Below are positions 1-64,000 of a stretch of DNA of 64,000 bases, in pieces. The notes below the pieces were generated by a model. The model had not been told where the DNA came from. It saw only the letters and a program-made list of their open reading frames with translations, and searched no databases. The translations under genes were made by a program, and so were the position numbers. How positions within the stretch are numbered: the first letter of the stretch is position 1; every line of letters starts with the position of its first letter. Origin of the DNA: Eublepharis macularius (taxonomy: Eukaryota; Chordata; Lepidosauria; Squamata; Eublepharidae); contig NC_072794.1 of the NCBI RefSeq assembly GCF_028583425.1, positions 26,843,232-26,907,231 of the forward strand, given 5' to 3'.

Positions 1-1205
1 AGGCTGCAGATTGTTTGGAACACTCCACCTCATATCAGAATTGGAATCTGGCCCCCAGTGTGTGGAACCGAAGCTCTGCACAATGGTGCCGGGGACAGAT
101 GGGAACTGTTGAGGAGGGTCGGGAAAGGGAGAGAAAGCATGGATAGTTTGTAAGGGAATGGAGATAAGGGAACGAGGGGGTGAAGAAATTGGGGCCCATC
201 AGGAAGTGAAAGCCCCCCCCCCAGCATGTCTTGCAGGTCCCCACTTGTTCATAGCTAAGTTTGATTCAGGAATGAACGCAGGCTGACACGTTTCATAGAT
301 AGCAAAATATATTTCATTTCGGTAGTACAGCATAGATCATGTACATCTTTGTCACAGGTCAGAACAGGTCACAACATACAGTCCAATACAGTATGGAATC
401 TATAACAGAACGGCATCCTTCCCTGCAACAGGTGACTTCCACAATCCATCACAACCCCCTTTGTATTACAAAAGGCGCAAGACTCCCAAACCTCGGCGAT
501 CCCATGCCAATGCCAAGCACAGATCGCATTTCTTCTTTGAAATCTGTGCAAATCTTTAATTGTGCATGAGCAAAAAAAAAACCCCAACCCTTAGCCTTCC
601 TGTTCAGTGAATAGGTTCAGCAGCAACCATCAGCTGCTTACTACACTAATGTGTGCCTTGCAACTGAAGGAACTATGCAGACCTTCAAAGATACCTATGT
701 ATCTATATTCAGAGATTATACCTATTACATCCAGCAGCTTACACTCATAAATCCAAACCAGAATGTTGGTGACACTCAGTTATGTTAATGCCCCCTTACT
801 TCTCCCCCTTCAAAAAGCTGAAGTTTCTCCCAAAGAAAACATGGTTTAAATCAAACTCTGTATGACGAGGTGGAGGGGGTTCTCTCTATATAAGCAGCAG
901 AAAGGACCCTACGTATGAAGTTTCATTGGATGGATTCAAAAACTATCTTAGAAAGACGAACGCTGTACCTTCCACAGACAGTTATCTAGTTCAACACCAC
1001 CCCAAAGAGATACAGAAAGCATGATTTCATCATGTTAACACTAACTTAACAATTCTACGAGCTGCACTTACATAGTTGCTAGTGTTCCAAAGGAGAACCC
1101 TCCTACATAATGGGTATTGCTGGTTAAGGTTTCCCTCTGACTATAGAAATCAAAACTACAGGAGAGCAGAATTACAAACAGAGCTAGATATTATTTCAGC
1201 AACTG
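1..1205. other. Unassigned flank or distal SOAT1 3' UTR
   Basis: Single-copy-looking AT-rich sequence with a C run near 214-223 and another near 1239-1248. No coding exon, RNA gene or recognisable repeat is seen. It may still belong to the SOAT1 3' UTR. Confidence 0.4.
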
Positions 1206-4200
1206 TTTATTAAAAATCAGGATATTGTATTTGATTCCCCCCCCCCCTCCAGTGTTCAGCTGCTGTTCACAACATTCAACTCAAGCAACACATTTGCCAG
1301 AAATATTAACCATGTAGGATTGGTTAGTGTCATCTGCATTTGCCAAAGTAAAACAAAACACAGGGATACAAGAGGCCAGGAGGACCACCTTGGGGCTGAG
1401 CAGAACGGCTGCAATCCTCAGACCTACCCAGACAGTGTGCCCAATTAATTTGTTTGCCCACAATTTACACATCGCACAATATTAAAGGCAAAAGTGCTAA
1501 CAGGCAACGGGATTCCTTTTGTTCAATACTGTTCTGATACATCTGTTGTGTGCTCCCTTCCTTGTGGCTATTTTGGAATGTGCAGTAGTTTTGCAAAGAG
1601 TGTTAGGCCCTATGTTTTCCTCCCAATGCTTTAATTTAATTAACAAAAACACTTTCAAGCGCATGAAATCAACAAGAAAAAAGCAAAATACACCATCACA
1701 AAATATAACCACGGTGCAAGACTGGAGGCTAGGAGGACTAAATCCATGTGGTATGAGCAGTGGAGTCTGGAACAATGCTTTGCTACTTAAGATGTTAATA
1801 GTCTGTTGTAAGCCAGGAATAGGTTACCCTTAAACCAGGGATCTGCAACCTGTGACTCCAGAGCTAAATGAGCTTCAGCGTAGAAATAAAGAAATCTTTT
1901 AAGGTACATTGGAGGGGTGGATTGGATGCTAGAATAACCATTATATGAAGGGAATGGCAGGCAAAGACTTTTAATGGGGCGTCTCAGAGATGCTTCACAG
2001 AAAGGAAAATGAGAGAAGTGAATAGCTGCCAGTAATTCAAGGGTGAACCATGCACAGAACTTATGCCAGTGCACTAAAGCAATGGTGCAGGGTGCGCCTA
2101 TGCATATTTATTGCTTATTGTGAGACCTTGTGTGTGTGTGTCTCATTTTCTTGCAACCACGAGCGTTTGGGTTGCACAGTTTATGGGTTATTAATCGACA
2201 TGCTGATTATCAGTAATGTTAAATTGTATATTTTCAGTTAACATAAAAGGCTCACTTATACAAGCTCTTTGCTGATCTCCTGCTTTGAATTTTGACGTAG
2301 TTTGGCTCCTTAATTGTGCAAGGCTGCAGACCCTAGCTTTAAACATTTTACTTTAAACACTTAAAATATTTACTAGTGCAATGAAAGGTACTTTTCCATA
2401 GGTTTACAACCTGCTACCGTAATGATATAGATGACTGGGGAAGGCAATGGCAAACCACCCCGTAACAAAAGTCTGCCAGGAAGACGTTGTGATGCAGCGT
2501 CCCCCACATGAGTCAGTAATGACTCAGTGCTTGCACCTTTACGTACTTTACCATAACAATGAAAAGAGTGCAGCTGTCTCCTAAATCTTTCTCAGGACAC
2601 TACTGACCCCTGGCTTAGGAGGATGCAACTCTGCTTAGAATTGCACTGTAAAACTACAGATTGATTGGGGACAATACTCTACTGAGAGTGGCTGGCCACA
2701 GAATAGTAGTCATTTTGTAGGGCAGATCAGCTCGACGGACCACCAATAAAGGGAATATTGCTTCTTTTCTTTTTCTTTTGCAGTGGCACAGACACTTACC
2801 CCCAGAGCAGTTCTAAGGACACCATTTTTGTCTATTATTTTTGGTCTGAAACTTCCAAGTCCATCCCACTGAGTCAAATGGCATTTCAAGAAAAACACTG
2901 GAATCGCTTCAACTTGGCACATGTTATTACTTTTTCCAACATTACATCATCACCCCTCCACCTTCAGGTGCTAAACATCAGTGAGGAACAGCAAAACTGG
3001 AACATGCAACAACATAGTTATACATTTCACTGTATAAACAACCTTCAGTACCAAGGGTGTACTGACAGAATAGGACAAGGGTGGGCCCAGTGGAAGTCCC
3101 ATGGGTCAGCTCCGGCCTGCAAAAGCAGATGAATTTGGTTGTTGGTGACTCTACCTCACTCCGATCAAGGTGATCTAAACCTTCTACCAGTCATTCCACT
3201 CCTAAATTTCAGCAGCTGTAGATACTCACAATTCAGGGAGACTTTTTTTGTTACATTCTAAGAGCAGACATGCTGGCTCAGACAGTGTTCCAGCTGGTCT
3301 AGCATCCTGCATCACACAATTGCCCTGAAGGGCCAACAAATAGGCCACAGAGGCCACTGATGTTGCCTCCTAGCACTGGTACAGAGAGATTTACCACTGC
3401 TGAATATGGGTGGGGGGGTCCTATCCTCCACTTTAAAAAGCCAGTGAAGAAAAAGAAGATCACTTGTGAAAGTATGAACACATGAGATCCATTATGTGGA
3501 ATAGCCCTTAAAAAAAAGGTCACTTTATTACAGAAACTGACACTTGTACTGCTAAACAGGATTCCTGACCTGTGTCGGGATCACCAAGAATACAGATACC
3601 AGCTGTTCCTAGCAAAGAGAAGACAAGTTACTCGCTTTGCCACAAGCCTGCATTTTACTTTACAATTTAGTTTTGGTACTTAACATAATACTGTGCGTTG
3701 GCTCAGTTAAGAAACCAAACACAAACATGGCAGGGAATAGCCTGTCCCTGCTATTAGTACTGTTAAGAGCCTGAAAATCCAAAATGAACTTCCTCAAGGG
3801 TACATTCAAAACATTAAAGTTGGGATTTTTTTTCAATTCAAAAGGAGGAAAAAATTAAGCATAAGAACATAAAGGCAAATGGTTTGGCATATCTTTTCAT
3901 ATAATACATCGATCACAAAGCAGTAGTTTTTTTTAAAAAAAAGCAGCAACCTGCATTAGAAGCCGAGTTGTTCCACCTCTCCTACAGTGTGTATGAATTT
4001 CTACGATGACGGGCAGCAGACAGAAAACAAAGACTTGTGGCCGGAATCATCTCAGTCATATGCTTATATTATGGCTATTTCCATGGGAAAGGAAGTAAAG
4101 GTGCTCCTTCATCTGATGTTGACAAAAAAAATTACACACCAGCTCACAAGGGCAAGGATGTTCCACTCCAACTCTCCTGCATTCTCTCTTGAGCTACGGT

Positions 4201-4985
4201 GCGGAGGCAGCAAAAAAGAGCAATCTCTCCTGCGGCTGCTTCTCTGCCCTGTACTTCAACGAAAATAAATGCTATCCATGTTTCGCTTTTGAGCCCTCTG
4301 AGAGTATGAACATAATGCTTTGAGAGGGCTCAGAAACGAGGCATGGGTAACACTCATCAGTAGTGAGGTACAGAGAAGATAAGATGCAGCGGGACGGACT
4401 CTTCTTTATTCCTTAATGTTTTCACACCACACACAGCACCAACGAAAACAAACTTGCATCCATGCCAAGGGCTTGAGAGTGGGCACAAAAGAGAAGCTGG
4501 CCGGCAAGCCAACGTTCGTGACCCTCTGGGCTACATCAATCAATCAATCATCAATAAGGAACCAACGAGTACAAGAACGCAAACAAATACTGTGCGTGAG
4601 AGATCATTCAGAAGGAATGTTACATTCAGATGAGGCAAAACTGACCCCGATCGCATAATACTGCCCCCTTCAGGACGGAAAAAAACAAACAGTAGCAACA
4701 TATACAAACCACGGTTTGGAATTAAGTACATTGGTCACTGGAAAATCCTTCGCCAACCTTCCAGCGCGTTTCGTGACCAGCATGGGAGTGGCTCAGGTTG
4801 GAGCTGCTTACAGAATGAGAACCGTTTGCCAAGCCTTCTGAAGTCTTAGCTGCCTTGAGAGATGGTTTTTAAAAATTGTTTGCCATAACTAAAGACTAAT
4901 TTGTTCCCCCCTTTTAAATGGCTCAAGACATTTAGATCACTGGTCCAAGGTGTGTCACCGTCTTCCCGCCTCAGCCTGGAGGACT
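1206..4985 (-). other. SOAT1: SOAT1 3' UTR, end uncertain
   Basis: The sequence after the stop codon has no other gene. AATAAA signals on the minus strand are at 4405-4410, 3524-3529 and 1206-1211, giving UTR lengths of roughly 0.6, 1.5 and 3.8 kb. Mammalian SOAT1 has a multi-kilobase 3' UTR, so the distal signal or one outside 1206 is plausible. Apart from one repeat tail near 2431-2550, no interspersed element is evident, in contrast to the introns. The limits are inferred. Confidence 0.5.
2431..2550 (+). repeat. Interspersed repeat tail (LINE/SINE 3' end type)
   Basis: It contains the phrases GGCAATGGCAAACCACCCCG, AGTCTGCCAGGAAGACG and GACTCAGTGCTTGCACC, which I recognise as a common squamate repeat 3' end ending near CTTTACGTACTTTA. 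The family name is not certain. It lies within the SOAT1 3' UTR in antisense. Confidence 0.5.
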
Positions 4986-5042
4986 TTATATCTTTTTGAG
5001 GCAAGTCCAGGAACGTGGCTTCAGATAGTCCAGGAAAGTGGG
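4986..5042 (-). CDS. SOAT1: SOAT1 exon 16, coding part of last exon
   Basis: 57 bases after acceptor TCTTGCAG encode [18 protein letters not shown] and a TAA at 4986-4988. Human ends PTFLDYVRPRSWTCRYVF, so the block is kept to the Cys (543 here) and the last four residues differ. It was located by homology because the open frame is short. Confidence 0.95.
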   Translation of the reverse strand, partial: PTFLDYLKPRSWTCLKKI

Positions 5043-8000
5043 CTGCAAGACCAAGGAGAAAAAGTGGTGTGAGAAATCAAGGGAACAACTGGCTTGTCTT
5101 ACTACATTTACTGCACCCCACTGGCACACACAGTTGAGCAGAAGGTATTCTTCTTATCTGGTAGATGGATGAACTGCTACAAGCCTATGAAGCCAAAGAC
5201 TTGGAGGAAAAGACTGGGACTAGAGACCAGAAGTATGTGTGGGAGAAGAAAGCACTCTCCCCCATGCAATACCAAGCTGGCCTCCTTTCAGGCTCACCAT
5301 GACGAGACTCTAGCCTGCCATATGAAGGGCCGGGAAGATTCCTGGAGATTTGGGAGTAGAGCTTGGGGTATAATGCCATTTAGTCCACCCTCCAGAGTTG
5401 CCATTTTCTCCAGGCAAACTGATCTGTCATGAGGCGATCGATTGTAATTCTGGGAGATCTCCAGACTGCACCTGCAGGTTGCACAACCCTAACCCCACTT
5501 GCTGGACTTTTTGGAACCCACTTGCAAAATAATTCCATGCTACTCCCCGACCCCGATCCCTAGTATAAAACACAGGAATCACACATCAGTTAACACTAAT
5601 CAAAGTTTGTGTGTTTCATGTTTGTAAATATATATAGGATAAATTATTATTATTACTATTAATAGTCTGCCTTTCTCATTGAGGCCCAAGGTGGATTACA
5701 CAATGCAAGTCTATAAGAATAGAGTTGCTGTAGCATAGTGGTGAAATGGCTGGGTTGCACATCTGCACTCTGCAAGTTTGAATCCCACTACTGACATGAA
5801 CTCTGCAGGTGGCCTTGGGTAAACCACTCTCCTCAGTCCCAGCTCCACAGCTGTATCGTAAGAGATAATAACAACACTGGCTTTGTTCACCACTCTGAGT
5901 GTGTCCAGAAGGGTGGAATACAAGCACACTGTTATGATGACAATTCTTTGAACTTGTTAGAGGTTTTTTTCAGGGACAAAAAAATTTGATTGAAAATGTA
6001 TTTATGGCTGTTAAAACTGTCTTTGGTCAGCACTGAAAATCATCTACAGTACCAACCACAAAAGACTCTATAAATTGCACAAACGCATAAAGGAACAGAT
6101 ACCATTATAGGAATGGAAATTCATCTTCTAGTTTACAAAAATGTTCATTGCCCATTTATTGTAATGATATAACTGAAATATTCTGTATTTTTTACCTAAA
6201 GGGGGAGGGGGGGAGAAAATCAAAAATCCACTTGAAATGTTCTAGTCTAAGCTAGAACACCAAGATTCAAATGCCAAAATCAAGATTTCAGTATTTTAAA
6301 ATCCAAACGAGTTTTTCGAATATTTGTATTTAGATGTTAGGTTTGAAATTTACTGTTCTACACGGCAGTTCAGCTCTGTTACCTTATGACCAGTGACAGG
6401 AGGGTCACTTACATTTTTCAAGGGGCAATACCGATGGGCATACCATTCTTGACTATAAAAACAAAGCATCATTCCTTGGCCCAGGAAAAGAGAAGTCCAC
6501 ATAATCACATTCCAAATGGATCCCTTTCGTTGGTCATTGATTATGAAGTTGAAAAGCACTGCACAAGGGAAACAAAAAAGTATTCAAAAAGGCATATTCA
6601 GGACACTAATGGCACGTCATCCAAACATTCATTCTTTCCCACAGCTAACTAGCAAAGTGTTTATCAGTCCAACCATAGAAGTGAATGGTGCCCATGAGCT
6701 CTGCTGAATACATGTCCATGTGAATGTCTGTCTCCTAGATGAAAAAAGTAAACTGCAACAGAAATCCAGTATGACTGCCACACAAATTGGATTATATATA
6801 TTTATTGTAGACTACAGCCCATAGCTTTTCAAAAGCTAAGATGAACATTATATAAAAAACAACGTTCATTTTCCTCCTCCTTCCTGCCCACTTTTCACTC
6901 TCTCATACTTTCTTTTACTTTCACATTCCTCCTTTCCCTATTATCTTCATCACTGTGCCTCTTCTAATGCTCCCAAGGAAAGTTGTAAGGAAATAATATG
7001 TACTATTTATACTTATATTTTAAGTTGCTATAAGGTCCTCTGGAAGTCAATCTTGGATTGACCATGAGAGGAGAAGAGGAATGTAACAAACAAGCAAATG
7101 GTAATAACTTACTTCCGAAGAACATAAAGAGGCAGAACATGACAGGATAGAAGAAACCAAAACAGACAGTCAGGACGTATTCATGTACAGCAGCAGAAAC
7201 GGCAAAGACGGACAGCATAGCAGTTGATTTGAACTTTTTCCCAAAGAACTGGAGGGGTGGATAAAAAAGTAGTGAGAAGATAAATCCATCATAGAGGCAA
7301 TTAAAAAAATGTTCTGTGCATTAAGTGGTAACTACCATTCAGGGCCTGCTAATACGATTATAGACCATCTCACATGCTATCATTTTATACGATTATAGAC
7401 CATCTCACATGCTATCATTTTGGAAAGGCTCTCAATGCAATTCTTAAATGAAATAATTCCATTTTTTTAGACATTAGTTCATTAACAAAGAGAATGAATG
7501 GATATGTATACACTTGTTACTACAGTTATTGCATCATTTCAAAAACAGACTCTTCGATGTAGCAATGCATAACACTTAAGCCACGTGAAAAGCAACCACC
7601 TTCATCACAAACATGACACTGCAAACCTATGCTGAGTTACTCTAGTCTAAAACCATGGACTGCACCGTTAATCTAGCCCAATCCCAAAATATAAACTTGC
7701 AACACTAGTATGACCTCAAAACACAGATGTGATGGAATCTAAGAAATGCTAGAAAGGAATGACAAGGTCATCATTCTCTATCCTGGATGTAACATAACAA
7801 CAACAACATTTAATTTATATGCTACCCTTCAGGACCCACTCAGAGTGGTTTACAAAGTGTGTTATTATCATCCCCACAACAATCACCCTGTGAGATGGGT
7901 GGGGCTGAGACGGCTCCGAGAAGCTGTGACTGACCCTACGTCACCCAGCTGGCTTCAAGGGGAGGAGTGGGGAATCAATCCCAGTTCTCCAGATTAGAGT

Positions 8001-11000
8001 CCTGCCGCTCTTAACCACTAACTGGTGAAAGTTAACACAGGGTCTTCTTTCCATTCAGCTCAAAGACTGCACCTAACAAGACACTCAGACAGAGGCTTGC
8101 TCTTTTCCCATAATAACAATAACTTGCTAGACCAGTTTAAAAAAAGGTGCTCTCATTACTCTGCTGAGGCATCTTAGAGAATCATTGCTTGTGGCATTCG
8201 TTTTCATATGCATACATTGGTCCAGATGGACTGTGGCTCAACAGTAGAGCATTTGCATTGCATACAGAAGTTCACAGGTTTAATCCCTAGCTTTGCAAGT
8301 TAAAAACAGGTATTAGGTGACGTTAAAGACCTCTGCCTTAAGAGCCACTGTTGCCCATCAAGGCAGACAGTTCTGATCTTGATACAACAAAGGTCTGATT
8401 TATTATGGGACTGTGTCACGTGTTCACAGAAACTAGCTAACTCAACTGTCATACAAAATCTCCCTTTTTCACATCTCTAAATATACATTCTCCATTAAAC
8501 TCAAAAGGATTTACGAAGTCTTCGAACAGACAGCTGCTCACCCCAAGGAAGTCTCTGTATGCATAGTAATACAGCCAGTCATGTACTACTATGTTCCAGG
8601 TTCGGTAATAGTTTGCATACGATGTAGAATTCCACCAATCCTGAGAGAGGGCAGAGGGAGAAACAAAAGAGTATAGTCAATATTCAAAACAAGGGATTAT
8701 TATGCTAAGACCCCTCCTGTGACTTAAAATACTTCTGTGGCAACTGGCAAAACTATATGTAAGACTGTCAACTGCAGGGCTTTTTTCCTGGGAAAAGAGG
8801 TGGTGGAACTCTCTATGAGTCCATGAATGTGCGCGCCGCCCAAACACACACAATGATGTCACTTCCAGGAAGTGACATCACTCCCTGGAAGTGACCCCCT
8901 CCCCCCGGCAATGCCGGCTCTTCCTCTTCAGTGCCACATTTTTTTCACTGCTGTTTTCAGCCTTGAAGGATAATTTGTGAATGGAGTGGAGAGTGCCGTC
9001 AAGTCACAGCCAACTTATGGCAACCCCTGGCAGCAAGAGACTAACAGAGGTGGTTTGCCATTGCCTGCCTTTGCAAGCCTGGTCTTCATTTGAGGTCTCC
9101 TGTCCAATTACTAACCAAGGCTGACCCTGCTTAGCTTCTGAGTTCTTGAATTTGCTATCATTCAAAGAAGGGGAAAGGAGGAAAGGTGTTGTTGTTTTAA
9201 GATTGGTTAAAGAAAAAGAAAAAGAGAGCAAAAGAAAGCCCAAATATTTCAAAATTAGCAGAGCAAAACAAAAGGAAAGAAAAAACCAAAGGAGACTGCA
9301 AACTCAAGCTCCCACAGACAATAGTCAGGAGCACCTGTGCTCAGAATCTAGCAGAATGCAAAATTCTCATAGCAACCCACACACACCCCCAGCCCAAGAG
9401 AAAAAACAGAGACCAGATACAAAATAGATATTAAAACACTTTGAAAAGTCTCAGAAATTGTTTCCAAGACAAAGCTCTAGTGCAGAACTAATAACAGGGT
9501 CAGCAACTGATAGACCAAAGGCCCTCTCAAAAAAAGACCGTCTTCAGAATGGGTTACTAACTACAAGATAAAGGTTGGAGTTCTTCTGCAATTACAACTG
9601 CCGTCCAGACTACAGAGATCAGTTCCTAGATGTTTTTCTAAGACTCATTTCTCAGATTCTAATGTGTATAATAGCTTTGTGGGGTGGACTCTATGGTATA
9701 CCATGGAGTCTTCCTTTCAAAACTGCCTTTTTCTCCAAGGGAACTGATCTTTGGTAGTCTGGATACCAGTTATAATTCTGAGAGAACTCCAGGCCCAACC
9801 TTGATATTGATAACCCTACTGGGGTTGCCAACCTTCAGGTGGGGCCAGGAGATTTCCTGGAATTACAACTGAAACTCCAGATGACAGATATCAGCTCCCG
9901 TGGAAAAAATAGCTGCTTTGGATGGTGGACTGTATGGCATTTTATCCTACTGAGTTCCCGCCCCTCCAAACCCTGCCCTCCCAAGCTTCACCCTCCCAAA
10001 TCTCCAGGAATTTCCCTTCCCAGAGTTGGCAATCCTACCTTACACGAAATTGTTTCTAAGAGGCTCACAGATTGTAAATCACAATGCTCAACATGTTCAC
10101 ATTGCTTCAAAACATCACGGATTAGCAGGGAAAGGATGAGATGAATGAGAATGAATACCATCTAGAGTTACTATGTTTTCATGCAAATTCTAGAAAATGG
10201 AAAACCATGAGAGGCAGAGCCTCTATTCCTTATTTTACCCTGATTTAAAACTAAAATGATCTCAAACAGTTAAGGTGCAAGTTGGTTCTTATATAGCAAT
10301 TTCATGCGCTAGAACCAGGTTGTTGCTGCTGCAGGTCTCCCTGACTTTGGCTGTCTTCTGACAAAGCATATGTTATTCTTTCAGCAAAAATATTTCTCTT
10401 CTCTGAAGTTCCTCTGCTCTTTCAGGTGGCTTGGTTTTTTTAAATTTCAAAACTCCCTCTCGCCCCAAGCCAGCCAATAGGACTTCTCCAGGCTAGCTAA
10501 AGCTAGCCTGCCCGATGTTCCTCTGCTGTAGAAAGGGTGGTCTTTAAAGACGTTAAGAGCGGAATCACCTTTGGCTTCCCCAGGAAATCTCTTGCTGCTT
10601 CCCTGCCCTGCCACAGGCCGAGTTATCGCGGGAGGAAGCAGCTACTCCTGGGCAAGTTGCTGCACAGGGCCTACTGCTGTTTCTTGCACCAGGAGGCAAA
10701 AAGAGCCTGCTTCCTTGCGCTGCGCAGCTCAGAATGAGGTGGGTGGGGTTACCAGACATGTGTGGTTACCAGACATCCCAAGAGATCACATGATCTATTT
10801 GAAGAACTCCCGGAACAATGTTCCGGAGAGTTCCTGCTCAAAAAAAGGCCTGATGGTATGTTACATTTTGTAGATTTTAAACTAGGCAGAAACTCCTCAT
10901 TTCCTTTATGCAACAGTACTTCTTAGATAAAATGACTCTTGTCCTAAGAATTTGTGCCTAGGTCTGCAAAGATCAAATTCTTTAGGAATGTCACTCAAAC

Positions 11001-14000
11001 ACAACAGTTCCCACCATGGGCAGTAAATCCATGTTGGCAGAACATCTCCAAAATGCACCCATAAAATTAAAATCTATATCACTGTCTTTTGAATGGCAGA
11101 AATTTCCATGCCTGTCCTATGGGCTAAACAAGTTGGCTGACCCAGATTAGAGCAGAAACTGTAGGTTCAGCATTAGCCTCTGTATGAGTACAGATGTGAA
11201 GGGCCAGAAAACACACAAATGGCTCAGGAAAGAAACTGGGCCCCCCACCTCACCCTGTACTGCTCTCCGCTTTTAAAAAATCCTTTTTTCTAAACCCTTC
11301 TAACGAAAAACACTCCAATGAAATATTTTCTCTTTTGAAATGACTGAAATGCTTTTCAAGGCATAACTATACTTGCTCAGAACACGCAGTATAGAGATTT
11401 TCATGCAACGTAGTAATTATTCCTGGGTATACGGTAGATGTACACAACTTTGCAAGGATGTGTTTATCATTTAAAGTATTTTTTTACCACAGTTAATATG
11501 CTATAATGTGTATGGGAATAATACACCACTAAGGAGTTCAGTATTTTCAATGTTAAAAAGTTTAATTCTATACCCAAATATACTGCTAGTCCTATCAGGG
11601 CCATGTGAGACTTTCTATCCAAATAAGATGCTTCTTTTGTTCACTGTAAAGTTGAGCGTTCTTTTTTCAACATTTTTTTCCTGCCTCTCAGATGCCAAAA
11701 ACTAAGATACATGTGCTATGGTAGCATACAGCGCAGTAGTCTTGAGCTCTTGCTCTCTCCCTCTGATAGTTTTACTTATTTAAAAAAAAAAAACTTAAAG
11801 GTATTTATACTTTTAAATCTAACGTATATGCCAAATAGTACGATTTGTGTCAAGTTATAAACTGGGCATTTAGTGTAGAAGGAAGCTATCCTGCTGTTCC
11901 CTTGCCAGTTTTGGTCTGCTCCACTGTCTAATGAGATCTGTTGTGACGACCAAGACTGATATGTATTGATTTTATTGTTTTATTATTTTAACTGTTATTT
12001 ATCGTATATGTATTTTTAAATTGTGGTTTTATGATGTGACCCACCCTGAGCCCACTTGTGGGAAATAAATCCAACAAACAAACAAACAAAATATATTGTT
12101 AAACCAGTAAAATAAGTTTAGATTTGATAAGGAAGCATTACATATATTTCAATCTTCCTCTAAATTTCTGGACTTTTTAAAAAAAATTCACAATAGCTTC
12201 AAATTTGCCAGAAATTTTCCATTTTTATATATGATCACCAGAGACGTGGAAATTCAGTAATTAAATGATGCAAAGCAGTTTGGGCAATTGTATACCTTTT
12301 CCCCCATGTAACAATGCCTGAGGCTTTACTTAAAATAATAAAATTATTATTTTAAAAAAGAGTCACAGAAATACCCCGAAATACTACCAAAAAAACAAAA
12401 CAAAACCCCAGCCAAGGGTTTGCAACCAAGTGAAATGATTACGTAACTCTCAAGTAACATGCAGGGGATAAAAAAAGTACAGGCCTCCAATTCACTGATG
12501 GCCTGACAGTTTTTTTTTTTAAGTCTTTGCAAGTTGCCTAAAGGTATTAAAAGACATTGGTGGGTCTCTCTGTAAAGGAAGTTCTATAACAGGCAGCAAT
12601 AGCTCTTTTGGTCACAGAAACTTTTTTGGTATTACTTCTCCCCCGCTCCTTATCCTATAAAACTGTAACAAAAATTTGGACTATTAGCCTTATACACGGA
12701 TTACCTTATAGAACATTCGGTCACCAAAGCGCAGCATCTCAGCAAATGCATTAAGCCAGCAGTGGAGGAATGAGAAGAAGATCAGGAAAAATATCAGTAC
12801 ACCTGGGGAAGAAGAAAGCACGTGGAAATACTGAGGATAACTTGATACACGGACTGGAAGGGAACGCGCCTGCTTTGACCTTAAAAAAGTGATGCCGCAG
12901 GACTGCATTTTCCTCAAGACCAGAACGTCTTCTGGGAAGTATGTCATGAGAGTACTGTGAACAAGACAGCAAACTCCGAGAACCCTGCATCATTCATCTG
13001 TTGCACCAATACAGATAAAAGCACATGACAATAATCAATACTAAGCAATACTATGCCAAGCACTTGTATTCTAGATGAACTTTCAAACTTTGCATGAACC
13101 GTTTGTGTGTGTTTTTTCTGTGTGTTAGGTAATTCTAACAGGTGTGCTTTAATCTTTTGACAGTCAATTAAAATAGTGGAGTCTATCTAGATTAATGTTC
13201 CTCTATCAGAGATTCAACCAATAGTGATCTCTTAACTCTTTCTGACATTTCTCAGAAATTTATAGTTTTGTTTTGCAAGTTTGAGTATAACGTCATTTTT
13301 TACTAATTGGAAGGTTATACAATAGAAACTATGAATATTCAATGAAGCATCAGACCAATTATTATTTGTTTGTGCTATCACGTGAATAGTTCTTAGATAT
13401 TTGCATATGATGACTTATAAAATGCAAATTCAGATAGAATGGCAGAGCTCTGATGGAAGAAATCTCTTGAGAGAATTTAGGTGAGAATTTATCTTTACCT
13501 ATGCATTTCATAGAAACTTTGATCATGTTAAACTTAGAATTTATTAGGAAATGTTAGCAAACCTATTTCTTATTGCCTTTCTGTGTTTTTATAGGATTTG
13601 TATTAATAACAATTTATATTTTAATTACTTGCTCCATTAAAAAACTAGGGTGTATTTTCAATAAAGTGAAATAAACTCTAGACAGGTGTCTGTGTGTCTG
13701 ATAAGGAGTTGCAAAGCAATATCGAACCCTATATAAAATAAATGTACTGATAAACAGGTGGTTCAAAGAACTTAGCTGTTTGACAGGTCTGAAAACTAAT
13801 TGCTGAAAACTTTCCAAGAGAAAGATACATCTTCCTTGTGGCTAGTGGAAGCTTGGTTCAGACACGGGCAAAAGCTCGTTATGCATCCTCTGTGTTTCTT
13901 GCTATCCTCTCAGGTACCAGTATTCAAGAGTTGTACAAATTAAACAGCTGAGATGCAAATCAAGATCCCAGTCCAACCATTACCCACCAAGACATATGCT

Positions 14001-17000
14001 GCTGATATTAAAATTGCAATATGGTTTTTTAAAAAAAGATTTTTGAAGAGATGTGTGTAAATACTTTAGAAGCACTCACCTGGCAGAATGGAGTGGAAGA
14101 TGCAAAGGACCAGTCCTCGTGGGCTGAAGGGTTCCTGACTATAGTTCCGATACGTAGGGATGCAGATTCTCATGAAGATGTAGTAAGTATAGAAGAGTGA
14201 ACCAAGTACCTGGGCAGGTGGAACACATGAAGCGGCTTTATACTGAGTCAAGCCCTTATTCTATTAAGATCAGTATTGTCTACTCTGACTGGCAGCAGCT
14301 CTCCAGGCAGAGATCTTTTACAACAGCTACTACTCGTTCCTTTTAGCCAGAGATTCCAGGGACTGAACCTGGGACCACCTTAATACAAAGCACAAGCTCT
14401 ACCACTTAGCCATAGCCCCTCATTTAAGCTATTATGATTCGCTGCTCTTTGAAATGACTCATAAAAGCTTACACCACAATATATTTGTCAGCCATTCAGG
14501 TATCCTTGATAGTCACTCGTTATGTCCTCCCTGCTCCACTCAAGCACTTTTTATGGGAGAACTAAACCATTTTGCAGGAAGATGCATGCCCATCCTGTCC
14601 CTGGCTACGTGGGCTGCCTCTCCTCTCACTGTAAAACCCTGGAAAAGCAGTGAGATGGTTGAGGAAGATTCCCTGGCCACACAAATTCACCAGCCAGAGC
14701 AGCAGTGCCAGCAAAGCAGTTTATTGCAACATATGGAGAGAAGTAATAGGGACAGCATTCAAAACATGTTACATCTGAAAACAAAAACACAATTTCAAGC
14801 TAGTTTGTCAAGAGACAGACAGGTCTCTATTCTTCATACTCACAAGGCCAAATGAGGAGCAACCATCTTTTCCCAGGACAGCCAACAAAGTTTAGACTAT
14901 TTTCAAATTTGGGGCTTGGAGAAAAGGAGCATCATTCGACCAAACAGATTCTCAGGTAGAACTGACTGCAGTGGCTGTCCTTAGAATCAGGATGAAGTCT
15001 GTAAATTCTGAACTGATTGCTTTGAAGACATTATTTAAAAGGTTAAGTGGGAAAGCTTCTCCTCTTGTCCCACCTGCTTTCTCCTGGAAGGTTTGTATCA
15101 AGTTGCTTCTGACTTATGACAACGCTATGAATGAAAGACCTTCAAAACATCCTATCACTGACAGCCTTGCTCAGGTCTTGCAAACTGGAGGATGTGGCTT
15201 CCTTTACCGAGTCATTCCATCTCATGTTGGATCTTCCTCTTTTTCTACTGCCTTCTACTCTTTCTAGCGTTATTAAAGGTTGATCAGGAGACTTATAGCA
15301 CCTTAAAGATTAGCTTATATATTGCGGCATAAGCTTTACTGAAGGGAAAATTACAACACATACCCCAGAATAGATGTCAGAAATAGCATAGAAACTATCA
15401 CACAAATTTAACAAGAACATGGCAGTTTTTCTATAGCCCAATGTCTTAAATCAGGCCTTAAATAGTTATACACCTGGGGAGAGTAAAAACCATCTCCAGG
15501 TGACCAGGAAGTTGGTTCTTCAATCTTTTTAAGACCAACAATGGTCACAGGAAGGCTACTAAACATTTTCATGTGCTGGTAATTTGTAGACCAATTACAA
15601 AGTTGCCTTACAAAGCAAAACCACTACAAAATCAGGGGTGGCAGGGAGAGGACCAAGGGTAAGCATGCATATGCATAACAAATAATGAATTTAGCAAGGT
15701 ACAATCTATTGAACCAATGTCAGGTATACAAAATGTTAAAACATAACAAGACTTTGGATAATACACTTATTTTAAACCATCTATAGATTTGCAATTGCAG
15801 ATCAGGATGGAGATTCAGCTACTTTCCACAGTAACTCTCATTTTGTAATTAAGGTCTTTATACAGATCTGACAAAGATTCAGAACGAGTGTATTATCTGG
15901 AGTCTTGTTCTGTATTAGCCCCTCTAGTACATGATATTCAGTGTTTTAACATTTTGTGCACATGCCATGCATTCAAAATACTGCAGAACCTTGCGTTCAG
16001 TAGTAGCAATACAGCTCGGTTTTTTCCTTTTATTGTTGGGTAGCGAGTGACACAACAATTCCATAGACGAACATTTCAAAGTTATCTGGACATGGGCAGG
16101 ATTTTCACCACCCACTCCCCTACCCACACCCCAGGCACTAACCTGTGCAAACTTGGTAGCAACATAGCTCCATCGTCTTGTGGGAGTCCTGCATGAAAGA
16201 GAACTCGGCATTATACCTTAAGTTTTAAAGACCTCTCGGTGTCAGCAAAATGCATCACTGCCAAAACCTATTTTTTTTATTTTATTCATAGAATTAAAAG
16301 CCCAATAAAAAGGGCAGAAAGCAAAAATAAAGAAAAGGATAATAAAAACGCTTACAAGAAGAAGAAAAGACAGGACTTAGAAATAATAGAAAACAATAAT
16401 ACATATTTCATTTCCATTCTTCTCTACAACACTTATCTTTTTTAACAAACATCATACTTAAAATTTAATCTCTCCAAAATTTTCTTTTCCACTATTACCT
16501 CCCTTCTATTTGTTTTTTCCCCCAGATTTATCTTCTTAAAAATCAAAGCCACAAATCATCATATCATTTTCCCTTGTTTCCTGCAGAAAGTCAATAAGGG
16601 GATTCCAGTTAGCCAAAAAAGTAGACAATGTTTTATCTCTGATCAAAACTGTAAGTTTAGCCATCTCCGCTAACTCTATCATTTTCATAATCCAATCTTC
16701 AGTTGAGGTCGACTCTGTGCTTTTCCATTTTTGCGCATATAAACAGGGGCGGCGCAAGGGTTTTTGGCACTCACGGCCGGCTGGCTGGGTACCCCCCCGG
16801 GCACACACACTGGCCTGCATAATGATGTCACATGTGACATCATCACGGGAGCGCGTGCGCCACCACCGGCTCAATCGCTGCAGTGGGCAGCTGTGATGGT
16901 GCACAGGTGGCCTCTGAGCTCTCCCGCTCGGTTGCCTGCGCCGCTGCAGATGTCTGCCCGCGGTGGCTGCGCCCGGCCGCGGGCGTGTGCTGGCGGCAGC

Positions 17001-20000
17001 AGCGGTGCGGGGTGGGAGGGATAGGAGGCTGCTGCTCTGTGGCGCACACTCCTGCCCCCCGCGCATCCTCTGGCGCTCCCTCCAGCACCCCACGCCTGAG
17101 GCCACCACCTACCTGGCCTCAATGGACGCGCCGGCCCTGCATATAAAAGCCTAGCTGCTGTAGTCATATACAAAAATAAAACCCCATGCTGATTTTCCAA
17201 CTGTTTGTCCATTAATCTTTGTCCATTCATCCCAACAAAAAGGCTTCTGGCTTAAACAGTATAGTTAAACAGTTTAAATTTTTTTGCATTATCATATGGA
17301 TTTGAATCCAGAATTTTCTAGCCTTATGGCAAGTCCACCAGAGATGACAGAATGTTCCTTCTTGTTTCTCACATTTCCAACATTTATTCGACATACCTTT
17401 ACTCATTTCAGCTAATTTGTCAAGGGACATATACCAGCAATACATCATTTTATAAAAATTTTCTTTAAGTCTAACACTCAAAGTAAATTTAAGCCCCTTT
17501 ATGCACATATTTTCCCACGGATCCATCATTATATTATACTCATTTGACTGCAAAACCTATTTTTAAGAAGAGTTTCTTTAAGGCTGCCATGCTGCACAGC
17601 AAACACAATCCAAACTCTGCTCCATTTTATGGATTAGATATTACAAATATTTAATTTAGACAAAGCAAGTTTGTTATGCTGGTAAAAATTTGTTCACACT
17701 GCATGCTTTTATTCTGAACTACACTGCAGTATGTTTAGAATATTTAGGGATCTGGGGGTTTTTTTGTGAGGTAGGGAATGGTTAACTAAGTGAAGGGATA
17801 TATGGATAAGAAAATATGGAAGGGTACTGGTGGAGGAACAGGCAGTATGGGCCAGCATAGTGTAGGAGTATCTACAGATAACCAAAGGAATATTGCACAT
17901 TTTCAAAAATGTAGTGCCACAATCCATGAGGACTAGAACATTTTGGAATCCAAGAAGAGTCAGACTTAACAGGCTTTAGGCTTCTCTCTCAGGACATTTT
18001 TGTAGGGAACCAAACTATGCAGTTGTAGTCATTGCAAGCAACCGTGAAGTCTCATAGCATTAACTATAAGTAAATATGGGTGTAGTCAAGTAAAAATCGA
18101 TAACTGTATCGACTAGGGCAACTTCCAAGCAGATTTCTCACCCATTCTTTAGGCACCTGGTATCAAACCTTCTGCCAAATACACAGCTCGACCAAACATT
18201 CATTAAAAAAAACACTCAATACAATCCTCATAGGATTGTAAAACTTCAGGAAATGGCTGGAGAACATTACACCCTCTCCCCAGAGAACCAGGGAAGTGGG
18301 GTAGCCCTTCTTCTAGCTTCTATCTGCAGTGGCATTGGTCTGAATTGGCTCAGTATATTTGACAAAGTGGTAAGAATATCAAACTAAAAGCTATAAACTG
18401 GAAAGACTTAGAACCAGACTATGCCCAACAACCCCCATCTATGCAAGGGATCTGCCTATGGGAAATTCTGAAGGTTCTCCATCCCCAAAAAAATAGACAC
18501 AGGAAACTGGACATGCACACAGGGAAGCAAGATTTGGGGGCTGTTTATCTCATCTTATTCTCCTGATGGGCTAATTTCTTCTAGGAGCTGGGAAAAGGAG
18601 GAACAAGGAAAGCCAGCCCCAATTAAGAGAGGCAAAACAGGCAAAGAAAGGCAGCTGTGACTTCTGCTTCTCTCTGTGGGTGAGAGGTCTATCCGCTGCA
18701 TCCTGCTATGCCAGTGATCCCAAAAGTGGTGTACATGATTACCATGATGCCCACTAACAAGTTTGCTGACATCCCAAACCAGCTCTCCCCCAAAGCAAAG
18801 AGCCAGTCCTGGCTTTTCTCCACCTTATTTGAGCAGTAGGTTCTTCAGAAGTTACCAGGAGGCATCACCTTTGAGTCAGCAGGGAGCACTCATTTGGAAA
18901 CAGCTGAGCCCATCACACACATATGGACACATAAACCAGCCTTGGACTGAATCAGACCCTCAGTCCATCGAGGTCAGTATTGCTTACTCGGCCTGGAAGT
19001 GGCTCTCTGGCATCTCAGGTAGATATTCCCCTCACCCAATCCTTTTTAAAGCTGGAGGTGCCAGGTATTGAACCTGGGACCTTCTGCATGCCAACCAGAT
19101 GCTCTACCACTGAGCCATACACCCTTCATCACTGGAGGATGTTTGGTTTGAAACCTTCCAACATTTTATAATTGTCACTGTGGCCGCCATTTTGTAATCA
19201 GTCCTGCCTCCCATGGCAGCTAGTTTGTGGTGGTGCCTGCTACACTTTCTCAAACTCCTCCTCTCATTTTTTTGAGGTTTTCACTGTTTTCGACAAAACG
19301 GGGGATATCTCCCAGGTTTGCAGAAGAATGCCTGGTATCTGAAGCTGGCTTCATCTTCTAGGACTATCAACCTTCCTGGGGGCCAAGTTCCACATTAAAC
19401 AGCCAGGTGTTTATAGGGTAGGTGTGCATTATATATAGGTGAACATGGAGGCTTTGTTTTAGCATTTTTGCAGCATTGGCTGTATATCACCAAACGCATC
19501 TGGTAAAAGAATGAAAAACATTCAGCGCCTAAGAAGAGGGAATTAAGTAACTGCGTGCATATTGATTTTACCTGGGATACTCATCTCTGTAAATCAGGGT
19601 GGGAGCAAAGAGGAAATACAAGTACTGAGAAAATCGAGGAATCTGAACAGAGTCTGAAAAGGCAAGAGTAAAAAAAGTCATTTAAGTACAAGATCATAAA
19701 GCATACAAAACATCTCCATAACCTCTGTCCATTTCCAAGGACGACTGGATTCTTCTATTAAAACCTGGAGGCAACAATAAATGTTCCCAAAGATTCTGAA
19801 TTCTTACAACCACCTAGCAATGTGGTTTTCACTATTCTGATCTTACATTTTTTTAAAAATGACTTATAATGCAATCCTAAGCAGAATTACAGCCTTCTAA
19901 AGTCAAGTGAGCTCAGAAGAGTGCAGAACTCTTTAGGATGGCAGTATAAGACCATCTGAGAAAGCCATGAAAACCCACTTTCCTCCAGGTCATACCATAT

Positions 20001-23000
20001 TAAACAATTACAGTCACAGCACTTCCTCCGACCAGGATAGCAAGTCATTTGGAATCTAAACCAAGGATTTTCTTATATCCAGCACCACAAAGTTACCAGA
20101 TTGCCTCCAGGAGGTCGAAACATTCTATTGCACATCTTTCAAAACAATGAAGGAGTACCTTAGATCTTATGCAGTATTGTCTGAAATGGAAAAGATCCCC
20201 AAACCAATCTTATATTCCAGATTTTGATCTCAGGACAGCAAAGGGGAATATTTATTTATTTAGATGTTTTCTACTCAAACTGGGCCCAAAAAAGTTCTAC
20301 ATCATTCTTAGACCCTTCATTTTTTTCTCTCAAAACAACAACCCTGCAAGGTAGCCTAGGCTGAAAAGGTGTGGCTGGCCCAAGATCTCCCAGCAAGCTT
20401 CCACGGCAGAGTGAGAATTCAGACCTGGGCCTCCCAGATTCTAGTCCAGCATTCTAACCACTACACTGCACAGGCTCCCCTTTCTCCCAAAGGGGACCCA
20501 AAGCAGCTAACATCATTACTTGTGATAGGTCAGGCTGACAGGGTGTAACTAGCTCTTGGTCACCCGGCAAGCTGCCACAGCAGAATGGGGATTTGAACTT
20601 GGGTCCCCCAGATTCTAATCTGATGCCCCAAGTACAGCACCTTCCAACCTGCAGCATTCTAGCAGGGCAAAATTACTCACTTGTCTTTTGTGGGCGAGAG
20701 GAACGTACGCGGGGGATGTTCTCTCTGATGAATGAGTGTGCTTTCATAATCAGACGGACCTGCCGAGAAGAAGTAAAAAGACAGGTACGTTCTACCATAT
20801 TTAACATCTTGCAACAAGCCACAGAATAAATGTGCTTGCCTTAGATGATTCAACAGTTAATGCAGTATACTCCATTCATATCATAAATTCTTTTTGGTAA
20901 GTCATTAAACCGAATGACTGTTTTCTGACTTTTTGCTCCTTGTATATCCTATGGCGTTCTTTTAAAAAAAGAAAATACTAGCACCCTTGTGCAAATTCTG
21001 TTTTGCAATAGTGCTTAGCGAGATAAGCAAGTCATTCAACAGACATTTTCAAAATAATAAAAAAGTAGACTGTTTCTGAAACAGCTTTGCCTTTGTGGTT
21101 GGGGGCAAAAGAGGAAACAACGTAGTGTTCTAACAGGCAGTCTGGGAATAGAACTATACTCAGAGGGTATCCACAAGACAGTTGCTTTTATGTCTGGCGG
21201 AGCACATACGGGAAAGTGCTAGAAGCATCTCTGGCAGAGAAGAGTATCCTTCTCTCCCAGGATATCCTAACATTGCTAGCAGGAAACCAGATAGCACTGG
21301 CCTCCAAGGTCCCTGCTGCTGCCACCATCTATTGTCCGCTTTGCAAGAACAAGAAAGCCCACGTCCCTGGGGCAAGGTTGGTTGCTAATATTCTCCCATG
21401 CTCTGTGCACCCAATAACAGGCCAGAATTAAGGCAATCTTGTTTCAGAATTTGTTCTTTTTTAAAGACCCTCTCTCTGAACCTTTTTTTAAAAATGCAGA
21501 GATGACCATGGGTTGGATCTTGCACAACATCTCTACTGACAGAAGGAAATTTCCATCCCCAGAGGATTTCTTCCCTTGCCCAAGGCAGGCCAAAATGGCC
21601 TGTGAAGTGCTCCTCGTGGGGAACAGCCTCCCCTCAGGAACAGCATGAGAGGAGCTAGAAATTTGCAGTGGGAGGAGGGGGAAAAACCCTGTTCCTTCCT
21701 CCTCTAGTGGAAAATTTTCATTGGAGCCAATCCTTCTGTATTAGATAGATGTAAAAGCCCAAAGTATGTACTTAATGGTGGTTTATCTAAAGTCAATCTT
21801 GGTATTAAGAAGCCACTTACTAATTAAAAATTTCCTGAAATGGCAGCAGGTAATCAGCTCTGTGCGCCACATACAAAGGTAACCAGCAATCAAGAGCAAA
21901 TACATACTTTTTTTGTTCTCCTAAATTTCATACAAAATCATTCCCAGAACTGGCTTATTTCCTAATCTCTTGAGTTAAACATTGTCTTTCAGATACCAAG
22001 ACGTACCTGCTCAAGAATGACTATGAACCGGGAGGCTGGTGGAAGATCATAGTACAATGCAACGCAAGTCGGTCCCAATCCAAGTCCAACTATCTGGAAG
22101 AGCATGAAGAGTGTCCCAAAGAAGAGGGAACGGACTGTCTTGTGGGAGGAACCGTGGTAGCCCTGGGCCCACTGGCAGAAAAGGCCAAAGGGTACAGCCA
22201 CAGTGGACAAGGCCATGCACAGCCAGGTAAGGGTAACAATAGAAAACTTGCCAAAAGCGTAGACCAAGAGATCAAACTCAAGTACAAACCTTAAAGAAAT
22301 TATATGAAAAAAATGAGTTAAATGATGCTCATTCACTTGCTTAAAATAGGTGTTTCCAGACTAAGGATAGCCATGTGAATCTGTTGCAGGAAAAGGAAAC
22401 GCAACTTTGTTTGATCACAACTGAATTGGTAACAGTTACTGAAACCTATGCTGATGTGGTGGTTTCATAAATTCACACACTTAAAAAAATCTTACACACG
22501 TATTATGCAAATGCTCGCATCAGAGAACAAGAATTGACTGCCATTCTCTGCTCAACTACACACTCCTCAGCCAATAATTACAGAGCAACACGGTAAATAC
22601 TAATGGCAGAAAAGAGAAGTTTCCCGTGTGTTATTAATGTCTCCTCCCAATAATTTTTACAATCAACAATATATTTATTCTTTATAATCAGCAATGTATC
22701 TGTTTGTGAGTTAACTTATTTCCTATTATATACCCAAGACATATACCACATATTACAATGCTAATTAGCTCCAATTATACAGGCGTCATATATACTCCAA
22801 GACATTCAATTAAAGTGTCCCGTGCTCCAATTCCTATAGTAGTTACTTATTAAAGTGCAAATGCTTTTTGATGTCACCTGACACAATTTATCATTTGTAA
22901 AGTCAATTTCGCCTTATATTTCAGTTCAATATGGGTACAGTCCAAGGTAATCCCAGACACTGTGAAGGTCACAGATCACATGTAGACCTTGGTAGTATTC

Positions 23001-26000
23001 TTTAGGTGTACATGAGTAATTCTATGACCATGAATTTTCTAACGGACGGTCCAGATCCCCAAAAAGGTCCGTTTCCAATGTTCTTTTTCAAAGAGCTAAT
23101 TAGCATTGTAATATGTGGTATATGTCTTGGGTATATAATAGGAAATAAGTTAACTCACAAACAGATACATTGCTGATTATAAAGAATAAATATATTGGGA
23201 GGAGACATTAATAACACACGGGAAACTTCTCTTTTCTGCAACTACACACTCCTGGCAAACTTCTATTTGCCATTGGATAAAACGTGGTTTGCACTGCCAG
23301 AATGATTTGTCTTCTTAAGACCCTGGAAGTGGAAACTGACTGACCAAGTCACAGAGTCATCTGAGTCCTTGGTGGTGATGTCAAAGCAATACTTAGGCCT
23401 TCCCTTCTTTGGAGGTGATAAAAATATTTTTAATCTGCACGTTTTGTTTTTGGGGTGTGTGAATCCACTACAGTCAATATGCTTTTGACAAAGTCTCTTC
23501 TAGGGCTGTTGATTTTGAGATAGGTACACAGAGGCACACTATTGCTTTCATTAGGTATGAGACAAACAGAAGCCTGCAGCAGAAAAAAGGCACACAAGGG
23601 CTTTGAACGGTGAAGTTTTCTGTATATAGAAAGTCCGGTGGTTAAAATCACTTGCACAGTCCACAGTTCCCCAGCCTTTGCAAGTTCTTTCCCTGCAGAG
23701 AAAAGGAAGCTCATTGGTGGATGGAGGGCATCTGACATGTGGTATGATGTCCTCCTTCTGCTCCAGAGCTGAATGACCCTTTCAGCAGGAGGAGGAAACT
23801 GTGGCCAGTTGTTGTCACCAAGTGGGAAATAAGAAAAATGGCCTAGGAGAAGTATAAGATTACATTTGGGGAATATTTTTCAGGAGGCTCATTCAGATCG
23901 CAAGCCACTGAAGGAAGGCCTGGACAACTTCTATCCACCAATTAAGAAGGTCCCTTCCCAGGCCAATATGCCTTTCTCCATCTCTGGAGAAGGGCATCTG
24001 ACACTCAAATGCCATTTTAAGCTGAGGGCAATTCCCTCTGACCAGGGTTAGCACGGATGTTGTCTTGCTAAAGGTATCATTTTGTAGGGTAGATGGTGGA
24101 GGGGAGGTGTCATTCAATTTTTGTGTGTGTGTGTGCATCCTTTTTTATTAGAAGGGGAAAGAGATCGCTCTGACTTTTCATTTAGATGTAAAAATGACCA
24201 CTTCCCTCCCTCCGCAGAAAGATAATACTGTCTTACCTTCCTTCATCAATGAAGTCTATCACAAGAGTGCTAAGAATGAAGAGGATGAGGAAGGCAATAA
24301 ACATATGGTAGATGGTTCGGATGTGCTCCACTTCAAACAGCTCACTGAGGAAGAAGTTCAAGGGGAATAAGATGTACATTAGAACACTGGGAATGGGGGA
24401 GGGGGTACAGATGTTACAAAATTCGTCATCTTCCAAGTGTCACTGCAAGACCAAGGGTTAGACAGAGTCTAACTATAACATTCATATGTTGGGAGGACTT
24501 GTGCACTGAGGCCTACATTTCTCCTTCCTTATAAGATGGGGTTGCTTTCTTCTGATGCACAATTCCTTGGGAAATTATCTGAAATTAGTCACCCTTTCAG
24601 TGACATAAATAAGGACTTTTAAAAATGCACTTTGAAGTTCTCTGGGTCTTGCTTCTTAGACTTACTGCTGATTTGCACTGTGATACTTTGCATACATCTC
24701 CTTTCCAAGAGGTCAGAAAAAGGTTTGGAAAATTTCCCCAGTAAAGTTGGGAATGTCCCAAATCCCTGTCTGAATCCGTTATTTCAGCTCACACTTATGT
24801 AAAAAAAAGGTTCAGTAGCAAGAAGGCTGTGAAAGCAAATTGCCTCTTCCTGGTGATTTTTGGAAAAGGAGTTTTTTTAAAAAATGTAACACGGATACAA
24901 AGGAGCCTGAGAAAGATGTTTCAGGAGAGAAAAGTTGCAGTGCCATCCTAGGCAGAGTTATGCCTTTCTAAGCTTACTGACTTCATTGGACTTGGAAGGG
25001 AGCAACTCTGCTTGGGATTGCAGGGTTGGTATCCAAGACACAAAATCCTACACACAAAGGGCACAATCCTCTTCTGCAAAGAACTCCACAGAAATATGCA
25101 GGTGTTTATGCAAGAGTTGGTTTTGTACAGGTCTCATTTATTTCAATGGGAATTTCAACCGTGGCTTGGATCCCATGGGCCACATCAGGCTGTGCTTTGT
25201 ATGTGGAAAGCCAAAATCAATCATCAACGTAAAAACAGGTTTGGACATTTTTGTTTCCAAGCTCATGCCAGGCAGCATCCTGTACAGCTGTATTTGCACC
25301 ACTCTCAGTGTCTCCATAATAATTTGCTGTAGAGGGCCTTCCATTGAACCAATAATACTGTTATCTTTCACCGCAAGAACATTTTTTATGCTCCTCTAAA
25401 CCTTGAGAGTGATCTCCCTGAGGACGTGGCCCTGAAACATTATATGTATCTCAAAAGCAGAAGGGAAACAAACATTTCAGTACCAATACAAAAAATGAAG
25501 ACAGGACACAGGTTAGTTACAATTCAAACACTGGGCACACAGAAAGGAGATCTCATTAAGAAAGACGGAAACTAGGACAACCGTAGCTACAGCAAGGATG
25601 GGCAACTGTCTGCCTGCAAGCTAGATTATGTTACCAAAATAATTTTTATCTATTCCCCACTCCAGCATCACTGCCATCACTACAGTAAATATGATAAAAA
25701 GTTTATCCACAATTTCACATTTAAGGAAAAGAAAATATATGAGAAAGGGAGTGATTCCACAATTTTAATGTGTTTTTTCTTTTTATACTATGTATATAAA
25801 AACACTCAGTGTCTGTGTCCCCTAACTGTGAAGCCCCTTACTGTTAGATGGTGCCAACTTTATCAGAGAATCCAGTTTCTCATAGATTGGTAAGCAAAAT
25901 ATATCTCCAGTCCATCAATCAGTTTCTCGAGAACAGAGCAGCCTTAGATCAGGCAGAAATTGGTTGCACCTGAATTATAACCTGTAGGCACTGTGACTGA

Positions 26001-29000
26001 TTGTTTAGAGTATCCAATGACACTGCTGGTATGAAAAGGACCTCAATCCATTGCTCAGAGAACTCACATGTGAGCCTGCCTTGTCAGACCCTTGGTCTAC
26101 TTCTTTAACTGGAGATGCTGGGGATTGAACCTGGGACCATTGACATGGAAGGCAGAAGCTCCACCACTAAGCCACACCCCCTCAGACAATGCACTAGTCA
26201 CATCACACTCTCTGGCACCACAGGCCACGAGAATGGGTACATTTTAGTGTGTCCCTCTGAGGGTCCATGAGGATACTGTAAATTTAGCAAAGGTATCATT
26301 GCAGTTGATAAGCCCAATAACATACTCACTCCAAGAGAGATTTCCTGACAACAAAAACTTTTCCATGTTCTGGAGGTGCTCTCGAGTCTCTGTGGAAAGA
26401 AAGGCGAATGTTCAGTACTTATACAGACGGAAGTGAAAGGAAACCAATGCTGTCAAGGCTCAGCCAAGAACTGACATACTTGGCTTTGTAGACGTCTTTC
26501 TCTGAACATGTGGTCGGGAAGGCAGATATCGACGACTCCAGCAGCGTTGACTTTGAAACCAAGCCATCTACGAACTCTGAAAAATGACTGTCGATCCCCT
26601 TCATGAAAGATGGCTTCAAACGCTAGTAAAATTGGGGAAAGGGAATGGGAGAGAGAGAACACAACAAACAGTTTACGTCCACACCTGGAATGTTCCTGCG
26701 GAAATTACATATTACCCTATCATTTTCAAGTGCCAGGTCAATTCTTTAACGCCTATTCATGCCAAATTTAGTACAAGATCCTCATGAACTCTTTTTAGTA
26801 CAAGAACCTCATGAACTCACATCCCTCTATACAAACCATGTACTATAACTGCTGGCATGTCTGAACAGCCAACAGAAGATTTCTATATGAAGGAAAAACA
26901 AACAGAAAAACTGGTACGGTCATCACAAAGAGAGTAATTACCATAGGTCTCATCTTTGTAACCATTCTGATAAGAACATCACCTATTTGATAGTTTGTTC
27001 CTTTTTAACAAAGCAAATACAAGCTCTGTGTAAAACAGTCTTCCTCCTTTTTGAACTTTGGGCAAAGCTCAAAACAAGAGTATGAGATGGAGAATATTTT
27101 TTTAAATCATCTTTTTTTATCTTCTGCCCCTGCCCCCCATGCTTGGGTCAGGTAACAACATTCAGAAGTGCCATTAAATATGGACAAATAAAATTTGACA
27201 AATTGTGGGTTTTTTTAAACAAATGGAGCAACAGCTAACTCCAATAATATGTTTTAGAATTTCTGTAATCTCCGAAACAGAGAACATGCACCTATATTTA
27301 TTTATTTAGAATATTTCTATGCCTCCTTTTCAGAGTCTTGCTTGAAGAGGCTTTCAATTAAAGAAATCCAAGTTTAAAATATTTACCACTTAACACTTTT
27401 TGAAAGCTTAGCACTTGGCGTTTTGCAACATGGCACAACATCATGGCAAAAAAAAAAATTGTATGGAGGAGTCCATTGCCAGTCCAAAACAGAAACTGTG
27501 ATGGTTAATGTTTAACTTTCTTTTTTGTTGCTTGCAGCTGTACAGAGAGCAAATAAGTGAGACAGGAACTACGAGTTGTCCAGCTATCCTATTCCATTTG
27601 TTAGGACCACAAAATGTTGTTTTCTAAAGCTTACAAGGCTGTCTGATCAGTGTGTAAAGCTTGTTACACACACACACACACACACAAATGCAAAACCATG
27701 TCAAAAGATCAAGAGGTTTTTTTTAAAAAAAGAATGAAACCCAGGGAATGAAAGAGAAAACAGGCTAGAGGCTTTCTTCTCTTCAAAACATTCAGGTGCT
27801 GAATGAATAACAGAATCATGAATTCACAGTTCCAGCAATGCTGTTACTCCATTAAACATGGTGTCAGGGCTTGTCGCTGCCCCCGCTGGGCAGGGCACCG
27901 GCTGGGCTGGCCCTGACATCAGAGGGGCACCAGAGACACTGCAGGACCCTGCTCTGTGGAAGGAGGGGCGGTATACATCACCCCGACTCCCTCTCAATCC
28001 ACTCGCTGGCCTGCTCAACCTGGTCTGCTTACCCTCTGTGTCCTCCATCATCTCCTCCTCCCAGAACTCTCCTCCAAGCCTCCACTCTCACACCACTCTG
28101 CTCTCACTCCACACCATCACTCCTTACTCACACCCACCACCTCAGAGCTCTTCCCAGCCAGCTTTTATAGGGCCATCTCTCACTACCCCACCCTCCTTGC
28201 AGGTCCTGCCTGCCAGGCCACACCCCTCTCTGGCCTCCCTGTCTCAAGCTGTTGCAGCAGGGGTGGCTGTCTGGATCAGTAACAGCTACATCACGTTGGC
28301 TGGCTGCTGGGCCTCTCTGGCTGAGCTGATTACTGAAGGTAGGCCCAGCTGTGGCCCCTTGGCTGGCTGCCCAGCTCTTCCCACAGAATGCCTTCAGCAG
28401 CTCCACCTGAAGGGGCTGGTTTCTGAGCGTCTCCTGAGCCAGGTTGCTGCCTTCAAACTGAGGTGGAGGCTGGGGCGTGGCTCTGAGTTGCTGTGGCTGC
28501 TTCTCCTCGGCAGGTAAGGGCTGTGCTTGGGCTGCTGCTGGGTCCTTATTCTTCCTGCCTCTGCCCTCTCCCTCTGTCCTGCTCAGCCCTCTATCCTCTC
28601 CCTGGAGGGTGGGACTAGCTTGCCTCTCCCTGCCTCCTCTAGCTCTCTGGGGCCTTGGCCCTTTGCCCTCTTCCCCTGGTGTAGGCAGGTTCTGGCCCTG
28701 GCTGCTGGCTGAGCCAGCAGGACTGCTGTCTTCTGGCTGCCTCCCCCTGCTTCCTCCTGTCGAGGCCGGGGGCTGTGCCTCAGACCCCGGACACATGGCA
28801 AGAGAAGCCGTGGGCCTGCTTTGGATATTGTAACGCATTGCCACATGCTGAAGAACACGCCCTGCAAGAGGGACTTGCTGTACTTTGCAGCTTATTCCCT
28901 CCCCCCACCACAGAGGGCTGAATCTGAATGGCATTTGTTGGCGTCAGTGCTTCTCAAAGCTACTATCTTTAGGAAATCTTTTCTACACTGACTCACCCTG

Positions 29001-32000
29001 CCATGAAACTTTTGTGCCCTGCCCCAGATTCTTGAGCATGTTCAAGGGTACACGGTGAATTCACTTGAGTGTTGGCCAGACTTTACATCAAAGTCTTATG
29101 GAATCTTGATTGTATGCATTGTCCTGTTCCATTAACTGCATTGTTTCTTATTGCAACACCTTGAGTCTCAGTGAGAAAGGCAAACTATATACTTCGGCAT
29201 ATAAGTAAAATACAGTGGGGCATAAGCTTTCATGAGCTATAGCCCCATTGGGCTCTAGCTCACAACAGCATATGCCACAATAAATGTGTTAGTTTATAAG
29301 GTCTCACAAGATCTCTTTGTTATTTTGGCCTCAACCTCTGGAATTTGGCTAGATTTCTTAAACTTCCTTATTTTGTCCTGCATAAACTGAGATTACCATC
29401 CTAGAACACACTTAGCGCTCTCTCCTATGGCTGCCTATTGAAAAGAAATAAGAATAGCATTGGATAAGATGTCATCCAGGGAAGCTTGTCCATCATTCAG
29501 AACGTCTAATCAAGAAATCCTTATATATTTCTAAGGAACTCCATGGTTCTCCAAAATCTACTGTTTACAGACTGAAGGAAATCCAATTCCTGAAGCAACT
29601 GACTCCAAGAACAGGGGGGGGGGGGTTAACCACATGGCTGCTTTTGGGGGATACGGGCCCCGACTTACCACAGTGCTGGTATACAGCTTTCATGGTTTCC
29701 TCATCAGAAAATAGCCAATGATAACTTTGAACAAAACTTCACAACACTGCAGGAAGAACAGCCTAGCCTTCTTTCTGTGTCTTTGTGTAGCAACATACTC
29801 TGCAGAGGAAGGCTTTTATGACATGAACAACATTATCAGCTGTGTTAGGCACAGCAACGAGTTTTTAAAAATGGCAGCCTTAGTTTGGAGGCCATCGACA
29901 ATAAATTTTACTAAATTTAAATCTTACTATTTAAAACATAAGAAGCCATATTTATTCTTGATGGCCTCCAAACTGAGCCTGTCACTTGCTTTTTCTTTTT
30001 AATAACTAGTTTACATTTTAAATAGTTAATAGAAAAACAAAAATACCTTGGGGGAAAAGAAACATTATCTTCCTAGTAGACAGGATAGGCGAAGTTCCTG
30101 CCCCTTTATCCTCAGTCCCCCAAGACTCAGATTTCACATCCCTGGGAAAGTCAGGGATAAAATAGCAGCTCTTCTACCAGCAGCCATTTGGCTAAGGCAA
30201 TCTATGCCCAGGCAGAGCAGGTTACTTCTCAAAGGGGGAGCTGCTGGTGGGGGCAGAAAGCTAAAGAATTTCACTTCCTGCCCCCCTCCATACAGTCCTC
30301 TGTGTTCCTCATCATATGCTTGCTGTAATAAAACTGTATCCATATTGCCAGAAAAAAATGTAGTTCTTGAGGAATCTTCTCAACTTGAGATAACAGCTAT
30401 CAAGTGTTTTGGATCAAAACCTAGATCTGGCACTACTAGATGGTAATGAGGATTGTCGAGAGGGATGACTCGATTTCTGCTCTCTGGTCAAGAGGCAGAG
30501 TGGGACTATCAAGGATTATCAGCATGTGGCAACAAAACACGTTTGTAGGGCCTCTGGAGAGAATACCAGCTGGCTTTAGGAAGAAGTGTTTCTATGACCA
30601 AGAGATGAACTGCTCCTGAAATGGTGAAGGAAAATTAAGAACCACAAGGGAAGAGACCAGATTTATTCAGCAAAAATTCTCAAGGACAGGCTCTTTCCAT
30701 TTTGAGGGTTAGTACATTCAAATCATTATTGTGGTGAAATGGCCAACCACAGTCGATCAGCTACAATGTCTGTGAAAATTATACACACTGCGCTTAATTG
30801 CATGCAATTACAGAACAAGCAAAGTAGCTACAGCGTTCAGCTTATCGAGTTTTTCTAAAACAGCCTCCCATCATTTCTATTAATTCTATCATGTTGTTTC
30901 CTTTAAGAGTCAAGAACAGCCTACATGTATGTCTCATCCTATCCAGGGCACATAAGCTTACCTTCAACAATGCTATTGCATCTGGGGGACACAGACCATT
31001 CATATATGAATATGATTTCTGAAGGATGGTTGTTGTGGGTTTTCCAGGCTGTATTGCCGTGGTCTTGGCATTGTAGTTCCTGACGTTTCGCCGGCAGCTG
31101 TGGCTGGCATCTTCAGAGGTGTAGCACCAAAAGACAGAGATCTCTCAGTGTCACAGTGTGGAAAAGATGTTGGCAGGTCATTTATATCTACTCAGGAGGG
31201 GTGGGGTTGAGCTGAGTCATCCTGTAAGAGTTTCCCAGGGTGTGGAATGCTAATGGCGGGAGGCTTCACTGTGTCCTGAGGAGGTTCTTTTGCATATGGA
31301 TTGGTGCTTGATGTGCTAATCTTCTCTGCAGGGCTATTGTCGGGTATAGAGTGTTTTGTTAGCCTGGTGTTTTTCAGAACTAGAAACCATGCTCTGTTCA
31401 TTCTTAAGGTTTCTTCTTTCCTGTTGAAGTTTTGCTTATGCTTGTGAATTTCAATGGCTTCCCTGTGCAGTCTGACAAAGTAGTTGGAAGTGTTGTCCAG
31501 TATTTTGGTGTCCTGGAATAAGATACTGTGCCCTGTTTGAGTTAGGCAATACAGCCCGGAAAACCCACAACAACCATCGTTCTCCAGCCGTGAAACCCTT
31601 CGACAATACATGATTTCTGAAGTTAGCCCACACCAAAAACCCTGTATTATTAAGGGAGCCTAAAAGATAGGGAATATCCTTAGATCCTAATGGCTGCCCA
31701 ATTTGTAAAGAATTCCCTCCTTATAAAAGAAGGCACACAGACAGGGATATGGGCAAAGAATACACACTTTAATTGTACTGATCAATTTATTCTACCAATC
31801 TATGCACTGTTATCCCATCTTTCCTCCAAAGACCTCAGGGCAGGACTCACAGGCCTTCCCTCAATTTTCTCCTCACAACAGCCCTGTAAGGTAAGTTAGG
31901 CTGTAAAAGAGATAGTGACTAGGCCAAGGTAACCTAGTCCTAGTAAGCATCATAGCTGACTGAACATTTGAACCCAAATTTCTCCAATCCTAATCTGAGG

Positions 32001-35000
32001 TACTAACCACATTTCATTTTTTAACTCTTATTCTCTTTACTCAGACAGCAACTGTTGAAAACTAATTTCTGAAGCACGGCAGGGGCCCGATTTGGGTCAG
32101 GACTGGAGTACTGGTGGAGAAAGAGCCTCCCCCTCCTCCACCTGTGCAGTTTTCCCAACTCAAAACAGTCCTTGGGGTGTTATTTGCCTCATTTAAGGTG
32201 GGGGCCACATATGTGGTTTAGATACTGGATTCCTATCAAACAATTGAGGCTTTACTATCCAGAATTCAATCTAAGGTCATGTCAGCAATATCAAGTTTGT
32301 ATTGTAAAATGATAGGTTGAAATGAATTCTAAAGGCACCTTCAGGTTCTCTGCCACTTGACAGAAACAAAAGTTTAAATATGTTTACCTCGGCCTCCGCC
32401 AGGAGTTGCATTTTCTTTGTTATCACATGGTCAACATCAACCCGACCTAAGAGAAAAGCAAACCATTACTGTACTTTCTCCTGTGAAAACTAGATATAAG
32501 CAATCTGCAAGTACGGAAATAACAGGAAATAAAGAAGAAGAGAATACTTTAATTTGCTTATTTATAATCAAGCTGCATATAAGCCCAAAAGTTATAAATC
32601 TACAATATCTTTTACTCATTCGGCTTTTCACAGGTAAGTTTTCTGTACCACATCAATGGCCTAAAAAAAGCAGGGGAGAGGGAGACTCTTTCAGTTCATG
32701 AACTCTTCCCAATCTGAGGTACTTCCTTACAAGAGGCAAGGGTGTTTGTGACTTGTAATGGCCTATGGCTGAATACAATAAACTTTTCTACTACCAGAGG
32801 CAAGGAGCTATTTACATGCCTGTTTAAAGATGCTGTCCACCACAATTCTACAGCCCAGTTATTATAACAACATTTGATTTATATACTGCCCTTCAAGCAA
32901 CTTAACACCCGCTCAGAGCAGTTTACAATGTATGTTATTATCTCTACAACAAACACCCTGTGAAGTAGTGGGGCTGGGAGAGCTCTGGAAGAGCTGTGAC
33001 TGACCCAAAGTTACTCAGCTGGCTTCAAGTGGAGGAGTGGGGAATCAAACCCGGTTCTCTAAATTAGAGTCCTGCCGCTCTTAACCACTCACTAAACTGG
33101 CTCCCTGTGATGATAAACCTGTTTCTTGGCCATGCTACTCCATGCTGAAGGGGGGGCTCACATGATCAGATACTGCCTCACGCAAGATTCCCTCCACAGA
33201 GAAAGGGAATATAAATTCAACAGCATGGAAAAATAAAGCCATACAATAGAAAATAATATTTTAAAAGGAAAATGCTAAAAAAATAAATAAAACTTGTTAT
33301 AACAATGAAACTTATGAAAATGAAAGGCCATGTACCTTAGTATTTGTTCCAAAAATCAGCCATGTCTCAAAACAGAAACACACAGAGATGTATTTTTTTT
33401 TAAAAAACAGCAATATAAGATGAACTGTACAAAATATGTGCAATTCTGTACATTTGTAACATGTACAACTGGGTGAACATTCCAGAAAGTTCTCTCACTA
33501 AAAGTTCTCATGCTTCCAGAAAACTCTCTCACAAACATGCGTCACAAAGTGATACTGAGTATTCTTTTTCAGTTCCTACGATAGTTTCAAAAGCCTTGCT
33601 ATAAAAGGACAAAGGGGGGCAGGAGACAAAATTTCAAGAACCACAACACCATGCTCAACACAGTTTTTCACCTAGTACAAAGCAAGTGAGTTGCACCAGT
33701 GGGTACAATTCTATCTAGTAGTAATTTATTCTAATTGCAGAGTTCAGGTTCTCTTGAGTGCCGAACTGATTTTTCTCTCCAAGCACAGACTTCTATACTA
33801 AAAGCAAGCTGTTGCAATCAACTTCATTGTAGCCTTGGCCTATAGGTAACCCTACAAATACTTGGCTCTGGTCTCTCTTGCTTAGGAAGATAACAAGATC
33901 CATTTATCATCAAGTTAGAAGAGAGAATTCCCAAATTCAACAACACTTAGGATTTAGTCACAGGGCCTTGGATGCCATGAAAAGAACAAGTGATAACAAA
34001 TCAGCACCTGGAAATGCTCCATCTCCTGTGGGCAGCCCAAGGTCTCCATGTCTGTCTGGCCAGCTCTGAAATAGACCTAGAAGATGGTCACATCGCCATT
34101 GCCCTTCTCTGATGCTAGGGTTGCCAACCTCTAGGTGGGGGCTGGAGAGCTCCCAGATTTACAACTCATCTCCAGGTGACAGTGATCAGTTCCCTCGGAG
34201 AAAATGGCTGCTTTGGAGGGTGGATTCTATGGCATTATAACCCACTGAGGTTCTTTCCTTCCACAATCCCCACCCTTCCTAGGCTGCACTCCAGGAATTT
34301 CCCAGCCCTGATCTGGCAACCGTATATACTGCTCTCAATTCAGGATATAATAACAACAACAACATTTGATTTATATACCGCCCTTCAGGATGACTTAACA
34401 CCCACTCAGAGTGGTCTACAAAGTATGTCATTATTATCCCCACAACAACAAACACCCTGTGAGATGGGTGGGGCTGAGAGAGCTCCTAGAAGCTGTGACT
34501 GACCCAAGGTCACCCAGCTGGCTTCAAGTGGAGGAGTGGGGAATCAAACCTGGCTCTCCAGATTAGAGTCCCGTGTTCTTAACCACTACACCAAACTGGC
34601 TCTCTCAATGACACTGGGGGCCAAGCCACAAGTGACGAATGACACTTGAACGGCAAGTGGATTGAGTGGAGGGCAAGTGAACAGGGAGAAATACACTTGC
34701 CATTCAAGTGTCATTCGTCACTTGTAGCTTGGCCCTAAGTAAGGCTGGTGTTAATATTCTTCGTTTTCATTTACTTAAGGGTCTTAATTAGAAGTTGTAG
34801 GGACATTTCAGGGATATTGTTGTCTTTTTCTTTTCAAGCAAAAATTTCCTCACGTTTCCGGATACTATACAAAGGAGAATTGTCCAGAAATGCCCACTCT
34901 CCATCCCGGTACTATCCTTTACAACTCTGTTGTATTCAAACTTGATTCAAAAACAAGGTCCTTGTTTCAAAAAAAAAAAAAAAAACCACCCCAAACCCTG

Positions 35001-38000
35001 AGCTCAAATCCCAGTTTGCCAAGGACTACTCACTGAATTCATTGGAAAGGTTCACTCTGTGGTGTGATGACCGTGGAAATGGCAAGACCCTACACTGCAA
35101 GAGTAAAACTTGAAAACGGTAACCATATTTGACCAGAGGTTAACAGTGGGACACAAACTCTCCTAATTGTTCTCTCACTCTACTCTCAACCGATCAGTGC
35201 CAAACTGCTTAGAGCTATACCCATTAAGACCTTTTCCAATAAAATAAAGAGTTAAACTATCAAATGGCCTTCTGTGCTCACAGTGTGTGCTATGAAACAC
35301 GGTGCTTTGTCATCATGAAACCATTCTGTGGTAGTGTCATCAGAATCGTAACTTTTCACCACAAAATCAGGATGACTTATACAAACCCCAAAAGAACAAG
35401 AATTCTGGGTTGCCAAGCAACTTAGCAGCTGCCAAGACTTAATTAGAAAAAAAGTTATATTTAACTTAGACTTGAGTAATACCTATTTTAACTGTATTCA
35501 ATCTGCTTTCTCAGCCAGTACAGCGGCTAAGAAAAAATCCAGAGAGTTGCTGTTTTTCTTGGGTGAAGAGATTGCTCTCCCCTTTACAGCTGCTGTCCTG
35601 TACAGCTTTCTTCCCCCTCCCCTCCCTCATCTTTGCTTGGGCCTCATTTCTGTTGTACTTTGCTCACTGACAACCATGTCCAGAATTCCAGTCAAGATAT
35701 TATCTGGGACCTGGCTGTCATGTATCTAAAGATGCATTACAATTCAAATGTTAACAGTGTGTAATCCCATATGAAATGAATGGAGCAGCACATTTTCTAT
35801 CAGGGCCAGAAGGTCCCTTTTGAGACCCAGTTTGGTGTAGTGGTTAAGAGTGTGGGACTCTAATCTGGAGAGCCGGGTCACGGTTCTCTGGAACCCTCTC
35901 AGCCCCACCCACCTCACAGGGTGTTTGTTGTTGTAAGGATAATAATGACATACTTTGTAAACTGCTCTGAGAGGGCATTAAGTTGTCCTGAAGGGCAGTA
36001 TATAAATCGAATGTTATTAGTATTATTTGTTATGTTAACTAGATTCTGCACAATGTGGTGAGGAAATCTTGGGGTGATTCTAGGTTCCTCTATTGCTTTT
36101 GACAATTTTCCTTATAATACAACTTAAGATACACTTTCATTTTTGCTAAACTCAAACTGAGACCAGCACAAACTGCTTTGATAATCAAGATTCAAGTCCA
36201 GTAGCACCTTAAAGACCAACTAGATTTCTAGGGTGTGAACTTTCCAGAGTTACCCACCTGAAACTCCTTTGATAATACCTGTGGTCTCTGCCTCACTCTA
36301 TTTTTTTAAATCCATTTTCTGAGTCTGATGAAAACCTGCTTCTTAACTGAGGACTCCAAAACACCTCGCTAGGTGTCCCGTTTTGAATTGGACAGTTTGA
36401 TACTTGCCTTTTCTGTCAGACAAATACATTCATAAAAGATGTCTGGTATTTTCTAATTTCCATCTGGTTGTGCTGGAGATACAACTTTTCAACCCCTTCC
36501 CCTCTGTCAAATGATAAACTTGTCACAAGGTGAGGGCTTTGAGAGGAAAAAACAAATGTTCAGCGTGATCCACAAAACACCTATAATTAAAAAGCACTGT
36601 TTGAATTCAATACACTGTGTTCCCAAGTCAGTGTGCTTCCAAGGCACGTGTGCCTTTATCTTTTTGGTCTTTGACCGTAAAATAAATCTATCAAGTGTGC
36701 CTTGATATTAATACATATCTTTCCTCTTAGTGCCTACAGTGTTCACATACATGTTTACATAGTTACCTTTAGCACAGGGTAATTAATTTCTATGACTCTA
36801 TTATAGATACTTGAAGATAGAAAGTAGCTCACACAAAATCAGCTCGAGTTGAACTGAGATCTGAACCAGGTACTTCCCTGCAAACATCTCCTGCTTGTAA
36901 CCATTATGCCATAGCAATTTCTAAAACAGCACACTTGACAAAGGCATTCCATCTCATGCATATTTACTTTTCTTTGAGAGCTAGTTTGGTGTGGTGGTTA
37001 AGAACAGTGGGACTCTAATCTGGTGATTCCCCACTCCTCCACTTGAAGCCAGCTGGGTGACTTTGGGTCAGTCATAACTTCCTGGAGCTCTCTCAGCCCC
37101 ACCCACCTCACTGGGTGATTGTTTTGGGGATAACGACATACTTTGTAACCCGCTCTGAGTGGGTGTTAAGTTGTCCTGAAGGGCGGTATATAAATTGAAT
37201 GTTGTTGTTGTTGTTAAAGTCTCTTTGACCTTAATGAGACTTGTTCCCAAATAAGCATGTACAGAGTTGTACCAAAACCTGTTTATAAATAGGTTATTTC
37301 CATCAAAGTCAATGAGATATAGTACTGAATTTAGCTCTGCTCATTTTATGAATAGTTAGGCATGTGCTTTTTTCTAAGAAAGCACAAGAAATGTTGGGGA
37401 AATTGTATCATTCTTTTCATTGCTTATTTTGGAATATCCTACCCTCCGTATCTTTTTGTACACTAGAGATCTTCCTAATTCCAGACGGGTAGCTGTGTCA
37501 GTTTGTTGTAGCAAAACAAAACAGAATTCCAGAGGCACCTTGAAAGCCAACAGCATTTATCCCAGTATGACCTTTTATCCAGAAAATTACAGAAACTGAA
37601 CAAAGAAACATGGGATTATACATCGAGTGTGATTACCCATGCCAGGAACTTGGGCAGCTTCAGTTGTTATACATAACAGGATGAATAATTAAAGTTTCTA
37701 CTTTGTCAGTCAATATCACTTTATGGAAGCCTTTACTATAATGTAGTCAATCAGTTCCCATATTGTGAAGCTTGGGGGTGGGTCAACAACAACTTTCAAC
37801 AAGCATTTCCTGTATTTTTGTTGAAATCCTCTAGCAACCCTAACCCTTGACATCTTTCCTGTGGATTGATTCTGCTCCCCTAGGTGGTCCTGTTAATCTC
37901 TCACATTTTCCTCAGACTGAGCCTCTGCTTGCTTTACTTTTTCACAGTAGATTCCCTTCTGCAAAGTCTCCTCTGGAGGCACAGAACTGAGTTCTGCAAT

Positions 38001-41000
38001 CTAGGCTTTCACTGTTTCAGTAATTCAGTCACCTCCTCATTCCCCAATTCTCTTGTTCAGCACCAAATACTCTACTGCATACCCAAACAAAGCATAGCTG
38101 CTCCTACAGCAAGCGTTCCGAGAAAAGCTGCTTTGAACCACATAAAAAAGCAGGGTATAAATGTTTTAATAAATGCTGTAGCCTAGTAGTTTAGTGGTTG
38201 GGCTGCAAATCAACACTCTGCTAGTTCGAATCCCACTACTACTGCAAGCTCAGCAGGTGGTCTTGGATAAGCCACTCCTCTCAGACCCAGCTCTCCAGCT
38301 GCACTGCGGGGATAATAACACTGACTTTGTTCACCACGCTGCGTGGACATTAGTATGTCTAGAAGAGTGATATATAAGCACAGTTATTATCATTATAAAC
38401 AATTAAAAGGCTAAGAAGTAAGAAATGTCCCCTAACTGTTCCCCCTGAAGCCAATATAAAAACCCGTCCCACCACTGTAAGCAGCCTTTCTAACTCACTA
38501 TTAGCCACGAAAGCCCTTTGCAGTGTTTCTATCATATATGCTTGGAGCCTAGCAACTGCACAATTCTTCCGATATGCGCAAAATGGAACCCAGAAGCGCT
38601 AGTATGCTTTCCCCCTATGTATGGTAAAATGTAGCACCTAAAAAGGACTATTTCTGATCGATGTCATACTTGGGAACGATCCTTCTCTATTCACTTCAGG
38701 AGTTGCTTCTGAGAGGACACTACTGTTTCCTTCACAATTCTGTGCCTTCACCTCTGTATGGGATATCAGTTCCAACTACAGTCACTGCCTGACTTCTAAT
38801 TTACAGGCGTTTGGATTTGGGTATTTCTTTCCCATGGAGCAGATGATATACGAATTTCTGTGGCAGTGCTATAATACAAGATCTACATTAACCTGAAGAA
38901 AAAATTCAAGAAAGAAGCTGGCTCTGACATATATAGTTCAAGGTTCATCAGGAAATGAATCAGTAAACCAAAACAAGAAGTTTAAGAAGTCATGGTTTAT
39001 TTTATTGTGCAAGTCATGGCTTACAAGCAAGCAACATGTGACCTTCACATTATTCTCATCTGCACATGATAAGTGAAGGACTCTTTGAACTAGGGCACTG
39101 AATGCATGCATTAAATTTAAAAAGAAATACAGCTTACAGCTCCTTAACTATTCATTGCTGACAAAGCTGATAGTTCAAGATGAAAAGATAGTGTGCTATA
39201 GCAGACAGAAGCTGTGATCTGCATCCAAGCTCAAGTCCACTTCAGAAGAGGCGTTGCCAGCTACAGCTTGGGAAATTCCAGTGCCTGGGAAGTATGGAGC
39301 CAGGGAGAAAGAGGGAGCTCAGTGGAGAATGCAATGCCACTCTAGGACTCCCATTTAGCCTAAACTTTATGGCACACTGCCCTCCAAAGCTGTCATTTCC
39401 TCCAGTGGAACTGATCTCTGTAGGCCAGAAATCGGTTTTAATTCTGGGAGAACTTGAGGATGGTAACCCTACAGAGAAATGCTCCTTGAGTATCTGTGAG
39501 CTGGGAAGAAGCAGACTCATCTCCATTATTTCTCCTCTTGCTGGCATCATCAACACCCCATCTTCTCCCCCACCCCCATCAAAGACCTTCCTCATGCCTG
39601 CTACCTTTGGCCGCCAAACACCGCCCCCCTCCTCTTTTCTGGTCCATGGTCTCAACTCTGCAATGAAGTTAGTCAAGCATCAAGGGGGTGTCTGTGTTTG
39701 GCAAATAAAAAACACAAACAAAAAACAAAGAACTTTTTCCTGGGCCTACTCTTGAGTTGCTGCCCCCATCAGAGAATCTTAAGGATTGACAGGTATTTCA
39801 TTGAACTGCCCTTTAGGGTTTCCCTTGAAAGACCATGAATTGTATGCACGCAGGCACAGGATTGACGATGAGGATTTCAGCTCCCCTCACATCACAATTG
39901 TGATTTCAGCACTATGTAGTAAAACGTGTTCAAGCAGCTTTAAGGTCACCTGGGTGAGATTTCCAGAGAGCATGGGTTTAAAAAATACTTAACTACATGT
40001 GAATTCTAGGAAGTATAGATATCTGAGGACAATCTAAAAGCAGAATGCTAATAAAATAACATAAAGGACACTTGGAATTAGGGCAATGAATATTTACATT
40101 AAATTTTAAAAGGGCTTTTTATAGGGTTGTGCTATAAAAATGGCTGAGAGATCCTTGGTACAGCAACTGTAGACTATACTACTGACTACTATCTATTAAT
40201 GTTGGCTTCCACAGTGTTCCATCTCTGTATTCAAATTTATGCTTGCTTTCCAATTTCTGCAACCCATATCCTACTATCTCATTCACTGAACGTCCAAGCC
40301 ATCACTTGTATTGGCTTGCACTATGTAATCCACTTTCAGTGAGAAAGCTGTACTAAAAACAACATAAATGAATGAATGAAATAAAGTTAGTTGCTTGCTT
40401 ACCTTTGTTTACAAAAACTTATACATTCCTCTGCCTAGGAATTGGTTGAAGACTGAGGTTGTTAAGAGACCAGACAGCCAGCAACTCCCCCTTTTGCCAT
40501 GGCATGGAGTGGCAGGAACCTGTCCTAGATAACAGAATATTGACACACAGCTCTCCCCACCCACCACTACCTAATTTATGAACATCTTCCCTAGTTTGAG
40601 AGTGTCCTTCCTGGACCAGACAGAACTTGGGAGTACAAGTTTTCCCTCCAAGACAACTCTTGACCTATCACCACAAGAGTATAGATTAACGGAGTTTTGC
40701 TTACTGCACTCAAAATCATTCTATGCATAATCTCAGAGCTGCATGCAGAGTGGTGAGAGGCGAGTAATACTTTCTCAGGACAACTGAATGATAAAATGTG
40801 GCTTGATGACTCAGCCCCTTCCCAGCATATTCGTCACCACAAAAATATCACCCCCCTTCCTGGAATATAGCTTGGGGATCTTATTTCTCAATTTCAATAG
40901 ATAAGGCTGTGTTATTCTAAAACCATTATTTATTCTTTCACAACACCTCCCAATTCACACTAGGTTCTACATTTCACAAACCTTTTTGCAGTCCTGGCTA

Positions 41001-44000
41001 AAATAATATAAAAATACCTGCCAAAAAGGAACACGGGGAACTAAATAAAAATCACACTTGTGACACTTAAAAAGCTCAGGGTCTTGCTTAGTTCATTTGC
41101 TTAATTTTATTAAATTAAATCCCTGCTTTGGAGAAAGGGACCTACCTTTTGGATTCTCATTCCTATTCTATTCTATGAGTCCTGGTTGTTTTCCTAGAAG
41201 GTGCTTCCGAATGTTTGTTGTGAGCCACTTTGGTATAGTGGTTAAGAGCACGGGACTCTAATCTGGAGAGCCGGGTTTGATTCCCCACTCCTCCACAAAG
41301 CCAGCTGGGTGACCTTGGGCGAGTCACAGTTCTCTGGAGCTCTCTCAGCCCCACCCACCTCACAGGGTGATTGTTGTGGGGTAATAATAACACTTTGTAA
41401 ACTGCTCTGAGTGGGCATTAAGTTGTCCTGAAGGGCAGTATATAAATCGAATGTTGTTGTTGTTGTTGTTTGGTGGCAACAGGGATAAAGGCAGAGAGTG
41501 GGTACAAAAAGAAATGGACCTGCTGGACATGAACCATTTCATACAGAGGTGTGTACAATTTAACTTGTTATTAAAAGCAAGAGTCCACAAGTTCTGTGTA
41601 ACTGTGATGTGTAGCCCAAACTTCTGGTCTTCAGGACTCCATCTCTCCCCCAAGAAGAGACATGGTCTTCTCCAAGACATCTCTTTGAGCTTCAGATGCA
41701 GTGAGAGTCTTTCACACCTACTGCAGACAGGCAGAGCAGGAATAATTAGATGTACAGATTGTCCACCAGCCATGGTGACTAAAGGGAACCTCCTCATTCA
41801 GAGGCAGTAAGCCTCTGAATACCAGTGCTAGAAGTCAAATTCAGGGAAAGGCCTTGACCTCTATGCCCTGTTGTTGGCCCTCCAGACTAACTTTATGGCC
41901 ACTTTGTGAGGCAGGATGCTGAACCAGATGGGCCACTGATTTGATTCTCATTTATGATTCTCTGTCCCAGGACTGAGTTAATGAGGACCACCCCACCTCC
42001 AAGCTCAGGAGGAGGCCTGGGGCTCGGTACACAGGGTGGGGATGCCCAGTGCACTGTCAGAGCTCTGACTCAAAGAATACATGCAAGGACATGCCTAGTT
42101 TCCTGCTGTGCCGTGTGCAGAAAGATGACGTCAAAGCAATATAACATGTCATCTTGTTCAAAGGCATACTTTTAAGACGCACCTAAAGTTGGCCATTTCC
42201 TGTTCCACAAATTATGTCCTTAAAGTACTACTCAATTTTTCCTCACAGACAAGTAACTCTCGGCAAACCCTGTTAATGTCTGTTCACTATAGAATGCAAT
42301 AGTACTAGGGTTCCCATTTGTCCAAACATTTTTAGTATTGATCAGCAGTTGTTGAACCTATTCCAGTGTCTTATAGTTTGTGAAAAGTTTACTTTCTCTA
42401 CTTCGCCTTTCCTTACTGAACAATGTTCCAACAAGCTTTCTGTGCCAATGAGGAGGTATCTCCTTAGGCATGTGATTATGTACAAAGTGACACATGACCC
42501 ATTACTCTTTAAGCGGACCCCCACAATTTGTCTGTCTACAGTACAGACTACAGACCTGTCTGAGTTACAAAACATGTCTGTCCTACCCACCCCCAAGGAT
42601 CATTCTTCAATGACTGAACACTTAAGCAATGTTTAGAGAACAGAAGGGGTAAAATACCTACCAGCAAACATGGGCTGGTAGAGAGATCCCCAAATTTGCT
42701 TGCTACAAAAAGCATTATCCTTGCTTTCAGAGTCGCCCACCTCTCCTTCTGAGCTTGGTGCCAGGGGTGGTAGCTGCATTGGCCTTTGAAAGCACTCTAA
42801 GAACTTCTAACAATCAGCACACTGAGGAGAGTTGCTCCCCTGCTTGGGAGGCTTGCTCCCAGTATCATTCTGGGCACAGTCCCAAGAACATGTACAACCT
42901 TATTACTGGTGGGGGTGGTGGAAAGTGCCATCAAGTCACAGCTGACTTACAGCAACCCCTGCTGCAGCTTTCAAGGCAAGGGACTAACAGAGGTGGTTTG
43001 CCATTGCCTGACTCTGCAACCCTTGCCCTCTCTGGAGGTTTCCTCTCCATTTACTAACCCAGGCCGACCCTGTTTAGCTTCTGAAATATGAGATGAGGCT
43101 TCCCTGGGTTATCGAAGTCAGAGTACAACATTTTATAAGGACTAATTTTGCACAAAACTGTGCAAGCTTTCAAGTTCACCAGAACTCTTCATCAGGCAGG
43201 ATATTTGGTTTTTTTGAGAGTTCTCATGAGCTTTGAAACTCGGTCCTAATAAAATATATTAAATGGTTTTTGCTTCAGACTGATGGGGCTGCCCTACAAC
43301 TTGATTTCTGAACTGTGGAGGCACTTTGGTTGCCTCTAAAAAGAGCACAGTATCAGAGACAACACCCCAGAGCCAACTAGCTAAAAATTTTGGCTGGTTT
43401 CCAAGGCCAATCAAAATTTCCGAACCCGTTAGGTAACAATTTCTACACTACAATGCGATGAGGGAGGGGTACTGATTTACATTATGGACACTTCAGATGG
43501 AAATGGATGTCTTCACTCTTCCTCTACCCACAAAAAGAATCCCTACAGTATGTTTGCCACAACAATTGGGAAAAAAGAACGTGGAGTCTCACACAGGAAA
43601 TGTGGTTGAGGGGCCAAGGACTCTTTCTACTAGTTCTCCACTGCAAATTTCCCCCACGTCTTTTCACAATGGGGACGTGGCAATAAAGGCTCTTGGCGTG
43701 GTGTGTGGCCAGTGGTGTATAGTTCTACTCTCTGATTGTAATACCAAAAATATTTAAATTTAGGGAGGCATGAGAACATACATTCATATTTTGCACACAG
43801 AAAATCCTAGGATCGAATCCAGCCATTTTTTCTACTGAATCTTACCCAATTCCTCTACTTAACACAGCCCCCATCCCAAATGGCCTTTTGGGTGGTTAAA
43901 AGAGAGAGACACTAACTTTTCCACCAGAAAAAAAAACCTGGTTAGATCTGACCCCTAGATTCAATCCCTGTAATCTTCTTTTTAAAGGGCCTCAGATAGT

Positions 44001-45658
44001 TGGGCCAGGAAATATCTCTGCCTGAGTCTTTAGAGTGCTGCAGCCTGACTGGATTAGATACTCCAGCGCTGTAACTCAATAAAAAGGCAGCGTAACAGAA
44101 TTTGCTCTTTTGAGTATGCAAATAGCACTGCACACCAGATTTCACTCAAGAGCTCAACTCAGAACCAAAGCATGAGGCAGCAGGGGAAATCAGGGGTACC
44201 AAGAGGGTGACTGAGCCATGAATTTCTATCTTAAGCAACTAAGGTTCATTCATTTTACAGCATTGGCTTTTGAGGAATTCAGCATCTTTTTCAAGGCTGT
44301 CTCATTTCTCATTCAACAGAGACAGCAGTGCAAGGCTGTGTTGTTTAACCAGCTTTTTTTCTGATTTGGTTTCCATCATGTTAGTGTTTGAACATCTTAG
44401 GTTTGGGGTTGGTTTCTAAATCTGTTTTTATCATAAGCCACTTTGAAAAGTGAGGAAAAGTGTGTATAGAAATATAGTAAATAAACTATATTTATATAGG
44501 GGAAGAGAAAAAGCAGAACTCAACCAGTTCTGGGACCAGGCAACACATTTAGACCTCGCTTATAAAAGGAATATGGACATTGTCCCTTGCAGTTATAATT
44601 TATAAAAGGAACACAGCCCTAGAACTGGATAAATCCTGTTCTGAAGAATGACATGTAACATACATCATAATATATGTAGGAACTCCTACCCTCACATCAG
44701 CAAAAACTGAATATAAAGCAAATATAGCAGCCAGCTGATGCAAGCCCAACCAATTTTACAAAGAAAATTACATCTAGCCACCTTTTTCTTCATTAGCTTT
44801 TAAGAAAGGGAGCACAGACCTCTTCTTTAAACAGAACTTTCATGATCCAAACCAGGCATATACGCAAATCTGGTTATAACAAACTTAGAGGCAAATGCTT
44901 ACCTATAACCTGCCTCATCGGCAGCAGGGGGGGGGGGTTGGTGGTTATTTTTATTAAGTTTATCTTTTTTAATTGGATTATTAATGGACTGTCTAAAAAG
45001 TAGGATAGCGTTTTTCTGGCAAATCACTAAATGGCTGGGAAATGCAGGAAGAAAAGACAGAGGAAGAATGAAGTTGCATTCAGAAGGGAAACTAAAGCAG
45101 CCAGCACTGAGGTGCCTAACAATAGCTGCCTTCTTGGCCTCAACTTTTCCTCACAGAGGGAGATAAAGAGTCAATCATTCATAAAACATGGCACTTGTGT
45201 TTGTAACACTACAGAACGACCGAGAGTAACCTCCTCCGGGAATTACAAGGACCCCTACAGACGCAAGAATACAAGTAAAAGATCCCACATGCTTTCTTCA
45301 AGGTGGATTAGTCACTCGGCTGAAATTCACCACTATTTGAGGCAAGGCATCTTCCAGGACCTATGAGACACACCCGAGCGCATTATTCTTAGCATGACAC
45401 CAGCTCACCTAAAAACTCTGGAATGTTTAATCATAGGCAGATGTAACTGGTCTAATGAATGGACTGACTTGTAAAACCAACCCAGATTTCTTTAGGCGAA
45501 TGTAACTTTACTGTATGAAGTCGTTATGGAAAAAACGTACCATTGCTGAATTTTGAGAATGACCAGTCTTCCTCATGCCTCCGTGACACATCGTCCTTCT
45601 CTGTGGTGCTGTACGCAGATCGGCGATTCCGTACAGAGATATTGTCTTCACCCACCAT
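4986..45658 (-). CDS. SOAT1: SOAT1, sterol O-acyltransferase 1 (15 coding exons)
   Basis: This enzyme of the ER membrane (MBOAT family) joins a long-chain acyl-CoA to cholesterol to make cholesteryl ester. Coding pieces in order are 45541-45658, 32388-32446, 26480-26622, 26330-26389, 24237-24344, 22007-22289, 20681-20759, 19572-19653, 16143-16188, 14080-14209, 12705-12802, 8542-8640, 7113-7248, 6413-6558 and 4986-5042. They sum to 1644 bases, 547 residues plus stop, all GT-AG with agreeing phases; human SOAT1 has 550. Visible motifs are FYKDWWN (residues 400-406), RTWN with the active-site Asn at 418, AAVHEY with the catalytic His at 457, and the C525/C543 pair matching the human C-terminal disulfide. 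The sequence follows SOAT1 as I recall it, including the MVGE start and PTFLDY...PRSWTC end; SOAT2 fits less well. The exon number (16 with the non-coding first) matches human. No break is seen. Confidence 0.97.
5331..5491 (-). repeat. Copy of short inverted-end repeat (AGGGTTGCCAAC family)
   Basis: Degraded minus-orientation copy. Key phrases on the plus strand are CCACCCTCCAGAGTTGCCAT, TTCTCCAGGCAAACTGATCT and ATTCTGGGAGATCTCCAG. The same family occurs at 9675-10040, 34116-34323, 39251-39472 and 51438-53597. Its ends (AGGGTTGCCAAC / GTTGGCAACCCT) are inverted repeats, suggesting a non-autonomous DNA transposon. Confidence 0.6.
5641..5703 (-). repeat. L2/CR1-like 3' tail fragment
   Basis: Reads TAGTCTGCCTTTCTCATTGA then GGTGGATTACA, the reverse of the usual 'gtaagccgccttgag...gaaaggcggactata' LINE-type tail, with an ATTATT microsatellite at its start. 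Confidence 0.5.
5705..5942 (+). repeat. tRNA-derived SINE (family C)
   Basis: The head has an A-box-like GTAGCATAGTGGTG and a B-box-like AAGTTTGAATCCC. The body reads CAGGTGGCCTTGGGTAAACC and the tail ACCACTCTGAGTGTGTCCAG then AAGGGTGGAATACAAGCAC. A second copy of this subfamily is at 38180-38400. It lies in SOAT1 intron 15. Confidence 0.7.
5943..6412. other. Rest of SOAT1 intron 15, no feature seen
   Basis: AT-rich single-copy-looking intron sequence up to the exon 15 donor. No repeat or RNA gene is recognised. Confidence 0.5.
6413..6558 (-). CDS. SOAT1: SOAT1 exon 15
   Basis: 146 bases encoding [20 protein letters not shown] then [20 protein letters not shown] and AHRYCPLKN, to residue 529. 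Cys525 is the first partner of the human C-terminal disulfide. The donor GTAAGT follows AAT directly; reading through gives a short non-homologous tail, so the splice is preferred. Confidence 0.97.
7113..7248 (-). CDS. SOAT1: SOAT1 exon 14, catalytic histidine
   Basis: 136 bases encoding [20 protein letters not shown] then [15 protein letters not shown] and on to FLFMFFG-type membrane helix, residues 436-480. His457 in AAVHEY is the MBOAT catalytic histidine (human His460). Acceptor CACCCCTCCAG, donor GTAAGT. Confidence 0.97.
7795..8022 (-). repeat. tRNA-derived SINE with L2-like tail (family A)
   Basis: Antisense-reading copy: the tail (ATTTAATTTATATGCTACCC, CTCAGAGTGGTTTACAAAG) comes first on the plus strand, then the body (GAGATGGGTGGGGCTGAGA) and the tRNA-like head (GAATCAATCCCAG, CTCTTAACCACTA). 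This is the most common SINE in the window. Confidence 0.85.
8220..8410 (+). repeat. tRNA-derived SINE (family B)
   Basis: Head GTGGCTCAACAGTAGAGCAT (A box) and ACAGGTTTAATCCCTAG (B box), then a body AGGTGACGTTAAAGACCTCT. Other copies are at 14221-14425, 18905-19125 and 26055-26180. Confidence 0.75.
8542..8640 (-). CDS. SOAT1: SOAT1 exon 13, DWWN and RTWN motifs
   Basis: 99 bases encoding [20 protein letters not shown] then [13 protein letters not shown], residues 403-435. Asn418 of RTWN corresponds to active-site Asn421 in human. The last residue is Gly where human has Trp (DFLW); this depends on placing the donor as GGG|GTGAGC, which is the only GT giving the right phase. Confidence 0.96.
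8775..8900 (+). mobile_element. Partial hAT-type fold-back element
   Basis: Starts CAGGGCTTTTTTCCTGGG AA and continues GAGGTGGTGGAACTC, matching the terminal arm of the complete element at 59332-59589. It contains its own short palindrome GTCACTTCCAGGAAGTGAC. The other end is not clearly found. Confidence 0.55.
8985..9150 (-). repeat. 5S-rRNA-derived SINE
   Basis: The plus strand reads the tail first (GTGCCGTCAAGTCACAGCCA, ACAGAGGTGGTTTGCCATTG) and then the reverse of a 5S gene core (CAATTACTAACCAAGG, GACCCTGCTTAGCTTCTGAG). In 5S rRNA this is AGCTAAGCAGGGT...TGGTTAGTA. Copies also at 42905-43090 and 56990-57185. Confidence 0.8.
9675..9819 (-). repeat. Inverted-end repeat copy (AGGGTTGCCAAC family)
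   Basis: Minus-orientation copy with GGTGGACTCTATGG, TTCTCCAAGGGAACTGATCT and ATAACCCTAC. A further plus-orientation fragment of the same family is at about 9580-9630, so copies are nested or rearranged here. Confidence 0.55.
9820..10040 (+). repeat. Inverted-end repeat, near full length
   Basis: Begins GGGGTTGCCAACCTTCAGGT and ends CCCAGAGTTGGCAATCCTAC; the two ends are inverted relative to each other. The middle has ATAGCTGCTTTGGATGGTGG. It sits head to head with the copy at 9675-9819. A non-autonomous DNA transposon is the likeliest class. Confidence 0.65.
10041..12704. other. SOAT1 intron 12, remaining sequence
   Basis: Mostly unassigned AT-rich sequence. It holds a fragment ending in AAAAAAAGGCCTG near 10760-10852 that looks like the end of the hAT fold-back family, and the LINE tail at 11940-12095. 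No other structure is recognised. Confidence 0.45.
11940..12095 (+). repeat. L2/CR1-like LINE 3' end
   Basis: Ends GTGACCCACCCTGAGCCCAC, TTGTGGGAAATAAATCC and a CAAA repeat, the usual form of a squamate LINE 3' tail. It carries no open reading frame. Confidence 0.6.
12705..12802 (-). CDS. SOAT1: SOAT1 exon 12, start of FYxDWWN motif
   Basis: 98 bases encoding [20 protein letters not shown] then [12 protein letters not shown], residues 370-402. The FYK at its end is the first half of the FYxDWWN signature, thought to shape acyl-CoA binding. Acceptor CTTCCCCAG, donor GTAATC. Confidence 0.97.
12803..14079. other. SOAT1 intron 11, no feature seen
   Basis: AT-rich intron without recognisable repeat, RNA gene or conserved open frame. 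Confidence 0.5.
14080..14209 (-). CDS. SOAT1: SOAT1 exon 11
   Basis: 130 bases encoding [20 protein letters not shown], then [20 protein letters not shown] and ILPG, to residue 369. Human: [20 protein letters not shown]. Acceptor CACCTGCCCAG, donor GTGAGT. An antisense-lying SINE (14221-14425) ends 11 bases upstream of the exon. Confidence 0.96.
14221..14425 (-). repeat. tRNA-derived SINE (family B) abutting exon 11 acceptor
   Basis: The head is at the right (reverse of GACTGAACCTGGGACCACC, CTACCACTTAGCCATAGCCC). The 3' tail (GCTTCATGTGTT on the minus strand) ends at 14221, only 11 bases before exon 11. The branch-point region for exon 11 must therefore lie inside SINE sequence. Confidence 0.75.
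14426..16142. other. SOAT1 intron 10, remaining sequence
   Basis: Unassigned intron sequence. A weak fragment at about 15275-15350 (TATAGCACCTTAAAGATTAG, CATAAGCTTTACTGAAGGG) belongs to the Penelope-tail family described near 49905. Nothing else is recognised. Confidence 0.45.
16143..16188 (-). CDS. SOAT1: SOAT1 exon 10 (46 bases)
   Basis: It encodes [15 protein letters not shown], residues 312-326, matching human NPTVRWGYVAMKFAQ. Acceptor TCTTTCATGCAG, donor GTTAGT. The exon is very short, and an L1 copy ends only about 75 bases upstream of its acceptor. Confidence 0.95.
16262..17564 (-). mobile_element. 5'-truncated L1 LINE with target-site duplication
   Basis: The minus strand carries the C-terminal part of L1 ORF2: [20 protein letters not shown], then [28 protein letters not shown] and further on QKWKSTEST...EDWIMKM. 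A 3' UTR and a T run on the plus strand (16271-16278) follow. The 14-base target duplication CAAAACCTATTTTT is seen at 16262-16275 and 17551-17564. The L1 is interrupted by the hAT element at 16744-17139 and lies about 75 bases upstream of SOAT1 exon 10, in the sense of the gene. It has lost its 5' part and is inactive. Confidence 0.88.
16744..17139. mobile_element. Non-autonomous hAT transposon inside L1
   Basis: 396 bases, starting CAGGGGCGGCGCAAGGG and ending GCGCCGGCCCTG, flanked by the 8-base direct repeat CATATAAA (16736-16743 and 17140-17147). An 8-base duplication and CAGGG...CCCTG ends are hAT traits. It is GC-rich and CpG-rich in an AT-rich setting, with an internal palindrome TGATGTCACATGTGACATCA. 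It encodes no transposase. The L1 reading frame resumes on each side, so it inserted after the L1. Confidence 0.88.
17565..18900. other. SOAT1 intron 9, left unassigned part
   Basis: No gene, RNA or clear repeat recognised between the L1 and the SINE at 18905. Confidence 0.45.
18905..19125 (-). repeat. tRNA-derived SINE (family B)
   Basis: Plus strand reads tail to head: GGACTGAATCAGACCCTCAG, GTCAGTATTGCTTACTCGGC, then TATTGAACCTGGGACC and GCTCTACCACTGAGCCATAC, the reversed B and A boxes. Confidence 0.8.
19572..19653 (-). CDS. SOAT1: SOAT1 exon 9
   Basis: 82 bases encoding [20 protein letters not shown] and then YRDEYPR, residues 284-310. It matches human [26 protein letters not shown]. Acceptor CCTTTTCAG, donor GTAAAA, the weakest donor of the set. 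Confidence 0.96.
19870..19945. mobile_element. Small inverted-repeat element (GCAATCCTAAGCAGA family)
   Basis: Ends GCAATCCTAAGCAGAATTAC and GAACTCTTTAGGATGGCAGT are an inverted pair. A cleaner copy is at 63710-63797 and another at 24938-25023. Confidence 0.5.
20236..20460 (-). repeat. tRNA-derived SINE, MIR-like (family D)
   Basis: Plus strand shows the reversed form: CTGCAAGGTAGCCTAGGCTG, GGCCCAAGATCTCCCAGC, ATTCAGACCTGGGCCTCCCA and TCTAACCACTACACTGCAC. Lies in SOAT1 intron 8, directly followed by a second copy. Confidence 0.65.
20461..20655 (-). repeat. tRNA-derived SINE, MIR-like (family D), second copy
   Basis: Contains GGATTTGAACTTGGGTCCCC and AGATTCTAATCTGATGCC in reverse orientation, next to the previous copy. 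It ends about 25 bases from the exon 8 donor at 20680. Confidence 0.6.
20681..20759 (-). CDS. SOAT1: SOAT1 exon 8
   Basis: 79 bases encoding [20 protein letters not shown] and on to PQKT, residues 258-283. The MKAHSFxREN block is nearly invariant in SOAT1. Acceptor CTCGGCAG, donor GTGAGT. Two antisense SINE copies lie just beyond the donor (20236-20655). Confidence 0.96.
20830..22006. other. SOAT1 intron 7, no clear feature
   Basis: AT-rich sequence between exons 8 and 7. Overlapping open frames at 21160-21440 on both strands show no family resemblance and no splice context, and are not called. Confidence 0.45.
22007..22289 (-). CDS. SOAT1: SOAT1 exon 7, membrane core
   Basis: 283 bases, the longest coding exon, residues 163-257. 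It reads [16 protein letters not shown], then [14 protein letters not shown], and ends [13 protein letters not shown], very close to human SOAT1. It holds two or three hydrophobic spans of the MBOAT core. Acceptor TTTCTTTAAG, donor GTACGT. Confidence 0.97.
22606..23239. mobile_element. Fold-back element with ~150-base inverted arms
   Basis: Left arm (22606-22772) begins GCAGAAAAGAGAAGTTTCCC and ends TGCTAATTAGCTCC-type sequence; the right arm (23094-23239) is its near-perfect reverse complement, ending GGGAAACTTCTCTTTTCTGC. The left arm has about 18 extra bases (near 22650-22667). The loop is about 320 bases with no coding potential. A 15-base direct repeat CAACTACACACTCCT lies at 22553-22567 and 23239-23253, directly at the right end but about 40 bases before the left end. 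Lies in SOAT1 intron 6. The superfamily is not identified. Confidence 0.75.
23254..24236. other. SOAT1 intron 6, remaining part
   Basis: Nothing recognised apart from a TG microsatellite at about 24121-24135. Confidence 0.45.
24237..24344 (-). CDS. SOAT1: SOAT1 exon 6, first membrane span
   Basis: 108 bases. It encodes [20 protein letters not shown] and on to DFIDEGR, residues 127-162, containing the first hydrophobic membrane helix ([18 protein letters not shown]). Acceptor CTTCTTCCTCAG, donor GTAAGA. Open frame continues upstream of the acceptor, but that sequence does not match the family. Confidence 0.96.
24938..25023. mobile_element. Small inverted-repeat element copy
   Basis: Ends CAGTGCCATCCTAGGCAGAG and CAACTCTGCTTGGGATTGCA are an inverted pair of the family also at 63710-63797. 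It lies in SOAT1 intron 5. Confidence 0.6.
25024..26054. other. SOAT1 intron 5, remaining part
   Basis: No gene or repeat recognised. A 154-residue open frame starting at 24935 runs through here; it begins in the small repeat, resembles no family and has no splice or promoter context. Confidence 0.45.
26055..26180 (-). repeat. tRNA-derived SINE (family B), partial
   Basis: Reversed head: GGGATTGAACCTGGGACC and CTCCACCACTAAGCCACACC; upstream TCAGACCCTTGGTCTAC from the body. Confidence 0.7.
26330..26389 (-). CDS. SOAT1: SOAT1 exon 5
   Basis: 60 bases. It completes the Lys codon and reads [20 protein letters not shown], matching human [20 protein letters not shown]. Acceptor TTCCACAG, donor GTGAGT. 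An AG two bases further in could also be used as acceptor but would break the frame. Confidence 0.95.
26480..26622 (-). CDS. SOAT1: SOAT1 exon 4
   Basis: 143 bases between acceptor TTTTACTAG and donor GTATGT. It encodes [20 protein letters not shown] and on to DVYKAK, residues 60-106, matching human LKPFFMKEVGSHFDDFV. The second half is divergent, as in other vertebrates. Only 90 bases separate it from exon 5, the shortest intron in the gene. Confidence 0.95.
27295..27360 (-). repeat. L2/CR1-like tail fragment
   Basis: TTTATTTATTTAGAATATTT, CTATGCCTCCTTTTCAGAG and GAAGAGGCTTTCAATTAAAG. The same fragment recurs at 59225-59330. Confidence 0.5.
27665..27687. repeat. (CA)n microsatellite
   Basis: Eleven or so CA units in SOAT1 intron 3. 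Confidence 0.9.
27858..28830 (-). repeat. GC-rich insertion of unknown class (possible solo LTR)
   Basis: Nearly 1 kb with high GC content and abrupt edges in an AT-rich intron. The minus strand has a TATAAAAG at about 28163-28170 and ends with GCCCTGACA, which would suit a solo LTR with its promoter, but no matching start, flanking duplication or internal region was found. Long open frames on both strands (up to 268 residues) are Pro/Gln/Gly-rich and resemble nothing known. If it is an LTR, it is a lone, old fossil. Confidence 0.35.
28831..31020. other. SOAT1 intron 3, middle part
   Basis: Mostly unassigned. A fragment at 29210-29330 (GGGGCATAAGCTTTCATGAG, GGCTCTAGCTCACAACAGC) is a rearranged piece of the Penelope-tail family. 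A G run is at about 29615. Confidence 0.45.
31026..31577 (-). mobile_element. Short Penelope-like element copy with inverted ends
   Basis: The minus strand encodes [20 protein letters not shown] then [20 protein letters not shown], a pattern typical of the C-terminus after the GIY-YIG domain in Penelope-like elements. About 32 bases at each end are inverted copies (GGTTGTTGTGGGTTTTCC at 31028 and GGAAAACCCACAACAACC at 31558-31575). The minus strand also holds a hammerhead-like half, CTGAAGA...GGCGAAACGTC, at 31086-31116. It lacks the reverse transcriptase part and belongs to a different family from the element at 60430-63470. Confidence 0.7.
31770..32012 (-). repeat. tRNA-derived SINE, MIR-like (family D), degraded
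   Basis: Reversed features: TTTTCTCCTCACAACAGCCC, TGTAAGGTAAGTTAGGCTG, ACTAGGCCAAGGTAACCTAG and CTGAGGTACTAACCACAT. Confidence 0.6.
32388..32446 (-). CDS. SOAT1: SOAT1 exon 3
   Basis: 59 bases, acceptor TTTTCTCTTAG, donor GTAAAC. It encodes [20 protein letters not shown], like human [20 protein letters not shown], ending at residue 59. This is the cytosolic helix that in the human enzyme supports tetramer formation. It is too short to stand out as an open frame and was found by its splice sites and homology. Confidence 0.92.
32862..33105 (-). repeat. tRNA-derived SINE with L2-like tail (family A)
   Basis: Full-length reversed copy from ATAACAACATTTGATTTATA to CTCTTAACCACTCACTAAAC. In SOAT1 intron 2, about 400 bases upstream of exon 3. 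Confidence 0.85.
34116..34323 (+). repeat. Inverted-end repeat (AGGGTTGCCAAC family)
   Basis: Begins TAGGGTTGCCAACCTCTAGG and ends CCCTGATCTGGCAACCGTA; body GGAGAAAATGGCTGCTTTGG. Near complete, plus orientation. Confidence 0.65.
34349..34605 (-). repeat. tRNA-derived SINE with L2-like tail (family A)
   Basis: Very well preserved reversed copy with AACAACAACAACATTTG at the tail and CTTAACCACTACACCAAACT at the head. Immediately followed by the fold-back element at 34618-34736. Confidence 0.88.
34618..34736. mobile_element. 119-base MITE with 42-base inverted arms
   Basis: Left arm 34618-34659 (GGGCCAAGCCACAAGTGACG ... GGCAAGTG) and right arm 34694-34735 (CACTTGCC ... GTAGCTTGGCCC) are reverse complements with few mismatches around a 34-base loop. 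It has no coding capacity. A clear target duplication is not visible. Confidence 0.75.
35821..36028 (+). repeat. tRNA-derived SINE (family A)
   Basis: Plus copy: CAGTTTGGTGTAGTGGTTAA (A box), GGAGAGCCGGGTCACGGTTC (body shortened after the B box) and the tail GCAGTATATAAATCGAATG. Confidence 0.82.
36187..36255 (+). repeat. Penelope-tail family fragment
   Basis: GATTCAAGTCCAGTAGCACC, TTAAAGACCAACTAGATTTC and GGGTGTGAACTTTCCAGAG. It has the same order as the 56673-56720 arm. Confidence 0.5.
36976..37217 (+). repeat. tRNA-derived SINE (family A)
   Basis: GAGAGCTAGTTTGGTGTGGT through CCCACTCCTCCACTTGAAGC to GAAGGGCGGTATATAAATTG with a GTT repeat tail. The B-box segment is partly deleted. Confidence 0.82.
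37475..37600 (+). repeat. Penelope-tail family fragment, degraded
   Basis: GGTAGCTGTGTCAGTTTGTT, GCAAAACAAAACAGAATTCC, AGAGGCACCTTGAAAGCCAA. It corresponds to the 'tagtctgtagtagcaaaacagaattccagaggcacc' form of the family. Confidence 0.45.
38180..38400 (+). repeat. tRNA-derived SINE (family C)
   Basis: GCCTAGTAGTTTAGTGGTTG (A box) and GCTAGTTCGAATCCCACTAC (B box, close to a tRNA consensus), body GCAGGTGGTCTTGGATAAGC, tail GAAGAGTGATATATAAGCAC. Confidence 0.75.
39251..39472 (-). repeat. Inverted-end repeat (AGGGTTGCCAAC family)
   Basis: Reversed copy: GCGTTGCCAGCTACAGCTTG at the left and TTGAGGATGGTAACCCTACA at the right, with GGAACTGATCTCTGTAGGCC between. The 153-residue open frame across it is not a gene. 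Confidence 0.55.
39473..41218. other. SOAT1 intron 2, unassigned part
   Basis: AT-rich sequence with a LINE-type tail near 40320-40385 (GTAATCCACTTTCAGTGAG then GAATGAATGAAATAAAG). No gene is recognised. Confidence 0.4.
41219..41470 (+). repeat. tRNA-derived SINE (family A)
   Basis: GAGCCACTTTGGTATAGTGG, GGAGAGCCGGGTTTGATTCC, tail GGGCAGTATATAAATCGAAT followed by a GTT microsatellite. Confidence 0.88.
41797..41960 (+). repeat. Interspersed repeat (AGCCTCTGAATACCAGTGCT family)
   Basis: AAGCCTCTGAATACCAGTGC, GACCTCTATGCCCTGTTGTT and CCAGATGGGCCACTGATTTG. The same family recurs at 56893-57285, where it is split by a 5S SINE. It is probably a LINE/SINE 3' region; the name is unknown to me. Confidence 0.6.
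42905..43090 (-). repeat. 5S-rRNA-derived SINE
   Basis: Plus strand: AGTGCCATCAAGTCACAGCT (BovB-like tail), AACAGAGGTGGTTTGCCATT, then CATTTACTAACCCAGGCCGA and CCCTGTTTAGCTTCTGAAAT (reversed 5S core). Confidence 0.78.
43130..43250 (-). repeat. Hammerhead-like repeat copy
   Basis: The minus strand reads CCTGATGAAGAGTTCTGGTG then AACTTGAAAGCTTGCACAG: CTGATGA (43189-43195), a 6-bp hairpin GAGTTC/GAACTT, then GAAA (43168-43171). This is the half-core of a hammerhead ribozyme, known from Penelope-like elements. A further hairpin TTGCAC/GTGCAA follows. The other strand segments of the ribozyme are not assigned. Confidence 0.55.
43251..45540. other. SOAT1 intron 2, part next to exon 2
   Basis: AT-rich, with one LINE-type tail near 44430-44495 (CATAAGCCACTTTGAAAAGT, ATAGAAATATAGTAAATAAA). 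Nothing else is recognised. Confidence 0.4.
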
Positions 45659-45674
45659 GATAACAGACTTAACA
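45541..45674 (-). CDS. SOAT1: SOAT1 exon 2, start codon exon
   Basis: The acceptor CCTTATAG ends at 45675, followed by 16 bases of 5' UTR and then ATG at 45658-45656. It encodes residues 1-39, beginning [17 protein letters not shown], which aligns with human MVGEEKMSLRNRLSKS. The exon ends AAT G before the donor GTACGT. This is the poorly conserved cytosolic N-terminus. The reading frame is open a little upstream, but that extension runs into the intron, so the MVGE start is chosen. Confidence 0.93.
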
Positions 45675-48329
45675 CTATAAGGGCAGAGGGAAGGATAAAA
45701 ATAATTGGTTAGCAATTAACATCCATACAGATAACTGTTCTTCAACACACTGTATTCTACTTTCAAGGCCGTTAAGAATATTTCAAGAACTCCATTTTTA
45801 AAGCAAGTTTCTAACCCTCATGCATTTTTAAACGCACCGCTTACAATATTCAGTGAAAACACTTTTCAATTAGAGGGTGGGGGTTCTTGGTTTTGAACAA
45901 TTTTTTTCTCCCGAATTCAAATTGGCTCTTAGGGAAAGTTAGTTACAATGGTAACAGACCCATGTACTAGAATTCCGTTGACACTAATTTCCTATAAAAT
46001 GGAGGGGTGAGGGTTAAACCACAGCCGGGCAAGAGAGTGTGCTGAACCCATCTTCTAATTCCACTTCCTTCCCCCCAGGCACTTGCCACCCAAAGGTGCA
46101 TTCTGAACTTGGCAAGGGAAAAATGAATAGAAAAAATGGGGGAAGGGGGAATGCAGGCAGAAGAAAAGTTCAGCATTGCCCTCTTGTGTTTAACTGCTTT
46201 CCATCTACTTTGTAAGAAATGGGGGGGAGGGGTGTTCCTTTTCTTTCTCTCTCTTATATACAACAGTTCTCTGTCAGGGTTAAGTTAAAGTCCAAAAAAC
46301 GTAACACTGATCTGAGTTGTACTAGAACAGCAATGTTTGGGAAAATTTTGTTGCCGGGTCTTTTTCCTTGGGACAGAATGTGCCTAAATTAAACACAAAC
46401 ATCCTGACTCATCAAAACAGAAAGCTGTTAAACATTCACCAACAACACCCTCCCCACACACATATTTAGGTGAAACCATCAGAGATGCCAGTTCTACACA
46501 CCACTCTCATTTCACTAGTGAAAAACTAAGGCTGAAAGCACTTCATCTCGCCTAAGATTACCCAAGCAGTGTTCCAGTCTCAGTGAAATGTACGCACTGC
46601 CTAAGAATTGTGTTTGAGATGACATTGGAGGATTTGAAAGTATTACCTGTGGCGATTTATCTGTCACGGTGCATTCACAAAGACAAAGGACCACTTGAGG
46701 TTTACGTACCTCCTTAAGTTGTTTTAAATGCCTATATCCTGCCTTACCCTAAAACTGGGATTAAGGCATCTTGAAACCCATAATTAAAAACAGTAAAAAC
46801 ACTGAGTGCTAAAACCACAAAACAATAACACAATCAGTATCAACATTAACTTCAACTTGAATGCCATTAAAAGCACTTGCAAACAAAACAGCTTTGTATT
46901 TCTTTTAAAAGATATGCAGACAATAGGACTTCCTCATCTCCTCTGGTATCCCATTCCACAAGATGGACAATAGGGGGAAAGTGTGAGCTTTGGCAAAGGA
47001 TGAGTGGATGAGTCCTGAGCCAGAGAATGGTGAAAGGAAACAGACCTGAGAAAAAATGATGTGCCAAAGGCCATTTAGTGACTTTATGACAAAGGAGAGA
47101 CTCAGACAGAAGATATCCCAACTCAAAGCTTAGTTTCTTTGCCACAGCATTACATTGGCTCTCCTTATGACTTGGTAGTCTCCAAGCACTCCCCTTTTAA
47201 TATCTCCCATAAACCAGCAGCTGTTTTCTCCTACATAAAAAATGAGGGGACGGTATTGTAATGGGAAACAAACCAACTGGCAGATACAGGAAGGCCTGGT
47301 CTCTATTGAGAACGGGCCCCATGAAAGGATGCTGTGTGTTTCTAAAGACTGTATTTCCTCAGGGCTCTCTGCAGTCTTGTGGGGGCGGGGGGGGGGCTCC
47401 CCACCAGACATCGTGTTAGCAAACAGCAGAAACACCAATTAATATGGTATGCAGTTTTAACTCTGGAAGCACTAGCTCAAATCTTGCTAATGTATCTGGG
47501 GCATCAGCACTTGCCCGAGTTGTGAGGATCATTTAGACGGCCTTCGGTTTCTAGGTACTCTGTTTCAACTGACCACGACTGTCTCCTCCTGATGATACCG
47601 TCCACAACTACACACAACCAGGATGTTAATCCTTACTGGTGTATACATTAGGAGTGTTTAGTTAAGTGAAGGCTTGTACATTCACCTTTCCACTTGTGGC
47701 AAACAAGCATTATACCCAGATGATCAAACAAGGAAGCTTTAAAGAAACAGTGATGTGATGCAATTTACTAAAAGATGGGTGTGCAGAGCGACTTGTTAAA
47801 AATGCTGGATTTCTGTGGGATAGTTGACAAGACTGCAGCAAACAATACCGTAGGCATCACTCCTGTTATCGGAAAATCCTCTCTAGCAAACAAAGCCATA
47901 CGTCAAAACATCTAATAGGGGCTTTGCAGTGGCTGCATTCAAAATATCATGCCAAGAGCACATTAAGCCTGAATGTGCATGAACCCTGGATATTGCCCGG
48001 TTGGCGTGCACACCTCCCACTCCTCACTTATGCAGAGGGCAATGAAGGAATTCTAGTTTGTAGCTCACTCTAGTTACCTGAAACGTATGAATGCCGGTGG
48101 CCTTTAAACAGTTAGTTTCTCCACACATAAGCAGACATTCTGGCAGGAGGGAAGTGGCTCACCGCTTCAGGACAGCAGCAGTGGAGGTCTGTCTGGGCTA
48201 ACTTTCTCCCTCCACTTTCCGCAGATATTTAAATTGGGTGGGGCTAGCTCTTGGCCCTTCTTACCCTGAGGCTCATCATGACCTGTGAAAACCATTTTGC
48301 CAGATCTCTGGATTAGCCAGATTTTTTTT
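45675..48329. other. SOAT1 intron 1, part next to exon 2
   Basis: No gene seen. A degenerate interspersed repeat of unknown family at about 46715-47060 contains ATGCCTATATCCTGCCTTAC and CTGGTATCCCATTCCACAAG. A G run is at about 47380-47395. Confidence 0.4.
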
Positions 48330-48400
48330 TTGCTTTTGTAAGCCACTTTGGATCTTTCTGGGGAGAAAAGTAGCCTAAAAATGTGCAAATAAATAACATT
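48330..48400 (+). repeat. LINE-type 3' tail
   Basis: TTTTGTAAGCCACTTTGGAT, TTTCTGGGGAGAAAAGTAGC and GTGCAAATAAATAACATT. Confidence 0.55.
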
Positions 48401-48551
48401 CTAAGCCTGGATTAAACCCAGTTTATGTGTTTGGGGCGGGGGAGAGCATAAGGTTTGGTTAAAATGAGCAGCAGAATGAGGGTGTTAACTAGGTGGCAGA
48501 ATAGTCTGTATTGTTTTAGAAAACAGATGAGGAATTATATTTTCAAAGCTC

Positions 48552-48640
48552 CTCAACAGGACTGGAGTCCAGTGGCAACTTAGAAACCAACAAGATTTTC
48601 ACAGGGAAAGCAGCTGAGAGACAGAGCTCCCTTCTTCAGA
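48552..48640 (-). repeat. Hammerhead-like / Penelope-tail repeat copy
   Basis: The minus strand gives GTCTGAAGAAGGGAGCTCTG then TCTCTCAGCTGC and later ATCTTGTTGGTTTC, TAAGTTGCCACTGGACTCC. CTGAAGA and the stem (GGGAG with CTCTC, partly wobble) are present; the GAAA block is changed. Confidence 0.55.
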
Positions 48641-49904
48641 CAGCTTCCTGACATTGCTGTAATGATTCCTCTTAAACAGAAAAAAAGCACAGCATCACAA
48701 GAACCAAAAACTTCCTTTTGTTATGCGTAGGGTGTTTTTACAAGGAGGAGCACTGAAAATGCGATTCTTCCCACCTTACAGCCTGAAGTGGTATGACCCA
48801 TTTTACCACCACCTCATTCTGCCACATGAAAAAGCCTAACTCCGGTTCAGCTGCACACCTGGCATTCACAGGTGAACTGGGGTTAGTTTTATGCTAAGAT
48901 TCCTTTCATTGCGCACCATGCAAGATGGGTGAGGAAAGTAGAAACAAGGGGCACATGCAAGCGGAGCAACAAGCCAGGTTCAGGCCAAACACTTCCTCTG
49001 AATGTAGCCCATTTATGAATATTAACTATCTATTTTTAGGGAAAGAATGTTTGACTTTTTATTAAAGGCATACACAAACCCATTTTATAACCTATGTCTG
49101 CTTTTGATTTTATTGGCTTTCTTGCTCTTTAAAGTGTCTTTTACGGTTATCACAAATTATTATATTATTGCATGTGATTAAAGTAGCAATTTAGCTGGTA
49201 TGAATCCTATTACAGCTTTTATATTTTTTTCTATTAGGATTCAATGCATAGCATACCTGCTGCACAGGTCTTGACTGTTTCCTGAAGAACTGCAAACTGC
49301 ATTGGGAATTTTCTTATACTATTGTTGAACTTTCTTGGGCTTTGTCCTTTGTATTTTTATCACCAGTAGGAGCAGCAATACCTGTGTTTACAGTGCAAGC
49401 CTAAGCATAGGATTGCGCTGTCAATCACTGCTTCTAAAATACAATGAATGATACTTTAAAAACACTGAAATAATTGTGTGCTCAATCACTAACCAGACAT
49501 AGCCCACTTCACTGAGATCAGAGCCAAGTCTGCCTGATGACAAGAAGAAGAAAAAAAATCACAGATCATCAACAAGGAACTTGTTTAAATAAGGTTGTGT
49601 TGATCAACTGTGCAAACTTGTTTGAAACAAAAAAAAATACCCCCACACTACCAAAAGGGAAGGAAGGCTGCCTTACACTCAGGAAAATTACCATCCTGAT
49701 CAAGCAAACAGGCCAATCCTTTGACCCCTTTTCATGCTAATCAGTAGCCCCTTTTTCCAGGTTTCCTTCTGGCTACAAGTTAAACAGGTCCTTCCTGCCA
49801 CACCCTAAACTTCTTTCTTTTAGCAGACTTGCTGCAGCTGTTCACCTGCAACCTTTACTCTGTTCTAATCAGTAATCATTCACAGTCTTTCTAGACTCAT
49901 GCAT

Positions 49905-50080
49905 CTGAGGAAGAGAACTGTGATTCTCGAAAGCTTATAGTACAGAAAACTTGGTTAGTCTTAAAGGTGCTACTGGACTCGAAAGCTTATAGTACAGAAA
50001 ACTTGGTTAGTCTTAAAGGTGCTACTGGACTCTTTTCTATTTTGCTACTACAGACTAACACGGCTAACTCCTCTGAGTCT
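49905..50080 (+). repeat. Hammerhead-like repeat with 52-base tandem duplication
   Basis: CTGAGGA (49905-49911), a 5-bp hairpin GAGAA/TTCTC, GAAA (49929-49932), then GCTTATAGTACAGAAAACTT, GGTTAGTCTTAAAGGTGCTA, CTGGACTC. The block 49929-49980 is repeated perfectly at 49981-50032. It ends GCTACTACAGACTAACACGG, as in other copies of this squamate family. The organisation resembles the ends of Penelope-like elements, which carry hammerhead ribozymes. Confidence 0.7.
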
Positions 50081-50317
50081 TTCTAGAGATAGTTTGTAGG
50101 ATGTAAAGGGACATGATCAATTTAGGAGGGAATAATGGGCCATACATACACTCCTCTGCTCATGAGGCCAGCAGGAGGCAATTTTTACTCAACATAGTTA
50201 CAGGCAAGTGGATAACTACAAACACAGAAAAAGTTCTGTTTATTAAACTGACAGGTGTCATACTACCACAGGGATATTTTTACTTATTCTGTAACACACT
50301 TATTCAATAATGGTTAT

Positions 50318-50520
50318 AGCTAATGTGGTTTAGTGGGTGACCTGCCAGACTAGGATCGTTGGAAACCGCACTCTCCACAAAAGCTCACCGGGTAACCTTG
50401 GGCCAGTCACTTTCTGTCAGCCAGTCTTACCTCTCACAAGGTTGTTGCCGTGAAAATAAAATAGAGGCAGGGAGAACAATATTTTAAACTACTTTTCCCC
50501 ACTGGGAAGAGCAGAAATGT
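50318..50520 (+). repeat. tRNA-derived SINE, diverged
   Basis: GCTAATGTGGTTTAGTGGGT (A-box region), ACCTTGGGCCAGTCACTTTC and CTTACCTCTCACAAGGTTGT. The B box is degraded. Confidence 0.6.
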
Positions 50521-50629
50521 AAAAACACATAAAACTAAAAAAAAAAAAAACACCCTCAAATAAGGAAGAGAAAAACTTGATTAAGAATTTTTAGGGTGTG
50601 AAACCAGAGAATTCTAGAGTTTAGTTATT

Positions 50630-50830
50630 TCATTTAGTTCCTGCCTTTCTCCCCAATGGGGACCCAAAGGAGCTTACACTGTTATCTTTTCCTCCATTTT
50701 ATCCTCACAATCAGGTTAGATTGAGAGTGTGTGACTGGCCCAAGATCACACAGCAAGAGAGGAGATTCATGGCACAGTGGGGATTCAAACCTGGGCCTGA
50801 CACTCCAATGAATCACTACACCACACCGGT
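50630..50830 (-). repeat. tRNA-derived SINE, MIR-like (family D)
   Basis: Reversed: TTCTCCCCAATGGGGACCCA, TGGCCCAAGATCACACAGCA, GGGGATTCAAACCTGGGCC and ATGAATCACTACACCACACC. Confidence 0.68.
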
Positions 50831-50892
50831 TATTCTCTTTACTGGAAAGAAGGAATCAAGTAAAAAAGCTTCCTGCCTCCAATTTTGTATTC

Positions 50893-51129
50893 AGAGCCAA
50901 TTTGTTGTGGTGGTTAAGAGCGGCAGGACCGGGTTTGATTCCCCGCTCCTCCACCTGAAGCATCTGGGTGATCTTGGGTCAGTCACAGCTTCTCGGAGCT
51001 CTCTCAGCCCCACCCGCCTCACAGAGTGATTGTTGTGTGGATAATAATAACACACGTTGTAGACCGCTCTGAGTGGGCATTAAGTTGTCCTGAAAGGCGG
51101 TATAGAAATCAAATGCTATTATTATTATT
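50893..51129 (+). repeat. tRNA-derived SINE (family A)
   Basis: GAGCCAATTTGTTGTGGTGG, GGACCGGGTTTGATTCCCC, GATAATAATAACACACGTTG, tail GAAAGGCGGTATAGAAATC and an ATT repeat. Confidence 0.86.
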
Positions 51130-51635
51130 TTACAAAATTTTCTCTTCAACCATGCCTAGAATTTTTTATTCTATTAAAACATGCAGGTGTTCTAGAGGAA
51201 CCACACATGGCTCATACCTAGTTTCCTCTAAGCAATTCTTCTTGGTGGTTAATTCAAAGTAATCAAGCAGCTATAGAATTCCTTATATAGATGAAGCTGC
51301 GTTGTATCTTCAGATTTCTAGGGCATCTAGACTAATATTTTGCCCAGCTGGCTGTACCCTCTCCAGATCACACAGCCATGAGCAAGAACAATGGTCCACC
51401 TGACTTAGCACACTGCCTACTGGCAGTTAGCCACAGATAGGGTTGTCAACTCTGGGTTGGGAAATTCCTGGATATTTTGGGGTGGCATCTGGAGAGGGCG
51501 TGGTTTGGCAAGAGGAGGGCCCTCATCAGGGTATTAATACCACTGAGTCCTCCTTCCAAAGCCGCCATTTTTTCCAGGGGTAACTGATCTGTAGCCTGGA
51601 AATCAGGTGTAATTCTGAGAGATCTCCAGGACTCA

Positions 51636-53564
51636 TCATGGGGTTTTCAAGGTAAGAGATTAGCAGAAGTGGTTTACCATTGCCTTCTTCTGCTTTGCAG
51701 GTAAGAAATAGATTTACAATACTAATTTTAATTGATCGTGAACCAGAAGAATTATGGGCTGAAACCAGAGATATCATTAAGGAAGAATGTACAAAGACTA
51801 TTCCTGTCGCCAAAAGAAAGGAGAAGCTTAAATGGATGACTGAGGAAACTCTTAAAATTACTAAAGACAGACGGGAAGCAAAAGCAAAAGGTGACAGAAA
51901 TAGAGTGAGAATTGTAAATGCAGTTTTTCAGCGATCTTTGTTGTTCTCTTCTATTTCTTTGCACTGGTTATTATAATAGATTTCTTTGTCTCTGTGTGTA
52001 GATCCCTGAAATCAAACCCAAATGCAGTTTTTCAGCGATCTACACACAGAGACAAAGAAATCTATTATAATAACCAGTGCAAAGAAATAGAAGAGAACAA
52101 CAAAGATCACTGAAAAACTGCATTTACTGATCAGGAGAAAATACTAATAGAGCTATTTCAAGCTACAGAAATGGAGTCCATCAAAATATTAACAAGAATC
52201 TGTCAACAAATATGGAAAACAAAACAGTGGCCCACAGACTGGAAATGCTCCATCTACATTCCAATTCCAAAAAAGGGGGATGCCAAAGAATGCAGCAACT
52301 ATCAGACTATTGCGTAAATTTCCCATGCAAGCAAAGTGATGCTCAAGATTCTACAGCAAAGACTCTTACCATATATGGAACAAGAAATGCCAGATGTTCA
52401 AGCTGGATTCAAGAAAGGAAGAGGCACTAAAGATCACATCGCAAATTTACAATGGCTAATGGAACGCACCAGGTAATTTCAGAAGAAAATCAGCCTGTGC
52501 TTTATAGATTATAGCAAAGCCTTTGATTGTGTGGATCGTGAAAAGCTATGGATAGTGTTAAAAGAAATGTGGGTGCCACAACATCTGACTGTTTTGATGC
52601 GCAACCTGTACTTTGAACAAAAGGCTACTGTTAGGACAGAATATGGGGAAACAGAATGGTTTCCTACTGGCAAAGGTGTCAGATAAGGCTGCATATTATC
52701 TTCCTACTTGTTCAACCTCTATACAGAGCATATCGTAAGGAAAGTTGGATTAGATCTAGAAGAAGCTGGAGTAAAAATTGGTGGAAGGAAAATTAACAAT
52801 TTGAGATATGCAGATAACACCATGTTACTGGCAGAAAATAGTGAAGACTTGAAACAACTACTGTTGAAGGTGAAAGGAGAAAGCGCCAAAGCAGGATTAC
52901 ATCTGAACATCAAGAAGAGTGAAGTAATGACTACTGAGGAGTTACACAATTTTAAACTTGACAATGAGGAAATTGAAATTGTCCAAGATTTTCTATTCCT
53001 TGGCTCAATCATCAACCAACAGGGAGACTGCAATAAGGAAATCAGACTTGGATGAGCAGCTGTGAGGGAGCTAGATAAGATCATTGAAGATAAAGACGTC
53101 TCTCTGGGTACTAAGATCAAGATAATCCAAACAATGGTACGAGGTATGGATGTGAAAGTTGGCGGTGAAGAAAGCTGACAGGAAGAAAATTGATTCATTT
53201 GAAATGTGGTGCTGGAGTTCTGCGGATACCACGGACGGCCAAAAAGACAAAAAGGTGGATACTAGATCAAATCAAGCCTGAACTCTCCCTAAAAGCTAAA
53301 ATGACAAAACTGAGGCTATCGTACTTTGGTCACATTATGAGAAGACAAGATTCTCTGGAAAAGTCAATAATGCTAGGAAAAGTAGAAGGCAGTAGGAAAA
53401 GAGGAAGACCTAAAACAAGATGGCTGAACTCAATAAAAGAAGCCACGTCCTCCTGTTTGCAAGATCTGAGCAAATCTGTTAATGATAGGATGTTTTGGAG
53501 GTCTTTCATTCATAGGGTCGCCATAGGTTGGAGTTGACTTGACAGCACATAACACACACACACA
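51636..53564 (+). mobile_element. RTE/BovB LINE, 5'-truncated, inactive
   Basis: Endonuclease-to-RT linker (DREPEELWAETRDIIKEECT), RT with CILPIPKKGDAKE-like segment, QAGFKKGRGTKDHIANLQWL, CFIDYSKAFDCVDREKLW, GCILSSYLFNLYTEHIVR and the catalytic-type LRYADNTMLLAENSEDLKQL (Y-A-D-N where active copies have YADD). The C-terminus reads KLRLSYFGHIMRRQDSLEKS then GSRKRGRPKTRW. The tail is GGGTCGCCATAGGTTGGAGT then TGACTTGACAGCAC and a CA repeat. Target duplication CTCCAGGACTCA at 51624-51635 and 53565-53576. In-frame stops include one near 52315 and one near 53053. It has a striking 89-base inverted duplication at 51916-52125. Confidence 0.92.
51916..52125. repeat. 89-base inverted duplication within BovB
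   Basis: Arms 51916-52004 and 52037-52125 are reverse complements with one mismatch, around a 32-base spacer. The right arm carries the sense LINE codons (THRDKEIYYNNQCKEIEENN). The left arm is an inverted copy of the same codons. The 20-base phrase AATGCAGTTTTTCAGCGATC also occurs as a direct repeat (51917 and 52021). Confidence 0.92.
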
Positions 53565-53597
53565 CTCCAGGACTCACATGGAGGCTGGTAACCCTAA

Positions 53598-55066
53598 CCA
53601 CAGATGCTTATATACATACATCTGCTCATTTATGTGTAAGCTATTTTAGCATCGGTGCTCAAACTGATATCTGCGTTCTTCACATCTTTAACATTTGAAA
53701 AATGCATGCAGAATGTGTATTTGATTTTTAAAGTGACTGTTACACTTTCTGTTCCATATTACCCTCCACAGGGAACACGTTACAGACAACAAGCCACTCA
53801 GTTCTGAAAATCCACCATACTTTAAACTTGCTAAAGTCACCGGACTGTTTCACGTTAAAAAACAAAACAAAACAAAACCAGTTATTTATATCAGATTTAA
53901 ATCACAAATACCCCATTTGTACTTCAGGGGGTCCCTAGACCAGTTTAGAAGCAAATAATGAGAGAATCTCACAATCTTTTTAGTAGGATGGGAGGAGCTG
54001 ATCAGGTAGATAAATAAACTGAAATGTCAATCATTAACACATGTTTATTTTAGAATATCATGATTATGCTTTATGGCATTATAAGGATAAACATGTTTGT
54101 AGTAAGTTCAAGTGTCATTTTACACCAAGTTCCTTTATTTAAAAATCAATCCTTTAAAAAAAAATTGAATCAAGACTTCCCCCCACATTCAGGTCTACTG
54201 ACTCCTTGGGTGAAAATGCCTGCTTTCTTCTTGATGTGTAGCCACTCACTACCTAAAGCCCATCACATCTTTCTCCAAACTTAGCTCTCCTACTGGCTAT
54301 CCTGACACCGAGCACAATGTTTTCCACAGATAAAGCATCCCCGAGTTATGAAACATTTCTTGGGCTTGCTTCTATCACAAGAACCAAAGCCTCACAATCC
54401 TTTTTATACTTGGGTTACAAAACCTTTCTAAAGTTCAGAACAAAGTTTCGTAACCAAAGGCAGCTTTGGTCAACAGTCTTGACCAAGCTGGTTTAGGAAT
54501 TCGTAAGACACTGAAAGCTGTGATAAGAAGGCTGCCTTTTGCAAGATATAAATTTTACACACTTGCATATTAAAAATGTTAATATTCACAAAAAACACTC
54601 AGAAACAGAAAAGTTTCTATATGGGAAAAACAAAACAAAAAGCTGCCATTTGAACATGACTGCCCTATTGCAATCTGTGTGTTTTCCAATATAACACATC
54701 TGTATGCCTAATAGGTATCTGCTATCCTACAAAAAAGGTTCCTCCTTATCACAATCTGTTTTTTCCTCCCTGACATTTCTGCCAGCATCCAAATTGCATA
54801 AGAAGCTCAAAGGAGGCACTCAGAAAAGCAAGGGAGCAGAAAGAGTTAACAATTAACAGGTGCCATGTGATCAAACCACTAACAGAACTGAGGTGGTTTA
54901 ATTTGGGAACAAGACAGAAATTTGCTTTCTGTGCCACTGGGACCTTCAATGCCGTCCATAGAGATAGATCATGAAAAATGGGATTTGCATCAGAAAGAAC
55001 CTCGAAATAGGGAAGGGAAAGAAGGCAGGAAGCATCTAGGAGAAGCAAAAGTCACCAGGAGGCTTG
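53598..55066. other. SOAT1 intron 1, unassigned part
   Basis: AT-rich sequence between the BovB and the fold-back at 55067. No repeat or gene is recognised. Confidence 0.45.
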
Positions 55067-55200
55067 AAGAGCAAGATTCGGGTCCAGCAGCACCTTAAAC
55101 ATCAACTAGATTCTCAGGGTATGAGTTTTACCTTTTAGCTCAAAGTGAGCTTTTAATACCCTGAAAATCTGGCTGGTCTTTGGACCCAAATCGTGCTCTT
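55067..55200. repeat. Inverted dimer of the Penelope-tail repeat
   Basis: Arm 55067-55122 (AAGAGCAAGATTCGGGTCCA, GCAGCACCTTAAACATCAAC, CAGGGTAT) faces an inverted arm 55155-55200 (ATACCCTGAAAATCTGGCTG, GTCTTTGGACCCAAATCG, TGCTCTT). The short centre holds GAGTTTTACC and GCTCAAAGTGAGCTTTT. Confidence 0.65.
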
Positions 55201-55539
55201 TGGCTACCGGAAGGCTCGAAGAATCACTTTCCCATCCTTTTTTCCTAAGGAAACAAACTGATTTTTAAAAAGCAGGTGGCGAAACGTATCAGCTTTTTTG
55301 TTCCTCCAGTTCTCAAAGGACAATAGGCAAAACTCTCCTACTCCAGCCAACCCCCCCCCCCCGCCACCTGTTTGTCTCTGCCCATTTATTTTGAATCCGT
55401 TTCATGGTGCAATAGTCCAACTTGCCCGATTGCTCCCTCCCTGCGGAGTAAGTACATTCCTTCTCTCTCCCGCTTCCACCCCCTCCCCGAGCTTCTTAGG
55501 GACTCGGACCTGCGTCGTTTGTTGGTTGGTTGGTTTTAA

Positions 55540-56520
55540 GCACACGGCTTTATAAAGCAACTTCTATTCTGGCGCACAAGAGTTCCGATCCGGGAAACCG
55601 CAAGCCAGCGTCATTTCTCCCGCCCCGCTTCTCCATCTCCGCTCTTTCCTCACCTCCTACGCCTCTAAAGGTCAGGATCTGCCCGCCCCGGTTCCGGGGG
55701 TTCAGAAAGCCCAGCTGGAGCCCCAGCGGTTTCCACGCAAGACAAAAGGGGAAATGACCACCCCGGCCCAGCACGCCCAGGCTAGGAGGAGCAGCCGGCA
55801 AAACGCGGTGGAGACGCCGGCTCAGCCTTGCGCCTTTTCCCTGGCGCAAAGCAGAAGATGCGCCCAGGAACGCCGCGAGGCTTACTCGCGAGCAGGCGCG
55901 CAGGATCGGGCCGCCGGCGCCCCTTCTGCCGCCCCCCAACTCCTCGCCCTCCCCGCCCCCGAGGTCCACGCGGGCTCAGCCCCTCCGCACAAGGGACGAA
56001 GGGGGCTGCGCTCCCTGCGTTCCTCCCCGCCGCCGCCCGGGCATCTTTTCCGGGGAGTCCAAGCTCGCTGCCCCACGCCCAGGCTCACCTTCAGCCCCAG
56101 CGCGCTCGACTCCTCGTCCGCGCTTCTTGCCCGCAGGATGCAAACCGGAACGCGCCACCGTGTGACTCTCCTCCGCCTTCGTCACTGTGGCGGGGAGGGG
56201 GGAGAGGAGGCACCTCCATAGGCGGCCGAGGGAGAAGCGGCTGGCCATTGGCTACCGGCGCTCGGAGCGGCCGGCGCCGAGCGGCTGCCTCCTCCCCTCC
56301 CTCTGGCGGCGGGCGAGGAAGGAACCAGGGGGCTGGGGAGCGCGTGGGGAGCCGCCGGCCCGGGAGGGCGCCAGCCAAGCGCCTGTCGGAGCGGAGGAGG
56401 CCTGAGTAGCGCGGGGGAGGCAGGGAAGCAAAGACGCTTAAAGGACTTGCCGCCCGCCCCCCGCAAGGAGCCCTGGCCCAGCGCCTCCTGTGCGGACCGT
56501 TCGCCCTTGGCCACGTGGCT
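55540..56520. promoter_or_regulatory. CpG island, SOAT1 promoter
   Basis: About 1 kb that is rich in G, C and CpG, in sharp contrast to the AT-rich flanks. It contains runs of GC boxes, a minus-strand CCAAT box (56247-56251) and the presumed exon 1 donor. The long open frames here on both strands come from base composition, not from genes. In mammals ABL2 lies head to head with SOAT1; if that order holds, ABL2 would lie beyond the right edge on the plus strand. No ABL2 coding sequence is visible in the window. Confidence 0.75.
56089..56190 (-). other. SOAT1: SOAT1 exon 1, non-coding (5' UTR), upper end approximate
   Basis: Reading the minus strand, CTGAAG is followed by GTGAGCCTGG at 56088, a strong donor within the CpG island. 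Human SOAT1 also starts with a non-coding exon, and exon 2 here begins with 16 bases of 5' UTR after a clear acceptor. A CCAAT box on the minus strand at 56247-56251 would place transcription start near 56160-56190. The donor is seen; the exon identity and its upper limit are inferred. Confidence 0.5.
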
Positions 56521-56672
56521 CGAAAGAATTCTTGGTATTTTTTTTCCACGTGGAAGATTTGGGGGGATTCACTGCCAGTGGACCTAGTGACTTCCACGAG
56601 TGCAGAGGGCTTTAAATAGGGTTGGGTTCAGGAAGGAGAGGCCCACCGATGGCTGCTACAGCCTCCCTATAC

Positions 56673-56856
56673 AGAGCAAAGTTTGGGTCCAGTAGCATCT
56701 TAAAGGCCAACTAGATTTCCAGAGCCTGCGCTCTTTTTATCAGATTAAAAGCTCCTTTTCTCAGATATCTCATTAAGGTAGCTCTGACTCTCGAAAGCTC
56801 ATACCCCGGAAATCTAGTTGGTCTCCTAAGGTGCTACTTGAGCCAAATCTTGCTCT
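56673..56856. repeat. Inverted dimer of the Penelope-tail repeat
   Basis: Arm 56673-56720 (AGAGCAAAGTTTGGGTCCAG, TAGCATCTTAAAGGCCAACT, AGATTTCC) and inverted arm 56808-56856 (GGAAATCTAGTTGGTCTCCT, AAGGTGCTACTTGAGCC, AAATCTTGCTCT). The centre keeps GCTCTGACTCTCGAAAGCTC, which is the stem-GAAA part of the hammerhead-like unit with its CTGANGA eroded. It lies about 150 bases upstream of the CpG island. Confidence 0.7.
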
Positions 56857-56892
56857 TCAACCGACCAACATGGCTACCTGTCTGAAACTATC

Positions 56893-57285
56893 ATTATACA
56901 GAGCCAGCAAGCCTCTGAATGCCAGTGCTAGCACGTGGCATTAGGCGAAGGCCTCTATGTCCTGTTGGCCAGCCCCCCCTCCCCCCAGTGGCCCAGGTGA
57001 GCCTGATCTCATCAGATCTTGGAAGCTAAGCAGGGTTGCTCTTGGTTAGTAATTGGATGGGAGGCCTCCAAAAAATACCAGGGCTGCAGAGGCAGGCAAT
57101 GGCAAGCCACCTCTGTTAGTATCTTGCCATGAAAACCCCACCAGGGGTCACCATAAGTCAGCTGTGACTTGACGGCAATCTACACCCCCACCAGGGCAAC
57201 TGGTTGGCTATTGTGTGAAACTAGTGCTGGACTAGATGGACCACTGGTCTGATTCAGCAGGGTTCTTAATGTTCTTATGACATAA
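56893..57285 (+). repeat. Interspersed repeat split by a 5S SINE
   Basis: Left part AAGCCTCTGAATGCCAGTGC ... CTCTATGTCCTGTTGGCC and right part GGGCAACTGGTTGGCTATTG, CTGGACTAGATGGACCACTG, GGTTCTTAATGTTCTTATG. The same family is uninterrupted at 41797-41960. Confidence 0.65.
56990..57185 (+). repeat. 5S-rRNA-derived SINE, best copy
   Basis: 5S-like core CCTGATCTCATCAGATCTTG, GAAGCTAAGCAGGGTTG (box A), TTGGTTAGTAATTGGATGGG and AGGCC (box C region). The body reads GCAATGGCAAGCCACCTCTG, and the tail GGGTCACCATAAGTCAGCTG then TGACTTGACGGCAATC. The tail matches the 3' end of the BovB at 53514-53545, so BovB-type reverse transcriptase probably moved it. Confidence 0.85.
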
Positions 57286-57357
57286 TATAATACAGTTAAA
57301 TCCTTAACAGCGTTGAACCGTCATTTGCGGAACCAACTAGGTGATAATGGATGTAAT

Positions 57358-58100
57358 CGCTTCTCGGCCTTTTGGCTTTGAGGCTAAACATTCTCTACCA
57401 AGTTATCTGTTCTTATCAGTTCAATAGGGCGGCATGTCCCCCATTGGCCGGTGGTTTGGACTGCACATATGACCTTTCACACATACACTTTCCTACTACA
57501 ACTGCGCTGAGAAGAGGCAATGCAAACATTAGCTTCCGTCTCTTTGGGACAATTCTAATCAGTTTAATATCTGATAATGGATGGCTAAATACAGAGTGGA
57601 GATGATACCAGCTTTTGTGTGAAACGAGATTGTTTGATATGCCAGCAAACTGTTGGGCTGGGTGTTGGTCTCCCTCTTCCACCCATCTGTGCTGGTTTCA
57701 GGAGGAGGTCTGTCTATCATCTGCAAAACAACTATTAACATTATTGAAGCGCTACCAATTCAGCCTTTGATACTTACTTGATACTTATCTGGTTTGTCTT
57801 CATTGGTTGGACATTCAAACCGCCTGAGGAGGAAAGACTTTCAGGACCGGTTGGATATATTTATTTATTTCCTCTTGTATACAGCAATAGAGATTGTAAT
57901 GAAATGTATCTCTGATGTACAGAGGATATAGGACTATATGACTGCTTTTGTACTAGATTTGAGTATATATATTTTTTTGTAGTTTGCACTTTACGCTTTG
58001 AACACTTTTGCACCATAAGAGTGAATATATATTACATTGGTAATAATTGTGTATATAGTCTCCTCTTACTCCTGGGCAGTTGTGCCTCTCTTTGGTGATT
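57358..58100 (+). repeat. Sequence with a U2 snRNA-derived head
   Basis: It begins with the first 22 bases of U2 snRNA (ATCGCTTCTCGGCCTTTTGG...), then about 26 unrelated bases, then U2 again (TATCTGTTCTTATCAGTT). A second U2-like stretch AATCAGTTTAATATCTGATA is at 57556. The remainder is not U2. A U2 gene should be about 190 bases with a 3' stem-loop, which is absent, so this is not a working gene. It may be a U2-headed SINE or a U2 pseudogene joined to another repeat. The right limit is approximate. Confidence 0.6.
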
Positions 58101-59224
58101 ACGTTATTACAAAGGTAGCCCCTCCCTTGCTTTGTTCAGACTTTTAATCTCAGCATGTGATTGTAACATGGTCAGCTCATTCCCAAACCACGAGAAAGAA
58201 ATATTTTACATATTTGTGTGTGAAACAGAATAGATGCAAATTTGAGTCTTAAATTATTAAAACAGGCAGGAATACTCTCCTGTATTTAAGGGGGGGGGAG
58301 CTTTCTGGAAGAAGGACACAAAGCATATTGGGAAGAGAGGGTCTTCTAGCCTAACCCTCCTTTCCCTTGCTTTGTTGATTTTCTGCTTGCAGGGAATTGA
58401 TTTTGAGTGAGCCTTCACACATTCCAAGCTCCACATGTAGTTGATGCAGACCACCCTACCATTTCAGATCTCTACAACTTCATTCGGTTTCATTGACTGA
58501 GGGAGACTTGTGCTGGGATCATACTAGTTTTTCCATTCAACATTCTCAATTTCCCTCCTAGCTGGCAGCCTACATCCCCTGTGGTTTTTATCCACACAGG
58601 TCCCATATTCCATGCAGAGCCTTTTGGGTGGTCAAAAGGGGCCCTTCCTTCCTCTTTTGCCAGTGAAAACGCTGATAGGATATAACCCATTGTTGCAATG
58701 AAATAAACAGGACGTTTTCGCTGTAAGGTTCTAGCCTGTGTCTTTTCTTGCTATGTTAGTTTTCTACTTGAAGCAAGATTCATGTAGAAGAGTATTCAAA
58801 ACCTCTCTGGGCTAGTAAACACTCAGTATCTAATGAATAAGCACTCAAGAACCTATCCTGTTAGAAGTCTGAAGTGACAAAGACTTTGGCCTCCTTTCTC
58901 TTACATTACATGTGTGGGTGCCGCTTATTGCCAGGCAACACGGTACCTTGTTCACAGGTCCACCCTGGGTCTCACTGGCATGACAAGCAGTTGGAGTTCC
59001 ATGTTGAAACTTAATTTGCATTCATGTGAGGTTTGGACTTGGGGCTGCAGAAAGAGGGAAGTTACACCTTCAACACCCCTGCACTGTTTTCCTAACCTGA
59101 AATGGCACCAGGCTTGGTTTCCCTGCTGGTGAAACATACTCATGTGTATGTTTCTCCAATGGGGTAAATAGCAGCGCTGCACAGCCACCAAGTCAGAAAA
59201 ATGGGGTGGAGAGGAAAATTTTAT
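58101..59224. other. Intergenic, no feature seen
   Basis: AT-rich sequence upstream of SOAT1; a short G run near 58290. No gene or repeat recognised. Confidence 0.45.
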
Positions 59225-59323
59225 TTGTTCATTTATTTAGAACATTTCTATGCTTCCTCTCCAGGAACCTGCCTGAGGTGGCTTACAACATAAAGTAATA
59301 AAAACAATACGTTAAAACATATA
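59225..59323 (-). repeat. L2/CR1-like tail fragment
   Basis: TTATTTAGAACATTTCTATG, CTTCCTCTCCAGGAACCTGC and GAGGTGGCTTACAACATAA, the same family as 27295-27360. The hAT element at 59332 inserted in or beside it. Confidence 0.5.
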
Positions 59324-59331
59324 ATTAAAAT

Positions 59332-59589
59332 CAGGGCTTTTTTTCAGCTGGAACACGGTGGAACGGAGTTCCGGAACCTCTTGAAAATGGTCACATGGCT
59401 GGTGGCCCCGCCCCCTGATCTCCAGACAGAGGGTAGTTTAGATTGCCCTCCACACTGCTGCAGCGCTGAAGGCAATCTAAACTACCCTTTATCTGGAGAT
59501 CAGGGGGCGGGGCCACCAGCCATGTGACCATTTTCTCCAAGGGCAACCCACTGAGTTCCACCACCTCTTTTCACAGAAAAAAAGCCCTG
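59332..59589. mobile_element. Complete palindromic hAT-type fold-back element
   Basis: 258 bases from CAGGGCTTTTTTTCAGCTGG to CACAGAAAAAAAGCCCTG, flanked by the 8-base duplication ATTAAAAT (59324-59331 and 59590-59597). Almost the whole element is one palindrome: GGTCACATGGCTGGTGGCC, CCGCCCCCTGATCTCCAG and GTAGTTTAGATTGCC in the left half recur inverted in the right half. No coding capacity. Partial relatives at 8775-8900 and 10760-10852. Confidence 0.9.
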
Positions 59590-59597
59590 ATTAAAAT

Positions 59598-59700
59598 CCA
59601 GCAGGATTTTTGTCCAAGATTTTGGAAAATCTTGTTGGTCTCCAAGGTGCCACTGTACAAAAATTCTGCTGTTCTACTGCAGACCAACATGGCTACCCAC
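59598..59700. repeat. Penelope-tail family copy, inverted dimer
   Basis: CCAGCAGGATTTTTGTCC and ACAAAAATTCTGCTG are inverted, with AAATCTTGTTGGTCTCCAAG, GTGCCACTG and CTACTGCAGACCAACATGGC of the family. Confidence 0.55.
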
Positions 59701-60429
59701 CCAATTGAAATCCAGAATGTTAAAAGCCCTAACCCAGCATAAAGCATAGATTTTTTTTAAAAAAAACTCTTCTTGTCCTGAACCATGGTCCCAATCTGAA
59801 TTGGGCCCTTCATGCTTGGGAATTAAGTTACCAAATAGAGAAAAGGAAAAAAAAAACACTGTGATAGAACAAACTACTATGTCATAACAAAAACCTTTTG
59901 CAAAATATACATTTGTTTCATTAATCTGTTATATTGTTGTTGTGTTTTATAACGTGTCCAAAAATAACCACACTATACCAAACTACAATTTTTACCCACA
60001 ATGTTAACAATCAGCTGTAGAACTACAGTTGCCAGTCCCCTGCTCCCACCTTCTGCCACCCACCACCACTTTCCTTGGCTGGCGGGGGGTGGGGGGGAGG
60101 CATGGGAACGTGCCTCCTGGAATGTGCTTGTGGACAACATGGTGCGCTTCTGTGCACCACACTGGGCCAAAATGGGCCCCAAACAGGCCAAATCACCCGT
60201 TTATGGGGAAACAGAATGATCACCCAGTTGAAACTCCTTTCACACGTGTCTTCCTCAGAAGTTGCAAGCTTCTCAGATGTATGATTACTCAATCTGGAAC
60301 TAATGATACAATTACATAATAAAACCACAAAAGTGAAAAAGCCTGTGTAATTCTTCTGTATTATATTAGATTGTAACTTACCTTGTTACTGTATATCACA
60401 AGCCAATCCTAACCCTTTCTGTTGGAACA

Positions 60430-63400
60430 TAAGAGCAAGTCTCCGGTAGAACCTATCAGACTAACAAAATTTGTGGTCGAGTATGAGTGAGCCACAGCTC
60501 ACTTCTTCAGATAGAGCTAAAATGGGAGTCCATCTGTCCTTATATCTTGGAAAGTGGAGAGATTGCAGAAGCCAAATGATAATAGCAGGTGTATTGAATA
60601 GGGTGGGGTATGCAGAGGGATAGTGGGTGTGGAGAAATTAGCATTAGTAATGAGACAAGAAGCCAAATGTTGACACAGATGTTCTCAATGTTCTAAAGGC
60701 TCATTAACCTTAAAAACTTTTGTGAAATATAAGCATTTGCAACTGCATTTACATTCTTGAATCATTTAAAGATATTTTACTCTCTCCTCCCAATGAAAAA
60801 GTCGTTAGATACAATGTAAAGGAAAGATGAAAAATCCAAATTCTGATTGAGACCATATGGCACCTGTGTTTGCAATTTATGTATTGAAACTTGTTTCCTG
60901 CTGTAGCAATGCTGCATCAATCCGATTGTAGGGATATGGTACAACTTGTAAACTACCCAAAACCATATATCATCAGGTGCATGACCCTTCTCAATAAAGT
61001 GTGGTACCATGGGAGCATCTGATACATATCCTAGAATTATGCTCTATTATTGTGATTTTCACCGGTCCAGTACTGCTTCCAACATATAATAAATTACATG
61101 GGCATTTGATTATGTAGATTATCTCCCTGGTGTTACAATTAGAAAAATGTGTCAGCTTAACAGAAAATGGCCTCTTAGGATGTATAAACTCCTTGATTTC
61201 CATTGCTAGCTCACATACCAAACAGCTGCCACATTTGAAATGCTCTAGGGTACCCACCTGTTCCATTTTATTATGTCCTGCATTTGATCTAATCAACATA
61301 TCTCTTATGCTCTTCATTTTCCTAAAACCAATATGAGGATTGCTATTGCACCCTAGTATCTCAGAAACCGGGCGCCAATGTTTATAAATAATTCTTTTGA
61401 TAAATTCTGCCATGACGCTATGTTGAAAAGCACATGTTAAAATATTCTGGACTGTCTAGGGCTCGTCTTTGAGTAAATCTTCTCTAGCCACTGTTTTGCT
61501 CCCCGAATTACATCCATTGGATATCCCCAATTTACAAACTACTTAACCATTCTGCTACATTCCATAGTAAAATCCCACTTATCTGTAGAATTCCATTTGA
61601 TTCTAAGAAACTGGCCATACAGTTATTGCATAAATGTGGTAGATGAAAAGATTTATAATGTAAATTTGTATTCCTATCCATGGGCTTAAAGAAGTTCCTC
61701 ATGGCTATTTCATTCCAATTATTTTTATACAATATCAAGAAACGAAATAGACTTTTCATGAAACTGACCAACAAATTTAATAGTTTCATGAATAGGATCA
61801 GTCCATGTACAGAAATCTTCTATCCTCTCTCTACTATCAAAAATGATGAAAATATCATCTACGTAGTGTTTGTATAATACGCTGTTTTTATAAAAGGGAT
61901 TTACTTCTGGAATACACAGAACTTCCTTTTCTAAAGGAGTCATAAACAGATTAGCCACACTAGGTGACCAAGGGCTCCCCATGGCAACCCTTTCATCTGC
62001 AAATAAAATTAATCCTTATATCTAAAATAATTTTTCCTTAGTAATATATCAATAAATTCCATCAGAAAAAAGCTGGGGAGGCCTATTGGGATGCAGGTCC
62101 AGTATAATTTCTAGGACTGTTCTTACTTCATCATGTGGAATATTTGTGTAAAAAGCAGAAGCATCCATTGTTACAAAACCAGAACGACCTGGGACTTGTT
62201 TCTTTTCTATTTTGTTTATGAGATCCTTAGTATCGTTAATAAAAGATGCTGACCCTACCTACAAAAGGTTTCAGAAATGTACTGTGAAAGTGGTTCCAGG
62301 ACTGACCCTGAACCTGACACAACTGGACATCCCAGTGGAGGAAAACCAGTGGATTTTGGGTATAACATAAAACACGGGGACCCTAGGATGATCATTTAAC
62401 AAAAAATTGAAAGTGGACTCATCTATATAATTCATGTTCACTGCCTCCTGTAATGTGATTTTAATGATCTGCTTTATTTGATTAGTGGGATCTTTATTAG
62501 CAATCTCATAGCAGGAACGATCACTCCGTTGTGTAACCTCCACGTTGAGTTCAAGATGACCTTTATTGGCCTGCTTAATAACAATTGTTTCATCCTTAGC
62601 CAGATTCTTCAAAGCTCTATGCTCTTGTAATGTCAAATTATGTCTGTTGGTACTATAAAAATGTTCCAAATTGTCTAAATCTCTCAATACCCGCTTTTCA
62701 AAACCTGCAAAGATGGATCATTAACTGCTGGCAAGAAAGTAGATTTTGGTCGGAATTTAGTGTCCTCTGTATACATCAAATTCCCCCCAAATGATGTTAA
62801 TTCTAATTGTCTTATTAACAGAAAAAATTCACCCTTGTTTGAAAAGCATTATACCTAGGAGTTGGTACAAATCCTAAACCTAGGTTCAGCACCCTTTGTT
62901 CTATAGTTGTGGGGATGTGGAAGGATAGATTAGTAAATCCCTTCCTCCCTCTCCTGTACAGGAAAAACTTTTTTAAAAAGTTCCCTGGCCTTTTTAGGCT
63001 TTCTCTCCAAATATGGTCTGCTAATACCGTAATCCTCCCCAGAATTCAAATGTGTCAAATCAGCACCTGAAACCCTCTTTTTGATTGGTGAAGTAGAAAA
63101 CTACAATTTATATACCTTGGCCAATGTATACTCCCTTGAGTCTCTATTGAATTTTCGAAGTTTAATATCCCTTTGTTCGCAAATTGCTCGATACTCGTCT
63201 CCATTTCCACTATACGCATGTCAAACGCATTAGGCATGGCAGTTTGCTCCAATGACTCAATACTAGTTTTTAGAGAATACATCTCCTGATTAGACTTCTC
63301 TGTTATTAATAACATAAGGTCCATGGAGCATTTATTTACTATTGAGAACCATTTTAACCTGAACTCTTCATTGTCGAAAAACATAGCCGGAGCTTTCTGA

Positions 63401-63470
63401 ATTCTGAGCCCCCAAGGAATAAAATTTGCCTTTACATAATCTGTCAGGGAGACAGCATGTAAAAATAATC
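60430..63470 (-). mobile_element. Penelope-like retroelement, nearly full length, broken
   Basis: Minus-strand coding fragments appear in the right order: an N-terminal region with LGLGFVPTP-type motif (about 62860-62880); NLTLQEHRALKNLAKDETIV then PVFYVIPKIH of the RT N-terminus (62271-62687); MGSPWSPSVANLFMTPLEKE and YKHYVDDIFII of the RT core (61725-61982); and HFKCGSCLVC, YIIKCPCNLLYVGSS of the GIY-YIG endonuclease (60991-61413). The C-terminal HFIEKGHAPDDIWFWVVYKL ... VPYGLNQNLDFSSF is at 60777-61010. A hammerhead-like end is at 60487-60510. Several breaks are present, so it is inactive. End points are approximate. Confidence 0.88.
60487..60510 (-). ncRNA. Hammerhead-like half-core at the Penelope-like 3' end
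   Basis: The minus strand reads CTGAAGA then AGTGAGCTGTGGCTCAC, a perfect 6-bp stem GTGAGC/GCTCAC with a 4-base loop. The expected GAAA after the stem is missing; TCATAC follows directly. Hammerhead ribozymes are known in Penelope-like elements. Here the motif lies about 270 bases beyond the last coding fragment. Confidence 0.5.
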
Positions 63471-63709
63471 TAGTTTTTCTTTTTTAAAAACAATAATTGA
63501 GCCCAGTCCACATTTGCACTGCCAGATTGTTCTTCCAACATAGTTGGGATGTTTGACAAGATTCTTTATTTGCTTCAGTATATGCAAATTGATTGCTCCA
63601 CTGTGGGACTATAGCACCAACCGTAAATCATTGCCTAAATACATACATTTGCAAATGAAAGGGAGGCATTACCTCAGAGAGATCATTCCAGTGATTTAAT
63701 GGATACTAA

Positions 63710-63797
63710 CAGTGAAATCCTAAGCAGAGTTACGCCAGTGTAAGTCCATTGAAATCAATGGGCTTAGAGTGGAGAAACTCTGCTTAGGATTTCACTG
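63710..63797. mobile_element. Small MITE with perfect inverted ends
   Basis: 88 bases with inverted ends CAGTGAAATCCTAAGCAGAG and CTCTGCTTAGGATTTCACTG and an inner palindrome CCATTGAAATCAATGG. The CAGTG...CACTG ends suit hAT, but no flanking 8-base repeat is visible. Relatives at 19870-19945 and 24938-25023. Confidence 0.75.
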
Positions 63798-63828
63798 CAA
63801 GGCACAGGGTAACAAAGCAACATATTTA

Positions 63829-64000
63829 ATAAAAATAATAACATTCAATTTATATACCACCCACTCAGAGTGGCTTACAAAGTATGTTATCTCCACAACA
63901 ATCACTGTGTGAGGTGATGGGCTGAGTGAGCTCTAGTGAGCTGTGACTAGCCCAAGGTCACCCAGCTGGCTTCAAGCAGAGGAGTGGGGAATCAACCCCA
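63829..64000 (-). repeat. tRNA-derived SINE (family A), cut by window end
   Basis: Tail ATAACATTCAATTTATATAC, body GTGAGGTGATGGGCTGAGTG, and GGAGTGGGGAATCAACCCCA at the edge, which is the start of the reversed B box. Confidence 0.82.

Follow-up and report, generated by a model that had tools for sequence, protein, structure and literature searches.

Dispersed repeats of Eublepharis macularius as probable decayed ends of Penelope-like retroelements with a predicted minimal hammerhead

Introduction

Several dispersed repeats in a 64,000-nucleotide stretch of Eublepharis macularius DNA (hereafter, the window) combine the motif CTGANGA with a hairpin and GAAA. Do these repeats carry hammerhead ribozymes, and from which mobile elements do they descend? 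A first-pass annotation of the stretch regarded the combination as the larger half of a hammerhead, traced the repeats to the ends of Penelope-like elements (PLEs), and proposed that they form a large squamate SINE-like family that may have been spread by self-cleaving RNA. Stem I, stem III, and the cleavage site were left open, and they therefore offer an independent test of the half-cores. On the evidence set out below, the repeats are very probably decayed remains of PLE ends, from two or more kinds of element in which a type I hammerhead of minimal form sat at the junction of the pseudo-LTR (pLTR).

Half-cores and the completed motif

All four half-cores named in the annotation can be read in the sequence as described (Table 1), and the stem sequences quoted for them are correct, the stem at 31116 having one internal A–C mismatch. 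Two eroded copies had also been proposed. The copy at 48552–48640 does contain a hammerhead remnant, but by hand alignment the GAAA of the bare pattern at 48639 (−) is non-homologous; the copy at 56781–56797 is likewise a remnant, but its true extent is longer (56766–56803 [+]). We designate the six copies c1 to c6.

Table 1. Positions of half-cores, predicted hammerheads, coding remnants, and tail copies in the window.
Feature	Position	Strand	Details
Half-core CTGAAGA..GAAA	31116-31086	-	read in sequence
Half-core CTGATGA..GAAA	43195-43168	-	read in sequence
Half-core CTGAGGA..GAAA	49905-49932	+	read in sequence
CTGAAGA with hairpin	60510-60487	-	read in sequence; GAAAGC absent
c1 short insertion, hammerhead and tail	49896..50075	+	180-bp unit; 52-bp tandem duplication inside
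c1 target duplication	at 49884 and 50076	+	12 bp, AGTCTTTCTAGA
c1 minimal hammerhead	49902..49939	+	stem I CAU/AUA (2/3 pairs), CUGAGGA+A, stem II GAGAA/UUCUC, GAAA, GCUU; predicted cut after 49936
c2 minimal hammerhead	43161..43198	-	stem I UGC/GCA, CUGAUGA+A, stem II GAGUUC/GAACUU, GAAA, GCUU; predicted cut between 43164 and 43163
c3 minimal hammerhead	31079..31119	-	stem I CCU/AGG, CUGAAGA+U, stem II, GAAA, CGUC; predicted cut between 31082 and 31081, 26 nt after ATG at 31110-31108
c3 head-to-head insertion, probably Poseidon-type	31025..31609	-	endonuclease C-terminus, pLTR, hammerhead, tail; 13-bp target duplication ATGATTTCTGAAG at both ends
c3b inverted tail, head-to-head with c3	~31545 to 31609	+	~31 nt longer than c3
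c3 PLE-like endonuclease C-terminal remnant	31384..31464	-	read by eye
c4 hammerhead remnant at 3′ end of probable PLE	60480..60515	-	GAAAGC absent; stem II GUGAGC/GCUCAC, stem I UAU/AUA
c4 reverse transcriptase remnant with YVDD	61728..62015	-	Pfam RVT_1
c4 GIY-YIG-like endonuclease remnant	60819..61200	-	two frames; by eye
c4 further decayed N-terminal and reverse transcriptase pieces	62052..63384	-	by eye; none over Pfam cut-off
c5 eroded hammerhead	48606..48644	-	GAA lost, H17 = G
c6 head-to-head insertion, two inverted ends	56678..56894	+	10-bp target duplication TATACAGAGC
c6 hammerhead remnant	56766-56803	+	retains CTCATTA, stem I, GAAAGCTC
Half-core, inverted partner of c6 remnant	56748-56707	-	model R1
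Tail copy A	36178..36253	-	blastn; target duplication AAACT[G/C]CTTTGATAAT
Tail copy B	37482..37551	-	blastn
Tail copy C	55064..55129	-	blastn; inverted partner near 55150-55190 by eye
Tail copy D	59625..59697	+	blastn

By itself, the bare CTGANGA..GAAA pattern is weak evidence. It has 13 matches in the 64-kb window against 7.24 expected, and 3 of 100 shuffles reach 13. This mild excess over expectation is what speaks for the reading that the half-cores arose by accident, from hairpins that happen to lie close to CTGANGA in repeats of separate origin. When a stem II of at least three pairs is required, three copies are left in the window (49905 [+], 43195 [−], and 31116 [−]) compared with 0.40 per shuffle, and 1 of 200 shuffles reaches three.

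The elements that the annotation had not assigned can be placed in all three intact half-cores (c1, c2, and c3). In each of them, GAAA is followed by G-C or C-G, then by U, and then by a base other than G (H), so that a palindrome, AGCU or ACGU, which includes the last A of GAAA, would form a zero-loop stem III of four nucleotides and two base pairs. Stem I is given by bases 3′ of the cut that pair with bases 5′ of CUGANGA (two, three, and three pairs in c1, c2, and c3, respectively). The palindrome and UH stand beside a half-core three times in the window and 0.025 times per shuffle. The full motif with a stem I of at least two pairs also occurs three times, against 0.005 per shuffle, and with at least three pairs it occurs twice, against none in 200 shuffles. 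Since none of the 200 shuffles reaches the observed number of full motifs, and since c1, c4, c5, and c6 have their hammerheads at matching positions of homologous ends, the chance reading has almost no prospect of being correct. The paired stem changes counted below speak against it as well.

In a hand alignment of the six copies, the core (CUGANGA, stem II, and GAAA) is intact in c1, c2, and c3. GAAA is wholly or partly missing from c4 and c5, the latter retaining CTGAAGA, the A after it, and stem II; the core of c6 is eroded to CTCATTA. Palindrome and H are present in c1, c2, c3, and c6, only UC is left in c4, and c5 has G at the cut. From c1 to c6, stem I retains 2/3, 3/3, 3/3, 3/3, 1/3, and 3/3 pairs. 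All six rows have one extra base between CUGANGA and stem II, which departs from the strict textbook core; a viroid with an extra core nucleotide was reportedly described earlier. The predicted cut site is CUU in c1 and c2, where stem I is short, and GUC in c3, which is the best preserved of the putative hammerheads, with its one stem II mismatch. Judged by sequence, c1, c2, and c3, in which the core, stem I, and stem III with UH of a minimal type I hammerhead are all found, are predicted ribozymes. Most copies are visibly damaged, and those present today are probably fossils or marginal.

The Rfam hammerhead models, to which the annotation had looked for corroboration, recognized none of the copies: the whole window gave no match at the gathering threshold or up to E 10, and three short stretches gave none either. 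Single-strand folds of five stretches did not form the full hammerhead. The predicted dimer energy was below twice the monomer energy in all five, but because the folds are not those of the full hammerhead, we do not count these energies as evidence.

The absence of the full hammerhead from the single-strand folds and the CUU cut sites of c1 and c2 would suit an alternative in which these families retained the hairpin in another capacity, for example as a binding or start site for a PLE protein, without its ever cutting RNA. The same can be said of an in vitro study of Poseidon from Anolis carolinensis (PAc), in which insertion depended on the initial 172 nt of the ORF RNA but did not require cutting by the hammerhead (PMC11167929). 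We nevertheless consider this alternative unlikely, given that the palindrome, UH, and stem I, which a hammerhead needs, are found at three of three intact half-cores (against 0.025 per shuffle for palindrome with UH and 0.005 once stem I is added) and that the matching Anolis motif was reported to cut when protein was added (PMC11167929).

Compensating changes and relationships among the copies

According to the first-pass annotation, the stems of the repeats differ in sequence yet stay paired. To count such changes we used an alignment of c1 to c6 made by hand, because three MAFFT alignments misplaced gaps or letters; c5 and c6 are the annotation's eroded copies, realigned by homology. Three pairs of stem I and six of stem II were scored, and the 3′ partners were shuffled 5000 times. 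Across both stems, 46 of 54 cells hold standard pairs and seven of nine pairs have changed on both sides; neither figure is reached by any of the 5000 permutations. When c3 is omitted, the figures are 38/45 cells and 5/9 double changes (reached in 6 and 5 of 5000 permutations, respectively). For stem II alone and with c3 left out, five rows give 26/30 cells and 3/6 double changes (9 and 70 of 5000 permutations do as well), and addition of the inverted c6 copy as a sixth row gives 31/36 and 3/6 (2 and 120 of 5000). If stem II is slid by one to three pairs, at most 17/30 (five rows) or 20/36 (six rows) cells remain paired, and a slide by three yields as many double changes as the true register. 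The double changes in stem II alone are less striking than those in stems I and II jointly. Since the rows are few and interrelated, the alignment supports the fold but falls short of a formal covariation test.

We derived a model, R1, from c1, c2, and c6 and ran it with filters off against both strands of the window, with matches accepted up to E 10. It recovers its three sources, followed by c4 (E 0.00017), a half-core that the annotation had not listed (56748–56707 [−]; E 0.0029) and that is the inverted partner of the c6 remnant, and c5 (E 0.33). The remaining 16 of the 22 matches begin at E 0.48; two of them fall in known copies (the c1 duplication and tail copy A), and those outside known copies are taken for noise. 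The c3 copy is absent from the 22 matches. In blastn comparisons, c4 is linked to c1 and c5, and c1 is linked to c5, c6, and tail copies A to D, while neither c2 nor c3 is joined to the c1 family at up to E 0.05. The core of c2 can be aligned with that family, and its tail resembles the family's by eye. Because c2 and c3 are without a blastn link and c3 is without an R1 match, their family links rest on architecture and by-eye reading.

Penelope-like architecture of the copies

The c4 remnant ends a decayed, reverse-transcriptase-bearing element that spans 60.4–63.4 kb (−). One of four pieces of this element reaches the Pfam cut-off (RVT_1; E 7e-07, 29.6 bits, which is exactly the cut-off), and this match marks a reverse transcriptase remnant, which a by-eye reading suggests is of PLE type. 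Of the other three pieces, one matched RVT_1 at E 0.062 beside an unrelated entry, another drew an unrelated restriction-enzyme entry at E 0.028, and the third had no match. In a PDB search with E up to 1, a 96-aa reverse transcriptase piece had two weak matches (a retron reverse transcriptase at 0.45 and a bromodomain at 0.99). Signs of a PLE endonuclease, namely IIYIIKCPCNLLYVG and C-terminal motifs, were read by eye; Pfam gave no match on this remnant. At its 5′ end the c4 element showed no further hammerhead, including in the R1 search of the window.

Upstream of the c3 hammerhead is a 155-aa frame with, by eye, a PLE-like endonuclease end; its C-terminal remnant was recognized by a motif of PLE endonucleases. 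For the c3 endonuclease frame, Pfam returned one unrelated row under the cut-off and no meaningful match, and PDB searches with frame P0001 (31192–31659) and with a 69-aa endonuclease piece returned none up to E 10. The inverted tail c3b outruns c3 by ~31 nt. From its architecture, c3 is probably a Poseidon-type PLE and thus a member of a published family; the squamate host that the annotation inferred agrees with this resemblance. A hammerhead-bearing pLTR, a tail of ~30 bp, head-to-head ends, and short target duplications are all present in c3/c3b, and c6 has the head-to-head ends and the duplication.

TATA-like stretches, as expected for a pLTR promoter, occur upstream of the hammerheads of c3 (AGATATAAATG, 31179–31189 [−]) and c4 (AGATATAAGG, 60538–60547 [−]).

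Target duplications were scored by the best match between the sequences around the two ends of a copy, with limits that were set after some duplications had been seen by eye. The scores are 12 for c1, 13 for c3, 10 for c6, 13 for copy A (with one mismatch), and 9 for copy D; those of copies B and C and of c2, c4, and c5 lie between 5 and 7. Among 1000 random placements, a score of 10 was reached in 0.9 per cent, 12 in 0.3 per cent, and 7 in 25 per cent. A score of at least 10 is seen in 4 of 10 copies versus 0.9 per cent of random placements. With the completed motif, PLE-like coding remains, target duplications, and tail adjoining the copies, the origin of the repeats from hammerhead-bearing Penelope ends, as the annotation had it, is sustained.

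The short copies in the window fit truncated PLE ends. They could instead belong to a SINE-sized, retrozyme-like family that consists of hammerhead and tail only and spreads by self-cleaved RNA using PLE enzymes. Such a family would account for c1, which measures 180 bp, is flanked by a target duplication of 12 bp, and has its 5′ end 9 nt ahead of CUGANGA, and metazoan type I hammerhead retrozymes of ~170–400 nt are described in the available part of PMC7229834. This explanation is improbable in our view: the other copies start at various points or are head-to-head PLE ends, as 5′ truncation predicts, c1 is the single such unit in the window and one copy cannot show a family, and insertion in vitro is independent of cutting (PMC11167929). 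It is likewise doubtful that c1 is one of many SINE-sized units of hammerhead and PLE tail whose 5′ ends are anchored close to the hammerhead instead of being left by random truncation, that is, a reptile retrozyme moved by Penelope enzymes.

The 52-bp tandem duplication within c1 (49929–50032 [+]) starts at the hammerhead GAAA, and each of its two units is preceded by a stretch that ends in CTC, a trace to be expected from a template jump.

Other RNA-like matches lie in the window. A 5S-rRNA-derived, SINE-like copy beside a PLE end (56975–57094 [+]) passes the Rfam 5S cut-off, and a second one, also beside a PLE end (43050–43110 [−]), was identified by its similarity to the first. Two tRNA matches over the Rfam cut-off (19053–19124 [−] and 26110–26181 [−]) are probably tRNA-derived SINEs. 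Matches to microRNA models at 63709–63798, 4266–4356, and 51938–52103 are well under the cut-offs; two of the three occur on both strands, and they are probably foldback repeats. The long inverted repeat of c6 has a weak mir-559 score in Rfam (E 0.2, far under the cut-off) that is likely a false call.

Comparison with known elements

In PAc, the hammerhead has C3 and G8 upstream of the ATG and its cut 26 bp downstream of the start codon; the tail measures 30–40 bp, and an AC-rich segment lies near the end of the copy (PMC11167929). The predicted c3 cut is likewise 26 nt past a start codon, and the c3b extension of ~31 nt resembles the PAc tail. In contrast, c3 ends ~86 nt into the ORF, whereas reverse transcription of PAc mostly starts at 111–118 (PMC11167929). 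The c3 copy is 5′-truncated and decayed, and it was compared with the published description of PAc rather than with its sequence.

In the portion of PMC3846280 available, a 31-bp PLE tail, head-to-head inverted pLTRs, and rotifer target duplications of 8–10 bp are described, compared with duplications of 10–16 bp in the window copies. PLE hammerheads without helix III that perhaps cut as dimers, and whose role is unknown, are reported in the accessible passages of PMC6155905 and PMC7761336; the window copies resemble them, so far as those passages go, in having virtually no helix III, in their pLTR location, and in their presumed cutting as dimers. Metazoan non-LTR retrozymes share the type I hammerhead and short units with the window copies. 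As far as the available part of PMC7229834 describes them, PLEs are suggested as the machinery that moves retrozymes, and in amphibian retrozymes stem III is short and cutting is more efficient in the dimer. Retrozymes consist of tandem units according to that part, whereas the window copies are dispersed, have target duplications, and are accompanied at c3 and c4 by PLE-like coding remains. Penelope was unreported in amniotes according to the available part of a 2018 review of human repeats (PMC5753468), and a 2024 Anolis paper lists reptiles among its carriers (PMC11167929). Minimal hammerheads in PLEs, Anolis included, are already published, and the window copies add to a known kind.

Searches for the exact repeat patterns gave no match in viral contigs and none in genome contigs, and a text search for repeat strings brought up papers with unrelated titles. 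Minimal type I hammerheads of PLEs were reportedly the subject of work by Cervera and De la Pena in 2014 and by Lunse, Weinberg, and Breaker in 2017. None of the papers that we searched treats the c1, c2, and c4 families, which may be listed in these two papers or in Repbase.

Proposed mechanism and implications

In the live ancestors of these PLE ends, the hammerhead would have been located at the junction of the pLTR and the next unit, with stem I first, then CUGANGA and an extra base, followed by stem II, GAAA, a loopless palindromic stem III of two base pairs, UH, and the cut. For want of a loop in stem III, a single motif could hardly fold by itself. Tandem copies would have been transcribed through, and two motifs, from one tandem transcript or from two RNAs, would have paired via their palindromes and been cut as a dimer, perhaps aided by the element's own protein. 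New copies would have arisen from an endonuclease nick and an internal start of reverse transcription, and insertion would have left target duplications of 10–16 bp, an optional tail of ~30 bp, and head-to-head inverted ends. Among these steps, we infer dimer cutting, the help of the protein, and the role of cutting.

Because cutting by the PAc motif in vitro was reported to depend on the presence of protein, and because non-cutting hammerhead mutants of PAc still insert in vitro (PMC11167929), we think that cutting may have been incidental or have come late in the process, rather than driving the spread. The same mutants weaken the annotation's proposal that self-cleaving RNA spread the repeats.

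The dispersed repeats in the window are thus very likely fossil Penelope-like ends, and their stems suggest that the fold, beyond the sequence, was kept while the elements were active. Their short families offer a test ground for the unsolved role of PLE hammerheads.
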